Source of the DNA: Chromera velia
Lineage: Eukaryota > Sar > Chromeraceae
Direction of reading: 5' to 3'
Assembly (NCBI GenBank): GCA_018398765.1
Contig: JAHBMJ010004262.1
Coordinates: 5,001 to 69,000, forward strand
DNA: 64,000 bases
Positions 1 through 64,000 of this stretch are shown piece after piece. How positions within the stretch are numbered: the first letter of the stretch is position 1; the number at the start of each line of letters is the position of its first letter. The position numbers were made by a program, and so were the translations under genes. Under the pieces are notes generated by a model that ran no database searches, was not told the origin of the DNA, and was given only the letters and a program-made list of their open reading frames with translations.

Positions 1-150
1 GAGAGAGAGAGAGAGAGAGAGAAAGAATAGAAAGAAAGAAAGAAAGAAAGAAAGAAAATTAAGAAAAAAAGAAAGAAAGCAAAAAAGAAAAAAAGAAAGA
101 AAAAAAAAAAAAAGAAAGTTTTAGAAAGAAAAAAAGAAAGAAATTCAATG
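1..150. repeat. GA / GAAA purine microsatellite
   Basis: The window opens with about eleven GA units and continues as an irregular GAAA/AAAG-rich purine stretch to about position 150. No coding signal is seen. It abuts the 3' side of the minus-strand LINE, about 80 bases beyond its tail. Confidence 0.9.
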
Positions 151-1253
151 CATAAATTAAAATTACATTTTATTTCAATGGGAAAGCCTGGGGGAAAGCC
201 AACTTGTCAGAACTTAAACTTAGTCTTGAATTGATTGATTGATTGATTGATTGATAGGTTCCGCAGTAGGCCTTCCCGCTATGTCTATCTGTTGCCAGAG
301 CTAGCAAGGCGGGGCGTTCCTTAGCTAGGCTAAGATATTAGCGGATATCAGACCCCGCTCTCGGGGCCCGCGAGAGCTGTCTGCTCTGGCCGCTGATGCT
401 TGACTGTTCGTTTTCTTTGGCCGCTGCTCTTGCCCCTAACAGGCTTTCAGGTCTGAAGATCGATTTGATATGAGATACAACAAGGGCTCACTCGCTTCTC
501 TCATTTACTTTATCCATCTTCTTCTGTGGATTCCCTCTTCCCTATCCCATGACTCCTTCTATTGTCTCTAAGCAATTGATGGTTTCTTTATATTCTTCCG
601 TCAATCTTCTGATCGCCTTCTGCCTTCCGGTAATTGTCGTGTGTCTTGCTGCCAGTGTATCCCCCTCTAAGTCTCCGTACCTTCCTGGATACTCCTCAAA
701 GACCCTCTTTCTGAAGGACGTCCATCCCAGAAAATGGTCCACTGCAGCATATCTTTCATTCAATAAAAAACAGAACAGCGACGAGTTGTCTCTTTCTCCT
801 TCCCCTCCCCTGGGACCTTACTCTTTTTTGTTTGCCTTCTTGGCTCTTCCTTCCGTCTTGTTGTCCCACCTTTATTCTATTTTCCTGTACATCTCCGTTC
901 TCTCTTTATCAAAAACAGGACATTCTGTCACGAGATGCACTTCATCTTTAACTACCTGAATTCCTAACCATCCTTCGCAGAACTGGCATATTCTCCTCTC
1001 TAATGGTATCTTCTCCCCCTCTCTTGCTGGAATCTTCCCCTGTGTTGCAGCCAAGCACCTGTCTTCTACTCTGCATGCCGCTCTTCTTTTGTATTCCGAT
1101 CTTGGCGCTACTTTTGTATAGCAAAAAGGGGCCCTTCCTATTCTTTGTCTGTCTATTCGCATTCTTGTGCCCGCCTTCCTGCCTGTTCTATCTTTAAACA
1201 AAGAGAGATGGAGACGATTTCCATTCGAGAACTTTCAGAATCTGTGCACATCG

Positions 1254-1836
1254 CTAAGGGGGGCACTTCAGCCGGTTACACCATGGCTACTGACCCTACA
1301 CCTCCCCCTCTACAACGTGTGATATGTAACCATCAGTCAAAAGTGGTGCCAATTGATTAGTTACATTTGGTTACTTATAAAACTGGCTTTAAGATTGTTA
1401 AATAATTTAAGTTATGGTTAAAAATGATGAAAAATGATGTGTCACACTCATTTTGCCCCCAAACTCCCCATAACCGGCCGGGTAACCAATAATCTTTTTT
1501 GACCCCCCTCAAAAATGAAGTAACCTCCCTCAAAAAGTATTCAAACGTGTTTTAAACATCATTTTGAATGTTTTTAAAAGTTGAAAATTTGGTTAGTTAC
1601 TGAGGTCAAAATGCTCGTAACCGGGTAACCTGTAACCTTTTTGTGTGACAAAGATAAAAAGGGGGTAACCCAAAGTAACCACGTAGCCTACACTTCAAAA
1701 ACATCAGATTTCGATGAAACTTGACCAAGCGGAGCTCCAGATTGCCGGACTGGCTCGCAAAAATCTGTTTTTGTTCATATTTTATGTCATTTTAGGCTCC
1801 AAATCTACCATAACCTTCTAGAGTGCCCCCCCCTAG
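1254..1836. mobile_element. Inverted-repeat element (hAT-like MITE) nested in the LINE
   Basis: This 583-bp segment interrupts the LINE between its RT C-terminal region and its zinc knuckle. The left end reads CTAAGGGGGGCACT and the right end, on the other strand, CTAGGGGGGGGCACT. Outside each end lies an 8-bp near-duplication, GCACATCG at 1246-1253 and GCACATTG at 1837-1844. The interior is rich in GGTTAC/GTAACC inverted motifs and encodes nothing. An 8-bp target duplication and ends containing TARGG fit the hAT group; this is inference, since no transposase is present. Confidence 0.7.
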
Positions 1837-4800
1837 GCACATTGGCTATCATAACTCCTGCCAGCCTTCTCTTCTCGTCGTTGCTCCTTTCCTTTACATT
1901 TCTCTCTATTCTGTCTGCAAATACATTTTTCTTCTTCTCATCTAACTCGTTTTTTATTCTTTTCTGCAGCCATCTTTCCATCCAGTCGATTCTTTCATTA
2001 ACGACCTGTGTGTGTCTCTGCCCTGCACTCCCTTTCAGTCTATCTCTTGAAAAAGGATGTGCTCCTCTGTCTGTATAAAGTGTTTGAACACACTTTTTCA
2101 GATGTGGGAAGAAATGAAAAGGATGCCAGTGCATTCTTCTACCCCAGGCTATTTTGTTTTCCACTCCCTCTCTCAAGCTTATAAGAATCGTTTGCCCCAT
2201 CGCGTCATTCTGTTTTTCCTTCAAGGCCTTACTTGCCCACCTAACTATCCTGCTGGCCACCTCGATGTCTATTGGGATGAACCCCCCCTCCAACATCAAC
2301 GTATCGCAGCTCTCTTTCTTTCTCAGCCCCAGCACCGACCTCACAAATCTTCGTTGTTTCTTGTCAAAATCTGTATATACACTGTCTGGGCATCCATGTA
2401 TTTTATGTTTATACAACCATACTGCACGCACTGTCTGTTTAAATATGTTAAAGCAGTCTGCAGGTGGAATCCCTACCTCCCTTGAAGTTCCTATCTTCCC
2501 CATCAGCCCCTGCATACAGCGTTCTGCTTTTACCGTCCTCGCCGCCATCATTGTCTCCAGGTTGCAGTCAGCTGACAGAACTAACCCGAGATAGGGCTGC
2601 TCCTTTGCTTCCTTGACTCTAGTCCTTGACTACCATCTCCCCTTGTCTGATTTCTTCTCTTCTTCCCAATGCTCTACCAAAACGAACAAATCTGGACTTG
2701 TCAGAGAAGAGAAGGCAAAGAGGTTCTGCGAAGTCTTTCAAGCATGAGAGAAGAAGATTCAGCTAGCTGTCTATAGATTCCAAGAGGGTGGTATCGTCTG
2801 CAAACAAAGGAGAAAGAATCGACCCATCTTCCTGCCTCTCCCATCGGCACCCTTGGCCTCTGTCCTTATGTCCTTCTCTGTCCTCCTTTCTTTCCAACTT
2901 CTTCCAGCAAGTCGTGCACATATACAAAATAAAGAGAGAGACCACTAGGACCGCCTTGTTTCAGTCCTTTGTCTTCTGGATACCACATTTCCGTTCCCTT
3001 GACTCTTGCTCTTACCTTCGTCAAAGACGCCTCAAGTTTGTTAATGATAACCCACCAGATCAAAGCTTTTTCAACACCCGCTTTCCTCAGTTTCTCTCTT
3101 AACTTTTCCCACCTCACCTTATCAAATATATGCGTAAAGTCTACAAAGGCCACACTGAGTACTTCTATTCTCGTGATTACAAACAACAAAAGAAAGATTG
3201 CATCACATGTATCTGTCTTTTCTCTGTATGCAAACTGCCACGGGGTGCTTTTTCCTTTATCTCTCACCTTCTTTCTCAAAATCATCTCTCCCCATTTTGC
3301 ATCCGCTACCATCAGATGCACTCCTCTCCACCCCCAAACAAAGCCAGAGACTTACCGAGTTTGGGGAGGGCCGTCACCGGTAGATCGTTCCACCCTGCCG
3401 GCCACCATCCAAACCGATATAAAATATTAATTAATAAAAGAAAAAGACCAGCTCAGTCAATTTTTCCATCGTTCTCAGTAGTCCTGGAGGCATTCCATCT
3501 TTCTCAGCTGCCTTTCTGGGGTTTTTTGCTTTCTTTAACATCTCTTTTACTTCTTTTGCTTTTATGATTTGCCATTTTCTTTCCTTCAATGGCATTGCTG
3601 TGTACACTCCCATCCTGTCTTGCTTATCTTTGTTTCTCTCTTCTTTTTCTTTTTCTGAGAGCGCGGAGGTCTCTTTCCATCCCTCTGCTACCTGCTGTTG
3701 AGCCATGCTATCTTTTGTCCTTCTTGGTGCTGCTCTCCTATCTTCCTCTCCCAGCCGTCTCAAGACCTTCCAGCAGCCTCCCTCATTCATTTCTGTTCTT
3801 ATTCTTTCCACCTTTCTCTTCTCTGCCTTTCTCTGCTCCCTTATCATCATATTCTTTAAAACCCTCTCTATCTTACAGAGTTATTCTCTTTTCTCCTCAT
3901 ATTTTTTCTTCCATTCTGTTTCTTCCTCAGCGGAGGGCTTTCTTCCTCTTTCTCTTCTTCTTTCTGTCTCCTCCTTCTCGGCTTTCAGTACTCTTATTTT
4001 CTCTCTTACCTTCCGTTCGAGTCTTCTCAGTTTCTTTATTTGTTTTTTTCCTTCCCCAGCGAGTGCTTTTGAGGGGTTTTCTTCTTGCTCTCTCTTCCTT
4101 TCCTCTTTTTTTTCTTTCTTTGTTGCCCACTTGAAGGTTTTCTCTCTGATCCATTAGAATTTTTTGTACTCTTGATCAAGCAGGTTCTTCCTTATTTCCT
4201 TTCCCTCCTCCATGTTCATTGCTTTTTTGAAGACCTCTCCTACCTTTTCCTCTTTTATTCTTTTTAAATTTCTAGTTCTTTCAGGTACCGCTCTTCCCCC
4301 TGAGGCTCCTTGGTTAGCGTCCCTCTCCATCTTGGCTTTATTTTATCTTCTTCCTTCTCTCTCTCCTCTCTTTCTTTCTTTTCTTTTCTCCTTGTTTTCT
4401 TCCTTCTGTTCTTTCTCTTCTTCTTCTCTGACACTGTGCTGGCTTCTCTTTGCTCCTTGTTTCTCTCTGCTCTCTTTTCTTCTTTTGTTTCTTCTTCAGC
4501 ATCCTCCCTCACTAACAGGACTAATCTCAGAGCTTTATAGTCTGATTGTGCTGAGCATACACAAAAAATAGAATAAAAAAGAACGTAGACCAAAGATACA
4601 GGGGTCATGCATACATAGTCAATTAAAGACCTCCCCTTGTTGCCCCCTCTGTCAAAGGTGAACGATCGATCCGTCAAAGTTGAAAGTTACCTTTTCTGCC
4701 CCTTCTTCGATCGCACACTTTCTCATTCCATTCAAAGGCACAATCATTATGCCCAAAGCTTCACAGAACTGAAGAAGAGCCTTTCCTTTCACGTTCTCTA

Positions 4801-5456
4801 TTTCGTTTTCAGACTCCTTTTCAGGCTTGAAAGCTTCTTCCCTCCCTCCTGTTTGTGTTCACTCTTCCCCCCCTTCCCCCCCTTCCCCCTTTTTCCCCCC
4901 CCCAGACGATCAGATGAGCTTTCTTCCCGATATGGGAGTTAAAGTCTCCCATCAAGCAAACTTCATAAAATTTCTTTTCTCCTTTTCTTTCTCTCTCTCT
5001 TCTCTTCTCTTCTCTTCTATTCTCTCGGCCAGAGCTTCAAGGAAGGTTTCATCTGCGTAGTCTAACTTTTTAGAGGGGTCGTACAAGCCTATAATAAGAG
5101 GGAAGTTTGGTCCTTCTACAAACATTATCACCCCTATGTCTGTCACTCTTTCCGCCTGGAACCCCAATTCCCTTGCGGCCTTTCTGCTCAGGAGCACAGC
5201 CACTCCTCCTGTTGTTGTCACTTTCCTTCCCTCCTTTGTCAACGGGAAATTCGCTCCGTGTATTCTCCCTCCGTTCAAATAACTGTGTTACATACTGTCC
5301 TGTCTATCCTGGTTTCGTTCAAGAAAAGAATATCGGCCCCTTTCATTTCTTCTGCAAAAAGCGGGCTCTGCAGCAAATTCTCTGTTCTTCCTCTCACATT
5401 CAACGCCCACACTTCTACTCCTTTCTGTTTCTTATTTCGCTTCTTTCTTGACACGA

Positions 5457-5507
5457 GGAAAAAGGAAGAAGAGGAAGAAGGAGAAGAGGAAGAAGCAGAA
5501 GAGGAGA

Positions 5508-5559
<52 letters not shown>

Positions 5560-5660
5560 GGAAGAGGAAGAGGAAGAGGAAGAGGAAGAGGAAGAAGAAT
5601 AAGAAGAAGAAGAAGAAGGAGAAGAAAAAGAAAAAGAAGAGGACGTTGAAAAAGAAGTTA
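5457..5660. repeat. GAA/GAG trinucleotide tract
   Basis: A nearly pure run of GAA, GAG and GAGGAA units. It falls upstream of the LINE endonuclease on the minus strand, where it reads as poly-serine. The long poly-Glu, poly-Lys and poly-Phe readings in other frames are products of the repeat and are not called as genes. Confidence 0.9.
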
Positions 5661-5750
5661 AAGAATAAGACAGTGTGGAACATGAAAACGCTTCTGTCTG
5701 TCTTTGTTCATGTCTTTCCGTTAACTTATCTTCGTTTTCTAACAAGCTCT

Positions 5751-6996
5751 CAATGTTAGAGGAGAAAGAAAAACAAAAAAGGGATCTGTCTTACTCTGGC
5801 GCATTGATTGAAAAGGGATATAGATCGAAGTGGCTTTGGCTTTTAAAATCCAATCCGTCCTTTCCTTCCCTCAACCTATTGTCGAGACTCTCTTCTCCAC
5901 CCAACATACCCTCTCCTCCTTCCCTCACGTGTTTTCTCTGCTCTTTATCGGTTTCTATGGTAGGCAGGCTCCTTGTTCAGTCTCTTCCCACGCTTTGGCA
6001 TGCCGCTCTGCAGGCAGGGGGGTACATAAGGGGGGGGGGCATACTGAGTCTGGTTTACATCTTTTTTTAATGGGGGTGACAGAGAGCTGGAAGAAAGACA
6101 GAGTCGTCGCCGAGGCTTGTCTAATCGACACACCTATATAGGGACTGCCTCTTGCGAAGCAGTCCCGCTCCCCCCCCCTCGCGGCCGCTGCTTAGGGTCT
6201 CCAGTCTGTTCCTCCTCCCTGTTGTTGGGCCGGCCAAGCCTAGTTGCAGAAGAGAAAAAGATTTGATTCAATGGAGCGGAAGAGCTGAAATTTCTACATA
6301 AGTTGTTTAAAAGTGTGTGTAACTTGTTGATGGCTCCACCGGAGGGTCGGTTCGATGTGCCTTCTTCTCTCTGCCCCCCTTCTCTTTCTAGGACCTCTAA
6401 AAAATAACAATCCCAAGTTATTATTAACAAAATTTAAAGGAAAGACATAATGATTAAATTAGTTTGAGGAATTAATGAGGATTCAATGAAGAATTAAAGG
6501 TCCTAATAATAAAGGACCAAGCATTGCTATGGTAAGTAAAAGACCGAATATAATATACTTTAGTCAAACTGTATATTACACAGTCATGCTACCTCATGAC
6601 TTATGCACTTTAAGAGTTACTAAAAGCTTTTCTCAGAAACCTCTGATTACTAGAATTTCATAACTTTTTACTGGTTACTTTAGGCCTCTCATGACCTAGT
6701 ATGAAAGTTCAGTTGCCTCTAATGTCGTTCCCTTTTGGGCTAATATCTTTTATGATGAGTTTTATCCATGCTGGGATATTAGTCAAAAAATGGTTTTGAA
6801 ATTTTATGGATCTGAACACTGTTACACTGGATCGAAACACTTTTTTCTTGTTTTCCTCTCTACAAATTTGAATGTGCGTTTTTATATTTTTTTTTAATTC
6901 CCCAAGGACCTCTCAGACTACAGTTAATGTTCATACTGCAACTTACATGGCTTAAACTTTAAGTTTACATCAGTCAAAAGTTACTAAAGTACTATA
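5751..6996. other. Gene-poor flank 5' of the LINE
   Basis: No convincing gene is seen. A perfect 8-bp hairpin (GGGACTGC, 10-base loop, GCAGTCCC) lies at 6141-6166. The first part may be LINE 5' sequence. From about 6,430 the composition turns strongly AT-rich. Confidence 0.5.
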
Positions 6997-7052
6997 ACAG
7001 ATAGACATAGCAAGAAGGCCTAGTGCGGAACCTATCAATCAATCAATCAAAA
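6997..7052 (+). repeat. LINE 3'-end fragment with (ATCA)n tail
   Basis: A 56-bp stretch matches the 3' end of the minus-strand LINE at 229-296 but lies on the plus strand. It holds a conserved AACAGATAGACATAGC block, then AAGGCCTA and GCGGAACCTATCAATCAATC. No coding part is attached. It is either an extremely 5'-truncated insertion or a short element using the same tail. Confidence 0.75.
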
Positions 7053-7117
7053 ACTTTAGGGGGTCCGGGACCCTAAAGTAACCATTCTATTCGGGTAACC
7101 CTTAAAGTGACTGTGTA

Positions 7118-9130
7118 TAGTGACCATGTTTGATTTGATTTGATTTGATTTGATTTGATTTGATTTGAGGTAGGGCTTAAACTCAAATCAAATATCTAGT
7201 CAGGGAGGACCTAGTGTTTAAAGACCTATCAAATACGATCAAATATTTGATCAATATGACTTTCAACCTCAAATATGAAGGTCCCGAAGAAATTTTTGCA
7301 AGTACTGATCCGTCATGCATGCTGATTCAAATAAAAAAACCTAAATCTTGATGGTTTGCTCTCAAAAAAAAAACATTTTGAGCTGCACTGAAATTGACGT
7401 TTCACCCCTTTTTACTTCATGTAGAGGTAAACCGATCAGCTGAATGTTTTCCCGAACAGCTGTGCTGACTTTTCTGGTGCTGGAACATCTTTTACGGCCC
7501 CCTTTTTGAGCGTCTACAAACATTTTACACCCCGTAAAGATATGTCACACAATCCGACAGGGTTGAACGGGAAGAAGGAGGCATTTGTTTTTAGAGCCAG
7601 GTCCTGAGAAAGTCATCACTCCGGGTGAGGAAGGCTACCGACCTCTATATATTCACCTCCAACACAAGGGGCTTGTTATCAGCCCTGGCGCGGCACAGAG
7701 GGTAGCCGAACTTACCAACTCTAGATACTTAGCTACCCAGAAACAGGACGGTTCCAACACCAACAGCAATAGCAAACGTGTACGCGGTTCTCCGTCTCAT
7801 CCCGTTGTCATCTCTCCGCAACTGAATAGAAGCCTAGGAGCACCCACTCCTGAAAAGCCGAAAAGCTAGAGAAAAAGCTCTCAGCAGCTCCCACCACCGA
7901 TCGATTCAATTCATATTAAAGAAAGTGATCATGAAGAAGAGGAAAAGGAAGTGCTATAAACCTGAGTGATTGTCACCTCAATTTTGGTATGTGCTCTAAC
8001 TTTATCGTATCAACAAAAAGTTATATGCAATTTCAAATCTATCAATTTTATGTTCTTAATCTCTATTAGTACTAGAGTGAGTCTCAATGACTAGTGTATA
8101 TACACTGCCACACAGGCATATTTTTTTTACGGGTTCTTAATCTCTATTAGTACTAGAGTGAGTCTCAGTGACTAGTGTATATACACTGCCACACAGGCAT
8201 ATTTTTTTTACGGAACTGATAAGTTATAATTTTATATATTTTTTTTTAAATTTTTGAAACATACATCAGAAATGTTCTGATAACTATTGTTATGAGAAAA
8301 ATGATCAGAGTAACAGTAAGTCAGTGACTCAGTGAGGAATCCTAAGAGGTTAACCTCAAATCTTACCTCAAATATCAAATATTTGAGGTTGAAGCTCAAA
8401 TCAAATCAAATCAAATCAAATTAAATCAAATCAAATATAATCAAATCAAACATGGTCACTACGTGCAAAAGGGGGCAAATGTGATTCAGTTTCAGGTGAA
8501 AATACAAAGAGCCGAGGGGGAAGGAGAAACTGTTTGTGGCTGTGAGTATGCAGCAGCGGCAACCAGTTCTTTTCAAACCCACCTCATCAATCAGCATGGC
8601 TTGACGATCACGTCTGACAAACATGTGCAGCTGCTCCAAGAAAGACAAGAGAAGATGTGCAGCTCCCACCACCGATCGATTCGATTCACATTGAAGAAAG
8701 TGATCATGAAGAAGAGGAAAAGGAAGTGTCATAAAGCTGAGTGATTGTCACCTCAATTTTGGTACATGTTCTAACTTTATCGTATCAACAAAAAGTCATA
8801 TGTAATTTCAAATCTATCAATTTTACGTTCTTAATCTCTATTAGTACTAGAGTGAGTCTCAGTGACCAGTGTATATACACTGCCATACAGGCATATTTTT
8901 TTTACGGAGCTGATAAGTTATAATTTTATATATATTTTTTTAAATTTTTGAAACACACATCAGAAATGTTCTGATAACTATTGTCATGAGAAAAATGATC
9001 AGAGTGACAGTAAGTCAGTGACTCAGTGAGGAACCCTAAGAGGTTAACCTCAAATCTTACCTCAAATATCAAATATTTGAGGTTGAAGCTTAAATCAAAT
9101 CAAATATAATCAAATCAAACATGGTCACTA
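7118..9130. mobile_element. hAT-type DNA transposon, decayed, with duplicated right arm
   Basis: The ends are inverted copies of TAGTGACCATGTTTGATT and are flanked on both sides by the exact 8-bp duplication ACTGTGTA (7110-7117 and 9131-9138). An 8-bp duplication plus a TAGTG start fits the hAT end rule (YARNG). Subterminal TTTGA arrays lie inside both ends. The right arm occurs twice, at about 7889-8461 and 8658-9130, and the first copy already carries a finished terminus (GGTCACTA, ending 8461). Between them a short reading frame (8463-8744) has a C-x-C ... H-x4-H pattern like half of a BED zinc finger. A second short frame lies at 7585-7869. No transposase catalytic region is visible, so it is non-autonomous or gutted. 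Confidence 0.75.
8052..8213. repeat. 81-bp tandem duplication inside the hAT right arm
   Basis: Two successive 81-bp units (8052-8132 and 8133-8213) both start GTTCTTAATCTCTATTAG and differ at very few positions. The second copy of the arm (from about 8,829) has the unit only once, so this duplication came after the arm duplication or was lost from the other copy. Confidence 0.85.
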
Positions 9131-9138
9131 ACTGTGTA

Positions 9139-10640
9139 CTGTATATCAATCAATATAGGACATATAATTAACATCTAATCTAAATCTATATCTAATACTC
9201 TGGTACTCTCTGTAACTCTCATGTACTGTCTAGATAAATATAAGAATTCAATTAGAATTTAAGACTAGATTTAAGACATACTCAGATATAATCGATTGGA
9301 GACAGTGCGGAAGGCACAGTCAGAGGCAGACCGAAAGGTTCGGAAGGGAGAAATCAGATGGAAGAGGAGAGAGAGAGATCTAGCTGAAGACGAGGAGAGG
9401 CTTAGCACCCAGGCTGTGTCACACCTAGTGTCTCACGCGCCGTCACGCGGGAGTGTGAACAGACTGGTGAGGCCGCGGAGAAGTGCGGCACGCGGAACCT
9501 GGTGGGAAGGAATAGGCGAAGAGAACTTCGGTATCCGAGAAAGAGTGTGAGAAAGAATCTGCCAATCCGGCTGGGGATCTGGTAAAAGGGTTGTACAGAG
9601 GAGGGGGGGTCGAAGGAGGCAGAGCAGAAAGTCGAGAAGGAGGCAGATCGAGTGGGCGAAACAGGAGGAGATCAAGAGAGGAGTCAGAGAATTGAGGGGG
9701 GAGCAGTAGGACTGATGAGCAGACGGAAAAAGTAACCCGGAATCGGGGGGGGGGGACAAAACGGTGAAGGCAACTTGAAAAAAGAAAAAGAGAAAAAAGG
9801 CAACGACGGAAGTAGACGGAAGCACCCGGGACCAAGAGGGAGGAAGAAACAAGACAGAGCGAGGCACCGACGCAATGTGTGAATGATGAAGCACAGACGA
9901 AACGATGAAAGCACACGGGAGAGTCAAAACGAGGCAAAGAAAAAGGAATAGAAGGACAGAAGGAGAAGTAGAGGCCAAAAGAAGGCACATAAAAAAAGGA
10001 AATTGAAGGATTTAATTGAGACACGAGGCAGAAGAGACGGGATGGACGGAAAGAAGGAGGGACAAAACGAAACGAAGAAGAAGGGATGGAAAAACAGAAC
10101 GAGACAAAGAAGAAATTGAAGGGCAGAAGGACACGAGGCAAAGCAGCAGGGGAAAAGGACAAAAGAAAAGCCTGAAGGAGTCACAGACAGATGGAGAGAC
10201 AAAACAATCCAAGAAGTGCCAGAGGGACAGAACAGACCCAAGAAGAAGGGATAGGAATACATCATAGAGGCAAGGAGGAAGGAATTGAAGGACAGAAGAA
10301 GTGACAGAGGAGGGAGTAGGAAGAGAGAAGAAGGGACAGAAAGAGGCAGAGAGGATGAGAGAGAAGGGTAAACGGAGGCGGAGAAGGAGGCAGACAGGTC
10401 CAGAGAGGAGGCAAGCCAGACAAAGGGACACTCAAAAGGGGAGGAAGAATCGGATGGAGGGGAGGACGGAGGGAGGTAGGGACTCAGGCAGACAAGAGTG
10501 CGGAGAACGAATAAATATGAGGGGAAACGAAGAAGAAAAAGTCAGGGGCGAGAAAAAGAGGTGCAAAAAAAGTGGGAGAAAAAGAACGAGTACATGGCTT
10601 GAGGAGACGGCATAATATGATTGATTAAGCGGAAGCTGTC
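9139..10640. other. Purine-rich low-complexity region, no gene
   Basis: About 150 bases of AT-rich sequence are followed by roughly 1.2 kb in which the plus strand is dominated by GAAGGA, GACAGAAGGA and AACGAGGCAAAG motifs in degenerate tandem fashion. Frames of up to 239 codons exist on the pyrimidine strand, but they are Ser/Phe/Leu/Pro runs of low complexity and I do not call them. A run of G near 9,748 and several GGGG blocks are also present. Confidence 0.6.
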
Positions 10641-10933
10641 TGCGGTCCCCCAACCGTATCTTCTGCATCTATCCAGAGTACAGCCTCACAAAGACCTGCC
10701 AAAGCTCCTCTGCACCCGGAGATCTACGCAGAACATCCAGAAGAAGGCGCAGAAAGAACCCCCCCCTCCTCTTCCTTCCTAATCTTTCTTCCGGTTCGCT
10801 GTGTGATGGACACAGGCACTGTTCTCGCTTCAGGAGGGGTTGCTCTCTCAATCCTCTCTCATCTGTGTGTCTGTGAATGCTTCAGTGCTCTCTCCTGGCT
10901 GGCCATGGACGTTGGCGCTCTCCTCGGCTTCGC

Positions 10934-11434
10934 TTACTCCTGGGGCTCAGCTCTGCGTCCTCTTCCGAAGCCCCCCCTGTAACCCTCACCGTCCCTGCGG
11001 GGGCGGTCACCACCGGGGCGAGAGGGGCCAGACTTCTTGGTGAGAGTGGCAGGGAAGACCTGGGGAGGAAGGTGGAGGTACTCACGAAGGTACTCGATGC
11101 CTGCACAAAACCAAAAGACAAAGCATAAGGTCGAATAATAAATGCATGAGACGAAGGTACAAGGACTTCCAGACCTGGACAACTCACCATCGTTAGTGAG
11201 AGTGTAGTAGTGGTGGCGCCAGTTGAACTTCTCGTCAACGTAGTTCTTCGACTTCAGGGAGCGGAGTGCCATTCTCACATGGAGGTTGGGCATATCCAGC
11301 TCCTTGTGCTTCACCTCAGTGGGGTCCTTCTTGACCACGATGACACCCTCCTTGAAGAGGTGCTCGAAGATTGCCTTGCGATTCCTCTTGGGAATCAGGC
11401 TGTAGGCCATGCCAGGTTGCGAATACACAGACAT
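10934..11434 (-). CDS. RPS10: 40S ribosomal protein S10 (eS10)
   Basis: Two exons, complement(10934..11100, 11188..11434), give 137 residues. The 87-base intron has GT..GTGCAG ends and joins in phase (GATG / GCATCGAG). The protein shows the eS10 winged-helix signature: [20 protein letters not shown], a [20 protein letters not shown] stretch, [20 protein letters not shown] and [11 protein letters not shown]. It ends in a basic Gly/Arg tail (GGFGRGRR). eS10 sits on the head of the small ribosomal subunit near the mRNA entry side. The length is shorter than the animal protein (about 165) but normal for alveolates. The ATG at 11434 is preceded by an acceptor-like CCTACCTCAG, suggesting a 5'-UTR intron. 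A second ATG nine residues (24 bases) inside could also serve. The divergent neighbour starts 250 bases away. Confidence 0.93.
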
Positions 11435-11684
11435 CTTGGGCTGCTTCAACTGAGGTAGGGAAAGGTCTTTTCTTGTACGGTGGTTGGACCGAGCCGTTTC
11501 GCAGTTTGATTCTCTTCGTGTGCACCGTACGCGGGCATGGAGGGCCCCGGCAAAGCGAACTTGGCGAGAATCGCGTAAATTGTTGCATGCCGGGGCCGTC
11601 TCGATCTGTATTATTGTTTCTTTTTTTTTTTTCAACGCACCATTGCACGCATGCATGCACGATGATCGCACTGCATGGGAGACG
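11435..11684. promoter_or_regulatory. Divergent promoter between eS10 and a small gene
   Basis: This 250-bp interval separates two start codons on opposite strands. It holds an inverted pair GTACGGTG (about 11475) and CACCGTAC (about 11523), and a GCATGCATGC block at 11649-11658. TGCATGCA-type motifs are known ApiAP2 binding sites in Apicomplexa and are thought to be shared with chromerids; their role here is inferred. Confidence 0.45.
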
Positions 11685-13326
11685 ATGTTCAGCAGCTGTC
11701 AGAGAGGACTCCTCGACGACCCCAAGTCTCTCGACCATTTCCTCCAGGAGTTTCTTGCTGCAAACAAATCGCTAGGAACGGTCAATCCATGCAGACTGTC
11801 AATTGCAAGTTGGGGTAATCATGTGGTATCGGTTAAGTTGCCCCTCATGCACCTCCTCGTCCATGCAGCGTAAATATGCCAGCATAATACGACGCGAGGA
11901 TGTCTTTGTGTGCCTGAGTGCCTGTACTGCGTATACCTTTGCATGCTACTGCATGCACAGAAGTCACTTGCTTACTTTGCACTCGGCTCGCTGTTTCTAG
12001 TTCAAAGACAAGTTGATTGATGCATGCATGTGGGCGGGTTCAAACTTGACAATATCCATATCTCGCTCTACATGTATTCATACACAAATGTATGCACAAA
12101 TCTGCTTTCAGTTCGACGGCATGTACAAGGAATGCCCTCCCAAGATTAACGAGAATCTTGAAACAAGGAGCAGCTGGAATGGACTGTTGAAGAGCGGCTA
12201 CAAAGTCAATCTGCATCCAGGAGGATCCCCAGCACTCATCAGGTCCGCCGACCCACACTTGCACAGGCAATCAGCACACACCGCCCTTGAAGCCTCCTTT
12301 GCACCGTGCTTGCAACGCCCTTGCACCGCAACACAACGCCCTTGAGGTTTCCTTCGCATAGTGTGATCCGTGTTCGTTTTGCACGCCGCCCTTGATACCT
12401 CCTTCGCACCGTGCTTGCAACGCCCTTGCACCGCAACACAACGCCCTTGAAGTTTCCTTCGCATAGTATGATCCGTGTTCGTTTTGCACGCCGCCCTTGA
12501 AGCCTCCTTCGCACCGTGCTTGCAACGCCCTTGCACCGCAACACAACGCCCTTGAGGTTTCCTTCACACAGTGTGATCCATGTTCGTTTTGCACGCCGCC
12601 CTTGAAACCTCCTTTGAACCGTGCTTGCAACGCCCTTGCACCGCAACACAACGCCCTTGAGGGTTCCTTCGCACAGTGTGATCCGTGTTCGTTTTGCACG
12701 CCGCCCTTGAAGCCTCCTTTGCACCGTGCTTGCAACGCCCTTGAGGTTTCCTTCGCACAGTGTGATCCGTGTTCGTTTTGCACGCCGCCCTTGAAGCCTC
12801 CTTCGCACCGTGCTTGCAACGCCCTTGCACCGCAACACAACGCCCTTGAGGGTTCCTTCGCATAGTGTGATCCGTGTTCGTTTTGCACGCCGCCCTTGAA
12901 GCCTTCTTTGCACCGTGCTTGCAACGCCCTTGCACCGCAACACAACGCCCTTGAGGTTTCCTTCACACAGTGTGATCCATGTTCGTTTTGCACGCCGCCC
13001 TTGAAGCCTCCTTCGCACCGTGCTTGCAACGCCCTTGCACCGCAACACAACGCCCTTGAGGTTTCCTTCACACAGTGTGATCCATGTTCGTTTTGCGCGC
13101 CGCCCTTGAAGCCTTCTTTGCACTGTGCTTGCAACGCCTTTGCACCGCAACACAACGCCCTTGAGGTTTCCTTCGCACTGTGTGATACGTTTTGTTTGTA
13201 TGCAAAGTGGACGCGGAGTTTTTCTGTTTTTTTGCAGATGAATCAGGGGTGAACAGTTCGACAATCGAGGACCTGCTGCCAAAGTTTCAGAAGACCAACA
13301 AGAAAGTCACAAAACTGAACGACTAG
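11685..13326 (+). CDS. Small three-exon gene, function not recognised
   Basis: The proposed exons are 11685..11780, 12112..12242 and 13257..13326, giving 98 residues. Exon 1 ([20 protein letters not shown] onward) joins exon 2 ([20 protein letters not shown] onward) in phase 0 through a GT..TTCAG intron. Exon 3 encodes [20 protein letters not shown] and a stop. The exon 2 to 3 junction is the weak point. The in-phase acceptor is the third AG after a strong pyrimidine tract, and the first AG would put a stop in frame, so exon 2 could instead use another donor. Codon use is coherent and GC-rich across the three pieces. It is soluble and charged, with no signal peptide or membrane segment. The last intron carries the 105-bp minisatellite. 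It lies head to head with eS10. I know no family for it. Confidence 0.5.
12282..13190. repeat. 105-bp minisatellite, nine copies
   Basis: The block GTGCTTGCAACGCCC recurs at 12306, 12411, 12516, 12621, 12726, 12810, 12915, 13020 and 13125. Spacing is 105 bases, except one of 84 where a 21-base segment is missing. Copies differ by a few point changes. Both period and deletion are multiples of three, which is why long frames (up to 347 codons on the minus strand) run through it. It sits in the last intron of the small gene. Confidence 0.93.
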
Positions 13327-13506
13327 GCCACCATTACAAAAAAAAAATCATTAATTATTATTAATGCATTAATCCCCTATTAAAGTGTACCTTTAATAAT
13401 CTTTAATACCCTATAAAAATACGATATAAAAGGTTTGAACCGTTATTGTTTAGATTCAACAGCAAAAGTTTAAACTTTAAAAACAAATTTTAAACTCTAG
13501 GCGCCG
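13327..13506. other. AT-rich spacer
   Basis: This AT-rich sequence follows the stop codon of the small gene, with TTAATTATTATTAATGC-like palindromic bits and no coding signal. Confidence 0.5.
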
Positions 13507-13595
13507 CACTTACTTACTTACTTAATTGTGGTTAAGCTCAGAGTCTCTGAAACCAGAGATAAATGGCAACCCATGCATGCATGCAGAGACAATGG
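13507..13595 (-). repeat. Retroposon 3' end with (TAAG)n tail, copy 1
   Basis: On the minus strand a block reading TTGCCATTTATCTCTGGTTT, then CAGAGACTCTGAGCTTAACC, ends in a TAAG tetranucleotide tail. A second copy lies at 58898-58967 in the same orientation. A conserved block followed by a 4-base tail is the pattern of a LINE or SINE 3' end. It differs from the (TCAA)n-tailed family of this window. Confidence 0.55.
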
Positions 13596-13916
13596 CAACC
13601 CATGCAAATGGTACATAGAAAAAAAAAAAGAAGAAAAAAAGTTAGGAAGGCTTTTTTTATTATTATTATTATTTTTTCATTTCAAGTGCCTCCAAAAGGA
13701 AAAGAATCACTTTCGACTCTGAAACTTACTTTTCCACATAAAATATGAACCTAACTGTTGACCTAAAAAAAAAAAAAAAGAAAAAAAAAGTTGAGGACGC
13801 CTAATTTTTTTTTTTGTTTTTTTTTATGTGCGGTGCTGTTATGGTCTTCTCAGACTGCAACTTAAGTCTTTGATCATTCTGAGACGTTTTGCTGTGTCTT
13901 TCCTTTGGCAGACATC

Positions 13917-14000
13917 ACGAGAATCACAATGGATAAAGTGAGAGCAGGTGGCAGACTGAGAAGCGGAAGGTCCCAGGTTCGATTCCTATCTCCACTTCTT
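13917..14000 (+). repeat. tRNA-like sequence with B-box (possible SINE head)
   Basis: GGTTCGATTCC (about 13973-13983) matches the RNA polymerase III B-box GGTTCGANNCC exactly, and TGGCAGACTG about 27 bases upstream resembles an A-box. The T-stem pairs only partly and no acceptor stem closes, so it is not a working tRNA gene. A tRNA-derived SINE or tRNA pseudogene is the likely reading. Confidence 0.4.
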
Positions 14001-14253
14001 TTACCTTTCACGAGAAGCCGATTTTAGCCCCGCGCGTGAAACCGATTCCGCGTGGCAAGCCGCAGCCAAAACCACGTAGTACACCACAAGAATTAGAAAT
14101 TAGCCGATTATGAAAAAAAGAAAAATGCAGAGCCAAATAGTTCAAGTCACATCCAAATTCAGCAGAGGATGATCGACCTCTCCCGGACCGGGGACCAACT
14201 CTCAGTCATGATGAGTCATCACCTTCAATGACCTCTGATCGACTTAACCTCTT

Positions 14254-16778
14254 TGAGATCTTATCCAACCCTTCCTGCATACATGAACATATGCACTATA
14301 AAGAAGAAAGGCGTTAGAGATGCCTAAATGTACAAAAAGAATCCAGATAAGAGATCAGGCGTGGAAGGCCCCCTGGCGATACTTCGGATCGAAATAGTTG
14401 ATCTCAGGTCTTGTCTGGGCTAGCTAAAGCCTTTGGCTGTGTGGCCCCTACCCTCACATGATCTCTCTGGAGGATAAACGTGCGCAAAAGCTCTCAAAGG
14501 CTTCAGACTCAGACTTCTAGAGTGGTAAGCAAACCTGATAGAATGACTGACCTTCATATGCCTATACAACCTTCTATAGCTCTCACCTCCTTGGAGTTAG
14601 ATGGTGTCTGCGTCCTCTCTCACAGCGTGAGAGTAGGTCTTAACATGTGGCGACGCTTTAGCTTCGAGCTTTAGTGGTTCTGACCATAAGCAACCTGTCT
14701 GGTATGTATGAAAGACAGAGACTGAGTCAGGAGCAACCTATTGAGAAACTATTTGCCACTGGAATTAGATTAGTCCGAGCCTTCATTCTTCTAGATGAGC
14801 TCCTTTCTGTAAAAACCGAAAGAAGCTCTCCCATTATAACCCTCCCAACTTTCTTACAGTGTGGAGCTTGCGCTCCATGCAAGACAGGCATTGGTGAAAC
14901 AGTATACAAGGAGGACAGATCAAGACTCTCACACAAGATTACCGTCGCGAGAGTGTGGTATGTGGATCATCCAACTACATACTTAGTCTATAAGTCTTAC
15001 TTCATTCTTTCCTTCTCTTTTTACTTAATCTTCCATTCCCAACAAAATGCTTCTTTAATGACTATCAAGGTTTTAGCCTAGGTTAAGTTAAGAAACGGGC
15101 AACAACAAACATGCAGAAGAAAGAGAGAGATAAAAGAGACAGTGCGCCCAGTCTAGCGCCCAGTGAAGTATAACAGACACCGCCTTTCTTTCCTTCCCTA
15201 AGTTGCTCCCCTACCTGCCCCCCGCCTAGCCTTCCACCCAGATTTGCATTCAAGATGCCGTCATGCCCCTGACCGCCCCCAACCCCTCCTCCTGCACCTC
15301 CCACTCCCAAAGACATGAAGGACCGGAGAAGAAAAGACACGCTGGTGAGAAGAATGTATCGTCTGATTCCTTGCCAACTCTTCGCTACGTTATCATTAAT
15401 ATTCATTAATCATTTTTCCTATAGCTCAATTTTCGTTTCCTTCCTCCTTCTTCATATCTTGGAGGAGGGGATGAGGGACATAAAAAAATAAAGAAGCTAG
15501 TGGGGAAGACAACAGAGAATGGTAAGAGAAATGCGTCTCCGTGGGTGTCTCTTCGCTTCCTCCTTGTGCTCTTTGGAGTTTCCCCTGCAGAGTTAAACTC
15601 ATTCCTCTGAGTTGCCGTCCCTTCCTTTCTAGCCTCTTACTTATCTTTCTCTTGCGTTCTCTTTCTTTGGGGGCAGCGGTTGCGGCTCTGCAGCTAGAAG
15701 CGGACTTTTACATTTTTTCCGAACTCTAAAAAAAAAACTCTCCAGAGGAAGAGAACTTCTAGCAGTGTCAAACTCTCCAGAAGAAACATTCTGCTTAAGT
15801 GAAGCAATTGTGAGCTGCAAACGGCTCAGGAAGGAGAAATAAAGCTTCTGAGATATAGCTATTAGTGGGTGAAAAAACACAGGCACTTGTAGATGGGACT
15901 TTCAAACGGTTTTGAATTGGAAATCTGAAGCCTGATCGCATGCCAACCTCTTTTTCAACCTTATGAATTCCGAGGCCGCTGAAACGCCTTTCTACCCTTT
16001 TAAACGTGAAGGCAGCCTCAAGTAAAGGTGTATAGCAAGGCAGATGGCTTGGCACACTAAGCAGCTTACAGTAGGCTGCTAGATCGAAGCTGGTGTTTGA
16101 GGTAAAAGTCAAACAAACCGCTGCAGGCGTTTGACTAAAATTTCATTTGAGCGAAGTTGCCGGCTGAGGACGCACGCATGCAACCGGCCGGTTTACATGC
16201 ATGCGTGGCGCGCAGCACGTGGAGGTCCTACGGCAGGGACTTAATCGAGTGCCCACGGGCCGCTGCCACCCCCGCTGGCCACGGCGTATGACATAATCAT
16301 GCACATGCAGAGCTTTCCAAAAAAAAAAAAAGAAAACCAAAAATGATATTTTGGCATTTTTTTTTTTTTGTAGTGGTCGCCTAGTTTGAGATCTCATCCA
16401 ACCCTTCCTGTACATACAAATACACGCGCTACAAAGAAGAAAGACATTAGAGATGCCTAAATATATAGAAGGAATCCAGATAAGAGATTGGGCGTGGAAG
16501 GCCCCCTGGCGATACTTTAGATCGAAATAGTTGATCCCGGGTTTTGTCTAAGCTAGCTAGAGCCCTTAGCTGCGTGGCCCTCACCCTCAAATGATCTCCC
16601 TGGAAAACAGACGTGCGCGAAAGCTTTTAAAAGCTTCAGACTCAGACTTCTAGAGTGGCAAACAAACCTGATAGAATGACTGACCTTCATACGCCTATAC
16701 AACCTTCTATAGCTCTCACCTCTTTGGAGTCAGATGGTGCCTGCGTCCTCTCTCACAGCGTGAGAGTAGGTCTTAACA
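14254..16778 (+). mobile_element. LTR-type retroelement fossil (paired 392-bp direct repeats)
   Basis: Two direct repeats of equal length, 14254-14645 and 16387-16778, begin TGAGATC and end GTCTTAACA (TG..CA ends) and are about 88% identical without gaps. Two bases after the first repeat lies TGGCGACGC, which looks like a tRNA primer-binding site. No clear polypurine tract, no matching target duplication and no recognisable gag or pol are seen in the 1.74-kb interior, so it is a gutted or never-autonomous copy. At 12% repeat divergence it is old. The alternative is two solo copies of one dispersed repeat. Confidence 0.55.
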
Positions 16779-17484
16779 GCGGGTAGTTTTAAACTAGATT
16801 TTAAGATATTGTAAAAAATTTTAAAAACTTAATTAAACTAGAATCTGGACTAGAGTATTTTTAAACCCAGTTTTACACATTAAATGCTTTTACGTCCATC
16901 AAACAACATCTATGACATTTTTTTATTTAGATTTTTATCCTATAAATTTAATAAATCTTGAGTTATTAGTATTATTAACTGTATCAGCAACCGCGACGCA
17001 AGACCGGTCCGTGAGTTACTTCTAGCGCTATATCCGGTAACACTGCTCACCTAACCGGATATTAAACGAAATAGATCGATTATTAATACATACACTCAAT
17101 TATTTTAATTTAACCCAATTAAAGTTTAAACGTGAAGCCACTGAAGTGTTATAAGTGGAAAGCGGACTGTGGGAGTGCTTCAGAATTTTAATTTCAGTTC
17201 AATTTTATTCGAGGACGGAGGCGGCCCTTGTATACTGCCTGATCCTTCCCCTTCGCCCTTCGCACTTCCCTCAGGTGCCACAACTCCCTGCTCACCCCGG
17301 CCTACAACACCCTGGGAAGTCCCTCCAGAAGTGCCTGCAATAGAAGGAACGTGAACGAGAATGGAACGACAAAGAAGATGTTTCACGCCGATGATTCGCT
17401 TGTGGCACCTAACTTGCGAAACGAAAAGGAAAAGCAAAGCAGGAGTAAAAAGTTTTTGCCTCAATAGAATGGGTTTCCCCAATT
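16779..17484. other. AT-rich spacer and HEATR5 3' region
   Basis: This AT-rich sequence has no gene signal. The last 150 bases, downstream of the HEATR5-family stop on the minus strand, are probably its 3' UTR. Confidence 0.5.
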
Positions 17485-19582
17485 TCACTTTTCCATCTCA
17501 CCTGCAAATGTTCCCTTCTGCGTAGCCCCACCGCCCCCACCGCCTGCAGCAGCCAAAGCTCGTATAAGGCTCTCGATCGCCACCCTGTTTTCCGGCTCCA
17601 ACGATGCAACGCTTGTCCGGAACGTCTGCGGGTCCGCCTGTCCTGCGGCCGCAACTGCTGATGCCATTGCACGCACTGCAGCCTTCATGCCCCCCCCTCT
17701 GTTTGCAGAACTCGCTGCCACCCCCACGCCGCTGCTCGCTGCCTCTGATGGTGGGCCCTCAACTACCAAACTCGTCTGGAACCCGCCTGCCAACGCCTCG
17801 ACCCCCTCTCCCACAGGACCCTCGGCCTTCAACACAGCCAACTGGGAGAGTCCCCTCAGCACTAGGGCTGCAACCCTCAGAAGAGACTGTAGTGAAGCAA
17901 GACTGTCACTTCCACCGTCATCCATCGGTTTAACTTTCGCCATTCCTTTCCAGCAAGCGCACCAAACTGCCCACCCCCAGCCATCTGTCTCCTGTCCCTC
18001 TTGCTCCTCCGAACCTGAGGTCATGTGCACGGGAAGAAGGGCTAGAGGGTGTCCTGCGATGTCTCCAATCAGCGGGATAATCCACTTGAGGGAGGCGGTG
18101 TTGCTTGCAAGGGACGTCAACGACGAGAGCGCCGGGGCCCGAAACGCCCGCGCAACCTCCTTGGAGGCCCCATCCAGGAAGTCCCATCTCTCCCTTTCCC
18201 CTTCGCTCTCTTTCAAGTCCCCGCACAGATTTAGGTGAGGAGACGCCTCCCTCAAAAGACAGGCCCCGAAAAGCCGTCTCAACACTCGGAGGACATCCTC
18301 CAGAGCAGCCGTCTCCTCCTCGTCCTCTTCCGCTTCCCCGTCCTCTTCACCAATAGGACTGTGAGAAGACACGGCGGTGACCAGAAGAGCGAACACAAAT
18401 GCAATCGCACGTGCAGCTTTCCCCCCTCCTCCCCCTGCCTTATCCGCAGTCTCCCTCTCCACAGCCCCTCTTAGGGCCTCCAGTTGTCCTGCCGTCGATG
18501 TCACCGCTCGAGCCCAGAGGCCCACACGCAGTCGTCTCTCTTCCTTTCCCACAGACTCCCCCCAATCTCCCACCAAGTGCTTGCAGACTGCACTCCACTG
18601 ACGAAGGAGAAATTGCATGAATGTCGGCGGAATGGACAGCGGAGGCGCCTGCCCGGCCGTGCCATCCCCTCTTGTCGAAGGAACACCGGCACTCCACAGA
18701 GCAAGCTGCAGGAAAGGGACAGAGGGAAATCTCTGATCTTCAGAGAGAGAAAAAAAGGCAACCTCGACGAAAAATGACAGGACACGCCCGTGCGAAACAC
18801 CCACAGACAGACACAGACACACAGAGAGAAAAAGAGAAGAGAGAGAGAGAGAAAAAGACGGAGCGGAGGAGACGGAGAGAAGGAAGTCAAGATGTCAAGG
18901 AAACGTGCAAAATCCCGGACATGCGCCAACAGACCTGTAGAGGAAACGGTGTCCTGAACAGAGACGCAAACCGAAGGGGGAGAAGTCTCGGAATTTTCGA
19001 CCCCCTTCCTCTGGGCGTCCTCCGTCCCCCCGTCCCCACCAAATTCTCTGCCACATTTCCCGAGACTGCCCCTTTTGCAGTCGACCAGAGACTCGCCAGC
19101 CCGACCGCATCCTTCAGCAGGCTCACCTCCATCTTCTCCCCCCACTCTTCCTGCATCACGGCATTCCGGAGCCGCACTGCTCCTTCCTCGCAGCACCGTG
19201 GCTGAATTTTGTCCAGTGACGTTGCCGTCTCCTCCAGAGTCGACGGGTTGGTTGCCAAGGCCACGGCATGCAGGGAGACCAGCATGAGGGCCTGTGCTGC
19301 CGCTGCTGCCGGGGCCTCAGAGGACGACGATGGGTCCCCCTGCGCGCCTGCTCCTTCTCCCTCTGCTTCAGCAGCGTGTTCGGAAAGCGCGAGGAGGGCC
19401 CGCAGGAGGGAAGGGCAAAGAAGGGACCTGCAGGAAGGAACATGGGGGCTTGCTTGCAACTCTCCCTTCTCTTCGCTTTGTTTCACGTGCGCAGTCAGTC
19501 CAGCCCAATAGACAGTACAGAAGGAGGGGGATGGACAAGCAGGTAGGCAGACATGCAGGCAGGGCAACATTCCCCTCCCGAC

Positions 19583-19613
<31 letters not shown>

Positions 19614-22600
19614 ACACAGAGACCCACCTGGCACCCACAAGAGCAGAGCTAGACCCAGATCCGTTTCGCTGTGCGCTCCCTGTCTTGGATCGTTTTTCGG
19701 CGTCTTCTCCCCCTCTCTCGCTCACAGCCCCTCCGCACTCAAGCAACGCTCTGACGGGCCCTCTCCACAGATGACCAGCAGCTTCTCTGAGAAGCTTCTG
19801 CTTTTCATGGGCACCACTCCCCTCCACAGAGTCCATGTCACTCCAGAGCGAAAGAATTTCAGTAAGAATCTCTAGCTGAGTGCGCATACGTAGAGCGGAA
19901 CGAAGCTGGGCAGCGGCCCCGGCATGCCTCCCCCTCAATCGGGAGGGCCCTCCCATTTCCCCTTTGAGCGGGGCCCCTGTCAGACACGCTATGCACTCGG
20001 GAGCGCAGAGGGCCAGGTCTGCGATGGCGAAGGCCGCCATGAGTGTGAGACCGGACGGGGCGTGTTGACTGCTGCTGAGTGAGTCTGAAGGGAGTGAAGG
20101 AAAAAGTTCAGGCAAGGGAGGGACGCTGAGGGCCCCCATGGATGCCAGGGAAGTGGCCCCGGAAAGCAGCGGTGCGGCCATGAGCCTGTACAGCGGCGCA
20201 AGGCGGGATGCATCTCCAGGGACTAGAGAGAAGAGGGACGTGCCGGGAGAGAGGACTGGTCGGAGTGTGTATTGTGAGAGAGCAAGTGCATCCGTCTCCT
20301 GCTCTGCCTGGCCGTGTGCAGTGGAGGCTGCTGTGAGGGTGCACGCATCTTTGATTAGCAGCCAGATGTGCGTGCACAGAGAGCGCCAATGGGCACGCAG
20401 GTGTTCCGATAGCGCTGCCTCGAGCTCTGCCTCCCTAGAGCTGAGGCCTAGACTTCTCGGCAGCCTAGAGGGGGCATCGAGGGGGTCGACATCTGCTAGC
20501 AGGGGGTGGAGTGCCGCCTGCCTCTCGAGGAGAGAGAAGCAGATCCGAAGCCTGCACCGAAGAAGAGAAGCACAGAGAAAATCAAAATAGAGAGAATCGA
20601 GGAAGGGGGTACAGGGAAAGAAGAGGGTCAAAGAAATGAAAAGCGTGGCCACACAAAGCTCAAATGCGCAACGCGTCGTTGAAAAAAGAAGAATTGCAAC
20701 AGACTGGAGGGAGAGAACAGAGCCAGCCACCCAGGCAGTCAGTCAGTCAAGCAGGCAGGCTACCTGAGCAGATAGAGAATGGAGCTCTCTGCCTCCGCAT
20801 ACAGAGTGCTAAATCTCAACTGTGCTGCCGTTTGGCTTCCCCCGGTCTCTCCCGTCCCATCAGCGTGTCTGTCTCTCTGGTTGCCTTCCCCCGAGTTCCT
20901 CCTTCTCCCATGCGCGTCTTGCCCCTGGCCTCCGTGAGAGTGGACGTCAGATAAGGGCTGGAGAAGAAGCGTCAGAAGTCGTTTGGGGGAGGTGAAGAGC
21001 TCTGCAGCGAGAGAAGACAGAAAGAAAGAAAGGACAGCCAAAGTGCTTCCTTCATGATGTCCCTTCGTTTAGCCTCTCCTTCGGATACAGGGAGACAGAG
21101 AGATGGAGGAGCGAACGACAAAAACACAACTGCCAAAGCGTCCACTTTTCCTCCAGAAATCGTTCAAACAGCCACGCATGGGAAGCTTTGAAATCAAGCG
21201 AGAGCCGAGTGTCCCATTCACAAACCGTCCACCCAGACCCCAACTCTTTTTGCTCTGGAGATGACTCACTTGCACGGACAAGCTCCTCAAGAAGCAGGAG
21301 GGCGCTGAATGCTGTTGGAGGCGGGATTTCTGGAGACAGTGCGGCCCTGCAAGCTGCAGAGAGGGAGGCCTCTGCCTGTAGGAGAAGGGGGGGTCTCCCT
21401 CTCATCCCGTCGAGCCTCTCTTCCTCTTCTGAGATCTGGGCTTTCGGGTCCCTCGTGCCCCTAAACAAGCGCACAGTCCTGCACACAGACAGAGGCAGGA
21501 AGAAGGAGCTTTGGATTTTTAGCTCATTTGTGCAAAGATGCGACACTGAGCATTTCTTTCTTGGTGATCTGCTTGCCTTCCTTCCACTGCCCCCGACTCG
21601 ACAAAGTCGCAAAAGAGGACCAGTACAGATTGGCTGGCAAGTTGCAAAGCTCTTTTTTCAACCACACGATTGCTTGTCTTCCTGTCCCTTTCGACACCAG
21701 AAAGGCCTTCAAAGAAAATTGTGCAAGGCAGGAAGGAAAGATAGAAAACATGACACGGAGCAAACCAAGGTGCGATGTCTGAAATGAGAGAGAGAGCAGC
21801 GAGAGAGACAGACTGACCAGAGAAGGAGACCCGTGGCTTCCTCCGAGACGGCGGGAATGGATGCAGAGACGCCCATCGTTGCCAAATGGAGGAGGTCCTC
21901 CTGCCAGTGGAGCATTCTGCAAGCTGACCTCCGGGATAGGCCCTGCAGTGTTGAAAAGAAAGTCGTTCAAAGGAATTAAGGAGACCGATTTGGTCACTCC
22001 TATCTTTCCTTGGGCGACAGAAGCAAAAACTGAAAGCCTGAAGCCACGCGCAATCCGGGGCAGCTCATAAGAAAAACAACACAAAAACCTTTTCAGCCAT
22101 TTTTCGTAGGAGAGTCCAATGGAAGCAACGCGAGTTTGCTTCTTCCACTTAAGCATGCATGTGCACACCCGGGGAGAACGAAAAAGCAAGGGAAAATCAG
22201 AAGGTAATAAAACAAAGCCCTGCAACCGAACACTTTTTCACTCACATGTTCTTTGGCAGCTGCCTCCCTTGCCCTGTTCGCGGCGTCAACATCAACGCTT
22301 TCCGGGGCCCTTTTTTCTGCCGCCTTGCGAAGAGCCGTCTGAAGGGCCCAGAGAGACAGGGCGCGGCCTCGCCACCGCACATCGGAGGCAACTGGGAGAG
22401 GAGACACCGACGCCGCATTTCCACCAGCCGCAGCCACTGCCGCCAGTCTAGACGCATCCTCAGGAGGAGGTCGCACCGAGAACAGTGCACCCTTCGCCGC
22501 CTCTCCTGGGAGGTCCACCCCGTCTCTGCCTTCCCGTCCGCGCTTCCCGGCGGACTTGGGTCGCCTCCTCCCCCCCTCCCCTGCCCTTGCGGGGCTCCCA

Positions 22601-25600
22601 CCCGGACTTCCTGTCTCGCTGTCGCTGCACGCATGAAAAGAACAGAAAGGAAAAAGATGTCTATTCAGTACCCGCCGGTAGCACCGCAAAGTTGTTGCAG
22701 AGACTGTCCCCAACATACCGAAGGCTTGGATCTTCGCTCACTGCTTTCCCACTAAAGCAGTCTAAAGGAAGGAGGCAGCTTGAACATTTTTTTTTTTTTG
22801 TTGAACAAGGAAACCTTGTGCTTTTTCTCTACCCGTGTCTATCAGAGTGAGTCAGAAGTCTGTCAGAGAGTCTGTTTTTCTCTTCTTTTTCGCAAACCGA
22901 ACCCTTCGTTTCCTTCCTTCAACGATGCATCAACAAACACCACCCCGACGAATCAAGCGTATGGAACGTGCCCACCTTCCCCCTCTCCGTGGAGGCGACC
23001 CTTCTTCGTCTCCTCCCCCATCTCCACCCCCACCACCTCCCCCCCCTCCATCGCCCCCCTCCTCATCTTCGTCATCCTCCCCTAGACCCGCATCCCCGCC
23101 CCCTGAAAACCCCACACCCTCTTTTCCAGGAGACTGGCTCCTGCCTCCCTCTTTGCCTTCCTCAAGCGCCTCTCCCGCAAACACCCCCTTGCGTGCCCCC
23201 TTCCCGTCTCCATGGGCCGCACCCACAAGCAACCCCAGCCACCTCTGTGCCGCGACCTCCCTCTGAGCCTCTGTTGCGCTCTTCCCCACACCCCCACCCT
23301 GTGACAGAGGCACGCTCCCGAAGGTCGAGCACGCCGCCAGATCGGCACCCAGCCGCAGAGCTATCAGCCGGCGACAGGCAGACAGAAGCGTTCCGTCCGA
23401 TTCCGTCCCCGCAGCCTCAAGAAGCCACTCGTCCAGCTGCAATGAGTTCGTTGGAACATGTCAAAAACACATCAACTCTCACAGTCGTGCTGCTGTCAAG
23501 ACCGCCTTCTGTCTCTCTGTACATCCTACGAGAGAACTACTTATCACAGCTTCCTGGCGCCGCTAAAAAAAAGACAGTCACGAAGGGAAGAAACAGCTGA
23601 GAGGAGAGGAATGTGGGTCGTGCTGTCAATCGACTGACCTTCATTTCACGCGTCCTATCGACATACGACCGCGGTGGCACAGCCTGGATGCCCTTCTCAC
23701 CCCCAGTGGCCGCCCCCCCCGATGCCATTACATCACCAGACGAGGCAGATCGCTGCCACAATTCGAGAATCTCTACCGCCGTCAGACGCAGAAGGGGACC
23801 AACCGAATTAAGTGCCCCACCAGCAGCTTCAAGAAGTTCAAAGCCGTTCTCAGGAGAGTCGGCGCCACCGTGGCAGAGACGGCAAGCAACTGCAGATGCC
23901 CGCAGGGTTTCCGTCTCCAGTGCAGTCACCACCGCTCCTCCTCCACCTCCGCGAAGACCTCTGCAAAGTTGTAGCCTCAACTCTCTCAGCATGGACGATG
24001 CCAATGCAACAGATTCTGTCCGCACTTCAATCAACAGCCGCTCCTTCTCTCCCCGTCCTCCTGCCCCCCTCCCTCCCGTCGCTGCAGAAGGAAAGGACGC
24101 CAGGGACAGACGCATGAGGTCGGCCTTCCTGGCCACGATGGCAAGGGCCCTCGGGATAGCCTTTGCGACCGTGAAGGAGAGGAGCGCTTTGGGAAACGGC
24201 GTTGCAAGGAGATGCCAATTGCAGCATCGGAGGGAATCCTGCACCCACAGAGAAAACAAGCCGACAGACAGCAGTTGTAAGACATCAAGATTCTGGACTC
24301 GGCAAGCGAGAAAGAAAGCAGGGTTTCCCAAAGGAGAGAGTCTCGAAGCTTCACTACAACACTCACACTCACACACGGGCACAGGGATCCCGACGCGCCA
24401 TATCTCACTACCGTCAGTTACAGAAATGCTGCGCTCACTCAGGCAATCCGAAGATGTTCTCGAGAGATCATCCGGTCATCCGAAAGAAGTCACGCCTTCG
24501 CACAAACCTCCCACAGAGCATACATACAGTCAATCGACTCACCCGCACAAATCCGACGAAGCCCGCAGAGCATGCAGTCATGGCCACTCCAACGCCGTGA
24601 AGAGTCAGGGCCCGCACAGGCATACTCGTGTCCTTCCCCATTCCCAGCAAGTGACCCACTGCCGCGCGAATGTACCCCGACGGAGGTGCCACTGCACCCA
24701 CTGCCACCTCCGCGCCTGCCGTCCCAGAGTCACCCCCAACATCCCCCCCCCGTGCCCCCTCGGCTCCTGCTGGAGTATTGCAGACCCGGTGTGCGTACGC
24801 ACTGAATGCCCTCAAGACAGAGTACCAGACGCTCAGAGCTGCACATCTGAGAGCCGGGTTCTGGCTCGTCGAGCTGCCAGCAGCAAAGTGCAAAACAGCA
24901 TGAGCGATATCTGCAGGGGCCACGGTCATGGAGAACGGACTGGGCCTCTGTTGCTGCTGGACCTGGGGCTGTTGTCCCGCCGCCGCTCCTCGAGGAGGTG
25001 TGGGGGGGTCAAAAGCAATCAACGGGCCGGCACTGGGGGTGAGGGGTGTCTCGATCTGGTACCCTGCCTGCTTGGCAGAGAATCCAGCCTCGGCATGAGC
25101 GAGGACAAAGAGAAGACCCAGAGCGTGGCAGAAAAGTGCTCTGACTGTCGGATGACCGCTAGCGGCGCCATCACAGAGAAGTCTCAAAAGAATCTCAAAG
25201 TCGCCGTTGCTCAGTCTCGCAACTTCGGTCTTGCCCCCCCCCGAGTCGCCTGATGGGCCCCTGGGACGTTTGTCCAGGCGCCGCGCCGTGGAGGACCCTG
25301 CACTGCCTGGGCCCTCCAGAAAGGAGAGGTCCTCGCTTGCACCACCCGCGGCTTTAGCGTCGGCCCTCTGAATCAGCATATTTTTCAAGAAGGCAACACA
25401 CAGACACGCAACTGAGAGAGGAACGCAGAGAGCGGAGTCTGATGAGCACGCTGAGGCTGCAAAAGGAGAATGCGACAGTGCAAGGAACGCGGCTCGGTCA
25501 CGTTCTGTTCGCATGTCTGGGCCTGCCGCCCCGGCCCCCCCTCCGACGTTGGCTCCTCTGACAAGGTTCAGAAACCCTCCGCCACTGCTCCTCGAAGCAA

Positions 25601-28600
25601 GAGCGGCTGCTTGTGCCTGCTTGTGAGCTTGCCATGCTGCGAGAGCGTCCCTTCCCTTCTTGTAAACAAATGACAAAACGGCTGTGCGCGTTGTGCCAGG
25701 CACCAGAGGGCTCGCCAGAATGTCCGCAGTCACAAGAATCTGCATGCATCTCACGTCACAGACCGCATTTCACAAATTCTCTCCAGAAATCTCCAAATAT
25801 TCCTAATCTGGGACAACCAAGAATTCGTCAGAATTTAGTGGAAGACTCAAACAAGACAACGAGACGCAAAGAAAAATGCAAGGCAAGGTCGGAAAACGGA
25901 AACGTAGAAGGAAGGAGGAGAAAAACCCGTTGACCGACAGACGGACTGACCGCGCCTTTCTTGAATCGAACCTCTGACGGTGCCAGCTGAGCACAAAGAG
26001 GGGCGTCACCACTCAGCCCCCTCGCCCAGGCCTCCGGAAGAGGTGCAAATCTCTGAGGGTGCAGACGAGCCCCCACTGTGTGCATGGAGGGGGGCACAGA
26101 GTCGCATTCTCCAAAGAATTCACTCTGAGGGCACACAGCGGCCCAAAGAGCCTCGTCACCAGGCGCACTTCGAAACACAGGAGAGTCGTCGTGCACCCCT
26201 GACGTCCCAAGCATTTCACTCATCACCCCTGTCGCTTCAACCTCACTGTAGAAAGGACTGAGCGACACAGGAGCAGCAACAGCCGATGCGCCAGGTGAGC
26301 GCGTTCCGAGGAGTGCTGTGAGATGGGGTCCCGGTGAGCCTCCTCCCTTGAAGACCGGGAGTACCTCTGGACAGTCGGGGTCTCTTGCGGCCTCTGCCCT
26401 CTCGAGGAGTGCGTCCTCCGAGGGGAGGAAGGAGGACACCAGAAGGGAATTGGCAAAAGCCCCGGAAAGTGGCGGTCTGAGCACATCGTCTGCGCTCATG
26501 TTCAAGAGACCCAGAAGCCGTGTCACCCCTGTGGGCAGTCCCTTACTGATGTGCCCAACAGGCCCCTCTGCCTGGTAGGCGATCGAAGCGATGGACGACG
26601 GCCCTGCATCACCCAGTCCTGATGAGGTCGGAGAGGGGGGGTCTGTCGCGGAGGGGCTCTTGTTGAGACTAGTCATTTGGGAAGGGTGCACTCCCGTGAA
26701 AAGCTCGTAAAGGGCCGCTCTCGCAGCGACAAGCAGGCTGCCCCTGTTGGACTTTTCTGCGGTGACAGTTTTCCCGAGTCTGTCGGGAGGGGGGGGGCTG
26801 AGGGGACACAGGCTGTCAATGGGGCTCTGTCCGTGTGCCGGCTGCCCCCCAGTGGCCTGGCCGTGAGTGACGAACAGAGATCCTTTCAGAAACGCGAGGA
26901 GGGGATCGTCGCTTCCTGCTGCCTGCGCGTGCTGTGCAGCTGCACCTGCGTTCGCTCTGGGAAGAGGCATGCAGGACAGCTGCAGACAGGCAGGCAATTG
27001 TGCAGGCAGAAAGCAAGGCGGAAGTTTGGTGGTCAGGCAGGACGGAAAGAAGGTGGTTTGACAGGAAGGAGCTGGACCTGAGACGGATCACAAGAGGGTC
27101 AAGGAAAACGCATTCTTTCTCATCTCACATGCCCAAAGGACAGCATCGAGGAGCGTAGAGCCAGCCAAAGAATTAAAGAAGCTTACGACGATCCAAAATG
27201 AAAGTGTGCCTCACGAAGAGTGCTTGAAGACGAGTAGACAACTCAAAGGACTTGAAGAGCAGTTCACAACGCAAAGGACAACTGACAAGCTGCTGTGCAT
27301 TCGAAGCAAAGAGCACCACTGGATGGGACAAGTGAGGAAACCTGAGAAGTCCTCCTTCTCCGTCCCCAGCCGGATCATCATCAAGACCCTCAGACACCCT
27401 CTGTGCCGTCTCCTCAAACTGAGCACACCACGCGCTTGTCTCCCCGTCCTTTCCGAGCTCCTCCTTCGCCCCTTTTCCATCCGCCGCCACAAATTCCAAC
27501 CCCCCCCTGTGTTCCTTCCATCCTCTCCCAGAGGGCCCCGCACCCCTGACAAATCCTGCGAGAGACCTTAGAGCCGCGTGCAAGACAACCAGCTCGTCCG
27601 ACAGCGACGCTTCAGGGGTAAGCATCGCGTCGAAATTATGGAATCCATCGGACTGCCGTCTCCCCCTCCCCCCAAGTAACTCCGGCTGGGACAGCGCAAA
27701 CTGCCCGGAGGTTCCTGCCTGCTGTTTCGCTTCCCAGAATTCAAACACCGCCCTGATCAAAGGAGAGAGAAGAGACACACAAGCACGATAAAGGAAGGAC
27801 AAACAAGCCAATCGAGGTTGGATTCGCTGAAAGGAAAGACGCAAGAGATCGTGAAAGGGAAGTCTGGATTTGAAAGCTGCAGTAATGAAGTAGAGGATGG
27901 AGCACAGAAGGCCCCACCAACATTACAGCTTGACTTTTTTGCTCCTTCACCTGGCACAGTCAGCCCCCCCCCCCCCCCNNNNNNNNNNNNNNNNNNNNNN
28001 NNNNNNNNNNNNNNNNNNNNNNNNNNNNNNNNNNNNNNNNNNNNNNNNNAAGGTGCATTCCAAGACTCTTTTGGAGAAGTAGAGGGCCACTGGTGTAAAG
28101 AAAACAAAGCCAAAGTGCAAGAGACAGGGTCTTCCACAAACCTGAGGGAGTCGAGAGCTTTCTTGCCAAGTGCCGATTTCCAGAGAGCAAAGAGGAGCCC
28201 GAGGTGTGCCTCAAGAGAAGAATTCCCCAGAGAGGTCAGAGCTTCCACCAGAGTGAACGCTGCCGCCCTCCTTTGTGCCGAGACGGTCTGATTGGGATGT
28301 GCGACTGCCAGAGCGCGTGCAGCCCCGAGGACTGCCAGAGGGACTTCCTCGGGAACCCCCAGACGAGATCCCCTCACCTCCACCACCAGAGACGCTAGGG
28401 CAAAACTGTGACCGCAGAGAGACCTCAAGTGCTCCTGCACACACGAGAGAAGTGGCAATAAAAAGCAGATCGAACAGAGAAGACCACCGAGACAACCCAA
28501 TTCTGCACCTTTCTCCCACCCCTTCAACTTTTCTTCCCCGGTTCTCGCCCCATGTCACTGATTCTGCTCATTTTCTAACAACGCCCAATTCTTTCTGCCC

Positions 28601-31600
28601 CTGACCGACCGACCGACCTCACGCGCCTCGGAAACCCGCGCCCTTTCCGCCTCGTGCACGCTCATCAGTTCGGCGTTGTCGACAGTCACCATGTTCAGCA
28701 ACACGGAGATCAGCTGACAGAGCGCCGAAGGGTTTGCTCGCGCCACCACACGCAAAGCGAATGCCGCATGAAGCTGGATCAACCCAGAAGAGTCGCTCTG
28801 TAATAAGAAGTCAGCAGAACCAAGGGGCACACACGCATGAACGTGATCCAGTGCAATGTTTTCCTATGCAGCAACAGCGTCATCTGAGAAGAGGTGCGAA
28901 AAATAAAGCGCCAAAGGAATATTTCAAAACCAAACGGACGCGATGGAAGAGTACCTGTCAGAGACCGAGCTAGACTTCTGCACTCGCTCTTCCTGAAACA
29001 CGCTCACTCATTTACTCACTCACTTTTGCCGCCGCGAGTGCATGAAGTGCCGGCTCATGGGGCTGGATCTCGAACCCGCTGACGAGCCCTCCGGCCTGCA
29101 ACGATTTATTTCTCAGTCAATGCGTGCAAATACGAAGAAATTCCGTTGCACGAATACGTACCCGCTGAGCAAGCCCGGTTCCTATCGATAGAAATACCAA
29201 AAGGCAAGAGAAAGAGAACACAGCGACCACCATCTTCAGCCAGAGGGAAGGGATGGATGGATGCACACAGAGATAAAAAGAGGGCAAGGCGTTACTTAGA
29301 GCCTGCAAAAACCGGACAGCTGCACTCCATACAGACAGCAACGAGTGTCTGAAACACTAAAGGCATCACCGCAAATCACTTATCAAGCAAAGGCCAACGA
29401 ACCAACCAACCAAATGGCAGGAGAAGACCAGTCCGTCTAGTGCAGCTGCGACTTGGAGGGGCGTTTTCCTTTCCCTCTCCCTCTCTGCCTCCTCAGTATC
29501 GAAAAGGTCGTTGGCTGCGACTGCCGACTCAGTCTTGCTCGTTTCCTTCTCCTGCTTCTGAGCGAATGTTCGCACTGCAGGAAGGAAGGAAGGAATGAGG
29601 AAACGAAGGGAGAGAACAAACGATCGTTAAGCCCAAGCTCCAAACAAAACACAGGCATATCTAAGCATCTCTGCCAGTCAGAATGCGGACGCGTCTCCAC
29701 GTCTCTTCTCTTTGCAGATCCACCAAAAGTCAAGGTCAATGTCGTAAGAATTTTGAAAGAGCCCTTCGCGTCCAATGCGCAAAAGCGAGAGACTGAAAGA
29801 GAAAGACAAAAACAAGAGAAGAAGGAAGTCAGAAAAAGAAGAAATGAGATAGGGAACGAGGGGTGTGAATGAAGAGAAGACAAAGAAGCAAAGGAGGAAC
29901 AACGCAACTGACAGACACACCTGAAAGGAGGAAGCATTTCTCCGTTAGGTGTTTCAGGGCCGTGTCTGTGCGGCAGAGGAACCGGACCATCCGACGGACG
30001 CAATGGCAAACGCAGCTGCAGAGAGGCTCAGGCATGCAATGAAGGGTTGTACGGGAAGGTGGGAAAGGGAGGGAGGCGCCTGGCCGCAAATTCAAAAGGA
30101 GTTCATGCATAATCCGGCGGGAGGGCAGACAAGCAGGCAGGCGGATGGGCAGGCAGGCAGCCAAACAGACAGGCAGACAGATGGAGGAAAAGACGCTTCC
30201 CATCCTGTCCTTTCCTTTCCCCCCCTCTCTCTCTGTCCCTATCGCATCCTGTCTGGATCAATGAAGTTTGGACGAATGAATTTGTAGTGGGAATGAATGA
30301 ACGAATGAAAAGGAAACTGGGTGCGATCAATCCCAGAAGTATGGCCCGCTCCTATAGACACAGGAGTGTGCTCACTGAGGAACCAAAACATGAACATTGT
30401 TCACAAAATTGCCTGTTCACAAAAGCGCCTCGTCACTTCCATAGACAAACACTGCCTTCTTACTCACTCACTTCATCAAATGCAGCCCATCGACAGTGCT
30501 CCCCCAGACGCCCGCCAGACCACTCCCAGAGGACCCCCCAGAGAGCCCTCTCTCCACCTTGATGCCCTCACCCCCTGGCAAGTGCCCCCCAAGCAGCTCC
30601 AACAGAGCTCGCACGGAGTCGCTAATCTGCACGGGGCTTGTCACGTCCCTCAGAATGTGCAAACTCCCGTAGGCAGAGAAAAGGACTTCACGCACGCCCC
30701 CCAGACCTCCGGGCACAGCAGAGGGTGCGGGAGCATTGGCGTGTGCGGTTTTTGCGAGCTGTGCCAAGAGGAAACCACGAGCAGTTGCTAGAGAATGGAC
30801 GGCACGCGCCTTCTTTCTTCGCCCCCCAGCACCACCGCCACCTCCACCACCGCTGCCGACGCCAAACCAAGCTGCGCTTCCGGATGCCGCTTGCGTTGCC
30901 TGCACGCATTCATGTGCGCGTCACTCTGTGAATTCTGTCCACTTTCCTGTATCTTGAAAACACTGTGTGACTGCAAATGATTCACGCTTTGGATTTGTGA
31001 AATGGAGATTGGGAGAGAGTCATGGGACGGGAGGATGTGATTGCTTGAGGGTACAAATGCCTGGAAGGAAGGCTGCAGTATTGACTGCTCATTGATTGGT
31101 TGATTGATAGGTTGATTGCCCGATCGATCTGTTGGATAATTCACTGATCGGTTCAGTGAGAGAGGGAATCTTTCCCCACTAGTTGGCATTTTTTTGAAGT
31201 CGTTCAGAGAAGTGAGAGAGATCCATTGCCTTTGATGCCATGGGATTGCTGGAAGGACACGTTGTCTTGGCAGCGCATCTCCAGCGCACTGCAGGAATGG
31301 ACTCTGGGACAGGGAGAGAAGCCGGAAGAAGGTATCAGAGACACACGCAAACGGACACATGCAATCACCGACGGACGGACTGACCCCAGGAAGGTCTACA
31401 GAGACTGCCGAGGCAACTGCAAGGAATGTTGCCAGGGTCTCAGCAAGACTCTGCCTGCAGGCTGTGTTCTCCTCCTCCCACACGCACCGCACCAGCTTCT
31501 CCACGGCTGCGTCGAATAGAGTGACCACGCAGACGGGCGAGTTCTTGAAGAGAGCAGAGAGGCACCGATGTCCTGTCTGCACAAGGAAAGAACAGTCAAT

Positions 31601-32558
31601 CTATGAGTTTCTGCAATGAAGGAAGCACCCCAGCCCGCCACGGCTGCGGACAAAGGACAGGACAGACTAGAGCGCATCTATGAGACAGCGCAGGCCTGGG
31701 GACATTTTTTTTTTTTTTCTGCTTCCTCTGACCAACTGTATTAAGCGTCGAGTCTGCAGGAGATTGGTAATCCTGCTCCCTCCTTCCCGGCTTCCCTTCT
31801 GCACTGTCAGACTGAACGAAGCATTCCATACCCTCGATTCCAACAACTCCCCCCCAGATTTGACCAAAAAAATCTGTTCTTCACCGACCTGTCGAACTAC
31901 AGCACTCTTGTCCTGCAGAGCTTTCACTGCTGCCTTCCAGACCTCCCCTCCAACTGCCGGCCCCCCCGCCGCCCCTGCCTCCACGCACGTCGCCATTGCC
32001 GCCACTGCCCGGACCCGCAACGCAGTTTCCTGCACCTTCAGCTGCTTATTCACAGACACCAGGCACTCCTGCATGTACCCACCCAGAAGGGGGCCGTGGG
32101 GAACAAAGAGCTCGGCAATGACGTCCAGAGCCGACGCCCGAACTGCCGGGGGGAGCTTGGACGAGGACGCTGTTGCTGTTTGCAGAAGGGTGCCTGCAGT
32201 GGCGCTCAGTCTGTGCAGAGAGTCGCCTGCCGTGTAGAGACGGCTTAGCAGCGTCGCCACCCGTCTACAGAGCATACCCATGGGTGCTTGAAGGACGAGA
32301 CGGTTGAGCGTCTCCTCGACCGGCTGGAAAGAGGCCCGAGCCGTCTCCTTCGGAACCTTCCCCAACTCCAGAATCAGCTGAGACAGCCCTTCCGCCTTCG
32401 CCGCATTTGTCAGCTGTCCACTCTCCCCCTCGACCTGCATGCACAACGAAGAGAAAGTTGGGATGAGGAAGTAACGAGAGTGCCTTCAGCCGAACAAGCC
32501 GAAGAAATGGAAGACAGACCACAGCCTTCTGGAGTGTCTCCAGACTCGTGAGCACCAT
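17485..32558 (-). CDS. HEATR5 / LAA1 / SWEETIE-family HEAT-repeat protein
   Basis: There are 22 exons on the complement, listed 5' to 3': 32558-32520, 32434-31889, 31576-31385, 30899-30472, 30015-29921, 29574-29411, 29095-29024, 28797-28618, 28434-28142, 27752-27187, 26945-25951, 25739-24543, 24238-23639, 23436-22976, 22624-22246, 21942-21818, 21633-21547, 21478-21270, 21001-20764, 20551-19628, 19427-19040 and 18705-17485. All phases agree and total 3,132 residues. The N-terminus (CRRVATLLSRLYTAGDSL) and the block CGHSFALASLVVEVRGSRLG resemble HEATR5 sequences as I recall them. Other exons are helical repeats broken by Gly/Ser/Pro-rich inserts. Animal and yeast members are about 2,000 residues, so this one is long. 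The family binds AP-1 and serves endosome and trans-Golgi transport in the cytosol. Small exons could be missed, and the splices near 29.0-30.0 kb and 21.6 kb are the least certain. Confidence 0.85.
19584..19613. repeat. Homopolymer C run (30 bases)
   Basis: Thirty consecutive C on the plus strand lie within an intron of the HEATR5-family gene, just after a donor site (minus strand). Its true length may be mis-assembled. Confidence 0.9.
27979..28049. other. Assembly gap (71 N)
   Basis: A run of 71 N directly follows 14 C residues. It falls inside the predicted intron between HEATR5-family exons ending at 28142 and starting at 27752, which join in phase without it, so the gap probably hides no coding sequence. 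A missed exon cannot be excluded. Confidence 0.95.
30120..30185. repeat. GCAG/GACA tetranucleotide-like repeat
   Basis: A degenerate CAGG/CAGA repeat lies in an intron of the HEATR5-family gene, between exons 30899-30472 and 30015-29921. Confidence 0.7.
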
Positions 32559-33142
32559 CCCCGTTGTGTTTTTTTTGCAGTAGTTTGTGTCTTCTCAAGG
32601 TGGTTTATCTAGATTTCAGCTGCATAAAGTACTGGGTGGATCAAGCATGTGCCTGGACTCATGCCGTATACATGCACTGAATGAGGATACATGACACCGC
32701 GAACGCTGAGTTAACGGGTTCTAGGCAGCAAAAAATTCTGAAGGCCCGCGATCGAATTCTGCACCTCATCCCGGAACGTACTTCAACATGGACATTGATA
32801 TTCGCTCCAGTTGCAGGACCAAGGAGTATACGGAGAAAGTGCACAGGAAGAATGTTGGTCATCCAGGCACTCTGAAGACTGAAGCTCTCATGCTGAGCCC
32901 CCGCGGCGGCGCGGCGGCGGAAACCGCGCGGTGCCGCGCGCGGTGCATCCGGTGGCCGCGCGGCACGGTGCCCCCCGGCCCCGTCAACTGAACATTAATT
33001 CTCAATGATGCAACTGAGCTATACTGAGCTTTCTCAAGCGAAGAAATGCAGGAGATCCGTTCAACGATGGCAGATGATGGCAGTTCACTGAATTGAAGGT
33101 GTAGCATACTTACACAGCACTGTAAGCTTGAACAGCAAATAC
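32559..33142. other. Spacer with GC-extreme palindromic patch
   Basis: No firm gene is seen. Positions 32897-32985 are almost pure G+C with overlapping palindromes such as GCGCGGTGCCGCGCGCGGTG, in contrast to the ordinary sequence on both sides. On the minus strand a hydrophobic piece (PVHFLRILLGPATGANINV) near 32,850 is followed by a possible donor and could be an exon of the small gene starting at 33269. Confidence 0.5.
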
Positions 33143-33269
33143 CTGTCTTGGGTGTCCTTTGATCAATCTTGGCTGCAAGCAAGATCCCCGTCAATGCGCT
33201 CGCTGCACCGGCATGGATCAATGTTGTACACATGTTGTACAGAAGTGAGTTCCAAAACATGTCGAGCAT
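33143..33269 (-). CDS. Possible first exon of a small membrane protein
   Basis: From ATG at 33269 the minus strand encodes MLDMFWNSLLYNMCTTLIHA, then GAASALTGILLAAKIDQRT, and reaches a donor-like CAG/GTATTTG after 127 bases (phase 1). The segment LIHAGAASALTGILLAA would span a membrane. Downstream exons could not be fixed; a candidate acceptor lies near 33,090. The start is 145 bases from the oppositely oriented start at 33414, so the two would share a promoter. I recognise no family. It may be a chance frame. Confidence 0.35.
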
Positions 33270-33413
33270 CTTGAATCTCCCAAAAGCCTCGGACAGCCGA
33301 TTAGCTGGACCTTCGCGTCGTGCCCACAGAAAGGGTACTTAGAGCCACAAAAGCCCGCTGACTTCTTCTTGCGATCCAGACAGCGAGACAAAGTCTGGAT
33401 ATAACGTAAACAA

Positions 33414-34119
33414 ATGACTACCAGTGCGTCAGCAACAACACCGCTCACCTTCTCTCCGGAAGGAGGTAAGTGCAGATATGTTGACTCGGAGCACCCATTC
33501 GCGTCTTCTTGCTTTGGTGCACGATCCACAGTGCATGGCCCCCTCTTTCTCTGCAGCCCAACGCTTCATGGGAGAGGCAAGAGCATCTGATTTCGGAGGA
33601 GCACCAGAAGCAGGAGATGGGCTCAGTCTGACAGCAGGAGGGCAAGGCAGCCCGTCCTCTCTTCACATCCCGAGATCCCCAGACACGCTCAGTGGATGGT
33701 CCCAGCTGCAGACGCCTGCAGTTCCGACGACTCAAGCCAACAGTCCACAAGGTCAGCGGAGAGCTTGCTCGTCACTATCAATTTCAGGTTTCTGCGTCTG
33801 TGAAAGCGTTTGGAACAAGCTCGGGTAGGGAGAAGATAATGCAATACGGCCGGAGTTTTGCAGGGTGACGTGCAAAGGGTCAAGAGATGGAAGCGATGAC
33901 ACAGCAGGAACAAGAAATGAGAGAGAGGGCAAAGGGGGCCAGAGTGCACCGGAGAGAATGATGTAAGAATGACACTAGAGGCATCTTCCCATGCTGGACC
34001 CACTGCTCGTTCATCCTTTGTTTTCTGTTCACCTCTCTACCTTCTCTCCCTCTCTCGGCGATGCATGTTTATTCATTCAGATACACAGACCATACGCTCA
34101 CACACACACACACACACAC

Positions 34120-34155
<36 letters not shown>

Positions 34156-37100
34156 GCACGCGCGCAGAGAGGAGAGACAGATCCACGACTGCTTCACTGC
34201 AGGGAGCCCCATTGTTGATGGGCAGCTCCCTGGGGGTTCTGTGTCACCACCTACTCCGGCAGCGGGAGTGATTATGTCACCAGGGGCCCCGGCAGCGGGA
34301 GCCGCTGTCTCTCCAGGGACTGTGGCAGCAGGAGGAGCACAGGTTTCTGCAGGGCCTCTCACGGGATCGGGTGGGCATGGCGTCGCCCAGTCTTTTCCGA
34401 CAGTGGATGAAGTTTCCCCTGCCCCCCCATCAGCCCTGCCGACCGTACCCCTTTCGCCAGGGCTCCTGCAGATCCAGGGACAAGGGCCGCCCATGGGTTC
34501 GCCTGTCACACCAACAGCGCCCTCTCCCACTCACAATCCACCAGGCCAGCAACCCCCCTTTCCCGCTCCCCCCAACGCATACCCTCCCCCCGTCAGGCTC
34601 TCTGGTGTGGAGCATGGAGGCACAAAAATGGATACAGACCAAGCGAACACTCCATCAGATACGAACACGCAAGCACCGACTTCAGTTCCCCTCAACGGCT
34701 CCCAAACACTTACAGGATCTCCTCGCACAAACGTCCCTCCAAACGGGCAGACACCACAAGTTCCTCCGCCTCCCGTTTCCCCCACGATGTCTTCGCAGGC
34801 CATCGGAGGAGGGCCTGCGCCTGCCGTCCCGCCTTCGATGCCGTCACACGTGATTGGAGGAGTCCCTGCCCCTGCCGTCCCGCCTTCGATGCCTTCGCAG
34901 GCCTTCGGAGGAGGGCCTGCCCCTGCCGTCCCGCCATCGATGCCTTCGCAGGCCATCGGAGGAGTCCCTGCCCCTGCCGTCCCGCCTTCGATGCCTTCGC
35001 AGGCCATCGGAGGAGGGCCTGCCCCTGCCGTCCCGCCTTCGATGCCTTCGCAGGCCATCGGAGGAGTCCCTGCGCCTGCCGTCCCGCCATCGATGCCTTC
35101 GCAAGCCATCGGAGGAGGGCCTGCCCCTGCCGTCCCGCCATCGATGCCTTCGCAGGCCTTGGGAGGAGGGCCTGCCCCTTCAGTCCCGCCTTCGATGCCT
35201 TCGCAGGCCATCGGAGGAGGGCCTGCCCCTGCCGTCCCGCCTTCGATGCCTTCGCAGGCCATCGGAGGAGGGCCTGCCCCTGCCGTCCCGCCTTCGATGC
35301 CTTCGCAGGCCATGGGAGGAGGGCCTGCCCCTGCCGTCCCGCCTTCGATGCCTTCGCAGGCCATCGGAGGAGTCCCTGCGCCTGCCGTCCCGCCTTCGAT
35401 GCCGTCACACGTGATTGGGGGAGTCCCTGCCCCTGCCGTCCCGCCTTCGATGCCTTCGCAGACGATCGGAGGAGTCCCTGCCCCTGCCGTCCGGCCTTCG
35501 ATGCCGTCACACGTGATTGGAGGAGTCCCTGCCCCTTCCGTCCCGCCTTCGATGCCTTCGCAGGCCTTGGGAGGAGGGCCTGCCCCTGCCGTCCCGCCTT
35601 CGATGCCTTCGCAGGCCATGGGAGGAGTCCCTGCCCCTTCCGTCCCGCCTTCGATGCCTTCGCAGGCCATCGGAGGAGTCCCTGCCCCTTCCGTCCCGCC
35701 TTCGATGCCTTCGCAGGCCATCGGAGGAGGGCCTGCCCCTGCTGTCCCGCCTTCGATACCTTCGCAGGCCATCGGAGGAGGGCCTGCCCCTTCCGTCCCG
35801 CCTTCGATGCCGTCACACGTGATTGGAGGAGTCCCTGCCCTTGCCGTCCCGCCTTCGATGCCGTCACACGTGATTGGAGGAGTCCCTGCCCCTTCCGTCC
35901 CGCCTTCGATGCCGTCACACGTGATTGGAGGAGTCCCTGCCCCTGCCGTCCTGCCATCGATGCCTTCGCAGGCCATCGGAGGAGGGCCTGCCCCTTCCGT
36001 CCCGCCTTCGATGCCTTCGCAGGCCATCGGAGGAGGGCCTGCCCCTGCCGTCCCGCCTTCGATGCCGTCACACGTGATTGGAGGAGGGCCTGCCCCTGCC
36101 GTCCCGCCTTCGATGCCTTCGCAGGCCATCGGAGGAGGGCCTGCCCCTGCCGTCCCGCCTTCGATGCCATCACACGTGATTGGAGGAGGGCCTGCCCCTG
36201 CCGTCCCGCCATCGATGCCTTCGCAGGCCTTGGGAGGAGGGCCTGCCCCTTCCGTCCCGCCTTCGATGCCTTCGCAGGCCATCGGAGGAGGGCCTGCCCC
36301 TGCCGTCCCGCCTTCGATGCCGTCACACGTGATTGGAGGAGTCCCTGCCCCTTCCGTCCCGCCTTCGATGCCTTCGCAGGCCATCGGAGGAGTCCCTGCC
36401 CCTGCCGTCCCGCCTTCGATGCCTTCGCAGGCCATCGGAGGCGTCCCTGTTCCTACCATTCCGTTCCCACCCGTTTCTCACTCGATTGGAGTACCGTCGG
36501 TTCCGCTGACAAGCTCCACTGTAGCCCAGGCAGGCAGTCCGGCTGCCCGACAGTTCATGGATGAAACTGTGAACCAGAGTGTTGTTGGCTTGCCAGAAGC
36601 CAGTCCGGCATCTGCGTCAGCACTCTCTGTCTCGCCGGCGCATCTCTCACAGATGATAGGAGGGGTGCCAGCGCCCTCTCTGCCCCCTCAAGCGTCGCAG
36701 GTAATAGGGGGGTTGCCGGCGCCTTCCATGCCTTCACCGCAAGCGTCGCAGGTGATAGGAGGGGTGCCAGCGCCCTCTCTGCCTCCTCAAGCATCGCAGG
36801 TAATAGGGGGGTTGCCAGCGCCCTCCATGCCTCCACCGCAAGCGTCGCAGGTGATAGGTGGGGTGCCAGCGCCCTCTCTGCCTCCTCAAGCGTCGCAGGT
36901 GATAGGCGGGTTGCCAGCGCCCTCCATGCCTCCACCGCAAGCGTCGCAGGTGATAGGTGGGGTGCCAGCGCCCTCTCTGCCTCCACCGCAAGTGTCGCAG
37001 GTAATAGGGGGGGTGCCAGCACCGTCTCTGCCTGCTCCTCAAGCGTCGCAGCTGATAGGAGGGTTGCCAGCGCCCCCTATGCATTCACCGCAAGCGTCAC

Positions 37101-40100
37101 AGGTGATAGGGGGGGTGCCAGCACCGTCTCTGCCTGCTCCTCAAGCGTCGCAGGTGATAGGGGGGGTGCCAGCACCGTCTCTTCCTGCTCCTCAGGCGTC
37201 GCAGGTGATAGGAGAGGGGCCAGCGCCCGCTGTCTCTGCAGCTCAACCTTCACAGGTGATGGGAGGAGTACCAGTTGGAGCTGCTCCTTCCACGCCACCT
37301 GCCCATGCTTCGCATGTTTCTGGAGTCGTGCCAACGCCAACGTCCGCTTTCTTCCCCTCAGGCGTTGGTGAACCCTCGGCGCCAGTGGCTTCTCAGAGGG
37401 TATCAGAGGGGGTGAGTCGACAGGCAGATCGCGGCCTGACTTCTTTGGCAAGCATGCTTCAGCGGACGGGGTCGGGTATAGGACCGAAGAGCCTTCCAGG
37501 TGCACCCCCCCCCTCCCGGTCTAATACAGTGCGGTTTGCAGATCCGCCAGCAGCGTCTCTTTCCGGTGTTGCTGCTGCTGGAAAGCCGGGGGTGTGTGTG
37601 GGTGCACAGCAGCAGAACTTGAATGAGTGGCTCCTGAGGGACACCTCGCCTGCCCCTCGTGAATGGAAGGCGCCTGCTTCAGGTACCTCCCAACTCCCCG
37701 AAGTTCCCGCTCCCGCCCCTCCAGATGGCGGGCAGCAGGCTGCAGCACAGCCCTTTGTTTCCCTTGCGGCTGCGGCTGCTGCAGCGGTTGCGAGTTCATG
37801 CGCAGCCCAGGCAGGGAGCCCGAGTGTGGGGGGTAAATTCGTTGACGAGGTCGTGAACCAGAGTGCGGGGCCACCCATGCAGGCGAGCCCTGTTGCCGCT
37901 TCCCTGTCCACCCAGCAGCCCGCAGTAGTCCACCAGAGTCACGCTGGACCCACACAGCTGGCCTCTGTGCACCAACAACAGCAGACCCAGCAGGCCCTCG
38001 CTCAGTCCCATCATTCCACTATGACGCAGCTGCCAATCCGACAGGTCCAACTCCCCTTGCCTCCACAGACCGTACCTCAACAACAACCCCACAACCAAAT
38101 GTACCTCCAACCCCACCCGTCGCAAGCACAACAGGCATATTCTCAAGCGCACCCGGCTGCGTCTCAGGTGCAACAGGCATATTCTCCAGCTCACCAAACA
38201 GCATTGCAACAGTCGTATGCACCATCGCACGCCATGCCCCAGCCGCACCCACAAGCTCACTTTCCACCCAGGCCTCCTCCCTCTCACCCGCAACACCCGC
38301 CTGTCCACTCCCAAGCACCCCTTCCTGCATCCCAAGAGGCTCAAGCGGACTCCTCACCCCGGAGCCGGAGACCCTCGTCTGTCGCCCCTCCGTTGGCCCC
38401 TTTCCTTCCCGAAACTTCTCCGTCAAGGCGACAGTCTCACGCTTCCACAGTACCTTCTGCCGTCGCCCGACGCCCCTCCTCAACTTCCGTCGCGTCCCCG
38501 CGTCGCCCTTCATCACCAACAAAGAACCGCCCCCCCCTTGTTTCTCCAACAGATTCTGCACTCGCCAAGGGTCCCAAAAAGGGGCAAGCGGGTGGGCTGT
38601 GGTTGCCTCAGGAGGCAGAGGCGCAACTGCGCAGACTGGCCTCTCTGCTGGACGCAGCATCCGGGGCGATTCGGAGCCTGACGCCTGACAGAGAGAGGCC
38701 GATGCGGCCGACTACAGAGCTCTCCCGGAGCAAGACTCCTCCACAGCCTGGTTGGCGGGACGAGGCTGTACTTGGAGTGGAAAGCCAAAAGGACAGTCAG
38801 GGCGAGAAGGTGGGAGTCCGGGCCGCTGCAACTTCAGGGGCTCAAGTGAGGCAGGGGGGAAATCCACAGGGAGACCGATCTATCCCGAAAACGGTGCTTG
38901 ACCGAGCGGTTAGTCGAGTTCCATTCTCCCTGTCCCTGTCCGTCCTTCTTGCAGTCACTGCAGTCTTCGGGATCGTTTCTGTCCCAGATTTTTCTTCGCT
39001 TTGCTTCCCTTTCCTTTCCTCTTGTGTACTCTGTTGCCTACAGACAATCCCCTTTTTCTTTCTATCCGCTAATCAAATGATAGATAGGGAAGAGCAGGAG
39101 AGAGAGAAAAGTTCTGCTTTTTGTCGTTTCGTTTCTTTGCATTTTTATCTTTTTCTTCGATTGGTCATGATTGTGCAGGAGGGTCTACAGGTCGGATTGG
39201 CAGACTATCGTTTCTCGATTCTGTCGGACAATGCACAGAAAGAGGAGAGAGTTCGGGGGGCTCCCCACTCAAGCAATTTGGAACAAAGAATGCAAAGGGG
39301 TGGGACTGCTGTGAGTGTAGCGAAAGATGCGAGCCGAACACCTCTTGAAGGTTTGATGGAAGGGCGTGCAACGTTGGAAGACGATCGACGACGCAGACTT
39401 GGCTTCAAGTCAGCAGCAGTAGGGCTAGCGGTTGGTCTCCTGGATCCCCACCATTCAGTTCTCACGACTCACCCAGTTGAGGGTGAGGTTGAGAGTGCAG
39501 CGAGGGGGCCAGAGGAGGGTATTCCTGAGGGTGGAAGGTTAGAGAGAAGCTTGGTGAGAAGAATCAGGACATTGGAATCGGACCTGGGCGGGGTTGGGGG
39601 GACTGAGGTGCTTGGCCCTTCGCCTGGAAGTCTGGAGAGAAGAGTAGAGGTGGGAAGGCATCCCACAATTGTACAAGAGCAATCACATATGCCTGTACAG
39701 AGACAACGAACGGCAGAGTGGGGGAGAGGTTTGGAAGGCAGTCGTGCCCTGTCCTTGGAAGAAAGTCTCCGAACGGGAGTCCCGGGGGGGTATGGACCGG
39801 CTGTAGGCAGAGAGGTAGCAGAGAAGGCCGTGAGGGTAGAGTCTCAGGGGGAACTGGAGTGGCGAGTTCGGGGAGGGGGCTCTCTCTCTCGAGCTCACAC
39901 TCGAACAGATGCTGTAGGCGTTCTGCTTCCGATGGAAGAAGTGGTGGGGGAACGTCAGACTGTTCGTGGAAGGACGAATGAGGGGGAAGCAGATACGTGC
40001 GGGCAGCATGTTGAGTCTGCAGCCGGTAGTCGGTCCCTCTACCACGCAGATTTGGAGAGACAGATTGAAGAGACCTCCGCATTTGTAAAGTCTCAAGGAA

Positions 40101-40658
40101 GGGGGGCAAGTGGCAAAGTGCAAGCCCCCCCTTCACCTGTGTATATAGAAAAGATGGGAACGGCGGGAAGGATGGAGAGAGAGGTTCAGTCAGGAGAATC
40201 GCGTCTGGTTCCCATGCAGGTGCATCGGAGGGGAGAGGAAGAAGCTGAGTCCTATCTCGGAGCTCAGCCTTACTATTCTTACTTCGAAGAGGCGAACCCC
40301 TCCATCGAGGGGCGTTTGAGGAATTCCCTGCCGTCGCAGAGTGGGAGACTGAGAGAGACGGAGACGGAAAGGGACCGAGAGAGAGAAGGACCCCATCGCC
40401 TAGGAGGCCGCCTTCCCATTCGCACAGGAGTCGAGGAACTGGAAGCTCCTCGAAGGTCAGTCAGTCTGTCAATCTGTCTGTCAGTCTCCTAGTCTGTCAG
40501 TCTGTCTGTCAGTCAGTCTGCCAATCTGTCAGTCTGCTAGTCTGTCAGTCTATCAGTCAGTCTGTCGGTCAGTCTGTCGGTCTATCACTAGGTCAGGTAG
40601 TCAGAACAAGCATGTGCGGATAAGTCGATGCACCAGACAGGAAAATGACAAGGAGGCT

Positions 40659-40703
<45 letters not shown>

Positions 40704-40711
40704 CCTGTGTG

Positions 40712-40749
<38 letters not shown>

Positions 40750-43045
40750 TTGTGTCGAACTCTTTCTGTGTACGTGGAAAACCCTTGCAGAGTGGGACCT
40801 TCTCTGTTCCGCCCATCGCCTCTGACGGGCAGTCGATCAATCCTGGAGATGAACAAGAACGAGAGGGGGGAACGCATGGAGGACAGGGAGCCCCCTTCAG
40901 CATTCTCCTTCTACCCCTCGCATCCGTACACCCGAAGCAATGCCAGGCCCCCAACAGACACGGGCCTCGTCAGTGTAGCTGCTAGGTATAATGAGTGGGA
41001 AGGGGCGAGGAGATCAGAGACGCCCCCTCGGCAGCACCCGTCTGCCCACGCGGACACCGGAGAGGCTCCGCATTCATTCTCTGGCAGAAGGAAGGGGGAG
41101 ATGGAAAGAGGAAGGTAAGTAGGGAGTTGGTGAGTGAGGTTTAGATGCACCGATCTTTTGCTTGGTTGACGGATGGGTCTGTAAAGCAAGCACAGAAAAG
41201 AAAAGAGGTCAACCAAGGAAGGTTTGATCTGCTTGCTTGCTTGCTGAGAGTAGTGCAGTCATTGGATCAATCAACCAGCCAATCAATCAATCAATCAACC
41301 AACCAACCAATCAAGTGCTTGGTCAATTATGCGATGCAATCTTGTGACCGGTTTTCTCCTCTCCTGCGCGCCTCCCCTTTGTATCAGCCTTCCTTCATGG
41401 TCTTGTTTTTTCGTTCACGCTCCTTGCAGTGTCCTGGTCCCCGCTCATCTCCAAGAAGAGAGAGAGAGCCACCGTGCACCTGCTGGGCCTGGGCGTGTGG
41501 AGATGAGACTCCGGGCAGAGGCACAGAGGACCGGGAGATGGGGAGAGGGGGAGGAAAGGGCACCGGGGGGGTATCAGAAGGGGTCCTTCCCCCGCCAGCT
41601 GTCCCCCTTTCCTTCCCTGCTGCATCAGCAGAAAGGCCTGGAGGCAGCACTCCGCAGGGAAGACACTGAGGGGGGCAAGGGAACGCTAAGGGCTTCAGCG
41701 CGTCAGAGAGGAGGAGCCCTTGATCCTCCGAGCGTGAATGTAAATTCTCTGGGCGGAATTCCAAAAACAAAGTCTGGGGACAGACTCATGAACAGCCTTT
41801 GGTCTAGGGAGAGACAGAGAGAGGGAGAAACGCGGGGGTATGAAAGGACTCGAGTAGCGTCTCCCTCAGCAACCTCTCGTTCCCCCCTCCCGGGGTCCTC
41901 TTTGCCACCGGCAGGCCCCAGAGAGAGGCGGTTGTTCTCTTCTTTTGCGCAAGTGTGCCATGGGAGAGGTGTCTCGGTTCGAGAGGCTCTCGCGACATTC
42001 GCAGCTGCAGAGGGTAAAGAAACGGGCGTGATGTCCCCACAGGTATGTTTGTCTTGCGATCTTTGTTGACGTATCCGTTCCGTTTGCTGTACTCTGACGC
42101 AGAAAAATCGACGCACTTTGTGTTTGGCTGGGCATGATTCGACTGAAAGTGGCCCCAAAACAGAAAGACGTGACCTGAAGGAGGGAGAAAGTAGGAAAAA
42201 TGATTCAAAGCTGCAATCTGAGTTTGGTCAAAGCACGAGAGGGAACGATGCAGAAAGCACGAGCCGCACTTGATGCTCTTGTCTTGAGTGAGTGATTGTT
42301 TTTGGTCTCTTTGTTCCACGTTAAGTGATTCATTCTGCGAGAGCTGTAGAGGTCAGAAGTCAAGTCACTCCTTTAGATGCGCAATTCTCTTTTCATGTTT
42401 CTGAGCATGCTTGTCGGTGCAGACTTTCACGGACTGCCTTGTGAGGCTGAAGGCAGGGTTCACTCGGGAGGATGCGAGGAGAATGCTCAGGTCGGTCGGT
42501 TGGTCGAGAGAACACGAAATGTTCCTCTCTAGTGTTGCATTGAAATGACAAGTCCATGACAATGGTAAGGCGGGTAGGTGACTGAGTCAACGGAATGGAT
42601 GAGGATGGTTGGGCACGGGCATCCAGATGCATGCAGAGATTCGATTCTATGAGCATGCATGCCTTTCTGCCTGTTTGGATTGGCAAGTCGATCGATGAGT
42701 CGATCGGAGTCTGGCCGGAAGAGTTCTGAGACGTCTTGCATTTGTCCTTTGCTGAAAGCTTGAAGATGTTCGTGGGAGAGCTTTCTGCTTCTTTTCGTTT
42801 TTCGAAAGCTTGACAGGCAGCAAGGATCGAAGCCTCTGCTTCTTCTTCATATAAGTACTCCACTTCCTTTTTTTTATTTATTTCTACTTTGCGCAGTTTA
42901 GATCTTCCTTGATTTCTATCACGCTTTGTTTACTTTCTGCAGGGCCTTGGGGGTGTCTGCCGACTGCCGATCCCGGCAGCAGAGCGGTGCTCTGGACATC
43001 GAAGGTGTCGCTCATGCAGTGCTTCTCGCTTCTAGGTCCCAGTGA
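33414..43045 (+). CDS. Giant proline-rich repeat protein, function not recognised
   Basis: There are eight exons: 33414-33465, 33557-33751, 34203-38908, 39179-40455, 40791-41114, 41430-42042, 42423-42490 and 42943-43045. All junctions agree in phase and give 2,445 residues. Residues about 280-830 are 32 tandem copies of a 17-residue unit (PAPAVPPSMPSQAIGGG, with QAIGG and HVIGG types). Residues about 898-1103 are 12 related units (APSLPPQASQVIGGV type). A motif xxFMDExVNQS follows each array, and a diverged form lies in exon 2. A Gln/His/Pro stretch, a Ser/Arg-rich stretch and a charged half follow. The last two exons (FTREDARRMLRALGVS) look helical and weakly EF-hand-like, without a calcium loop. 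No signal peptide is seen. It is probably a disordered scaffold or surface-layer-like protein; that is a guess. The intron at 38909-39178 is in frame and open. Confidence 0.75.
34100..34155. repeat. CA and GA dinucleotide microsatellites
   Basis: A (CA)n run is directly followed by a (GA)n run, inside the second intron of the proline-rich gene about 50 bases before its acceptor. Confidence 0.9.
34796..36445 (+). repeat. 51-bp coding tandem repeat, about 32 copies
   Basis: Units of 51 bases such as CCGCCTTCGATGCCTTCGCA plus GGCCATCGGAGGAGGGCC. Two unit types (CAGGCCATCGGAGGA and CACGTGATTGGAGGA) are interspersed, and most copies differ by under five bases. Since 51 is 17 codons, the opposite strand is open too, which explains a spurious 642-codon antisense frame. 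Confidence 0.95.
36650..37265 (+). repeat. 48/51-bp coding tandem repeat, 12 copies
   Basis: A second, more diverged array in the same exon. The units are 16 or 17 codons (GGVPAPSLPPQASQVI type), with alternating V and L versions (IGGVPAPSL / IGGLPAPSM), suggesting amplification as two-unit blocks. Confidence 0.9.
40456..40590 (+). repeat. GTCA/GTCT tetranucleotide array starting at a splice donor
   Basis: The array of GTCAGTCTGTCA-like units begins at the very donor GT of the fourth intron of the proline-rich gene and runs for about 135 bases. Confidence 0.9.
40660..40748. repeat. CT and GT dinucleotide microsatellites
   Basis: A (TC)n run is followed by a (GT)n run within the same intron as the GTCA array. 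Confidence 0.9.
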
Positions 43046-43504
43046 GGGGGGTAGGGTTTGAAAGGAGGCGAGGAAAGAGTGAGAGTCTGCAGTAGATAAC
43101 TATAGGGGGTGAGAGAGGGGTTTTGTTGATAACAATTTGATCTGGTAGTAATTTGATCTATGTTAGAAGCCGTGCAGTTGAGATCGATTAAACACTTTGT
43201 ATTGTAGTAGAAGACTTATGAAAATTCATCACGTAGTGTTATAACTGATATTAGATGTTTAAAAAAGAACTCATTTTATATGCTAGAGTGAAATACATCG
43301 TTGCTGACACTATGATACAATTAATGGAGTTGGCGTGGTGTTCATATCACGTCCCTGATCACATCCACGGGTGACATCCTAATTTAAATATTATTAGATT
43401 ATACAATCAAAAATGTGATAAAAATTTTTTTTGTTAAGATTAGTAAAGATGTGTACAGGATTGGTTGCTTAAATTATTGTCATAAATGTTTAAAAAAAAA
43501 TATG
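43046..43504. other. AT-rich spacer
   Basis: Downstream of the proline-rich gene the sequence becomes AT-rich; no gene, and no terminator-like signal that I can support. Confidence 0.5.
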
Positions 43505-43585
43505 TATCATTGATTGATTTTGATTGATTGATTGATATGTTCCGCCCTAGGGCCTTCCCGCTATGTCTATCTGTTGCCAGATCAT
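43505..43585 (-). repeat. LINE 3'-end fragment with (TCAA)n tail
   Basis: On the minus strand the block GGCAACAGATAGACATAGCG, then GGAAGGCCCTAGGGCGGAAC, is followed by a degenerate ATCAATCA tail. It matches the ends at 229-296 and 6997-7052. No coding part is attached with confidence. Confidence 0.75.
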
Positions 43586-44600
43586 TGAACACAGTGTCAA
43601 GAGCTAAGTATGTGCTAGAAGCTTTGACTAGTTTGCACACATAATTTTTTTGTAGGACCTGGGTAGGACCATGCATCTTAATGCATCTTAAAAGATACTT
43701 ATAAAAAACTAAAAAGATCTTTTTATTTTAAAAATTCAAACACTCACTACTTCTTCAAAAAGATCTGATAAGAATCACTTTAAGCATTACTAGGTATTAC
43801 TTTGAATTACTTTGAACTAAATGTTAAGGAACTTAAGGTTCCGATTATGATAAAAACCTCGATCATCATTGTGATATATAGTGATTTACAGGTGCCGTAC
43901 TAGGAGATATACTAAGAGCACTGTCGTCTTGCAGAACTTGCACTGAGCAGCAATCGCAGATACATACCGCGCGTATACCGTTAGTGGCCACGGCATGCCA
44001 CGGGTATTGCATCAGCATGCATGCATCAGCCTATAGCTAGCTGTATTGGCACTTGTTTTCCCAGCTCATGCAAGAAAAAAAAAAACGAGACATCAGCATG
44101 CATACGGCGCAATGATCGATGAACCCATCTACCAAACTTGAAATACGCATGTTTTCGTTCCTTTCGCAATCATATGATGTCAGATACCGTGCGTTAGGCG
44201 TGTTTTGAATATCTGTAATCCCTTGTGCTGGCAGACCTTTTGCTCACAATCTCATTTCTGTCGGCATGCAGTCCGTTGCTGCATGCATGTACTGGATCTT
44301 TGAATGGCACGCACGCAATGCGACCACATAATACATACACCCGTGAGGAAGGCACAGAGATCCAATTTTGAGTTGAACGAAGGGAAATTGTGATCTGACC
44401 AGTAGTCGTGACATCCACATCGGCCAGAAGACCACGCGCTGCATTATACTTCTTCCTTGCGAATCACTTGCGTGAACTAAGGAAACAGCGCGTGGAAAAC
44501 CAAAGGAAGAACAGGACGCTTTTCCTTTGCTTCTATTCCAAAGGAAAGGCTTGAAACAAGAGGACTTTGAGTCGCTTAAGTAACCACGGTGACATCGAGG
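43586..44600. promoter_or_regulatory. Upstream region of the RCC1 receptor gene with TGCATGC motifs
   Basis: An AT-rich first half, then about 600 bases before the start codon containing GCATGC-type motifs at 43993, 44015-44026, 44096, 44265 and 44280-44289. TGCATGCA-like motifs are ApiAP2 sites in related parasites; regulation here is inferred. Confidence 0.35.
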
Positions 44601-47600
44601 ATGCACTGCGGATATGAAATGCGGAGTTTGTGGTGCCTTTTGCTCGCAGTCTCCATGCTGTGTTGCCTGTTCTGCGATATCCCAGGTAGGTCTGCTGCGT
44701 CCAGCGTGCATTGTGTTGTGGATGTAGAGGGACATTTGCTTTACCTGTGTAGCATGGGTGTAAGGCTCTGCTCAGTTTGGACATTGGTTCTCGGGATACT
44801 TGTATGCGGAAAAGCTTTCTTTCAAACTTGCTTCTACATATATATATATATATATATATATGCATGTTTGAAGCTGTCAGTTTTCAAACGAGCCTAGAAA
44901 GGTTTCACCACGCATGTGTTTGCATCTGCACCCTTCTTGTATTCTTCATTCAAGTGACATGGCTGACCGTCACAGTCCGTCCATCAGATGAAAGTGCATG
45001 CAGTGCTTGCTTCATTTGCATGCATGGTTTTGGGGGCACAATCGTCCCGAGCTCATCACACAAGACTGCATGGAGATCAGACCAATTAAAAAGTGAAGCA
45101 GTGAGGTGCATTGGTTCATGTATGTCTCATTGGGCTGCTTTATTATGATGAGACTTTAGCTCTTCTATCTCACTTTCCCCCAAAATGTCCGCAGGGGCAC
45201 ACGGTGACATGAGCGTACTGGGACTGCACCACTCCCTGCTTCTCAGCAAGTCAGGAGGTGTGTATGCGAGTGGAAGGAACGACTTTGGTCAGTTGGGGGT
45301 CGGTGACACGGTGCACAGGAGAGATTTCACACGCATCTCTGGCATTTGCAACGCGGTGTCGGCCTGCGTTGGACTGCGGCACTCTCTGGTGCTGGAGGAG
45401 AACGGAGAAGTCAAGGCGTTCGGGTCCAATGACGCAGGGCAGCTGGGGGTGGGGGAGTCGGTGGATCAGCTGGAGACGCCTCGGACGGTCACGGTGGAGG
45501 GTGCATCGTCTCTTGTGGGGGTTGCCTGCGGGCGTCGTTTCAGGTGGGTGAAGGGGTGTCGGTCTGTCTGATTAGAATTCTGTAGGTGCATTGCTGTGTT
45601 GGTCTGTGAGTCTGTGGATGGGTTTTTCTCATTTCGAATGAGAGAGTGAAGGAGAGAGGTGGTTTATGTGTCTGTTTTGCAATGTAGCTGAAGAAGGGAC
45701 AATGTGCACAACGGATACACACACACTCTCATTCCCTGATGCAATGCAGTATGGTGTGGGACACGGAAGGTAGATTGTTTGGCTCGGGCACCAATGTGCT
45801 CGGTCAGATGGGAGACGGCACCTCGGGAGACGGCACAGAGAAGTTTCGTTTCGCACAAGTCACAGAGGGAGGCCTCTCGTCGGAAAGGGTGATTTGGGCA
45901 ACAGCAGGAAGCACCCATGTTTTGGCTTTGTGCGCTTCTGGGAGTGTGTTTGCTTGGGGGTCGAATTTGAATGGGCAGTTGGGACTGGGGGACAATGGTC
46001 CTGACGTGCCTTTGAGTGCGACTCCCGTAGAAATGTCGTCCCCTTACGGCCCCATCATAGTGGCTGAATTGTCAGCAGGAGAGTCGACGTCATTCGTCAG
46101 AGCTGCAAATGGGGAACTGTATGGGTGGGGGTCCGATGAGTTTGGGCAGATGTGTCAGGGGACAACGGCTTACGATAGGAAATCCCCTGTGTTGATTGCG
46201 ACAGGGGTGATGCAGGCGGTCGGTGGGCGTGACCATGTTCTGTTTCAAAAATCTGACGGCACCCTTTTCGGGTGCGGGCGCAATCACGTGGGGCAGTTGG
46301 GGCTCAGTGCTTCGACGACGTTTATCTCCTCTCAGACGGTCATTCCAATTCCTGGGGGGTCGTCGGTGACGTCTCTGATGAAGTCGGGACCTCTGGGGGA
46401 CGCCTCCATCGTTCTCACTCCCTCTCCGGTTGTCTTCGGACAGAATGAGTACGGGAAATTAGGGACGGGGATGAACGCGACTGAGTTCACGCCTCGGGCT
46501 TTGAAAGGTCAGCATTGAAACCGGGAAGGGAAGAGTAGCAAGCCAATTGGTGATTGGCAGTGTGAAAATTCACCCAGTCAGAACATTTCAGGCGAGAATC
46601 TGTCGACACACGAGCGTTCGAGAGTAACTGTTTCGAAAAGGGAAAATGCGAAGCTAGTCAGTCATCACTGCACCAATCGTCACCCGGAGCCGAGTTATCC
46701 CGTCTGCCCTTGTTTGTTTTGATCAGATCTCTGTTGTCTGCTGCAGGCATTGGTAGCGACACCTGCACCTCCGTGCCTTCTTCCTGTGCCCCCAACGCTG
46801 AGACAAATTCGAGTGCCTTAGGGGTGCGGCACTCTCTCCTTCTGAGCAAGACGGGAAGCGTGTATGCGAGTGGAAGGAACGACTTCGGTCAGTTAGGCTC
46901 AGGCGATGAGGTCAGTAGCAATGTGTTCAAGAGAGTTCTTGGCGTCTGCAATGCTGTGTCTGCCTGTGCGGGGTTTCGGCACTCTCTGGTGCTGGAGGAG
47001 AACGGAGAAGTCAAGGCGTTCGGGTCCAATGACGCAGGGCAGCTGGGGGTAGGGGAGTCAGTGGATCAGCTGGAGACGCCTCGGACGGTCACGGTGGAGG
47101 GTGCATCGTCTCTTGTGGGGGTTGCCTGCGGGCATCGATTCAGGTGGGTGGGCCCCTCTCTGGGTACGTGGGCGTGTGATGAATGCTGCGTCGTCATTTT
47201 GTTTTACTTACATACAGACAGAGTGTTTGGATTCTTTTTTCTCAGGCAGAAGGATTGGATCGACACACAGACAGACGGACGGGCACAAAGATAGAGGGAC
47301 TCTTTGAAGGACAGGCAGGCGTGTGAGCTGCTTTTTGGTTGAGGCTTTCAATGTGGTCTTCTTTTCACTTGCGCCTTTTTCCTCCGTGGTCGTACCTCTT
47401 GTTGGCTGCTCTCACTGCGTTGTGCGTGAATAGCTGGCGAACAAAAGGGGCCCATGCTAGAACGATAGGATGACGCACGGTAGCGGGGCCATTTGTTTGT
47501 GCACTTCTCTACCAGGGCTTTTGATTTTTTTCTTTTGATATTGGCTGTGAGTGCATGCAGTCTGGTATGGGACTCTGAAGGCAGAGTGTTCAGCACTGGG

Positions 47601-49424
47601 GAGAACTCTGTGGGGCAGCTCGGAAACGGCACCTGGGGGTCTGGGACGGAGAAGTCGTCCTTCATGAGGGTGACGGCAGGGGGGTTGTCGGCAGAAAGAG
47701 TTGTAGCAGCAGCCACAGGAAGCGATCACGCGCTGGTTCTTTGCGATTCTGGGAAACTTTTTTCGTGGGGGGGGAACGACCATGGGCAGTTGGGACATGG
47801 GGACACAACAGATAGGTCAGTTCCCACTGAAATGACCTCGGCGTCTTCAGCAGCGAGGATCTCTGAGATTTCTGTGGGGTCCTTGTCTTCCTTGGTGAGG
47901 ACTGAGGACGGGGAGGTATATGGGTGGGGGTGGGACACTCACGGGCAGATGTGCCAGAGGTCGACGAGCATCTCGAGAACGAGCCCGGTGCTCATTGCAA
48001 CTGGGGTCACGGAAATGGTGGGGGGGCGTAGTCATACTTTATTGAAAGTAACTAACGGGACAGTTTTCGGGTGTGGGCGCAATCACGTGGGGCAGTTGGG
48101 GCTCGGTGCTTCGACGACGTTTGTCTCCTCTCCGACGGTCATTCCAATTCCTGGGGAGTCGTCGGTGACGTCTCTGATGAAGTCGGGACCTCTGGGGGAC
48201 GCTTCCATTGTTCTCACTCCCTCTCCGGTTGTCTTCGGACAGAATGAAGACGGACAGTTGGGCACAGGAGCAAACAGTGCTGAGTACACACCGAAAGCTC
48301 TGGCAGGTGCGGTGAACTAGAAGAGGAGAAAGGAAGGACAGAGTACTCATTTTTCTTTTGGCATCTCAGATAGCATATGGTTTCGTCGGTACTGATGTCA
48401 TGCTGAAAAGGATGTCATGGGGTGAGATTTGAAACTGCACTGCGCTGGCGTGCCATTTGATTCCAGGCCTGAAACCTCAGTTGGTTTGAAGAAAAGGGGA
48501 ACAAACAGATTTGCAAGAAGGAAGGGGGAATCTAGAGATCTATTTTGGTGATTGAAAGCGTTTCTATGGAATTAAAGGGGTCTATGGACTTCTTCAGTGA
48601 AACGAAAGGAAGCAACAAATCGCCATCGCCCGTTGAGACATGTAAAGCATTCGCTAGATGACTCTTTTCTCCGCCTCTCTCTTCTTCTCTGTCTTTACTG
48701 GTCTGTCTGCATGTGGCCCTTTTTACGTGCTTGCATGTGGCCCTTTCGTTTGACTGGCTGCCCCTCTGCCTTTCTGCTTCCCTCCCCCATCTTCCCTCCT
48801 CTCTCTCTCTCCTTTCGTGATCTGTCTGTTTCTATCCACACATTTCTCCATTTGTGCAGGAATCGAGCAGACTGTCTGTGCCCCTGTCAACGAGACGTGT
48901 AGTGCCAACGCCAGGTGTCTCCAGGGATACGAGGTGTCTCAGTGCATTTGCAACATGGGTTTTGTCGGCACGGGCAGTCTTTGTGGTCAGTCACTAGGCC
49001 CAAACATGACAAATCTCAAAATAAAATTTATGTCTGCCTCAGAGTGGGGCAGTGGGTGGGGAATGGAGAAGTCGGCACAAAAGGCCGTTGGTGCTGCAGA
49101 GGTGCAAGGCTGCGGAGTGCCATGCAGACCTCACTTTACAGCAAAAAGTGTGGATGATTACACGTACGCAGCACTCTCTGACTATTGATAAAATGCCTGT
49201 GCAGTTGGCTGTCCGCTTCCGCCCCTAACGGTTGGCACCGATGAACGGGAAAACTTTGCAACGCTCTCATATAACGCGGACGTCTTCAACGTGTACAGAT
49301 CGACCAATGACCTGAACGGCCAGGTTCGGATCAGCTCTGTCCCCTTCTCTGGCATGGGACTGCACGTCGAGACGGGGCCCTTTGTGTGTCTCACCTCCGT
49401 CACTGTTGAAGGTGTGTGTGCCTG

Positions 49425-49456
<32 letters not shown>

Positions 49457-49642
49457 CCCGCTCTTTCGATTGATTTGTAAACCATCAAACAACCTGCAGT
49501 TTTCTTTCTGGCAGTCTGGGTCTCTGCTCCGCCCTGGTCTTGCTCGATGGAGTTTTAATTGGGTCACGGCGTTTCGCAGAAGTGCAGATTTGGGATTTTT
49601 GTTTCTTCCAGCCCACAACTGGAGTTCTCTCCCCCCTCCCTG

Positions 49643-49677
<35 letters not shown>

Positions 49678-52600
49678 GTGTGTGTGTGTTTGTGTCCCTG
49701 AGACACTGTTTGAATGCAGATAGGGAGGCCCCTCTTCTCGTCTGCCCCGGCCAACAGACTTTGAACAAGACCAGAGACCAATTTCCCCTCGCATCCTACC
49801 CTGGGTTGGTGGACATAAGGGACAATGTTGACCGGAACCTGCCCCACACATTCAGCCTGCAGAACAACACCAGACTGGAGGGAACAGTGACCACAGTGGT
49901 GGCCAGAGCGACCGACAGCAACGGAAACACGGGCTCGTGCACCTTCATCATCGTTGTGGACGAATGCCCTGCCAACTCGATCCGAGAGACTGAGACTGCT
50001 CCATGTACTTGCAAGTAAGTCGATCACAAGGTCTTGCTTATTCGACACTTCGTTTCAGGAACACTAAGTGCGTCTCCATGCGGTCGCCCGTCAATCAGAA
50101 ACAAGTGCGTCTAGTGATCAAGCCGGACGGATGTCTCGGTGTGACGACTTCTCTGACATGGTAGTCAAACGAATAAAAAACGTCCTTCTGACCTTTGTGA
50201 ACACAAACAGGAAATCAGCAGTGCTGACACCTTGCACTCATGCCTCGGTTGCGTCCGCAGATGCGTTCGTTGTTCTGCAACTTACTGAATGGTTTTGCTC
50301 TTCGTCCTTCCGTACGTTAAATCTTTTTGGCTCCGTGACTGCATGTGACGATGGGCCTGATTGATTGCAGCGCAGGATTCTTTCGGGAGTCTGAAAATCC
50401 GGTCATCTGCAGAGAGTGCGGGCCGAATAGGGTCAGCCCGGCAGGGAGCGTGCATCCGCGGGAGTGCATATGCGAGAAGGACTTCTACTTCGTTCGCGAC
50501 AGTTCCTTTGAAACTTCGGGGGGGATCAGTGGGGAGGAAAAGGAGCGACGAGCTTTCGTCAACGGCATCTGTCAGAAATGTCCAGGCAACAGCTTCAGTG
50601 AACAGGGGAGCATACACCCTTCTTCATGTCGGTGCACCGAGGGATTTTACTTTGTCCCTGAGCGCCTTTCTGGCACAGGCATCGAGCTTGGAACAGAGGA
50701 AGAGAAATGGGAAGCGTTTGCACGAGGCAGCTGCCAAGCGTGTCCCGAAAACGCTGTGTGTGACGGAAATATCACCATCCTCACAGAGCTTCTGCCGGCT
50801 TTCACCAATCTTTCCCGCCGCTTACAAGCGCCCTCCTCTCTTCCAGGAGACGTTCTAAATCCCCCGGGGCTGCCCCTCTCGCAGCAGCAAGTTTTCGAGT
50901 TGCAGACGCACACACGGCCGAGACCAAGAGACGGGCATTCCCTCACGAAGAGATACCCAGACGCCAGGGTACTCGAGTGTCCGATTGTCGAGACGTGCTT
51001 CGAAGATCAGCAGTGGACTTACCAGATGGAGGAACCGGGAACAAAGTGCAGAGAGGGAATGACAGGGGTAGGTGGCACCCTGGGTGGGTGGGCATGTGAA
51101 AGAGATTGCTCTCTCTCGTCTCTTGAATCTAAAGTCTCGCCTCCATGTCGTAGAACTTTCCTTCTCCAGCCCCTCGTCTGTCATTCTCCTTGCCTTCCTC
51201 GGTTCCTGTATGTTTGCTTTTCTGATCTGCTCTTTCTTCCTCAATCTCTGATTGTCTGCCGACAGGGAGAAGGATCCTTGGCGGAGCCCCTTTGTGTTTC
51301 TTCTGCCTCCTTTCTTTCTCAATCTGCGGCTCTCTTGATGATCCAATTTGATTCTGAATTCTGCAGCCCCTCTGTAGCTTTTTTTTTTTTTTTTGGTAAA
51401 TTCTGCAGCCTCTCTGTAGCGAGTGCGCTCCTGGATGGCGATCCGTCTACCGTGACCTTCGCTGCTTCCGCTGCTCGCCCTACATGCTGGTGAATATCAT
51501 TCTGCTCGTTGCGGCGTTCGTTTGTATGGGATTTGTGGTTGCCTTCTACACGCGGGAACACAAGGGCGCCCTTGCGGACGAAGTGATGCCAACCTTCAAG
51601 GTGCTCATCAAGACGCTCTTCTTCCTGATCACCGCGCCATCTACCCTGAGTGCATTCCCAGTGCAGTCGGTGCTCAGCAGGTACATGGGAACGGGGCTGT
51701 CCTTCTTACAGCATACAGTGGGAACGGAGGGGGTTTCCTTTCCTTTACAAGGACAATCGTTCCGAGCCTGTTGACCAACATTTCAAAGTGTTGCATTTTC
51801 TCGTGGTTCTCTTCTTCAAACGAGACCGATAGAGAAGCGGTAAATGGCCCTGCCGTGAGGGCAATGGAGAGAAAACAGTAGAGACCGGGGACTGGGCATT
51901 GAGTCAGAGCCGTCCCACCTGGCCGGTGTTTTTCTTTCAACTCAAAAAGCGTTTTTTTTTTACTATTATTAATGGGACCGGCCTCACGAGTTCGTGAAAG
52001 ATCGGAGACTTTCAGTAGAAGTTCATTTGAACATTATCTCTAGTGAAAAAACAAACAAACATGCAAAGAGCGTGTCCCAATCAACGGATGGTTGGCGAAA
52101 ACAGTTGTATTGAAACATTCTTCACCGTTTTTCTTCCCACAAAGTTAGTTTCCCCCCTTTATGCATTCCTTTTCACCATAGGAGCAGAAAATGGCGTCTA
52201 CGCTAGGCATTGGGGCTCTGCTGTTGTGCGTGAATGCTTGTTCATGTGCATGTGTGTATGTACTGCAGGTACAGTGAGGAAGAAGTTGAAAGCACGCTGC
52301 AGAATGTTGACGTGGCCGCCGTGATGAAAGTCGTACTCGTTCAGCTTCCCTCTGTCGGTCAGTTCTTCTCCGTCCGTTGTTTTCTCGTCGAAAGTTTGGG
52401 GTCCCTCGGACAGGAGCAGGAGTCGGCCTTCTACTTCTCCACCATTCTCACTCGGGCCCTCATCCCCTTCCTCCTCTGGCTGTTCATCATGGCAGTCTTG
52501 CTGGTCGTGGGCCTCCTTCTGGTGGCGGTGCGCTCGTTCAGGAAGGTTCCTCGAGGAGAACTGGAGAGGCAAAGAACTCACAGGGTGAGTAGGTGGAAGG

Positions 52601-55519
52601 GTGGATTTTTCTTTCTTCCCTTCTTTTGGGGTTTTGCAGATTAAAGAAAGGCTAGATTTACTCACGTTTTATTTTCTGGGTGGAAAGAAATTCGGATGGA
52701 CCACACCTCTCGTGAGTGGTCGGGTGAGTCGATGGGCAATGAACGTATTCATCGGCATCGCTTTCCTTACAGATGGTGTTTGCTGGATGGACTGATGAGT
52801 GAACTTGATGTATGGATCGATGGATGGATGCAGACTGTAATGTGGAGTCAGTTGGGGGACGTTGAGAGGTCCCGAGAGATTCGGAGACTTCGAGAGAGGG
52901 CGGACGAGGCCGACTGGGGGATTCTGCACTTGGGGGTGGTCAGGGAGCAAATGGATGAATTTCGAAGGGACAGGTATGCACTGGATGGAAGCAACGGCGC
53001 GCCAGGGAGAATGTCAAGCTTTGGAAGTGAGATCAACGAAAGAGAGACCGAGACAGAGACAGAAACACAACAAGAGAGGAGAAAAGCGAGCAAAAAGAAA
53101 AAAGAGAAGAAGAGAAGAACAAAAGAGAGCGAGACTGATCGTGATGGTCCACTGCTGACCAAATGGATCCGTCTCTGGCTTTCTGTGGTTCCTCCTGTCT
53201 TCCACGCAAGTGCGACGGTGTTCGTTGTCCTGTATCTCATCAGCTACGAACAGGTGCTGGAGACTCTCTACGACGCTCTGGCATGCGACTCCATTGGGGG
53301 TATGGAGGCTCCCAGATTCCTCAGCGCTCCCTCGATTAAGTGCGACTCTGCCAACGGACTCTGGGAGCTGACCCTTTTGTTGCTGGTCTTCCTGTACTGC
53401 GCTGGGATCCCTCTTGGACTTCTCACAGTGGCAGTAGTTTGGAGACTGCACAGAGAGAGAGTTCGACTGAGGCAGCCGGAAGGGTTGGTAGGAGAAGGTC
53501 AGGCGGTGCTTGCAGGGCACAGATGGCCTCGGGTGTCGGATGCGGCATTGACAGACAGCATGAGGAGGGAGAGGCTGCTTCAGGTGTTCTCATTTGCACT
53601 CGGGGGGTACAGAGACGAATTTTTCTTTTGGGAAGTGGTGATCATCTTGGAGAGACTCCTGACGACATTCATCGTCTCGTACACATACAGAATGACGGGG
53701 AACTCGAGAGCTGCTCTGCTCTTCCTTCTCATCATCGCAATCGTGTTCCTCAGCCTGCAGGCGGCCTTCAAACCATTTCAGGTGCATGGGGAGTGGGGAA
53801 GAGTCGGTGGGTGGAGGGGAAGAAAAGGGAGGGCAGAGAAAAGCCATCGAACCATCCTTTCCACTTCTGTGTTTCCTTTGAGGAAAGACTTGTGCAGGCT
53901 CGTGTTTCTCCTTCTTTCATTTTGCACAACGCACACTGGGAAGTGCATAGTCCGCACTGTTTCTTCTGGCCATACATGAAAATTGAAGGGAGATTTCTGT
54001 GGCTCGTTTGCGCCTGCAGGAGAGGGGCAGGGACATCATGAACACTGCCGCATACTGGTCGCAGTCTGCATGGGTCCTCACTCTGGCTCTCTACTCAGTC
54101 AGTCAGTGATTCAGCCTCCTCCGTTGGGGTGCTCTGGCTAAATCCACATGCATGAAAAACCTCTCTCCATTCTTTCTTTCCCTTCTTCAATTGTCCTGTC
54201 TGTTTCGCTATTTGTCCCGTCGTTTTGTCTGATTGTACACTTATATGCTTTTGTCTTTGTTTCTTTCTTTATGTCTTTCTTTGTTTCTTTCTTTCTTACT
54301 TCTCATCTTGTTGGTTCTGTCCATGAAGGGAAGGGGGGAAAAGAGAAAACACATGCTCTGTCAGTCTGTCTGCCTGCCTACCTGCTTACCCTGCCCTCCC
54401 TTCTCTCTGTCTGTGTATCAGTCTATCAGTCTGTCTGTCTTTCTTCCTGTAGATGCAGTGGATCTGTCGGTCTCTGTTCTTACACGAATCAAAGAGAAAG
54501 TAGGCAAGGCCTCTTCGCTCATCCATCCTACGCATCGTTGAGTATGTGCAGTCTCTGCAAGCACGCACGTGTGTGTATGCTTGGCTGAGAGAGAGAGCGT
54601 GAATGCATGCAGGTCCCGGTGATTTTCCCTGTGAGCTTGAGTGTGGATCTTCTGTTCATTTTTTTGGCCCTCCTTCCTGTGACATCCGCAGTTGCGTGGT
54701 CAGTCACGAGAGAGAATGCTTGTTCGGTGAGCGTTTGAGCATTTGGCAGACAGATTGATTAAGTGACTGATCTTGCAAATCGTGATCCTCTCAGTCACCG
54801 TGCTTGATTTTATCTTGCTCATGGAGTCTTTCTGTTCTCCAGAAGAAAGTGTGAGCTTGATTATCCCTCGTTTGAGTCCTCCCTCTGTTTTTTTCGTCCA
54901 CACAGAAACACGAAATTTCAAAACTCCTCTTCGAAATTGATGTCTTCTTTTGCTTTTGTTCCACGGAGGCAGGACGGCGCTTCAGATTCTCCGTGAGGGA
55001 CTCGTGTACTACTCCTTCTCTCTGCACCAGGAGGAGGAGGAGGTCCCTCGGTCGGCCTGCTGCTGGAGAGTGAAAACAGTCGTTCGAAGCTTGCGGGAGA
55101 GGGCCCGCTTGGCACTTTTGTGGGCAGTACAAACGGCTGAGAGCAGAAGAGTCAGAGTCGCTGTGGTCATCTCTTCCTTCGCAGAGCTGCCTAAGAGCCC
55201 CCAGAGTCGAAACCTAACGATGACAGTCAGGAGGACTCGGGGTCAGTGTTTCGAATTTTTTCGACTTCTTCTTCTGAGGAACGTAGTAAAGACAGACAAA
55301 TTATTGCAGTCATTCACGCACTCCCTCCACGGTCATCAGCTGTCGGGACTCTCACAATCAGAAAGCTTGTACCCTTGTCGAACCCTTCAGATCACAAGCT
55401 TCGCGATTCCTCCAGCCTTGCTGTTTTCCTTTTCTCTGTCTAGATGCAAGTTCACTGATCGATGCAGTCTGATTGATCGTTGGTGGGCTCTGCTCTCTGC
55501 GTTCCTCTCTCTCTCCATG

Positions 55520-55590
<71 letters not shown>

Positions 55591-58000
55591 CTAAGTTTTG
55601 AGGTTTGAGAGAGAAAGAGAGCGACCGTACGTATGTGTGCAGACGCCCCTCCTATCGATTTTTCCAGACTGAAATCGCCAAAAGACCGGGTGCTTGCTGC
55701 AACAGGGGATCTGTGGCGGCAGAAGCTCTCACAGTCGCTCGATGCTCAAAAGCGCAGAATCGAAGGATGGATTACCAGGCGGGCCCCAATTGGCGTGCGT
55801 CATTCCTTTCCGGCTTCTGATATTCCTGCCATCTTGGGACGCGGGCAGTTTGACAACTTTGTCATACGGCTGGCCACCCTGCTGTCCCCACGGACAGGCA
55901 ACTGTGAGTGGCTTCGACGGTGGGTTCGCCAAGCCGAGTTTGAGTTTGAGTGGCTTCCTCTTGCAATGGCAGTTCTCCAACCGGACTGGATGAGCCTCGA
56001 AGAAGAGGAAGAAGAGAAAGAGGCAGGGGACGAAGAGTCCAAACGGAACCCGTGTTGCCCTTGCCTGTTCGGGCACTCGAACCACCAGAAGAGGAAGAAT
56101 AGCGCCGATGAGGACCTCCCAGGGACACACGCAGACGGGGAAGGAGGAGGTGTAGCCATCAAATCTTCCCGAGGAGGCCGGGTGGGGGGAAGCAGGAGGG
56201 ACTGTCGGAGGTCCTCATCGGTCCCCTCTCTTGAAAGTGGGTCCCGGAATTTGGGAGTCAGGGTGAGGGAGGGAGAAAAAGAACAGACTGAAGACGAGGA
56301 CCCTGAACCGCCTTTTGTCAGTGAGACTGAAGCTCTCACAGGCAGACGCTCACGGGAAAGAAAAGAGGGAACAGGGAGGGGTTCTGTGAGGGACACGCAC
56401 GGGGTGCCGTGGAGGATTGATTTCAGTCAGGAGGACCCACAGGAGGAGGGTGTAGGCAGTCCAGACAGTGTAGAACCTTATGGACTAAGTAGAAGCCCAC
56501 CTCAGGTAGAGTTGGAAGAAGAACACAGAGGTACCCCTGAGATCTCCTCTTCTGCTTCAGCTGCAGACGCAGAGGAGGGAGAGGGACTAGTCGAAGATGG
56601 AGACGAGGAGAGAAGTGGAAGGGACGAATCCAATAGAATGTCGTCTGGGGCACGCGCGCCGCCCCAGGCCCAGACCCAAGGCGCCCCCTTTCCCCTTCCC
56701 TCAGGAGACCAACTTGAAGACCCTCCAGATGAAACTCCCACCAAGAACCGATCGCGCTCCTTGATTCAGAATTCGAGGTCTCTGCTCTCTGCCGTTGCTG
56801 CAGACTTAGGGAGAAAAGAGACTGAGCACACTTCCCCGCTTAGCTCCAGACAGGCACAGCCAGGGGAGCAAGCGATGAAGAAAACAGGCTTGCAGTCGGG
56901 GCACAAAGACATCCATGTCACAACACAGTCTGCGAGAGGAGACGAAGAGTCCCAGAGAGAGACGGCACAGGAGTCTCCCCCTCCCTCTCAGAGACCTGCT
57001 CAGTTCTTCAACTCACCCCATCCAGACTTCCACACAGACACCCCCCCTGCCTGGCCTGGGAGTGAGTTTGCAGGCAGAGAAGAGGAAGAGTACTCGAGTG
57101 ACTCAGCAGAGTCCTTGAAGGAAGCAGACAGCGAACGGATCGCTCTCACCAGTCGGCACAAAAAGGTTTCCCCTTCTCCCGCTTCGCAGAGAGCAGGAGG
57201 GGGCCCTGCGTCTTCGCGCAGCAACAAAGCAGAATCACCTCTACAAAGACCTGTCAGCAGCAGAGAATCTAGACAGAGAGCGAGACTGCGCGGCCCTTCC
57301 CACTCCTTCTCCCTCGGCCCACACCGGGAGAGGGAGACGGGAACGGCAACAAAGGACGTCGTACTTCCCTTGTCTGACTTTGTGTGGGACCTTCTCCAAT
57401 CTCTGGAACAGAAAGAAGTGCCCCCCTGCTCAGAGACGCAGAACCAGTCAGGCAAAGGGGAAGAAAGCCCTTTTGGCTCTCCCTCTTCCTCCGCCTCTCT
57501 CTCTCCTCTCCGTCCCCTCTCTGCTGAGCAGCTGTCCTTGTTTGTGTCGCTGGGGGACGAACTAGACTCGCCCGCTCTCTCGGAACTCAGCCTGAGACAG
57601 CAGGCAGTGACAGCGTCGGACAGACCTGAGGAGAGGGACGGCACGGTGGGGGAAGAGGGGGGGGTGGCGTCTCCTACCGCTTCTTCTTCCTGCAGGTGTG
57701 AGGTCGAAGTGGAGCAACTGGTCAGAGACCTCCGCTTGACTGAGGGCCTTCCTGTTCAGACGCTTCTATGGGTGAGTGGGGTAGGTTGGGGGCTGTACGA
57801 ATGAGAAAGCGACCGGAGAAAAAGGAACAAATATCAAAAGAAAACATCTTAAATAATCAATCATCCACCGAGAATCAAAGAGAGAGAGAGAGAGAGAGAC
57901 GCGCGCAGCGGCCGAGTTTCTCTGGCAGCCAAAAGACAATTGGGATCGACAAATCGAGCTTCAAATTTGTGTCCTCTTTTTGTTTCTTTCGGTGGTCTGA
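44601..58000 (+). CDS. Receptor-like membrane protein: two RCC1 propellers, EGF, HYR, Cys-rich repeats, multi-TM
   Basis: The 17 exons are 44601-44685, 45195-45543, 45750-46507, 46747-47143, 47561-48306, 48860-48985, 49205-49411, 49720-50014, 50371-51067, 51409-51680, 52269-52584, 52834-53781, 54020-54097, 54613-54698, 54973-55241, 55643-57771 and 57929-58000. All are in phase and give 2,609 residues. A signal peptide (RSLWCLLLAVSMLCCLFC) comes first. Two seven-bladed RCC1 propellers follow (about 29-397 and 398-778; blades like YASGRNDFGQLGVGD). Next are a six-cysteine EGF (779-820), a linker, a HYR domain (890-987, ending GSCTFIIVVDECP) and ephrin-receptor/GCC2-GCC3-like cysteine repeats (988-1245). 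Membrane helices start at 1246 (MLVNIILLVAAFVCMGFVV); there are about eight, including the protist motif FFFWEVVIILERLLTTFIVS. The cytosolic tail is acidic and Ser-rich. The last exon is the least sure. An ATG at 44619 is an alternative start. Confidence 0.85.
44838..44862. repeat. AT dinucleotide microsatellite
   Basis: A (TA)n run of about 24 bases in the first intron of the RCC1 receptor gene. Confidence 0.9.
49424..49454. repeat. CT microsatellite
   Basis: A (CT)n run just downstream of the donor at 49412 in the RCC1 receptor gene. A second CT/GT run lies at about 49646-49694 in the same intron. Confidence 0.9.
55508..55590. repeat. CT then GT microsatellite
   Basis: (CT)n followed by (GT)n, located before the acceptor of the long cytosolic-tail exon of the RCC1 receptor gene. 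Confidence 0.9.
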
Positions 58001-58149
58001 TGTTTCATACACGGAAGGAAAAATCTGGATGAAGGTAACAACACAGATCGACTGCCTGGGAAGGAATTATGCCCCACAACCACGTTTCAGTTCGATCAAT
58101 TAATTGCATTGCTTTTTTTTGTCAACTCAACCACAAACGCCTGTCTTGA

Positions 58150-58479
58150 TCACGATTGCAGCATCGCATGACAAAAGTCCCGGATGAATGAATCTTGCAG
58201 CTGTTCGCCATCTTCACCGTGTCTGTCAGGGAGCGTCAAAAAGAAAGAAAGAAGGCATAGACCCATTGACGCGAGCAGCAACGCTGTGATCGCGGCGCCC
58301 TCTCCATGATCACTCTGTACTGGTAGAAATTGCGAGCCGAGGGATTGACTTAGTCCGGAGGAAGACAAATTCACATTGACCCCCATCACTCTAGCCACCA
58401 TTGCGTATATAGCATAAACACGGACTGCCAGGAGCTCGGCTCTACCACTAGCTCTACCAGCGTAATCATTCAAGTTCAT
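58150..58479 (-). CDS. Possible 3' exon of a membrane-protein gene, or gene remnant
   Basis: A 109-codon frame with coherent, non-repetitive codon use ends at 58150. It has a hydrophobic stretch (AITALLLASMGLCLLSFFLT) followed by an acidic/polar end (LPDRHGEDGEQLQDSFIRDF), and an earlier amphipathic segment (VRVYAIYAMVARVMGVNVNL). This resembles the last helices and tail of a polytopic membrane protein. Sequence beyond 58,480 (upstream on this strand) is AT-rich repeat with no further exon seen, so it may be a truncated remnant. I do not assign a family. Confidence 0.35.
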   Translation of the reverse strand: MNLNDYAGRASGRAELLAVRVYAIYAMVARVMGVNVNLSSSGLSQSLGSQFLPVQSDHGEGAAITALLLASMGLCLLSFFLTLPDRHGEDGEQLQDSFIRDFCHAMLQS

Positions 58480-58897
58480 TTATTAACCTATAAACAAAAT
58501 TCTTCATATATAACGTCCTTTTCACAAAAAGATAATACCAGAAAAAACATGTACCCTACTGGTCCTTACACATCTTTCATGTTTATAACTAAGTTTATAA
58601 AACGTTTGTGTTCCAATAATAGGACCAATATATGTTTTACTTTATGCAACTAAGTAGTTTAAACCATTTGAGTTAAACTTAAAACTTCAAAGTTAAATGA
58701 AAATAATTTTGAAGTTCAATTATGAAGCTAGCTGTTAAATAATGTATAAGCATAGATACGATTATGAGATTCAAGTTTGTTTTCCATAGACCGACTCATG
58801 AAGTGAAACTTAAACTAAAAAGTAGTCAAACATCTGAATTATAATTTTTCTAGTAATTTTTGAATTTGTATGCATCTATTATTAAGTATATATATAC
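58480..58897. other. AT-rich spacer
   Basis: Nothing recognisable; about 70% A+T. Confidence 0.5.
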
Positions 58898-58967
58898 GTA
58901 CTTACTTAATTATGGTTTAGCCTAGAGTCTCTGAAACCAAAGACGAATGGCAACTCATATATGCAGT
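58898..58967 (-). repeat. Retroposon 3' end with (TAAG)n tail, copy 2
   Basis: It matches the copy at 13507-13595, sharing the blocks AGAGTCTCTGAAACCA and AATGGCAAC (plus-strand reading), with the ACTTACTTA tail at the left end. Confidence 0.55.
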
Positions 58968-59189
58968 TGTAGAGAGATAGAGCAAGCCGCCGTAGCTTTG
59001 CCTACTTCGAATTACAGTTAAATTTTAGAAAGAAAGCAAAATGAAAGAACTTGTATGATTAAAAGCATTTAAGAAGTAAGAAAAGGAGGCTAGAAAGAAG
59101 GAAAGACGAACGTAAAGAAACAAGTTCAAACAACTTTAAAAAAATAAATTTAAGAAAGATATAAGGCAGAAAGCTAGGCAGAAAGGTCC

Positions 59190-59820
59190 CAGAATGATAA
59201 GAAGTAACCCATAAGAAGAGAGAGGGTTTTCCATTCCCCTCTGTGTATCTCAGGAAAAGAACGTTCATGGTGATTCTGAAAAGTGTGAAAGAAAAGAGAA
59301 GTGAACTCTCGATTTCCTTTTCCTTTTTCTTCTCTGTTTGAAAGTTTCTTTTCTGCAACTCTCTCTGTTACCTCACCCTTTTTGAGTCGGACAGAACAAC
59401 AGGAAGCAACCCACAAGAAGAGAGAGGGTCTTCCATGATTCCTTTCTGTGTGTCTCGGGAAAAGAATGTTCTTGGTTACTCAGAAAAGTATGAAAGAAAA
59501 CAGAAGAGTACTTCTCTCTTTTTCTCACTTAGTCTCAATTCTTCGTTCTTTTTTCTCGCTCTGGTTGAAGTTTCCTTTCTTGTTACTCTCTTTGACAGTG
59601 TTACTTCATCTTTCTGAGTCAGATAGAATGATAAGAAGCAACCCATAAGAAGAGAGCGCGCTTTACCGTTCCCCTTTGCGCGTCTCGGGAAAAGAAACGT
59701 TCTTGGTTACTCTGAAAAGTATAAAATAAACGTGTTCTCTCTCTCACTTGGTCTTAATCTCTTCTCTCAATTCTTTCTCTCCCGTTCTCTCCTTTTCACT
59801 CTTGCGTTTCAGCACTAAAA
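59190..59820. repeat. Tandem repeat of about 205-230 bp, nearly three copies
   Basis: Copies start at about 59190, 59395 and 59626 with AAGAAGYAACCCAYAAGAAG and continue through CTCGGGAAAAGAA and GGTTACTCTGAAAAGT. The units differ by substitutions and small length changes. No coding function is seen. Confidence 0.75.
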
Positions 59821-60056
59821 GTCATTTCACCTTTGGCAGCCTTTTGTCCCTCTGCCAGATAGCCCCAGATCGGAACGAGAAAGCCATTCAGATGAAGGAA
59901 AAATGATATCACATGTGCTTTTTCTTCAATTGTACGGGCCGGTCAGGGAGGTCTGATGCGTTTAGGCGCTTTCCTTGGGAGCTGCACGTCAGATATTCGG
60001 CATTGGGGCGGGAGGCCAATCCTCCAGACATAAATCCTAATCCTAATCCTAAATTT

Positions 60057-60892
60057 TAGGGCTGGGAAAAGGTTCATTGAGAAAAGGTTCAAATATGAAA
60101 AAGTAAACCTGTTGAACCTGTTTTGAACCTGTTGAACCTGTTAAACCTGTTTTGAACCTGTTTTGGAGGCCAGACGCGCGGCCACTGGCACAAGGCCGGC
60201 CAGGCCCGCGCCGCCCGCGGCCCATGTAGGTGAAATAAGGAGCCGGAGCCGTGCACACAGCAACTGTCCCCAGCCGGTTCAATCTATTGTGTCGGACAGA
60301 CGCATGTCAGCATATGTCAGCATCATATGTCAGTATGAAAACTCATGCTGACAGTTACAGAAGTGAAGAAGTACACGTGACTTACCAAGTTTTCCACTTG
60401 CAAGGTCACTGGCAAAGAGGCGGCGGGAGTAGCAGGTCAAAGAGACGGCGGTACATGGAGAAGGAGAGGGGGAGCGGGGGCCGCGGGGCAACTGGTGAGC
60501 AGATGAAAGAAAGAAAGAAACGCTGTGATGGTCTTATATTGACTAAATTGTCATGATTGATATGATCATATAAATTTAATTATGACATTTTCCAATTTTT
60601 TCAGGCTTTTTTGATTACTAATTTTCGACTATAAACAGTGAATAACTTGAGACTAGCACCTAATGTGAGCGTAAATATTGATTTAAACTATTTAAAAACA
60701 CTACTAAGGCATAGATTCTATAATAAAACGTTCTAAAAATGCATTAAAGCCTAATTTAAAGGCATAAAATAACATGAAAAAATGAGGTTTCTATTAATTA
60801 AAAGTGAACCTGTTTTTGAACCTGTTTTTGAACTTGATTCAGGTTCATTACTTCGAAGTGAACCTTGAACCTTGAACCTTTTCCTAGCACTA
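60057..60892. mobile_element. hAT-like non-autonomous element
   Basis: The left end TAGGGCTGGGAAAAGGTTCA and the inverted right end TAGTGCTAGGAAAAGGTTCA match at 18 of 20 positions and obey the hAT YARNG rule. Repeats of AACCTGTT(TT)G lie inside both ends (60108-60165 and 60808-60830), like subterminal transposase sites. The interior includes a GC-rich patch (60160-60230) and AT-rich sequence; no transposase is present. I cannot find a convincing 8-bp target duplication; the flanks are CTAAATTT and ATTCCTAA, next to a short TAATCC repeat. Confidence 0.6.
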
Positions 60893-61826
60893 ATTCCTAA
60901 TATATATATTGCTAAAATATTTCCGGCAAGCACCCACCTAGTTGACGGTTTTATCTAGTATTGACTAGTAAGCATTTAACTGGGTATTTAAGTTATTTTT
61001 AAGTCATAAGAGTTAGTCTTTAGTAAAAGACTGCTTACTAAGCTGCCCTTTCTACATAAATCTATTAGACATTATACTAGACATAAATTCTTAACTAGAT
61101 TTTCAGTCTCATACTCCATATGGATCATAAGATCGACTGTACGAGCAGTTTGTAAAACCGCCACCGGCTATTCCTAAGGCTATTCCAAAACCGCGCCAGT
61201 AAAAATAGTAATTAACTACTAGGAATTCCACTGGCAATTCTTTAGGGAACATGTACTAATTAACGTGCATTGTTGCACAATGATGGCGCCCAATGTTTAT
61301 ATTTAATTCGCAAGCGAAATGAATCCTCGTCTTCATTCATTCATCAACCAAGCACAAAGGGCGTTTCACAACGGAGGCAGCTCACAACGTGCGGTCATGA
61401 CCGTCATGATGTACAAAGAGTCACAGGAGAGATGCACGCCTCAACTTGCCCTCAATTCCACAAAGGAGAGAATTAAAACTTCACGGACATGGTGGGGTGA
61501 AGAAGGTTTAGTACCGGAAAGAGCCTAGCTGAATGCCCCCCACGGAGGCATGCAGGCTGACACGGCAATTTGCTGTCAAGCTTTGAGACCAGGGAGAGAC
61601 CAGCCATGAATTTCTTGTTTCTGATGACACGCAAGCAGGGAAGACAGACTGCATGCCAGCCACAGGCTGTGTGTCGGTTGAGAGATAGATGGAAGGCCCC
61701 CCACTGATGACTCTGCAAGGAGAGGCCCATAAGAATGGCGAAGCTTCTTGACAAATTTGGCACTAGGGCAGAAATGAGAGCGAATGGGTGTAGCCGGCCT
61801 TTTTTCGTAACGTTCCGGGATTGAAT
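60893..61826. other. Spacer, no gene seen
   Basis: AT-rich sequence to about 61,260, then balanced composition. Short frames only, none with convincing features. The last part is probably the 3' UTR of the minus-strand gene ending at 61827. Confidence 0.5.
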
Positions 61827-63982
61827 TCAGGCCAAAACGTCCATTTGTTGTGTTTCCTTTTCACTGTCTCTCTCCCCCTCAGTCTGCTCCTCCGACTCCT
61901 CTCCATCCCCCCCTTCCTCTGTCTCCCTTCCCTCGTCATCTGCCTCTGCCTCTGCCGCAGCTTCATGCTGCCTCTCCAGTGCCTCCGCGTCTTCCTCGTC
62001 ATCGTCGTCGTTCACCCCCCAACTGCTCCCGTCCTCGTCTGTGACCACTGCATGATGACCAGACCGCACCCCCCCGGCCGGCCGATGGGAGGACCCGGCA
62101 GCGGGACGGATGCGGGACTTCAGGGCATGCCAGAAACCGCGATTGCCTGTTCTCCTTCCCCCTGCGTCTGCAGACACCGTCTCGAAGACGAAGACGAAGA
62201 CGAGCATACACGGAAGCAAGCCACTTTCATAGAGGTGCAAATCAAGTCTTCGATACATTTGGCTACATACCTGTTTTGAGACTCACAACTGGGCGCAAGA
62301 CTTGTGAGAAGCAAAAGGGAGAGACAGACGGATCACACGGGAAGCAGTTGAATGGGGGGCAAAGAAGAGTCTGCTTATCTTGTTTCTTTTTCCTCTTCTC
62401 TTCGACAAAGAAGGTTCACAGTCGATCCAAGTGACCGAAGGTTGGAAGAACGGAAGGAAGAGAAGACAAGCAAGCAAGCAAGCAAGTAAGAAGCAAAGAA
62501 AGAAATCAAGTGGATGCCTTCGTTTTCACTTTCAGAACAGTAAATGGTCTGTCTGATCTAATTAATTCCACCCCCACCCCCACTCCTGTGCCCACCTCCC
62601 GCTGATGGGTCTCCAAGCATTCCGCTCCTCTCATGCTCCCCGTCCTCGTCCTCTGGCATCTTCAAGTCGGCCATCACCTTGATCGCACAGAAGAAGAAGG
62701 TCGCAATCAGGGCGAACAGAGAGAGACGCTGCAAAAGGATAGGCAGACAGACAGACACGAAAGGCTCAAGAGAAAATACATCTGTCGATCGATCTGCCTT
62801 GCCAATCCTGTCGAATCATGGAAAAGAGGCTGTCATTAGCCCCCTTTCTTTGCCCTCTCTTTTATCAGGTTTGTGTGCAACTACAAGGAATACCAAGATG
62901 GAAAGACGAACAAGAAGAAAAGAACGCAGACATCGAGATATACGGATGAACCCTGTACCAAACCTCCGAAGCAAAGCAAAAGAACGGGGTCGCGCTCTGT
63001 CATCACAAACTTATGCAGTGCACGCCCCGACAGGAACAAAAGAGAAAAAACGTGCCAAAATCCTCTCAAGCCTGCTGTCAGGGTGCGAGTTTTCGAAGAG
63101 CGACATCTTGGTGTCTCCACATTTTTTACCTCGAGTTCATGCGTGAAATGAAACAACGGTACGGAATCGCACCCTTTTACAACGTTCCTACCCACCCAAT
63201 CAACCCACGAACCCAAATGAATCCTGCCACAGTGACTCTCTCCATCACTGAGGGTGCGGCCTGCCCATCGGCATTTGCTGCCAGCCAGTAGGCTACCGAG
63301 ACCTCCACCTCCTCTGGCTTGTCGCTGAACAGAAGGACGATGGCGGTGGCCCGACCAGAGCCGGAGGGGTTTGAAGACATGTAAGAGGAGGAAGAGGAAG
63401 AGGATGACCGGGTCGATCTGCTGCCTCTGTGCCCCCCCATTGCATCGGAAGAGAGGACCCTCCTTGTCTGACCACGACACTCCTGCGAGCATTCAGATTG
63501 TTCAATCGTCGAATGCTTTTAACAAACAAACGAAGGATCTTTGATCAGCACGCAAAGAGAAGGAAGGCAACCAGGCGTCTGTATCAAATCGCAGGACTCC
63601 AGAATTGTAGGCGGGGGCAAAAGGATGGGGAAAGACTGTGAAGAAAAACCACAAAGCACATTTTCTGGTCTTCCATTCCCTTTCTGCCCCCCCTCCCTCA
63701 AGCAAATGGACGCGGTGAAGCAAAAACAGCTGGAACAATCCACTCCTTTACCCTCACCCTCCTACCCCTGCCCCCCAAACCCTTTCATCCAGACCTTCAA
63801 TTCGCTCTCCAGCCACGCCGTGAAATGAGAAGAGGACGACAAAGCTGCCACCCCCTGTCCCTCCCCAACGCTTTCTGCTGCCACGCGCACTGTCCCCTTC
63901 CTGTTCCGCACATCCTCCACTGCCTCGAGAGACAACACCGATGGACCGTAATTGTCCACAGGAAGTGTCAAAGAATCGACCA
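61827..63982 (-). CDS. 3' part of an unrecognised membrane-protein gene
   Basis: The exons, 5' to 3' on the complement, are 63982-63795, 63482-63192, 62728-62596 and 62167-61827. All are in phase, with GCAG acceptors; the 5' part lies beyond the window, since the first visible exon begins at an acceptor. The visible protein (about 317 residues) starts VDSLTLPVDNYGPSVLSLEA. It has a Ser-rich spacer, then RATAIVLLFSDKPEEVEVSV, a hydrophobic segment RLSLFALIATFFFCAIKVMA and a polar tail very rich in Asp/Glu. Exon 62728-62596 can also be read through to a stop at 62558, giving a shorter C-terminus, so alternative 3' ends are possible. I know no family; a single-pass membrane protein with an acidic cytosolic tail is the plainest description. 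Confidence 0.6.
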
Positions 63983-64000
63983 CTGCGGTTAACGCACGAT

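Follow-up and report, generated by a model that had tools for sequence, protein, structure and literature searches.

A Chromera velia gene predicted to encode two seven-bladed RCC1 propellers on a probable CRMP-like membrane chassis

The product of a gene of Chromera velia, a photosynthetic alga related to malaria parasites, appears to be a multi-pass membrane protein whose predicted outer side carries two seven-bladed RCC1 propellers. The membrane chassis of this protein resembles a known class, the cysteine repeat modular proteins (CRMPs). The gene lies in a stretch of 64,000 nucleotides (contig JAHBMJ010004262.1 of assembly GCA_018398765.1, positions 5,001 to 69,000), here called the window, and all coordinates are counted from its first letter. 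An initial annotation had described a receptor-like protein that crosses the membrane several times and carries a pair of propellers on the outside. That description is supported by the analysis below, with a topology that we infer.

Gene structure

The gene model runs from 44601 to 57804 on the + strand and consists of 16 exons that encode 2601 aa (Table 1). All 15 introns are GT-AG, and the reading frame stays open across every one of them. The model starts at the ATG at 44601, with an in-frame stop upstream at 44577. A hydrophobic stretch just after the first Met (aa 9-27) gives the protein a signal-peptide-like start, as judged by hydrophobicity only. In four paralogue loci, of each of which a short stretch was scanned, no convincing signal exon was found. 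The 3' end of the gene (last residues and stop) is uncertain because a GTGAGT near 57772 could act as an extra donor.

Table 1. Features of the gene model in window coordinates.
Feature	Position	Strand	Basis or remark
Exon 1: start codon, signal-peptide-like N-terminus, hydrophobic aa 9-27	44601..44685	+	
Exon 2: propeller 1, RCC1 blades 1, 2 and start of 3	45195..45543	+	Pfam and blade profile
Exon 3: propeller 1, remainder of blade 3 through blade 7	45750..46507	+	Pfam and blade profile
Start of exon 4 (46747-47143): linker aa 398-420, EGF stump (C404, C411, NA)	46747..46814	+	EGF match here in 5 paralogues
Exon 4 (46747-47143): propeller 2, RCC1 blades 1, 2 and start of 3	46809..47143	+	Pfam and blade profile
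Exon 5: propeller 2, remainder of blade 3 through blade 7	47561..48306	+	Pfam and blade profile
Conversion-like tract 1: 155/157 bases identical to 46977-47133	45377..45533	+	0/2000 shuffles as good
Conversion-like tract 2: 177/184 bases identical to 48064-48247	46265..46448	+	0/2000 shuffles as good
Exon 6: EGF domain aa 779-820, phase 1-1 module	48860..48985	+	Pfam, below cut-off
Exons 7-8 (49205-49411, 49720-50014): HYR-type region aa 821-987	49205..50014	+	0.0084, below cut-off; aligns with paralogue HYR regions
Exon 9: cysteine-rich repeats aa 988-1220, DUF7630-like module begins	50371..51067	+	
Exon 10: DUF7630-like module ends, hydrophobic segments 1-2 in same exon	51409..51680	+	
Exons 11-14 (52269-52584, 52834-53781, 54020-54097, 54613-54726): other hydrophobic segments, long charged loop	52269..54726	+	Paralogue alignment
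Exons 15-16 (54986-55241, 55643-57804): C-terminal tail	54986..57804	+	End uncertain

These exons were joined from the DNA sequence, and two adjoining genes, one for an RCC1 protein and one for a membrane protein, might have been mistakenly merged. Evidence for a single gene, as the initial annotation had proposed, can be found elsewhere in the genome. HYR, Cys or TM matches also occur on 14 of 46 RCC1 contigs (the window's included). In all 14 a chassis match lies downstream on the same strand, and in 11 of them it is at most 6 kb from RCC1. In the paralogue C3222, one uninterrupted ORF of 926 aa contains RCC1, EGF, HYR and Cys. Four of the 11 close loci (C128, C4005, C3576 and C3048) are without a TM match at E<=1e-3, as separate genes would allow, and C3287 has a second chassis set about 20 kb upstream of its own RCC1. 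The same-strand arrangement in 14 of 14 contigs and the single ORF of C3222, together with the frame that is open over all 15 introns, make separate genes highly improbable, and that reading was dropped.

The RCC1 propellers

The seven blades counted earlier in exons 2-3 and the seven in exons 4-5 are confirmed by Pfam, whose RCC1 family matches the window protein in 14 stretches (E 1.4e-89; 295 bits against a curated cut-off of 21.7). A WD40_RLD match reaches 5.5e-227. A blade profile finds the 14 blades at 37-57 bits, while shuffled ectodomains (n=200) reach 7.9 bits at the top, among the best 5 of 201 rows. Pfam serves as the independent test because the blade profile was made from those very blades; a profile made from paralogue blades recovers 13 of the 14. 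Between propeller 1 and propeller 2, dN is 0.24 and dS 0.79, and by this measure the propellers are under protein-level selection. The predicted fold of exon 5 alone, from a two-row alignment with exon 3, has three three-strand groups at low confidence (pLDDT 46, pTM 0.51) and is too poor to be relied on. The propellers show no enrichment of glycosylation sequons.

The propellers of UVR8, HERC2 and RCC1 are cytosolic or nuclear. These proteins are PDB matches (4.6e-51, 2.5e-37 and 4.5e-27, respectively) and have RCC1 repeats in common with the window protein, whose propellers, in contrast, follow a signal-peptide-like sequence and are joined to EGF and HYR.

RCC1 propellers are best known from the cytosol or nucleus, and the initial annotation took a pair of them as the ectodomain of a membrane protein with a long acidic tail to be probably undescribed. 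A secreted propeller is found in BLIP-II, which is a single soluble bacterial domain. This seven-bladed protein of Streptomyces was a template, beside RCC1, for models of CR4 (PMC4617170). The claim is not supported as it stood, since plants offer a precedent for RCC1-type propellers outside the cell: in CRINKLY4 receptor kinases, seven RCC1-related repeats form a propeller ectodomain (PMC4617170). According to the available text of that paper, CRINKLY4/ACR4 has a signal peptide, a seven-repeat outside propeller and an extracellular cysteine-rich TNFR-like module, to which the signal-peptide-like start, the predicted outside propellers and the cysteine-rich repeats of the window protein can be likened. 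It has one propeller, a single membrane pass, a kinase domain and C(X10)CWG repeats, whereas the window protein has two propellers and is multi-pass. Pfam finds no kinase domain in the window protein, tail included, and its propellers contain no cysteine pair 11 apart (the C(X10)C spacing). Membership of the CR4 family was rejected on these two grounds. Two complete propellers on a CRMP-like chassis were not found in the available parts of the literature searched, and the accessible text of PMC9159632 and PMC7951837 holds nothing on this architecture.

Stalk, membrane core and tail

The Pfam scan of the window protein covered aa 1-2042, and the tail was scanned separately. Of the stalk modules named at the outset, EGF and HYR stand as matches but fall short of the curated cut-offs. 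EGF_3 matches at 7.9e-4, with 20 bits against a cut-off of 28.5; in C3222 EGF is above the cut-off. The HYR match (0.0084) has 16.9 bits against 21.7; among the paralogues, C930, C864 and C3222 have HYR above the cut-off, and C3287 has it below. EGF precedes HYR in the window and is not directly at the membrane. The ephrin-receptor-like repeats could not be upheld as such: Ephrin_rec_like (PF07699) is without a match in the window at E<=1, and this ephrin-receptor-like (ERC) domain is absent from all 14 RCC1-plus-chassis contigs. DUF7630 matches the Cys region below its cut-off (24.1 against 27 bits). By eye, a pair of CxxC...CxC repeats (aa 1001 and 1055) resembles the ephrin-receptor-like class. 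The passage from the Cys module to the first hydrophobic segment takes place inside the single exon 10.

Ten hydrophobic segments were counted, two of them weak (9-10), rather than the eight or so membrane helices first proposed. With ten segments, the tail would be outside. Other genes of this genome have the membrane core too. The membrane exon, compared with that of the closest paralogue, C930, has dN 0.40 and dS 1.62 (dN/dS ~0.25), values by which it is under protein-level selection. A single-sequence search for PDB relatives of the membrane core gave none at E<=1, and a search with the membrane-exon profile gave only two matches, at 0.27 and 0.9. Pfam channel families are absent from the window protein; the only match is a weak one to SURF4 (0.038, below cut-off).

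The tail, described as 700 residues and acidic, is indeed long (about 800 aa after the last segment) but only mildly acidic. It contains 130 D/E against 104 K/R; D/E make up 16.2%, and 18.1% in the last ~600 aa. Exon 16 of the tail has no Pfam match. Near the start of the tail, 78 aa align with C930 at 43.6%.

A family of paralogues

The initial annotation had suggested a family of this lineage, and a gene family is present in the genome: nine of 10 further loci examined have RCC1, three of them with exactly 7+7 blades. In these three, EGF stands between the propellers, and HYR-Cys follows. The repeat unit is propeller-EGF, duplicated, of which the window retains a stump of the first EGF. All 11 propellers examined have the acceptor inside blade 3 at one and the same serine codon. 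C930, the closest paralogue by membrane core, shows no RCC1 blades over the ~8 kb that precede its HYR. None of 12 C-type lectin matches is on the 53 chassis contigs, and 10 pattern matches to relatives in viral contigs yielded no confirmed one.

The two propellers of each gene appear to keep copying sequence from one another. Gene conversion is suggested because near-identical DNA patches link both propellers in all six genes tested, most clearly in the window. A propeller tree, built blade by blade, has sister pairs in the window (support 100), C3899 (99) and C3287 (split 95). The two C3568 propellers do not group as sisters; C3568_P2 is where the long branch of the window attaches, with support 46. 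A topology that groups all first propellers is rejected (delta lnL 386, p-AU 8.7e-7).

Alternatively, the propellers may be alike through independent duplications in each gene, with no conversion. Propeller identity within a gene (65-80%) is above every between-gene value (31-63%), as this explanation would have it, and in C128 and C3568 the patchiness is weaker because long stretches of the propeller pair are 80-91% alike. However, the near-identical tracts of the window are surrounded by segments whose dS is high or saturated, and its introns resemble one another only at chance level, a background computed for the window only. The blade-3 acceptor is also common to both copies in four paralogue pairs and in the window pair. 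Independent duplication is thus quite unlikely, and conversion is preferred.

Proposed kinship with CRMPs

CRMPs include Toxoplasma CRMPa/b, Plasmodium CRMP1-4 and the Tetrahymena CRMPs (PMC9815656, PMC9670195, PMC3083381), and they are reported to be expanded in Chromera velia (PMC9815656). As described in the available text of these three papers, they share with the window protein EGF-like and cysteine-rich modules, a multi-pass C-terminal core and varied N-terminal modules. A long C-terminal tail is also common to both: it measures 565 and 478 aa in the Toxoplasma CRMPs (PMC9815656) and about 800 aa in the window. CRMPs have nine transmembrane helices, to be compared with the 10 hydrophobic segments, two weak, of the window. 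Other traits of CRMPs are a signal peptide or other secretory entry, beside which the hydrophobic aa 9-27 of the window protein can be set, EGF-like domains adjoining the core, an ERC domain, and a role in rhoptry or mucocyst secretion. The Fig 1 legend of PMC9815656 does not list RCC1, which the window protein has, among the CRMP domains. Kringle has no match in this genome at E<=1e-3, and control genomes are likewise without one.

The link to CRMPs consists of architecture and one bridge within the same genome, C2089, because apicomplexan and ciliate CRMPs were compared by description only. Two same-strand frames of C2089 match the membrane-core profile (3.9e-9 and 1.3e-8), which makes the core of the window protein a homologue of the C2089 core. 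Of the two bridge loci compared with this profile, the other, C56, did not match. In C2089, Pfam Ephrin_rec_like is above its cut-off, and DUF7630 scores 27.8 bits in one scan and 22.8 in another (cut-off 27); the long C2089 frame has no Pfam domains.

RCC1-like repeats also occur in Nd6p of Paramecium and apicomplexans, in alveolate exocytosis, where CRMPs act too. Nd6p is a separate protein, and the available text does not present it as a component of any CRMP (PMC9815656).

Proposed function

The protein is probably a CRMP-like cell-surface receptor with the propellers as its ligand-binding head. Everything before the first membrane helix would be outside the cell. The propellers would form a variable head on a CRMP-like chassis, made of a cysteine-repeat stalk, a multi-pass core and a long cytosolic tail, and the core would relay a ligand or contact at the propellers to the tail. 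The doubling would go back to an ancestral duplication of the propeller-EGF unit, and intragenic gene conversion would keep the two propellers alike. Since they are kept alike, the two may work together, as a pseudo-symmetric pair, on a single ligand or on a repeated surface. The output may be regulated exocytosis, by analogy with CRMPs; this is the least certain step.

Adhesion proteins often contain HYR, EGF and Cys repeats. These would suit an adhesin or surface-coat anchor whose propellers attach to cell wall, matrix or neighbour cells and whose core is an anchor that does not signal; so would a tail exon without a Pfam domain. The conservation of the membrane exon between paralogues, its low dN/dS against C930 and the part of the tail that aligns with C930 seem to go beyond the needs of a bare anchor, and an adhesin is rather unlikely. 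UVR8 heads the PDB list, which could point to a UV-B photoreceptor of the UVR8 type that forms part of a membrane protein. UVR8 has a GWRHT-type tryptophan motif, also visible in the UVR8 rows of the PDB alignment. This motif was not found in the window protein, and the photoreceptor reading, now scarcely credible, was rejected. The 9-10 hydrophobic segments and the long charged loop would fit a channel or transporter whose ectodomain acts as a sensor, for instance a mechanosensitive one, and the related Plasmodium family is described as receptors or channels in the available text of PMC3083381. Neither the PDB searches nor the Pfam channel families gave a match beyond the weak ones reported above, and this alternative is improbable.

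Significance

The signalling that leads to rhoptry discharge is called still enigmatic in the available text of PMC9815656, where environmental sensing is suggested for the expanded Chromera CRMP set. We also consider one speculative scenario, which we think unlikely to hold as a whole. CRMP-like contact receptors of a photosynthetic relative of the apicomplexans would have gained an RCC1 head, doubled as a propeller-EGF unit, and intragenic conversion would keep the propellers matched because they function as one pseudo-symmetric clamp. Such receptors would be contact sensors for extrusome discharge, and the invasion trigger of the parasites would be a reduced remnant of them.

The head of the CRMP-like receptor subfamily would be a well-studied, foldable ligand-binding domain, which offers a handle for finding ligands. 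The near-identical patches that recur between the paired propellers would, moreover, make this family a clean example of two folded domains evolving in concert within a single polypeptide.

Paired propellers in the window gene

Open frames and GT-AG borders give the RCC1 receptor-like gene of the window 16 exons encoding 2601 aa, the sole stop being the terminal one. GC content is 0.62 at third codon positions versus 0.47 in introns. Pfam recognizes 14 RCC1 stretches, arranged as two propellers of seven blades (aa 34-385 and aa 419-766). The last blade is the weakest in each (37.4 and 39.8 bits), and a profile built from paralogue blades recovers 13 of the 14, missing one. The closest solved structures are UVR8, HERC2, HERC1 and RCC-type proteins, with 35 distinct PDB sequences matching at E<=0.001.

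Comparing one propeller with the other shows selection on the protein (dN 0.24, dS 0.79). The membrane exon shows it too when set against its paralogue in C930 (dN 0.40, dS 1.62; 102, 77 and 150 differences at codon positions 1, 2 and 3).

Features in the window and at other loci of the genome
Locus	Position	Strand	Feature
Window	44601-57804		RCC1 receptor-like gene
Window	59191-59730		downstream of RCC1 gene: two short units, three diverged copies, 202-232 bp spacing
Window	33962-40492	+	2176-aa open frame, many Pro/Ala-rich repeats of type MPSQAIGGGPAPAVPPS; no Pfam match at E<=0.01
Window	10937-11698	-	Plectin/S10 domain (8e-36); probably ribosomal protein S10 gene
Window	12242-13306	-	weak RIMC1 match (1.5e-7, over cut-off); no single stretch passes alone
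C3643 (G000)	17458-18633	-	832-aa open frame, many RCC1 hits; contig without chassis hit
C2089 (L050)	3-5018	-	1672-aa open frame starting in membrane core; no Pfam match at E<=0.01
C3899 (L043)	28800-32520		RCC1 gene shifting frame or hitting stops between some blades; the copy may contain small introns, be misassembled or be decaying

Recurrence of the architecture

The propellers are followed by a chassis of HYR, Cys-repeat and membrane (TM) parts. Across the genome (177.8 Mb, 4040 contigs), RCC1 hits fall on at least 46 contigs (scoring covered 150 of 381 candidates) and hits to HYR, Cys or TM on 53, neither count being selected for co-occurrence. Both are found on 14 contigs, including the window's own, versus about 0.6 expected if all contigs are taken as equal (46 x 53 / 4040); the other 32 of the 46 lack a chassis hit. 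Each of the 14 has a chassis hit downstream of RCC1 and on its strand, and C3287 carries a second set about 20 kb upstream as well. The two parts lie within 6 kb of each other in 11 contigs and 12-16 kb apart in C164, C1852 and C57, where they may be separate genes. TM hits occur in seven of the 11 close loci (window, C864, C3222, C3287, C3568, C3899 and C292), with none at E<=1e-3 in C128, C4005, C3576 and C3048.

Domain order was read as DNA in nine RCC1 loci picked for having both parts, and in C930; C3048, C164, C1852 and C57 stood outside this reading. A single 926-aa frame in C3222 runs without interruption through RCC1 (2.4e-14), EGF_3 (5.4e-11, over cut-off), HYR (1.6e-12) and the Cys region, so their linkage needs no splicing assumption. 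The initial annotation had placed paired propellers on a multi-pass protein; this was right, and the case is stronger than first stated because the architecture recurs in paralogues.

Domain order in paralogues (queries from the window and C3222; any blade count other than 7 is a minimum)
Locus	Order	Remark
C3568	7-EGF-7-HYR-Cys	
C3287	7-EGF-7-HYR-Cys	
C3899	EGF-7-EGF-7-HYR-Cys	
C128	7-EGF-6-HYR-Cys	
C4005	7-EGF-5-HYR-Cys	
C3222	3-EGF-6-EGF-HYR-Cys	DNA seems to start within first propeller
C864	5-EGFx3-HYR-Cys-TM	
C3576	6-HYR-Cys	single propeller in DNA covered
C292	6-HYR-Cys	single propeller in DNA covered
C930	EGF-HYR-Cys	no blade

Origin of the second propeller

The duplicated unit is a propeller with its EGF, which between the window propellers is reduced to a stump, TCTSVPSSCAPNA. 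Symmetric 1-1 modules are the usual mark of modules open to duplication or shuffling. Intron phases at the gene's front (1,2,1,2,1,1,1) delimit four of them: exons 2-3, exons 4-5, exon 6 and exon 7.

Over the blades, the propellers of one gene are 65-80% identical, more than any pair from different genes (31-63%). A tree grouping all first propellers is rejected (delta lnL 386, p-AU 8.7e-7). Independent duplications could explain the likeness within genes. Most likely, judging from the sequences, an ancestral duplication was followed by intragenic conversion. Both window propellers and nine paralogue propellers from five loci share an acceptor at the same serine codon inside blade 3, in a comparison leaving out the second C128 propeller and covering donors in the window only. 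The 69% identity of the window propellers (252/365) is unevenly spread: two tracts match at 155/157 and 177/184 bases, a likeness reached by none of 2000 shuffles in either exon pair. In other segments dS is high or saturated, and the introns resemble each other no more than chance would give. Near-identical patches recur in all six two-propeller genes tested (best per gene 115-290 bp, 95.9-98.3%), a set without C3222 and C864; shuffles and dS cover the window pair only. The patches stand out less in C128 and C3568, whose propellers are 80-91% alike over long stretches.

Membrane core and kinship with CRMPs

The core exon can be aligned across five paralogues, with invariant residues including GY and FxWE. 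A profile built up from 30 TM loci, each retrieved with the window's own core, matches two same-strand frames of C2089 in colinear order (3.9e-9 and 1.3e-8; reversed-sequence controls 0.23 or worse). It does not match C56, the second locus in this test. In C2089, Ephrin_rec_like (ERC) passes its Pfam cut-off and precedes the first core-matching frame by about 0.5 kb; DUF7630 lies inside that frame (27.8 and 22.8 bits in two scans, cut-off 27). We infer that these domains and the core frames form one gene.

Cysteine repeat modular proteins (CRMPs) are described, in the accessible text of PMC9815656, as combining EGF-like and ERC domains, nine TM helices and tails of 565 and 478 aa; the CRMP sequences are kept in its supplement. 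Since the profile started from the window core matches C2089, the membrane core of the RCC1 family is also present at a locus with CRMP-like make-up. The ERC domain typical of CRMPs was looked for and not found in the window gene, whose link to them runs through C2089 of the same genome. For this reason, the gene is best called CRMP-like on present sequence evidence, short of a proven CRMP.

Precedent and significance

The initial annotation was right about the kind of protein but made too much of how new propellers on the outside would be. CRINKLY4 receptor kinases have seven RCC1-related repeats outside the cell (PMC4617170), and a wheat CR4 paper matches the phrase "extracellular RCC1". The main text of PMC4501334 mentions neither RCC1 nor CRMP; "crmp" occurs once in the whole file. 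Nothing in the literature surveyed describes a multi-pass protein with paired propellers; figures, supplements and most subscription papers lay outside that survey.

CRMPs are listed among secretory factors common to ciliates and apicomplexans (PMC9670195). Their repertoire is highly expanded in Chromera velia, and environmental sensing has been proposed, according to the accessible text of PMC9815656. For the RCC1/CRMP-like family, a receptor function is putative. What looks new is an RCC1 head on a CRMP-like chassis, the propeller-EGF duplication of that head, and the near-identical patches that recur between the paired propellers of a gene.
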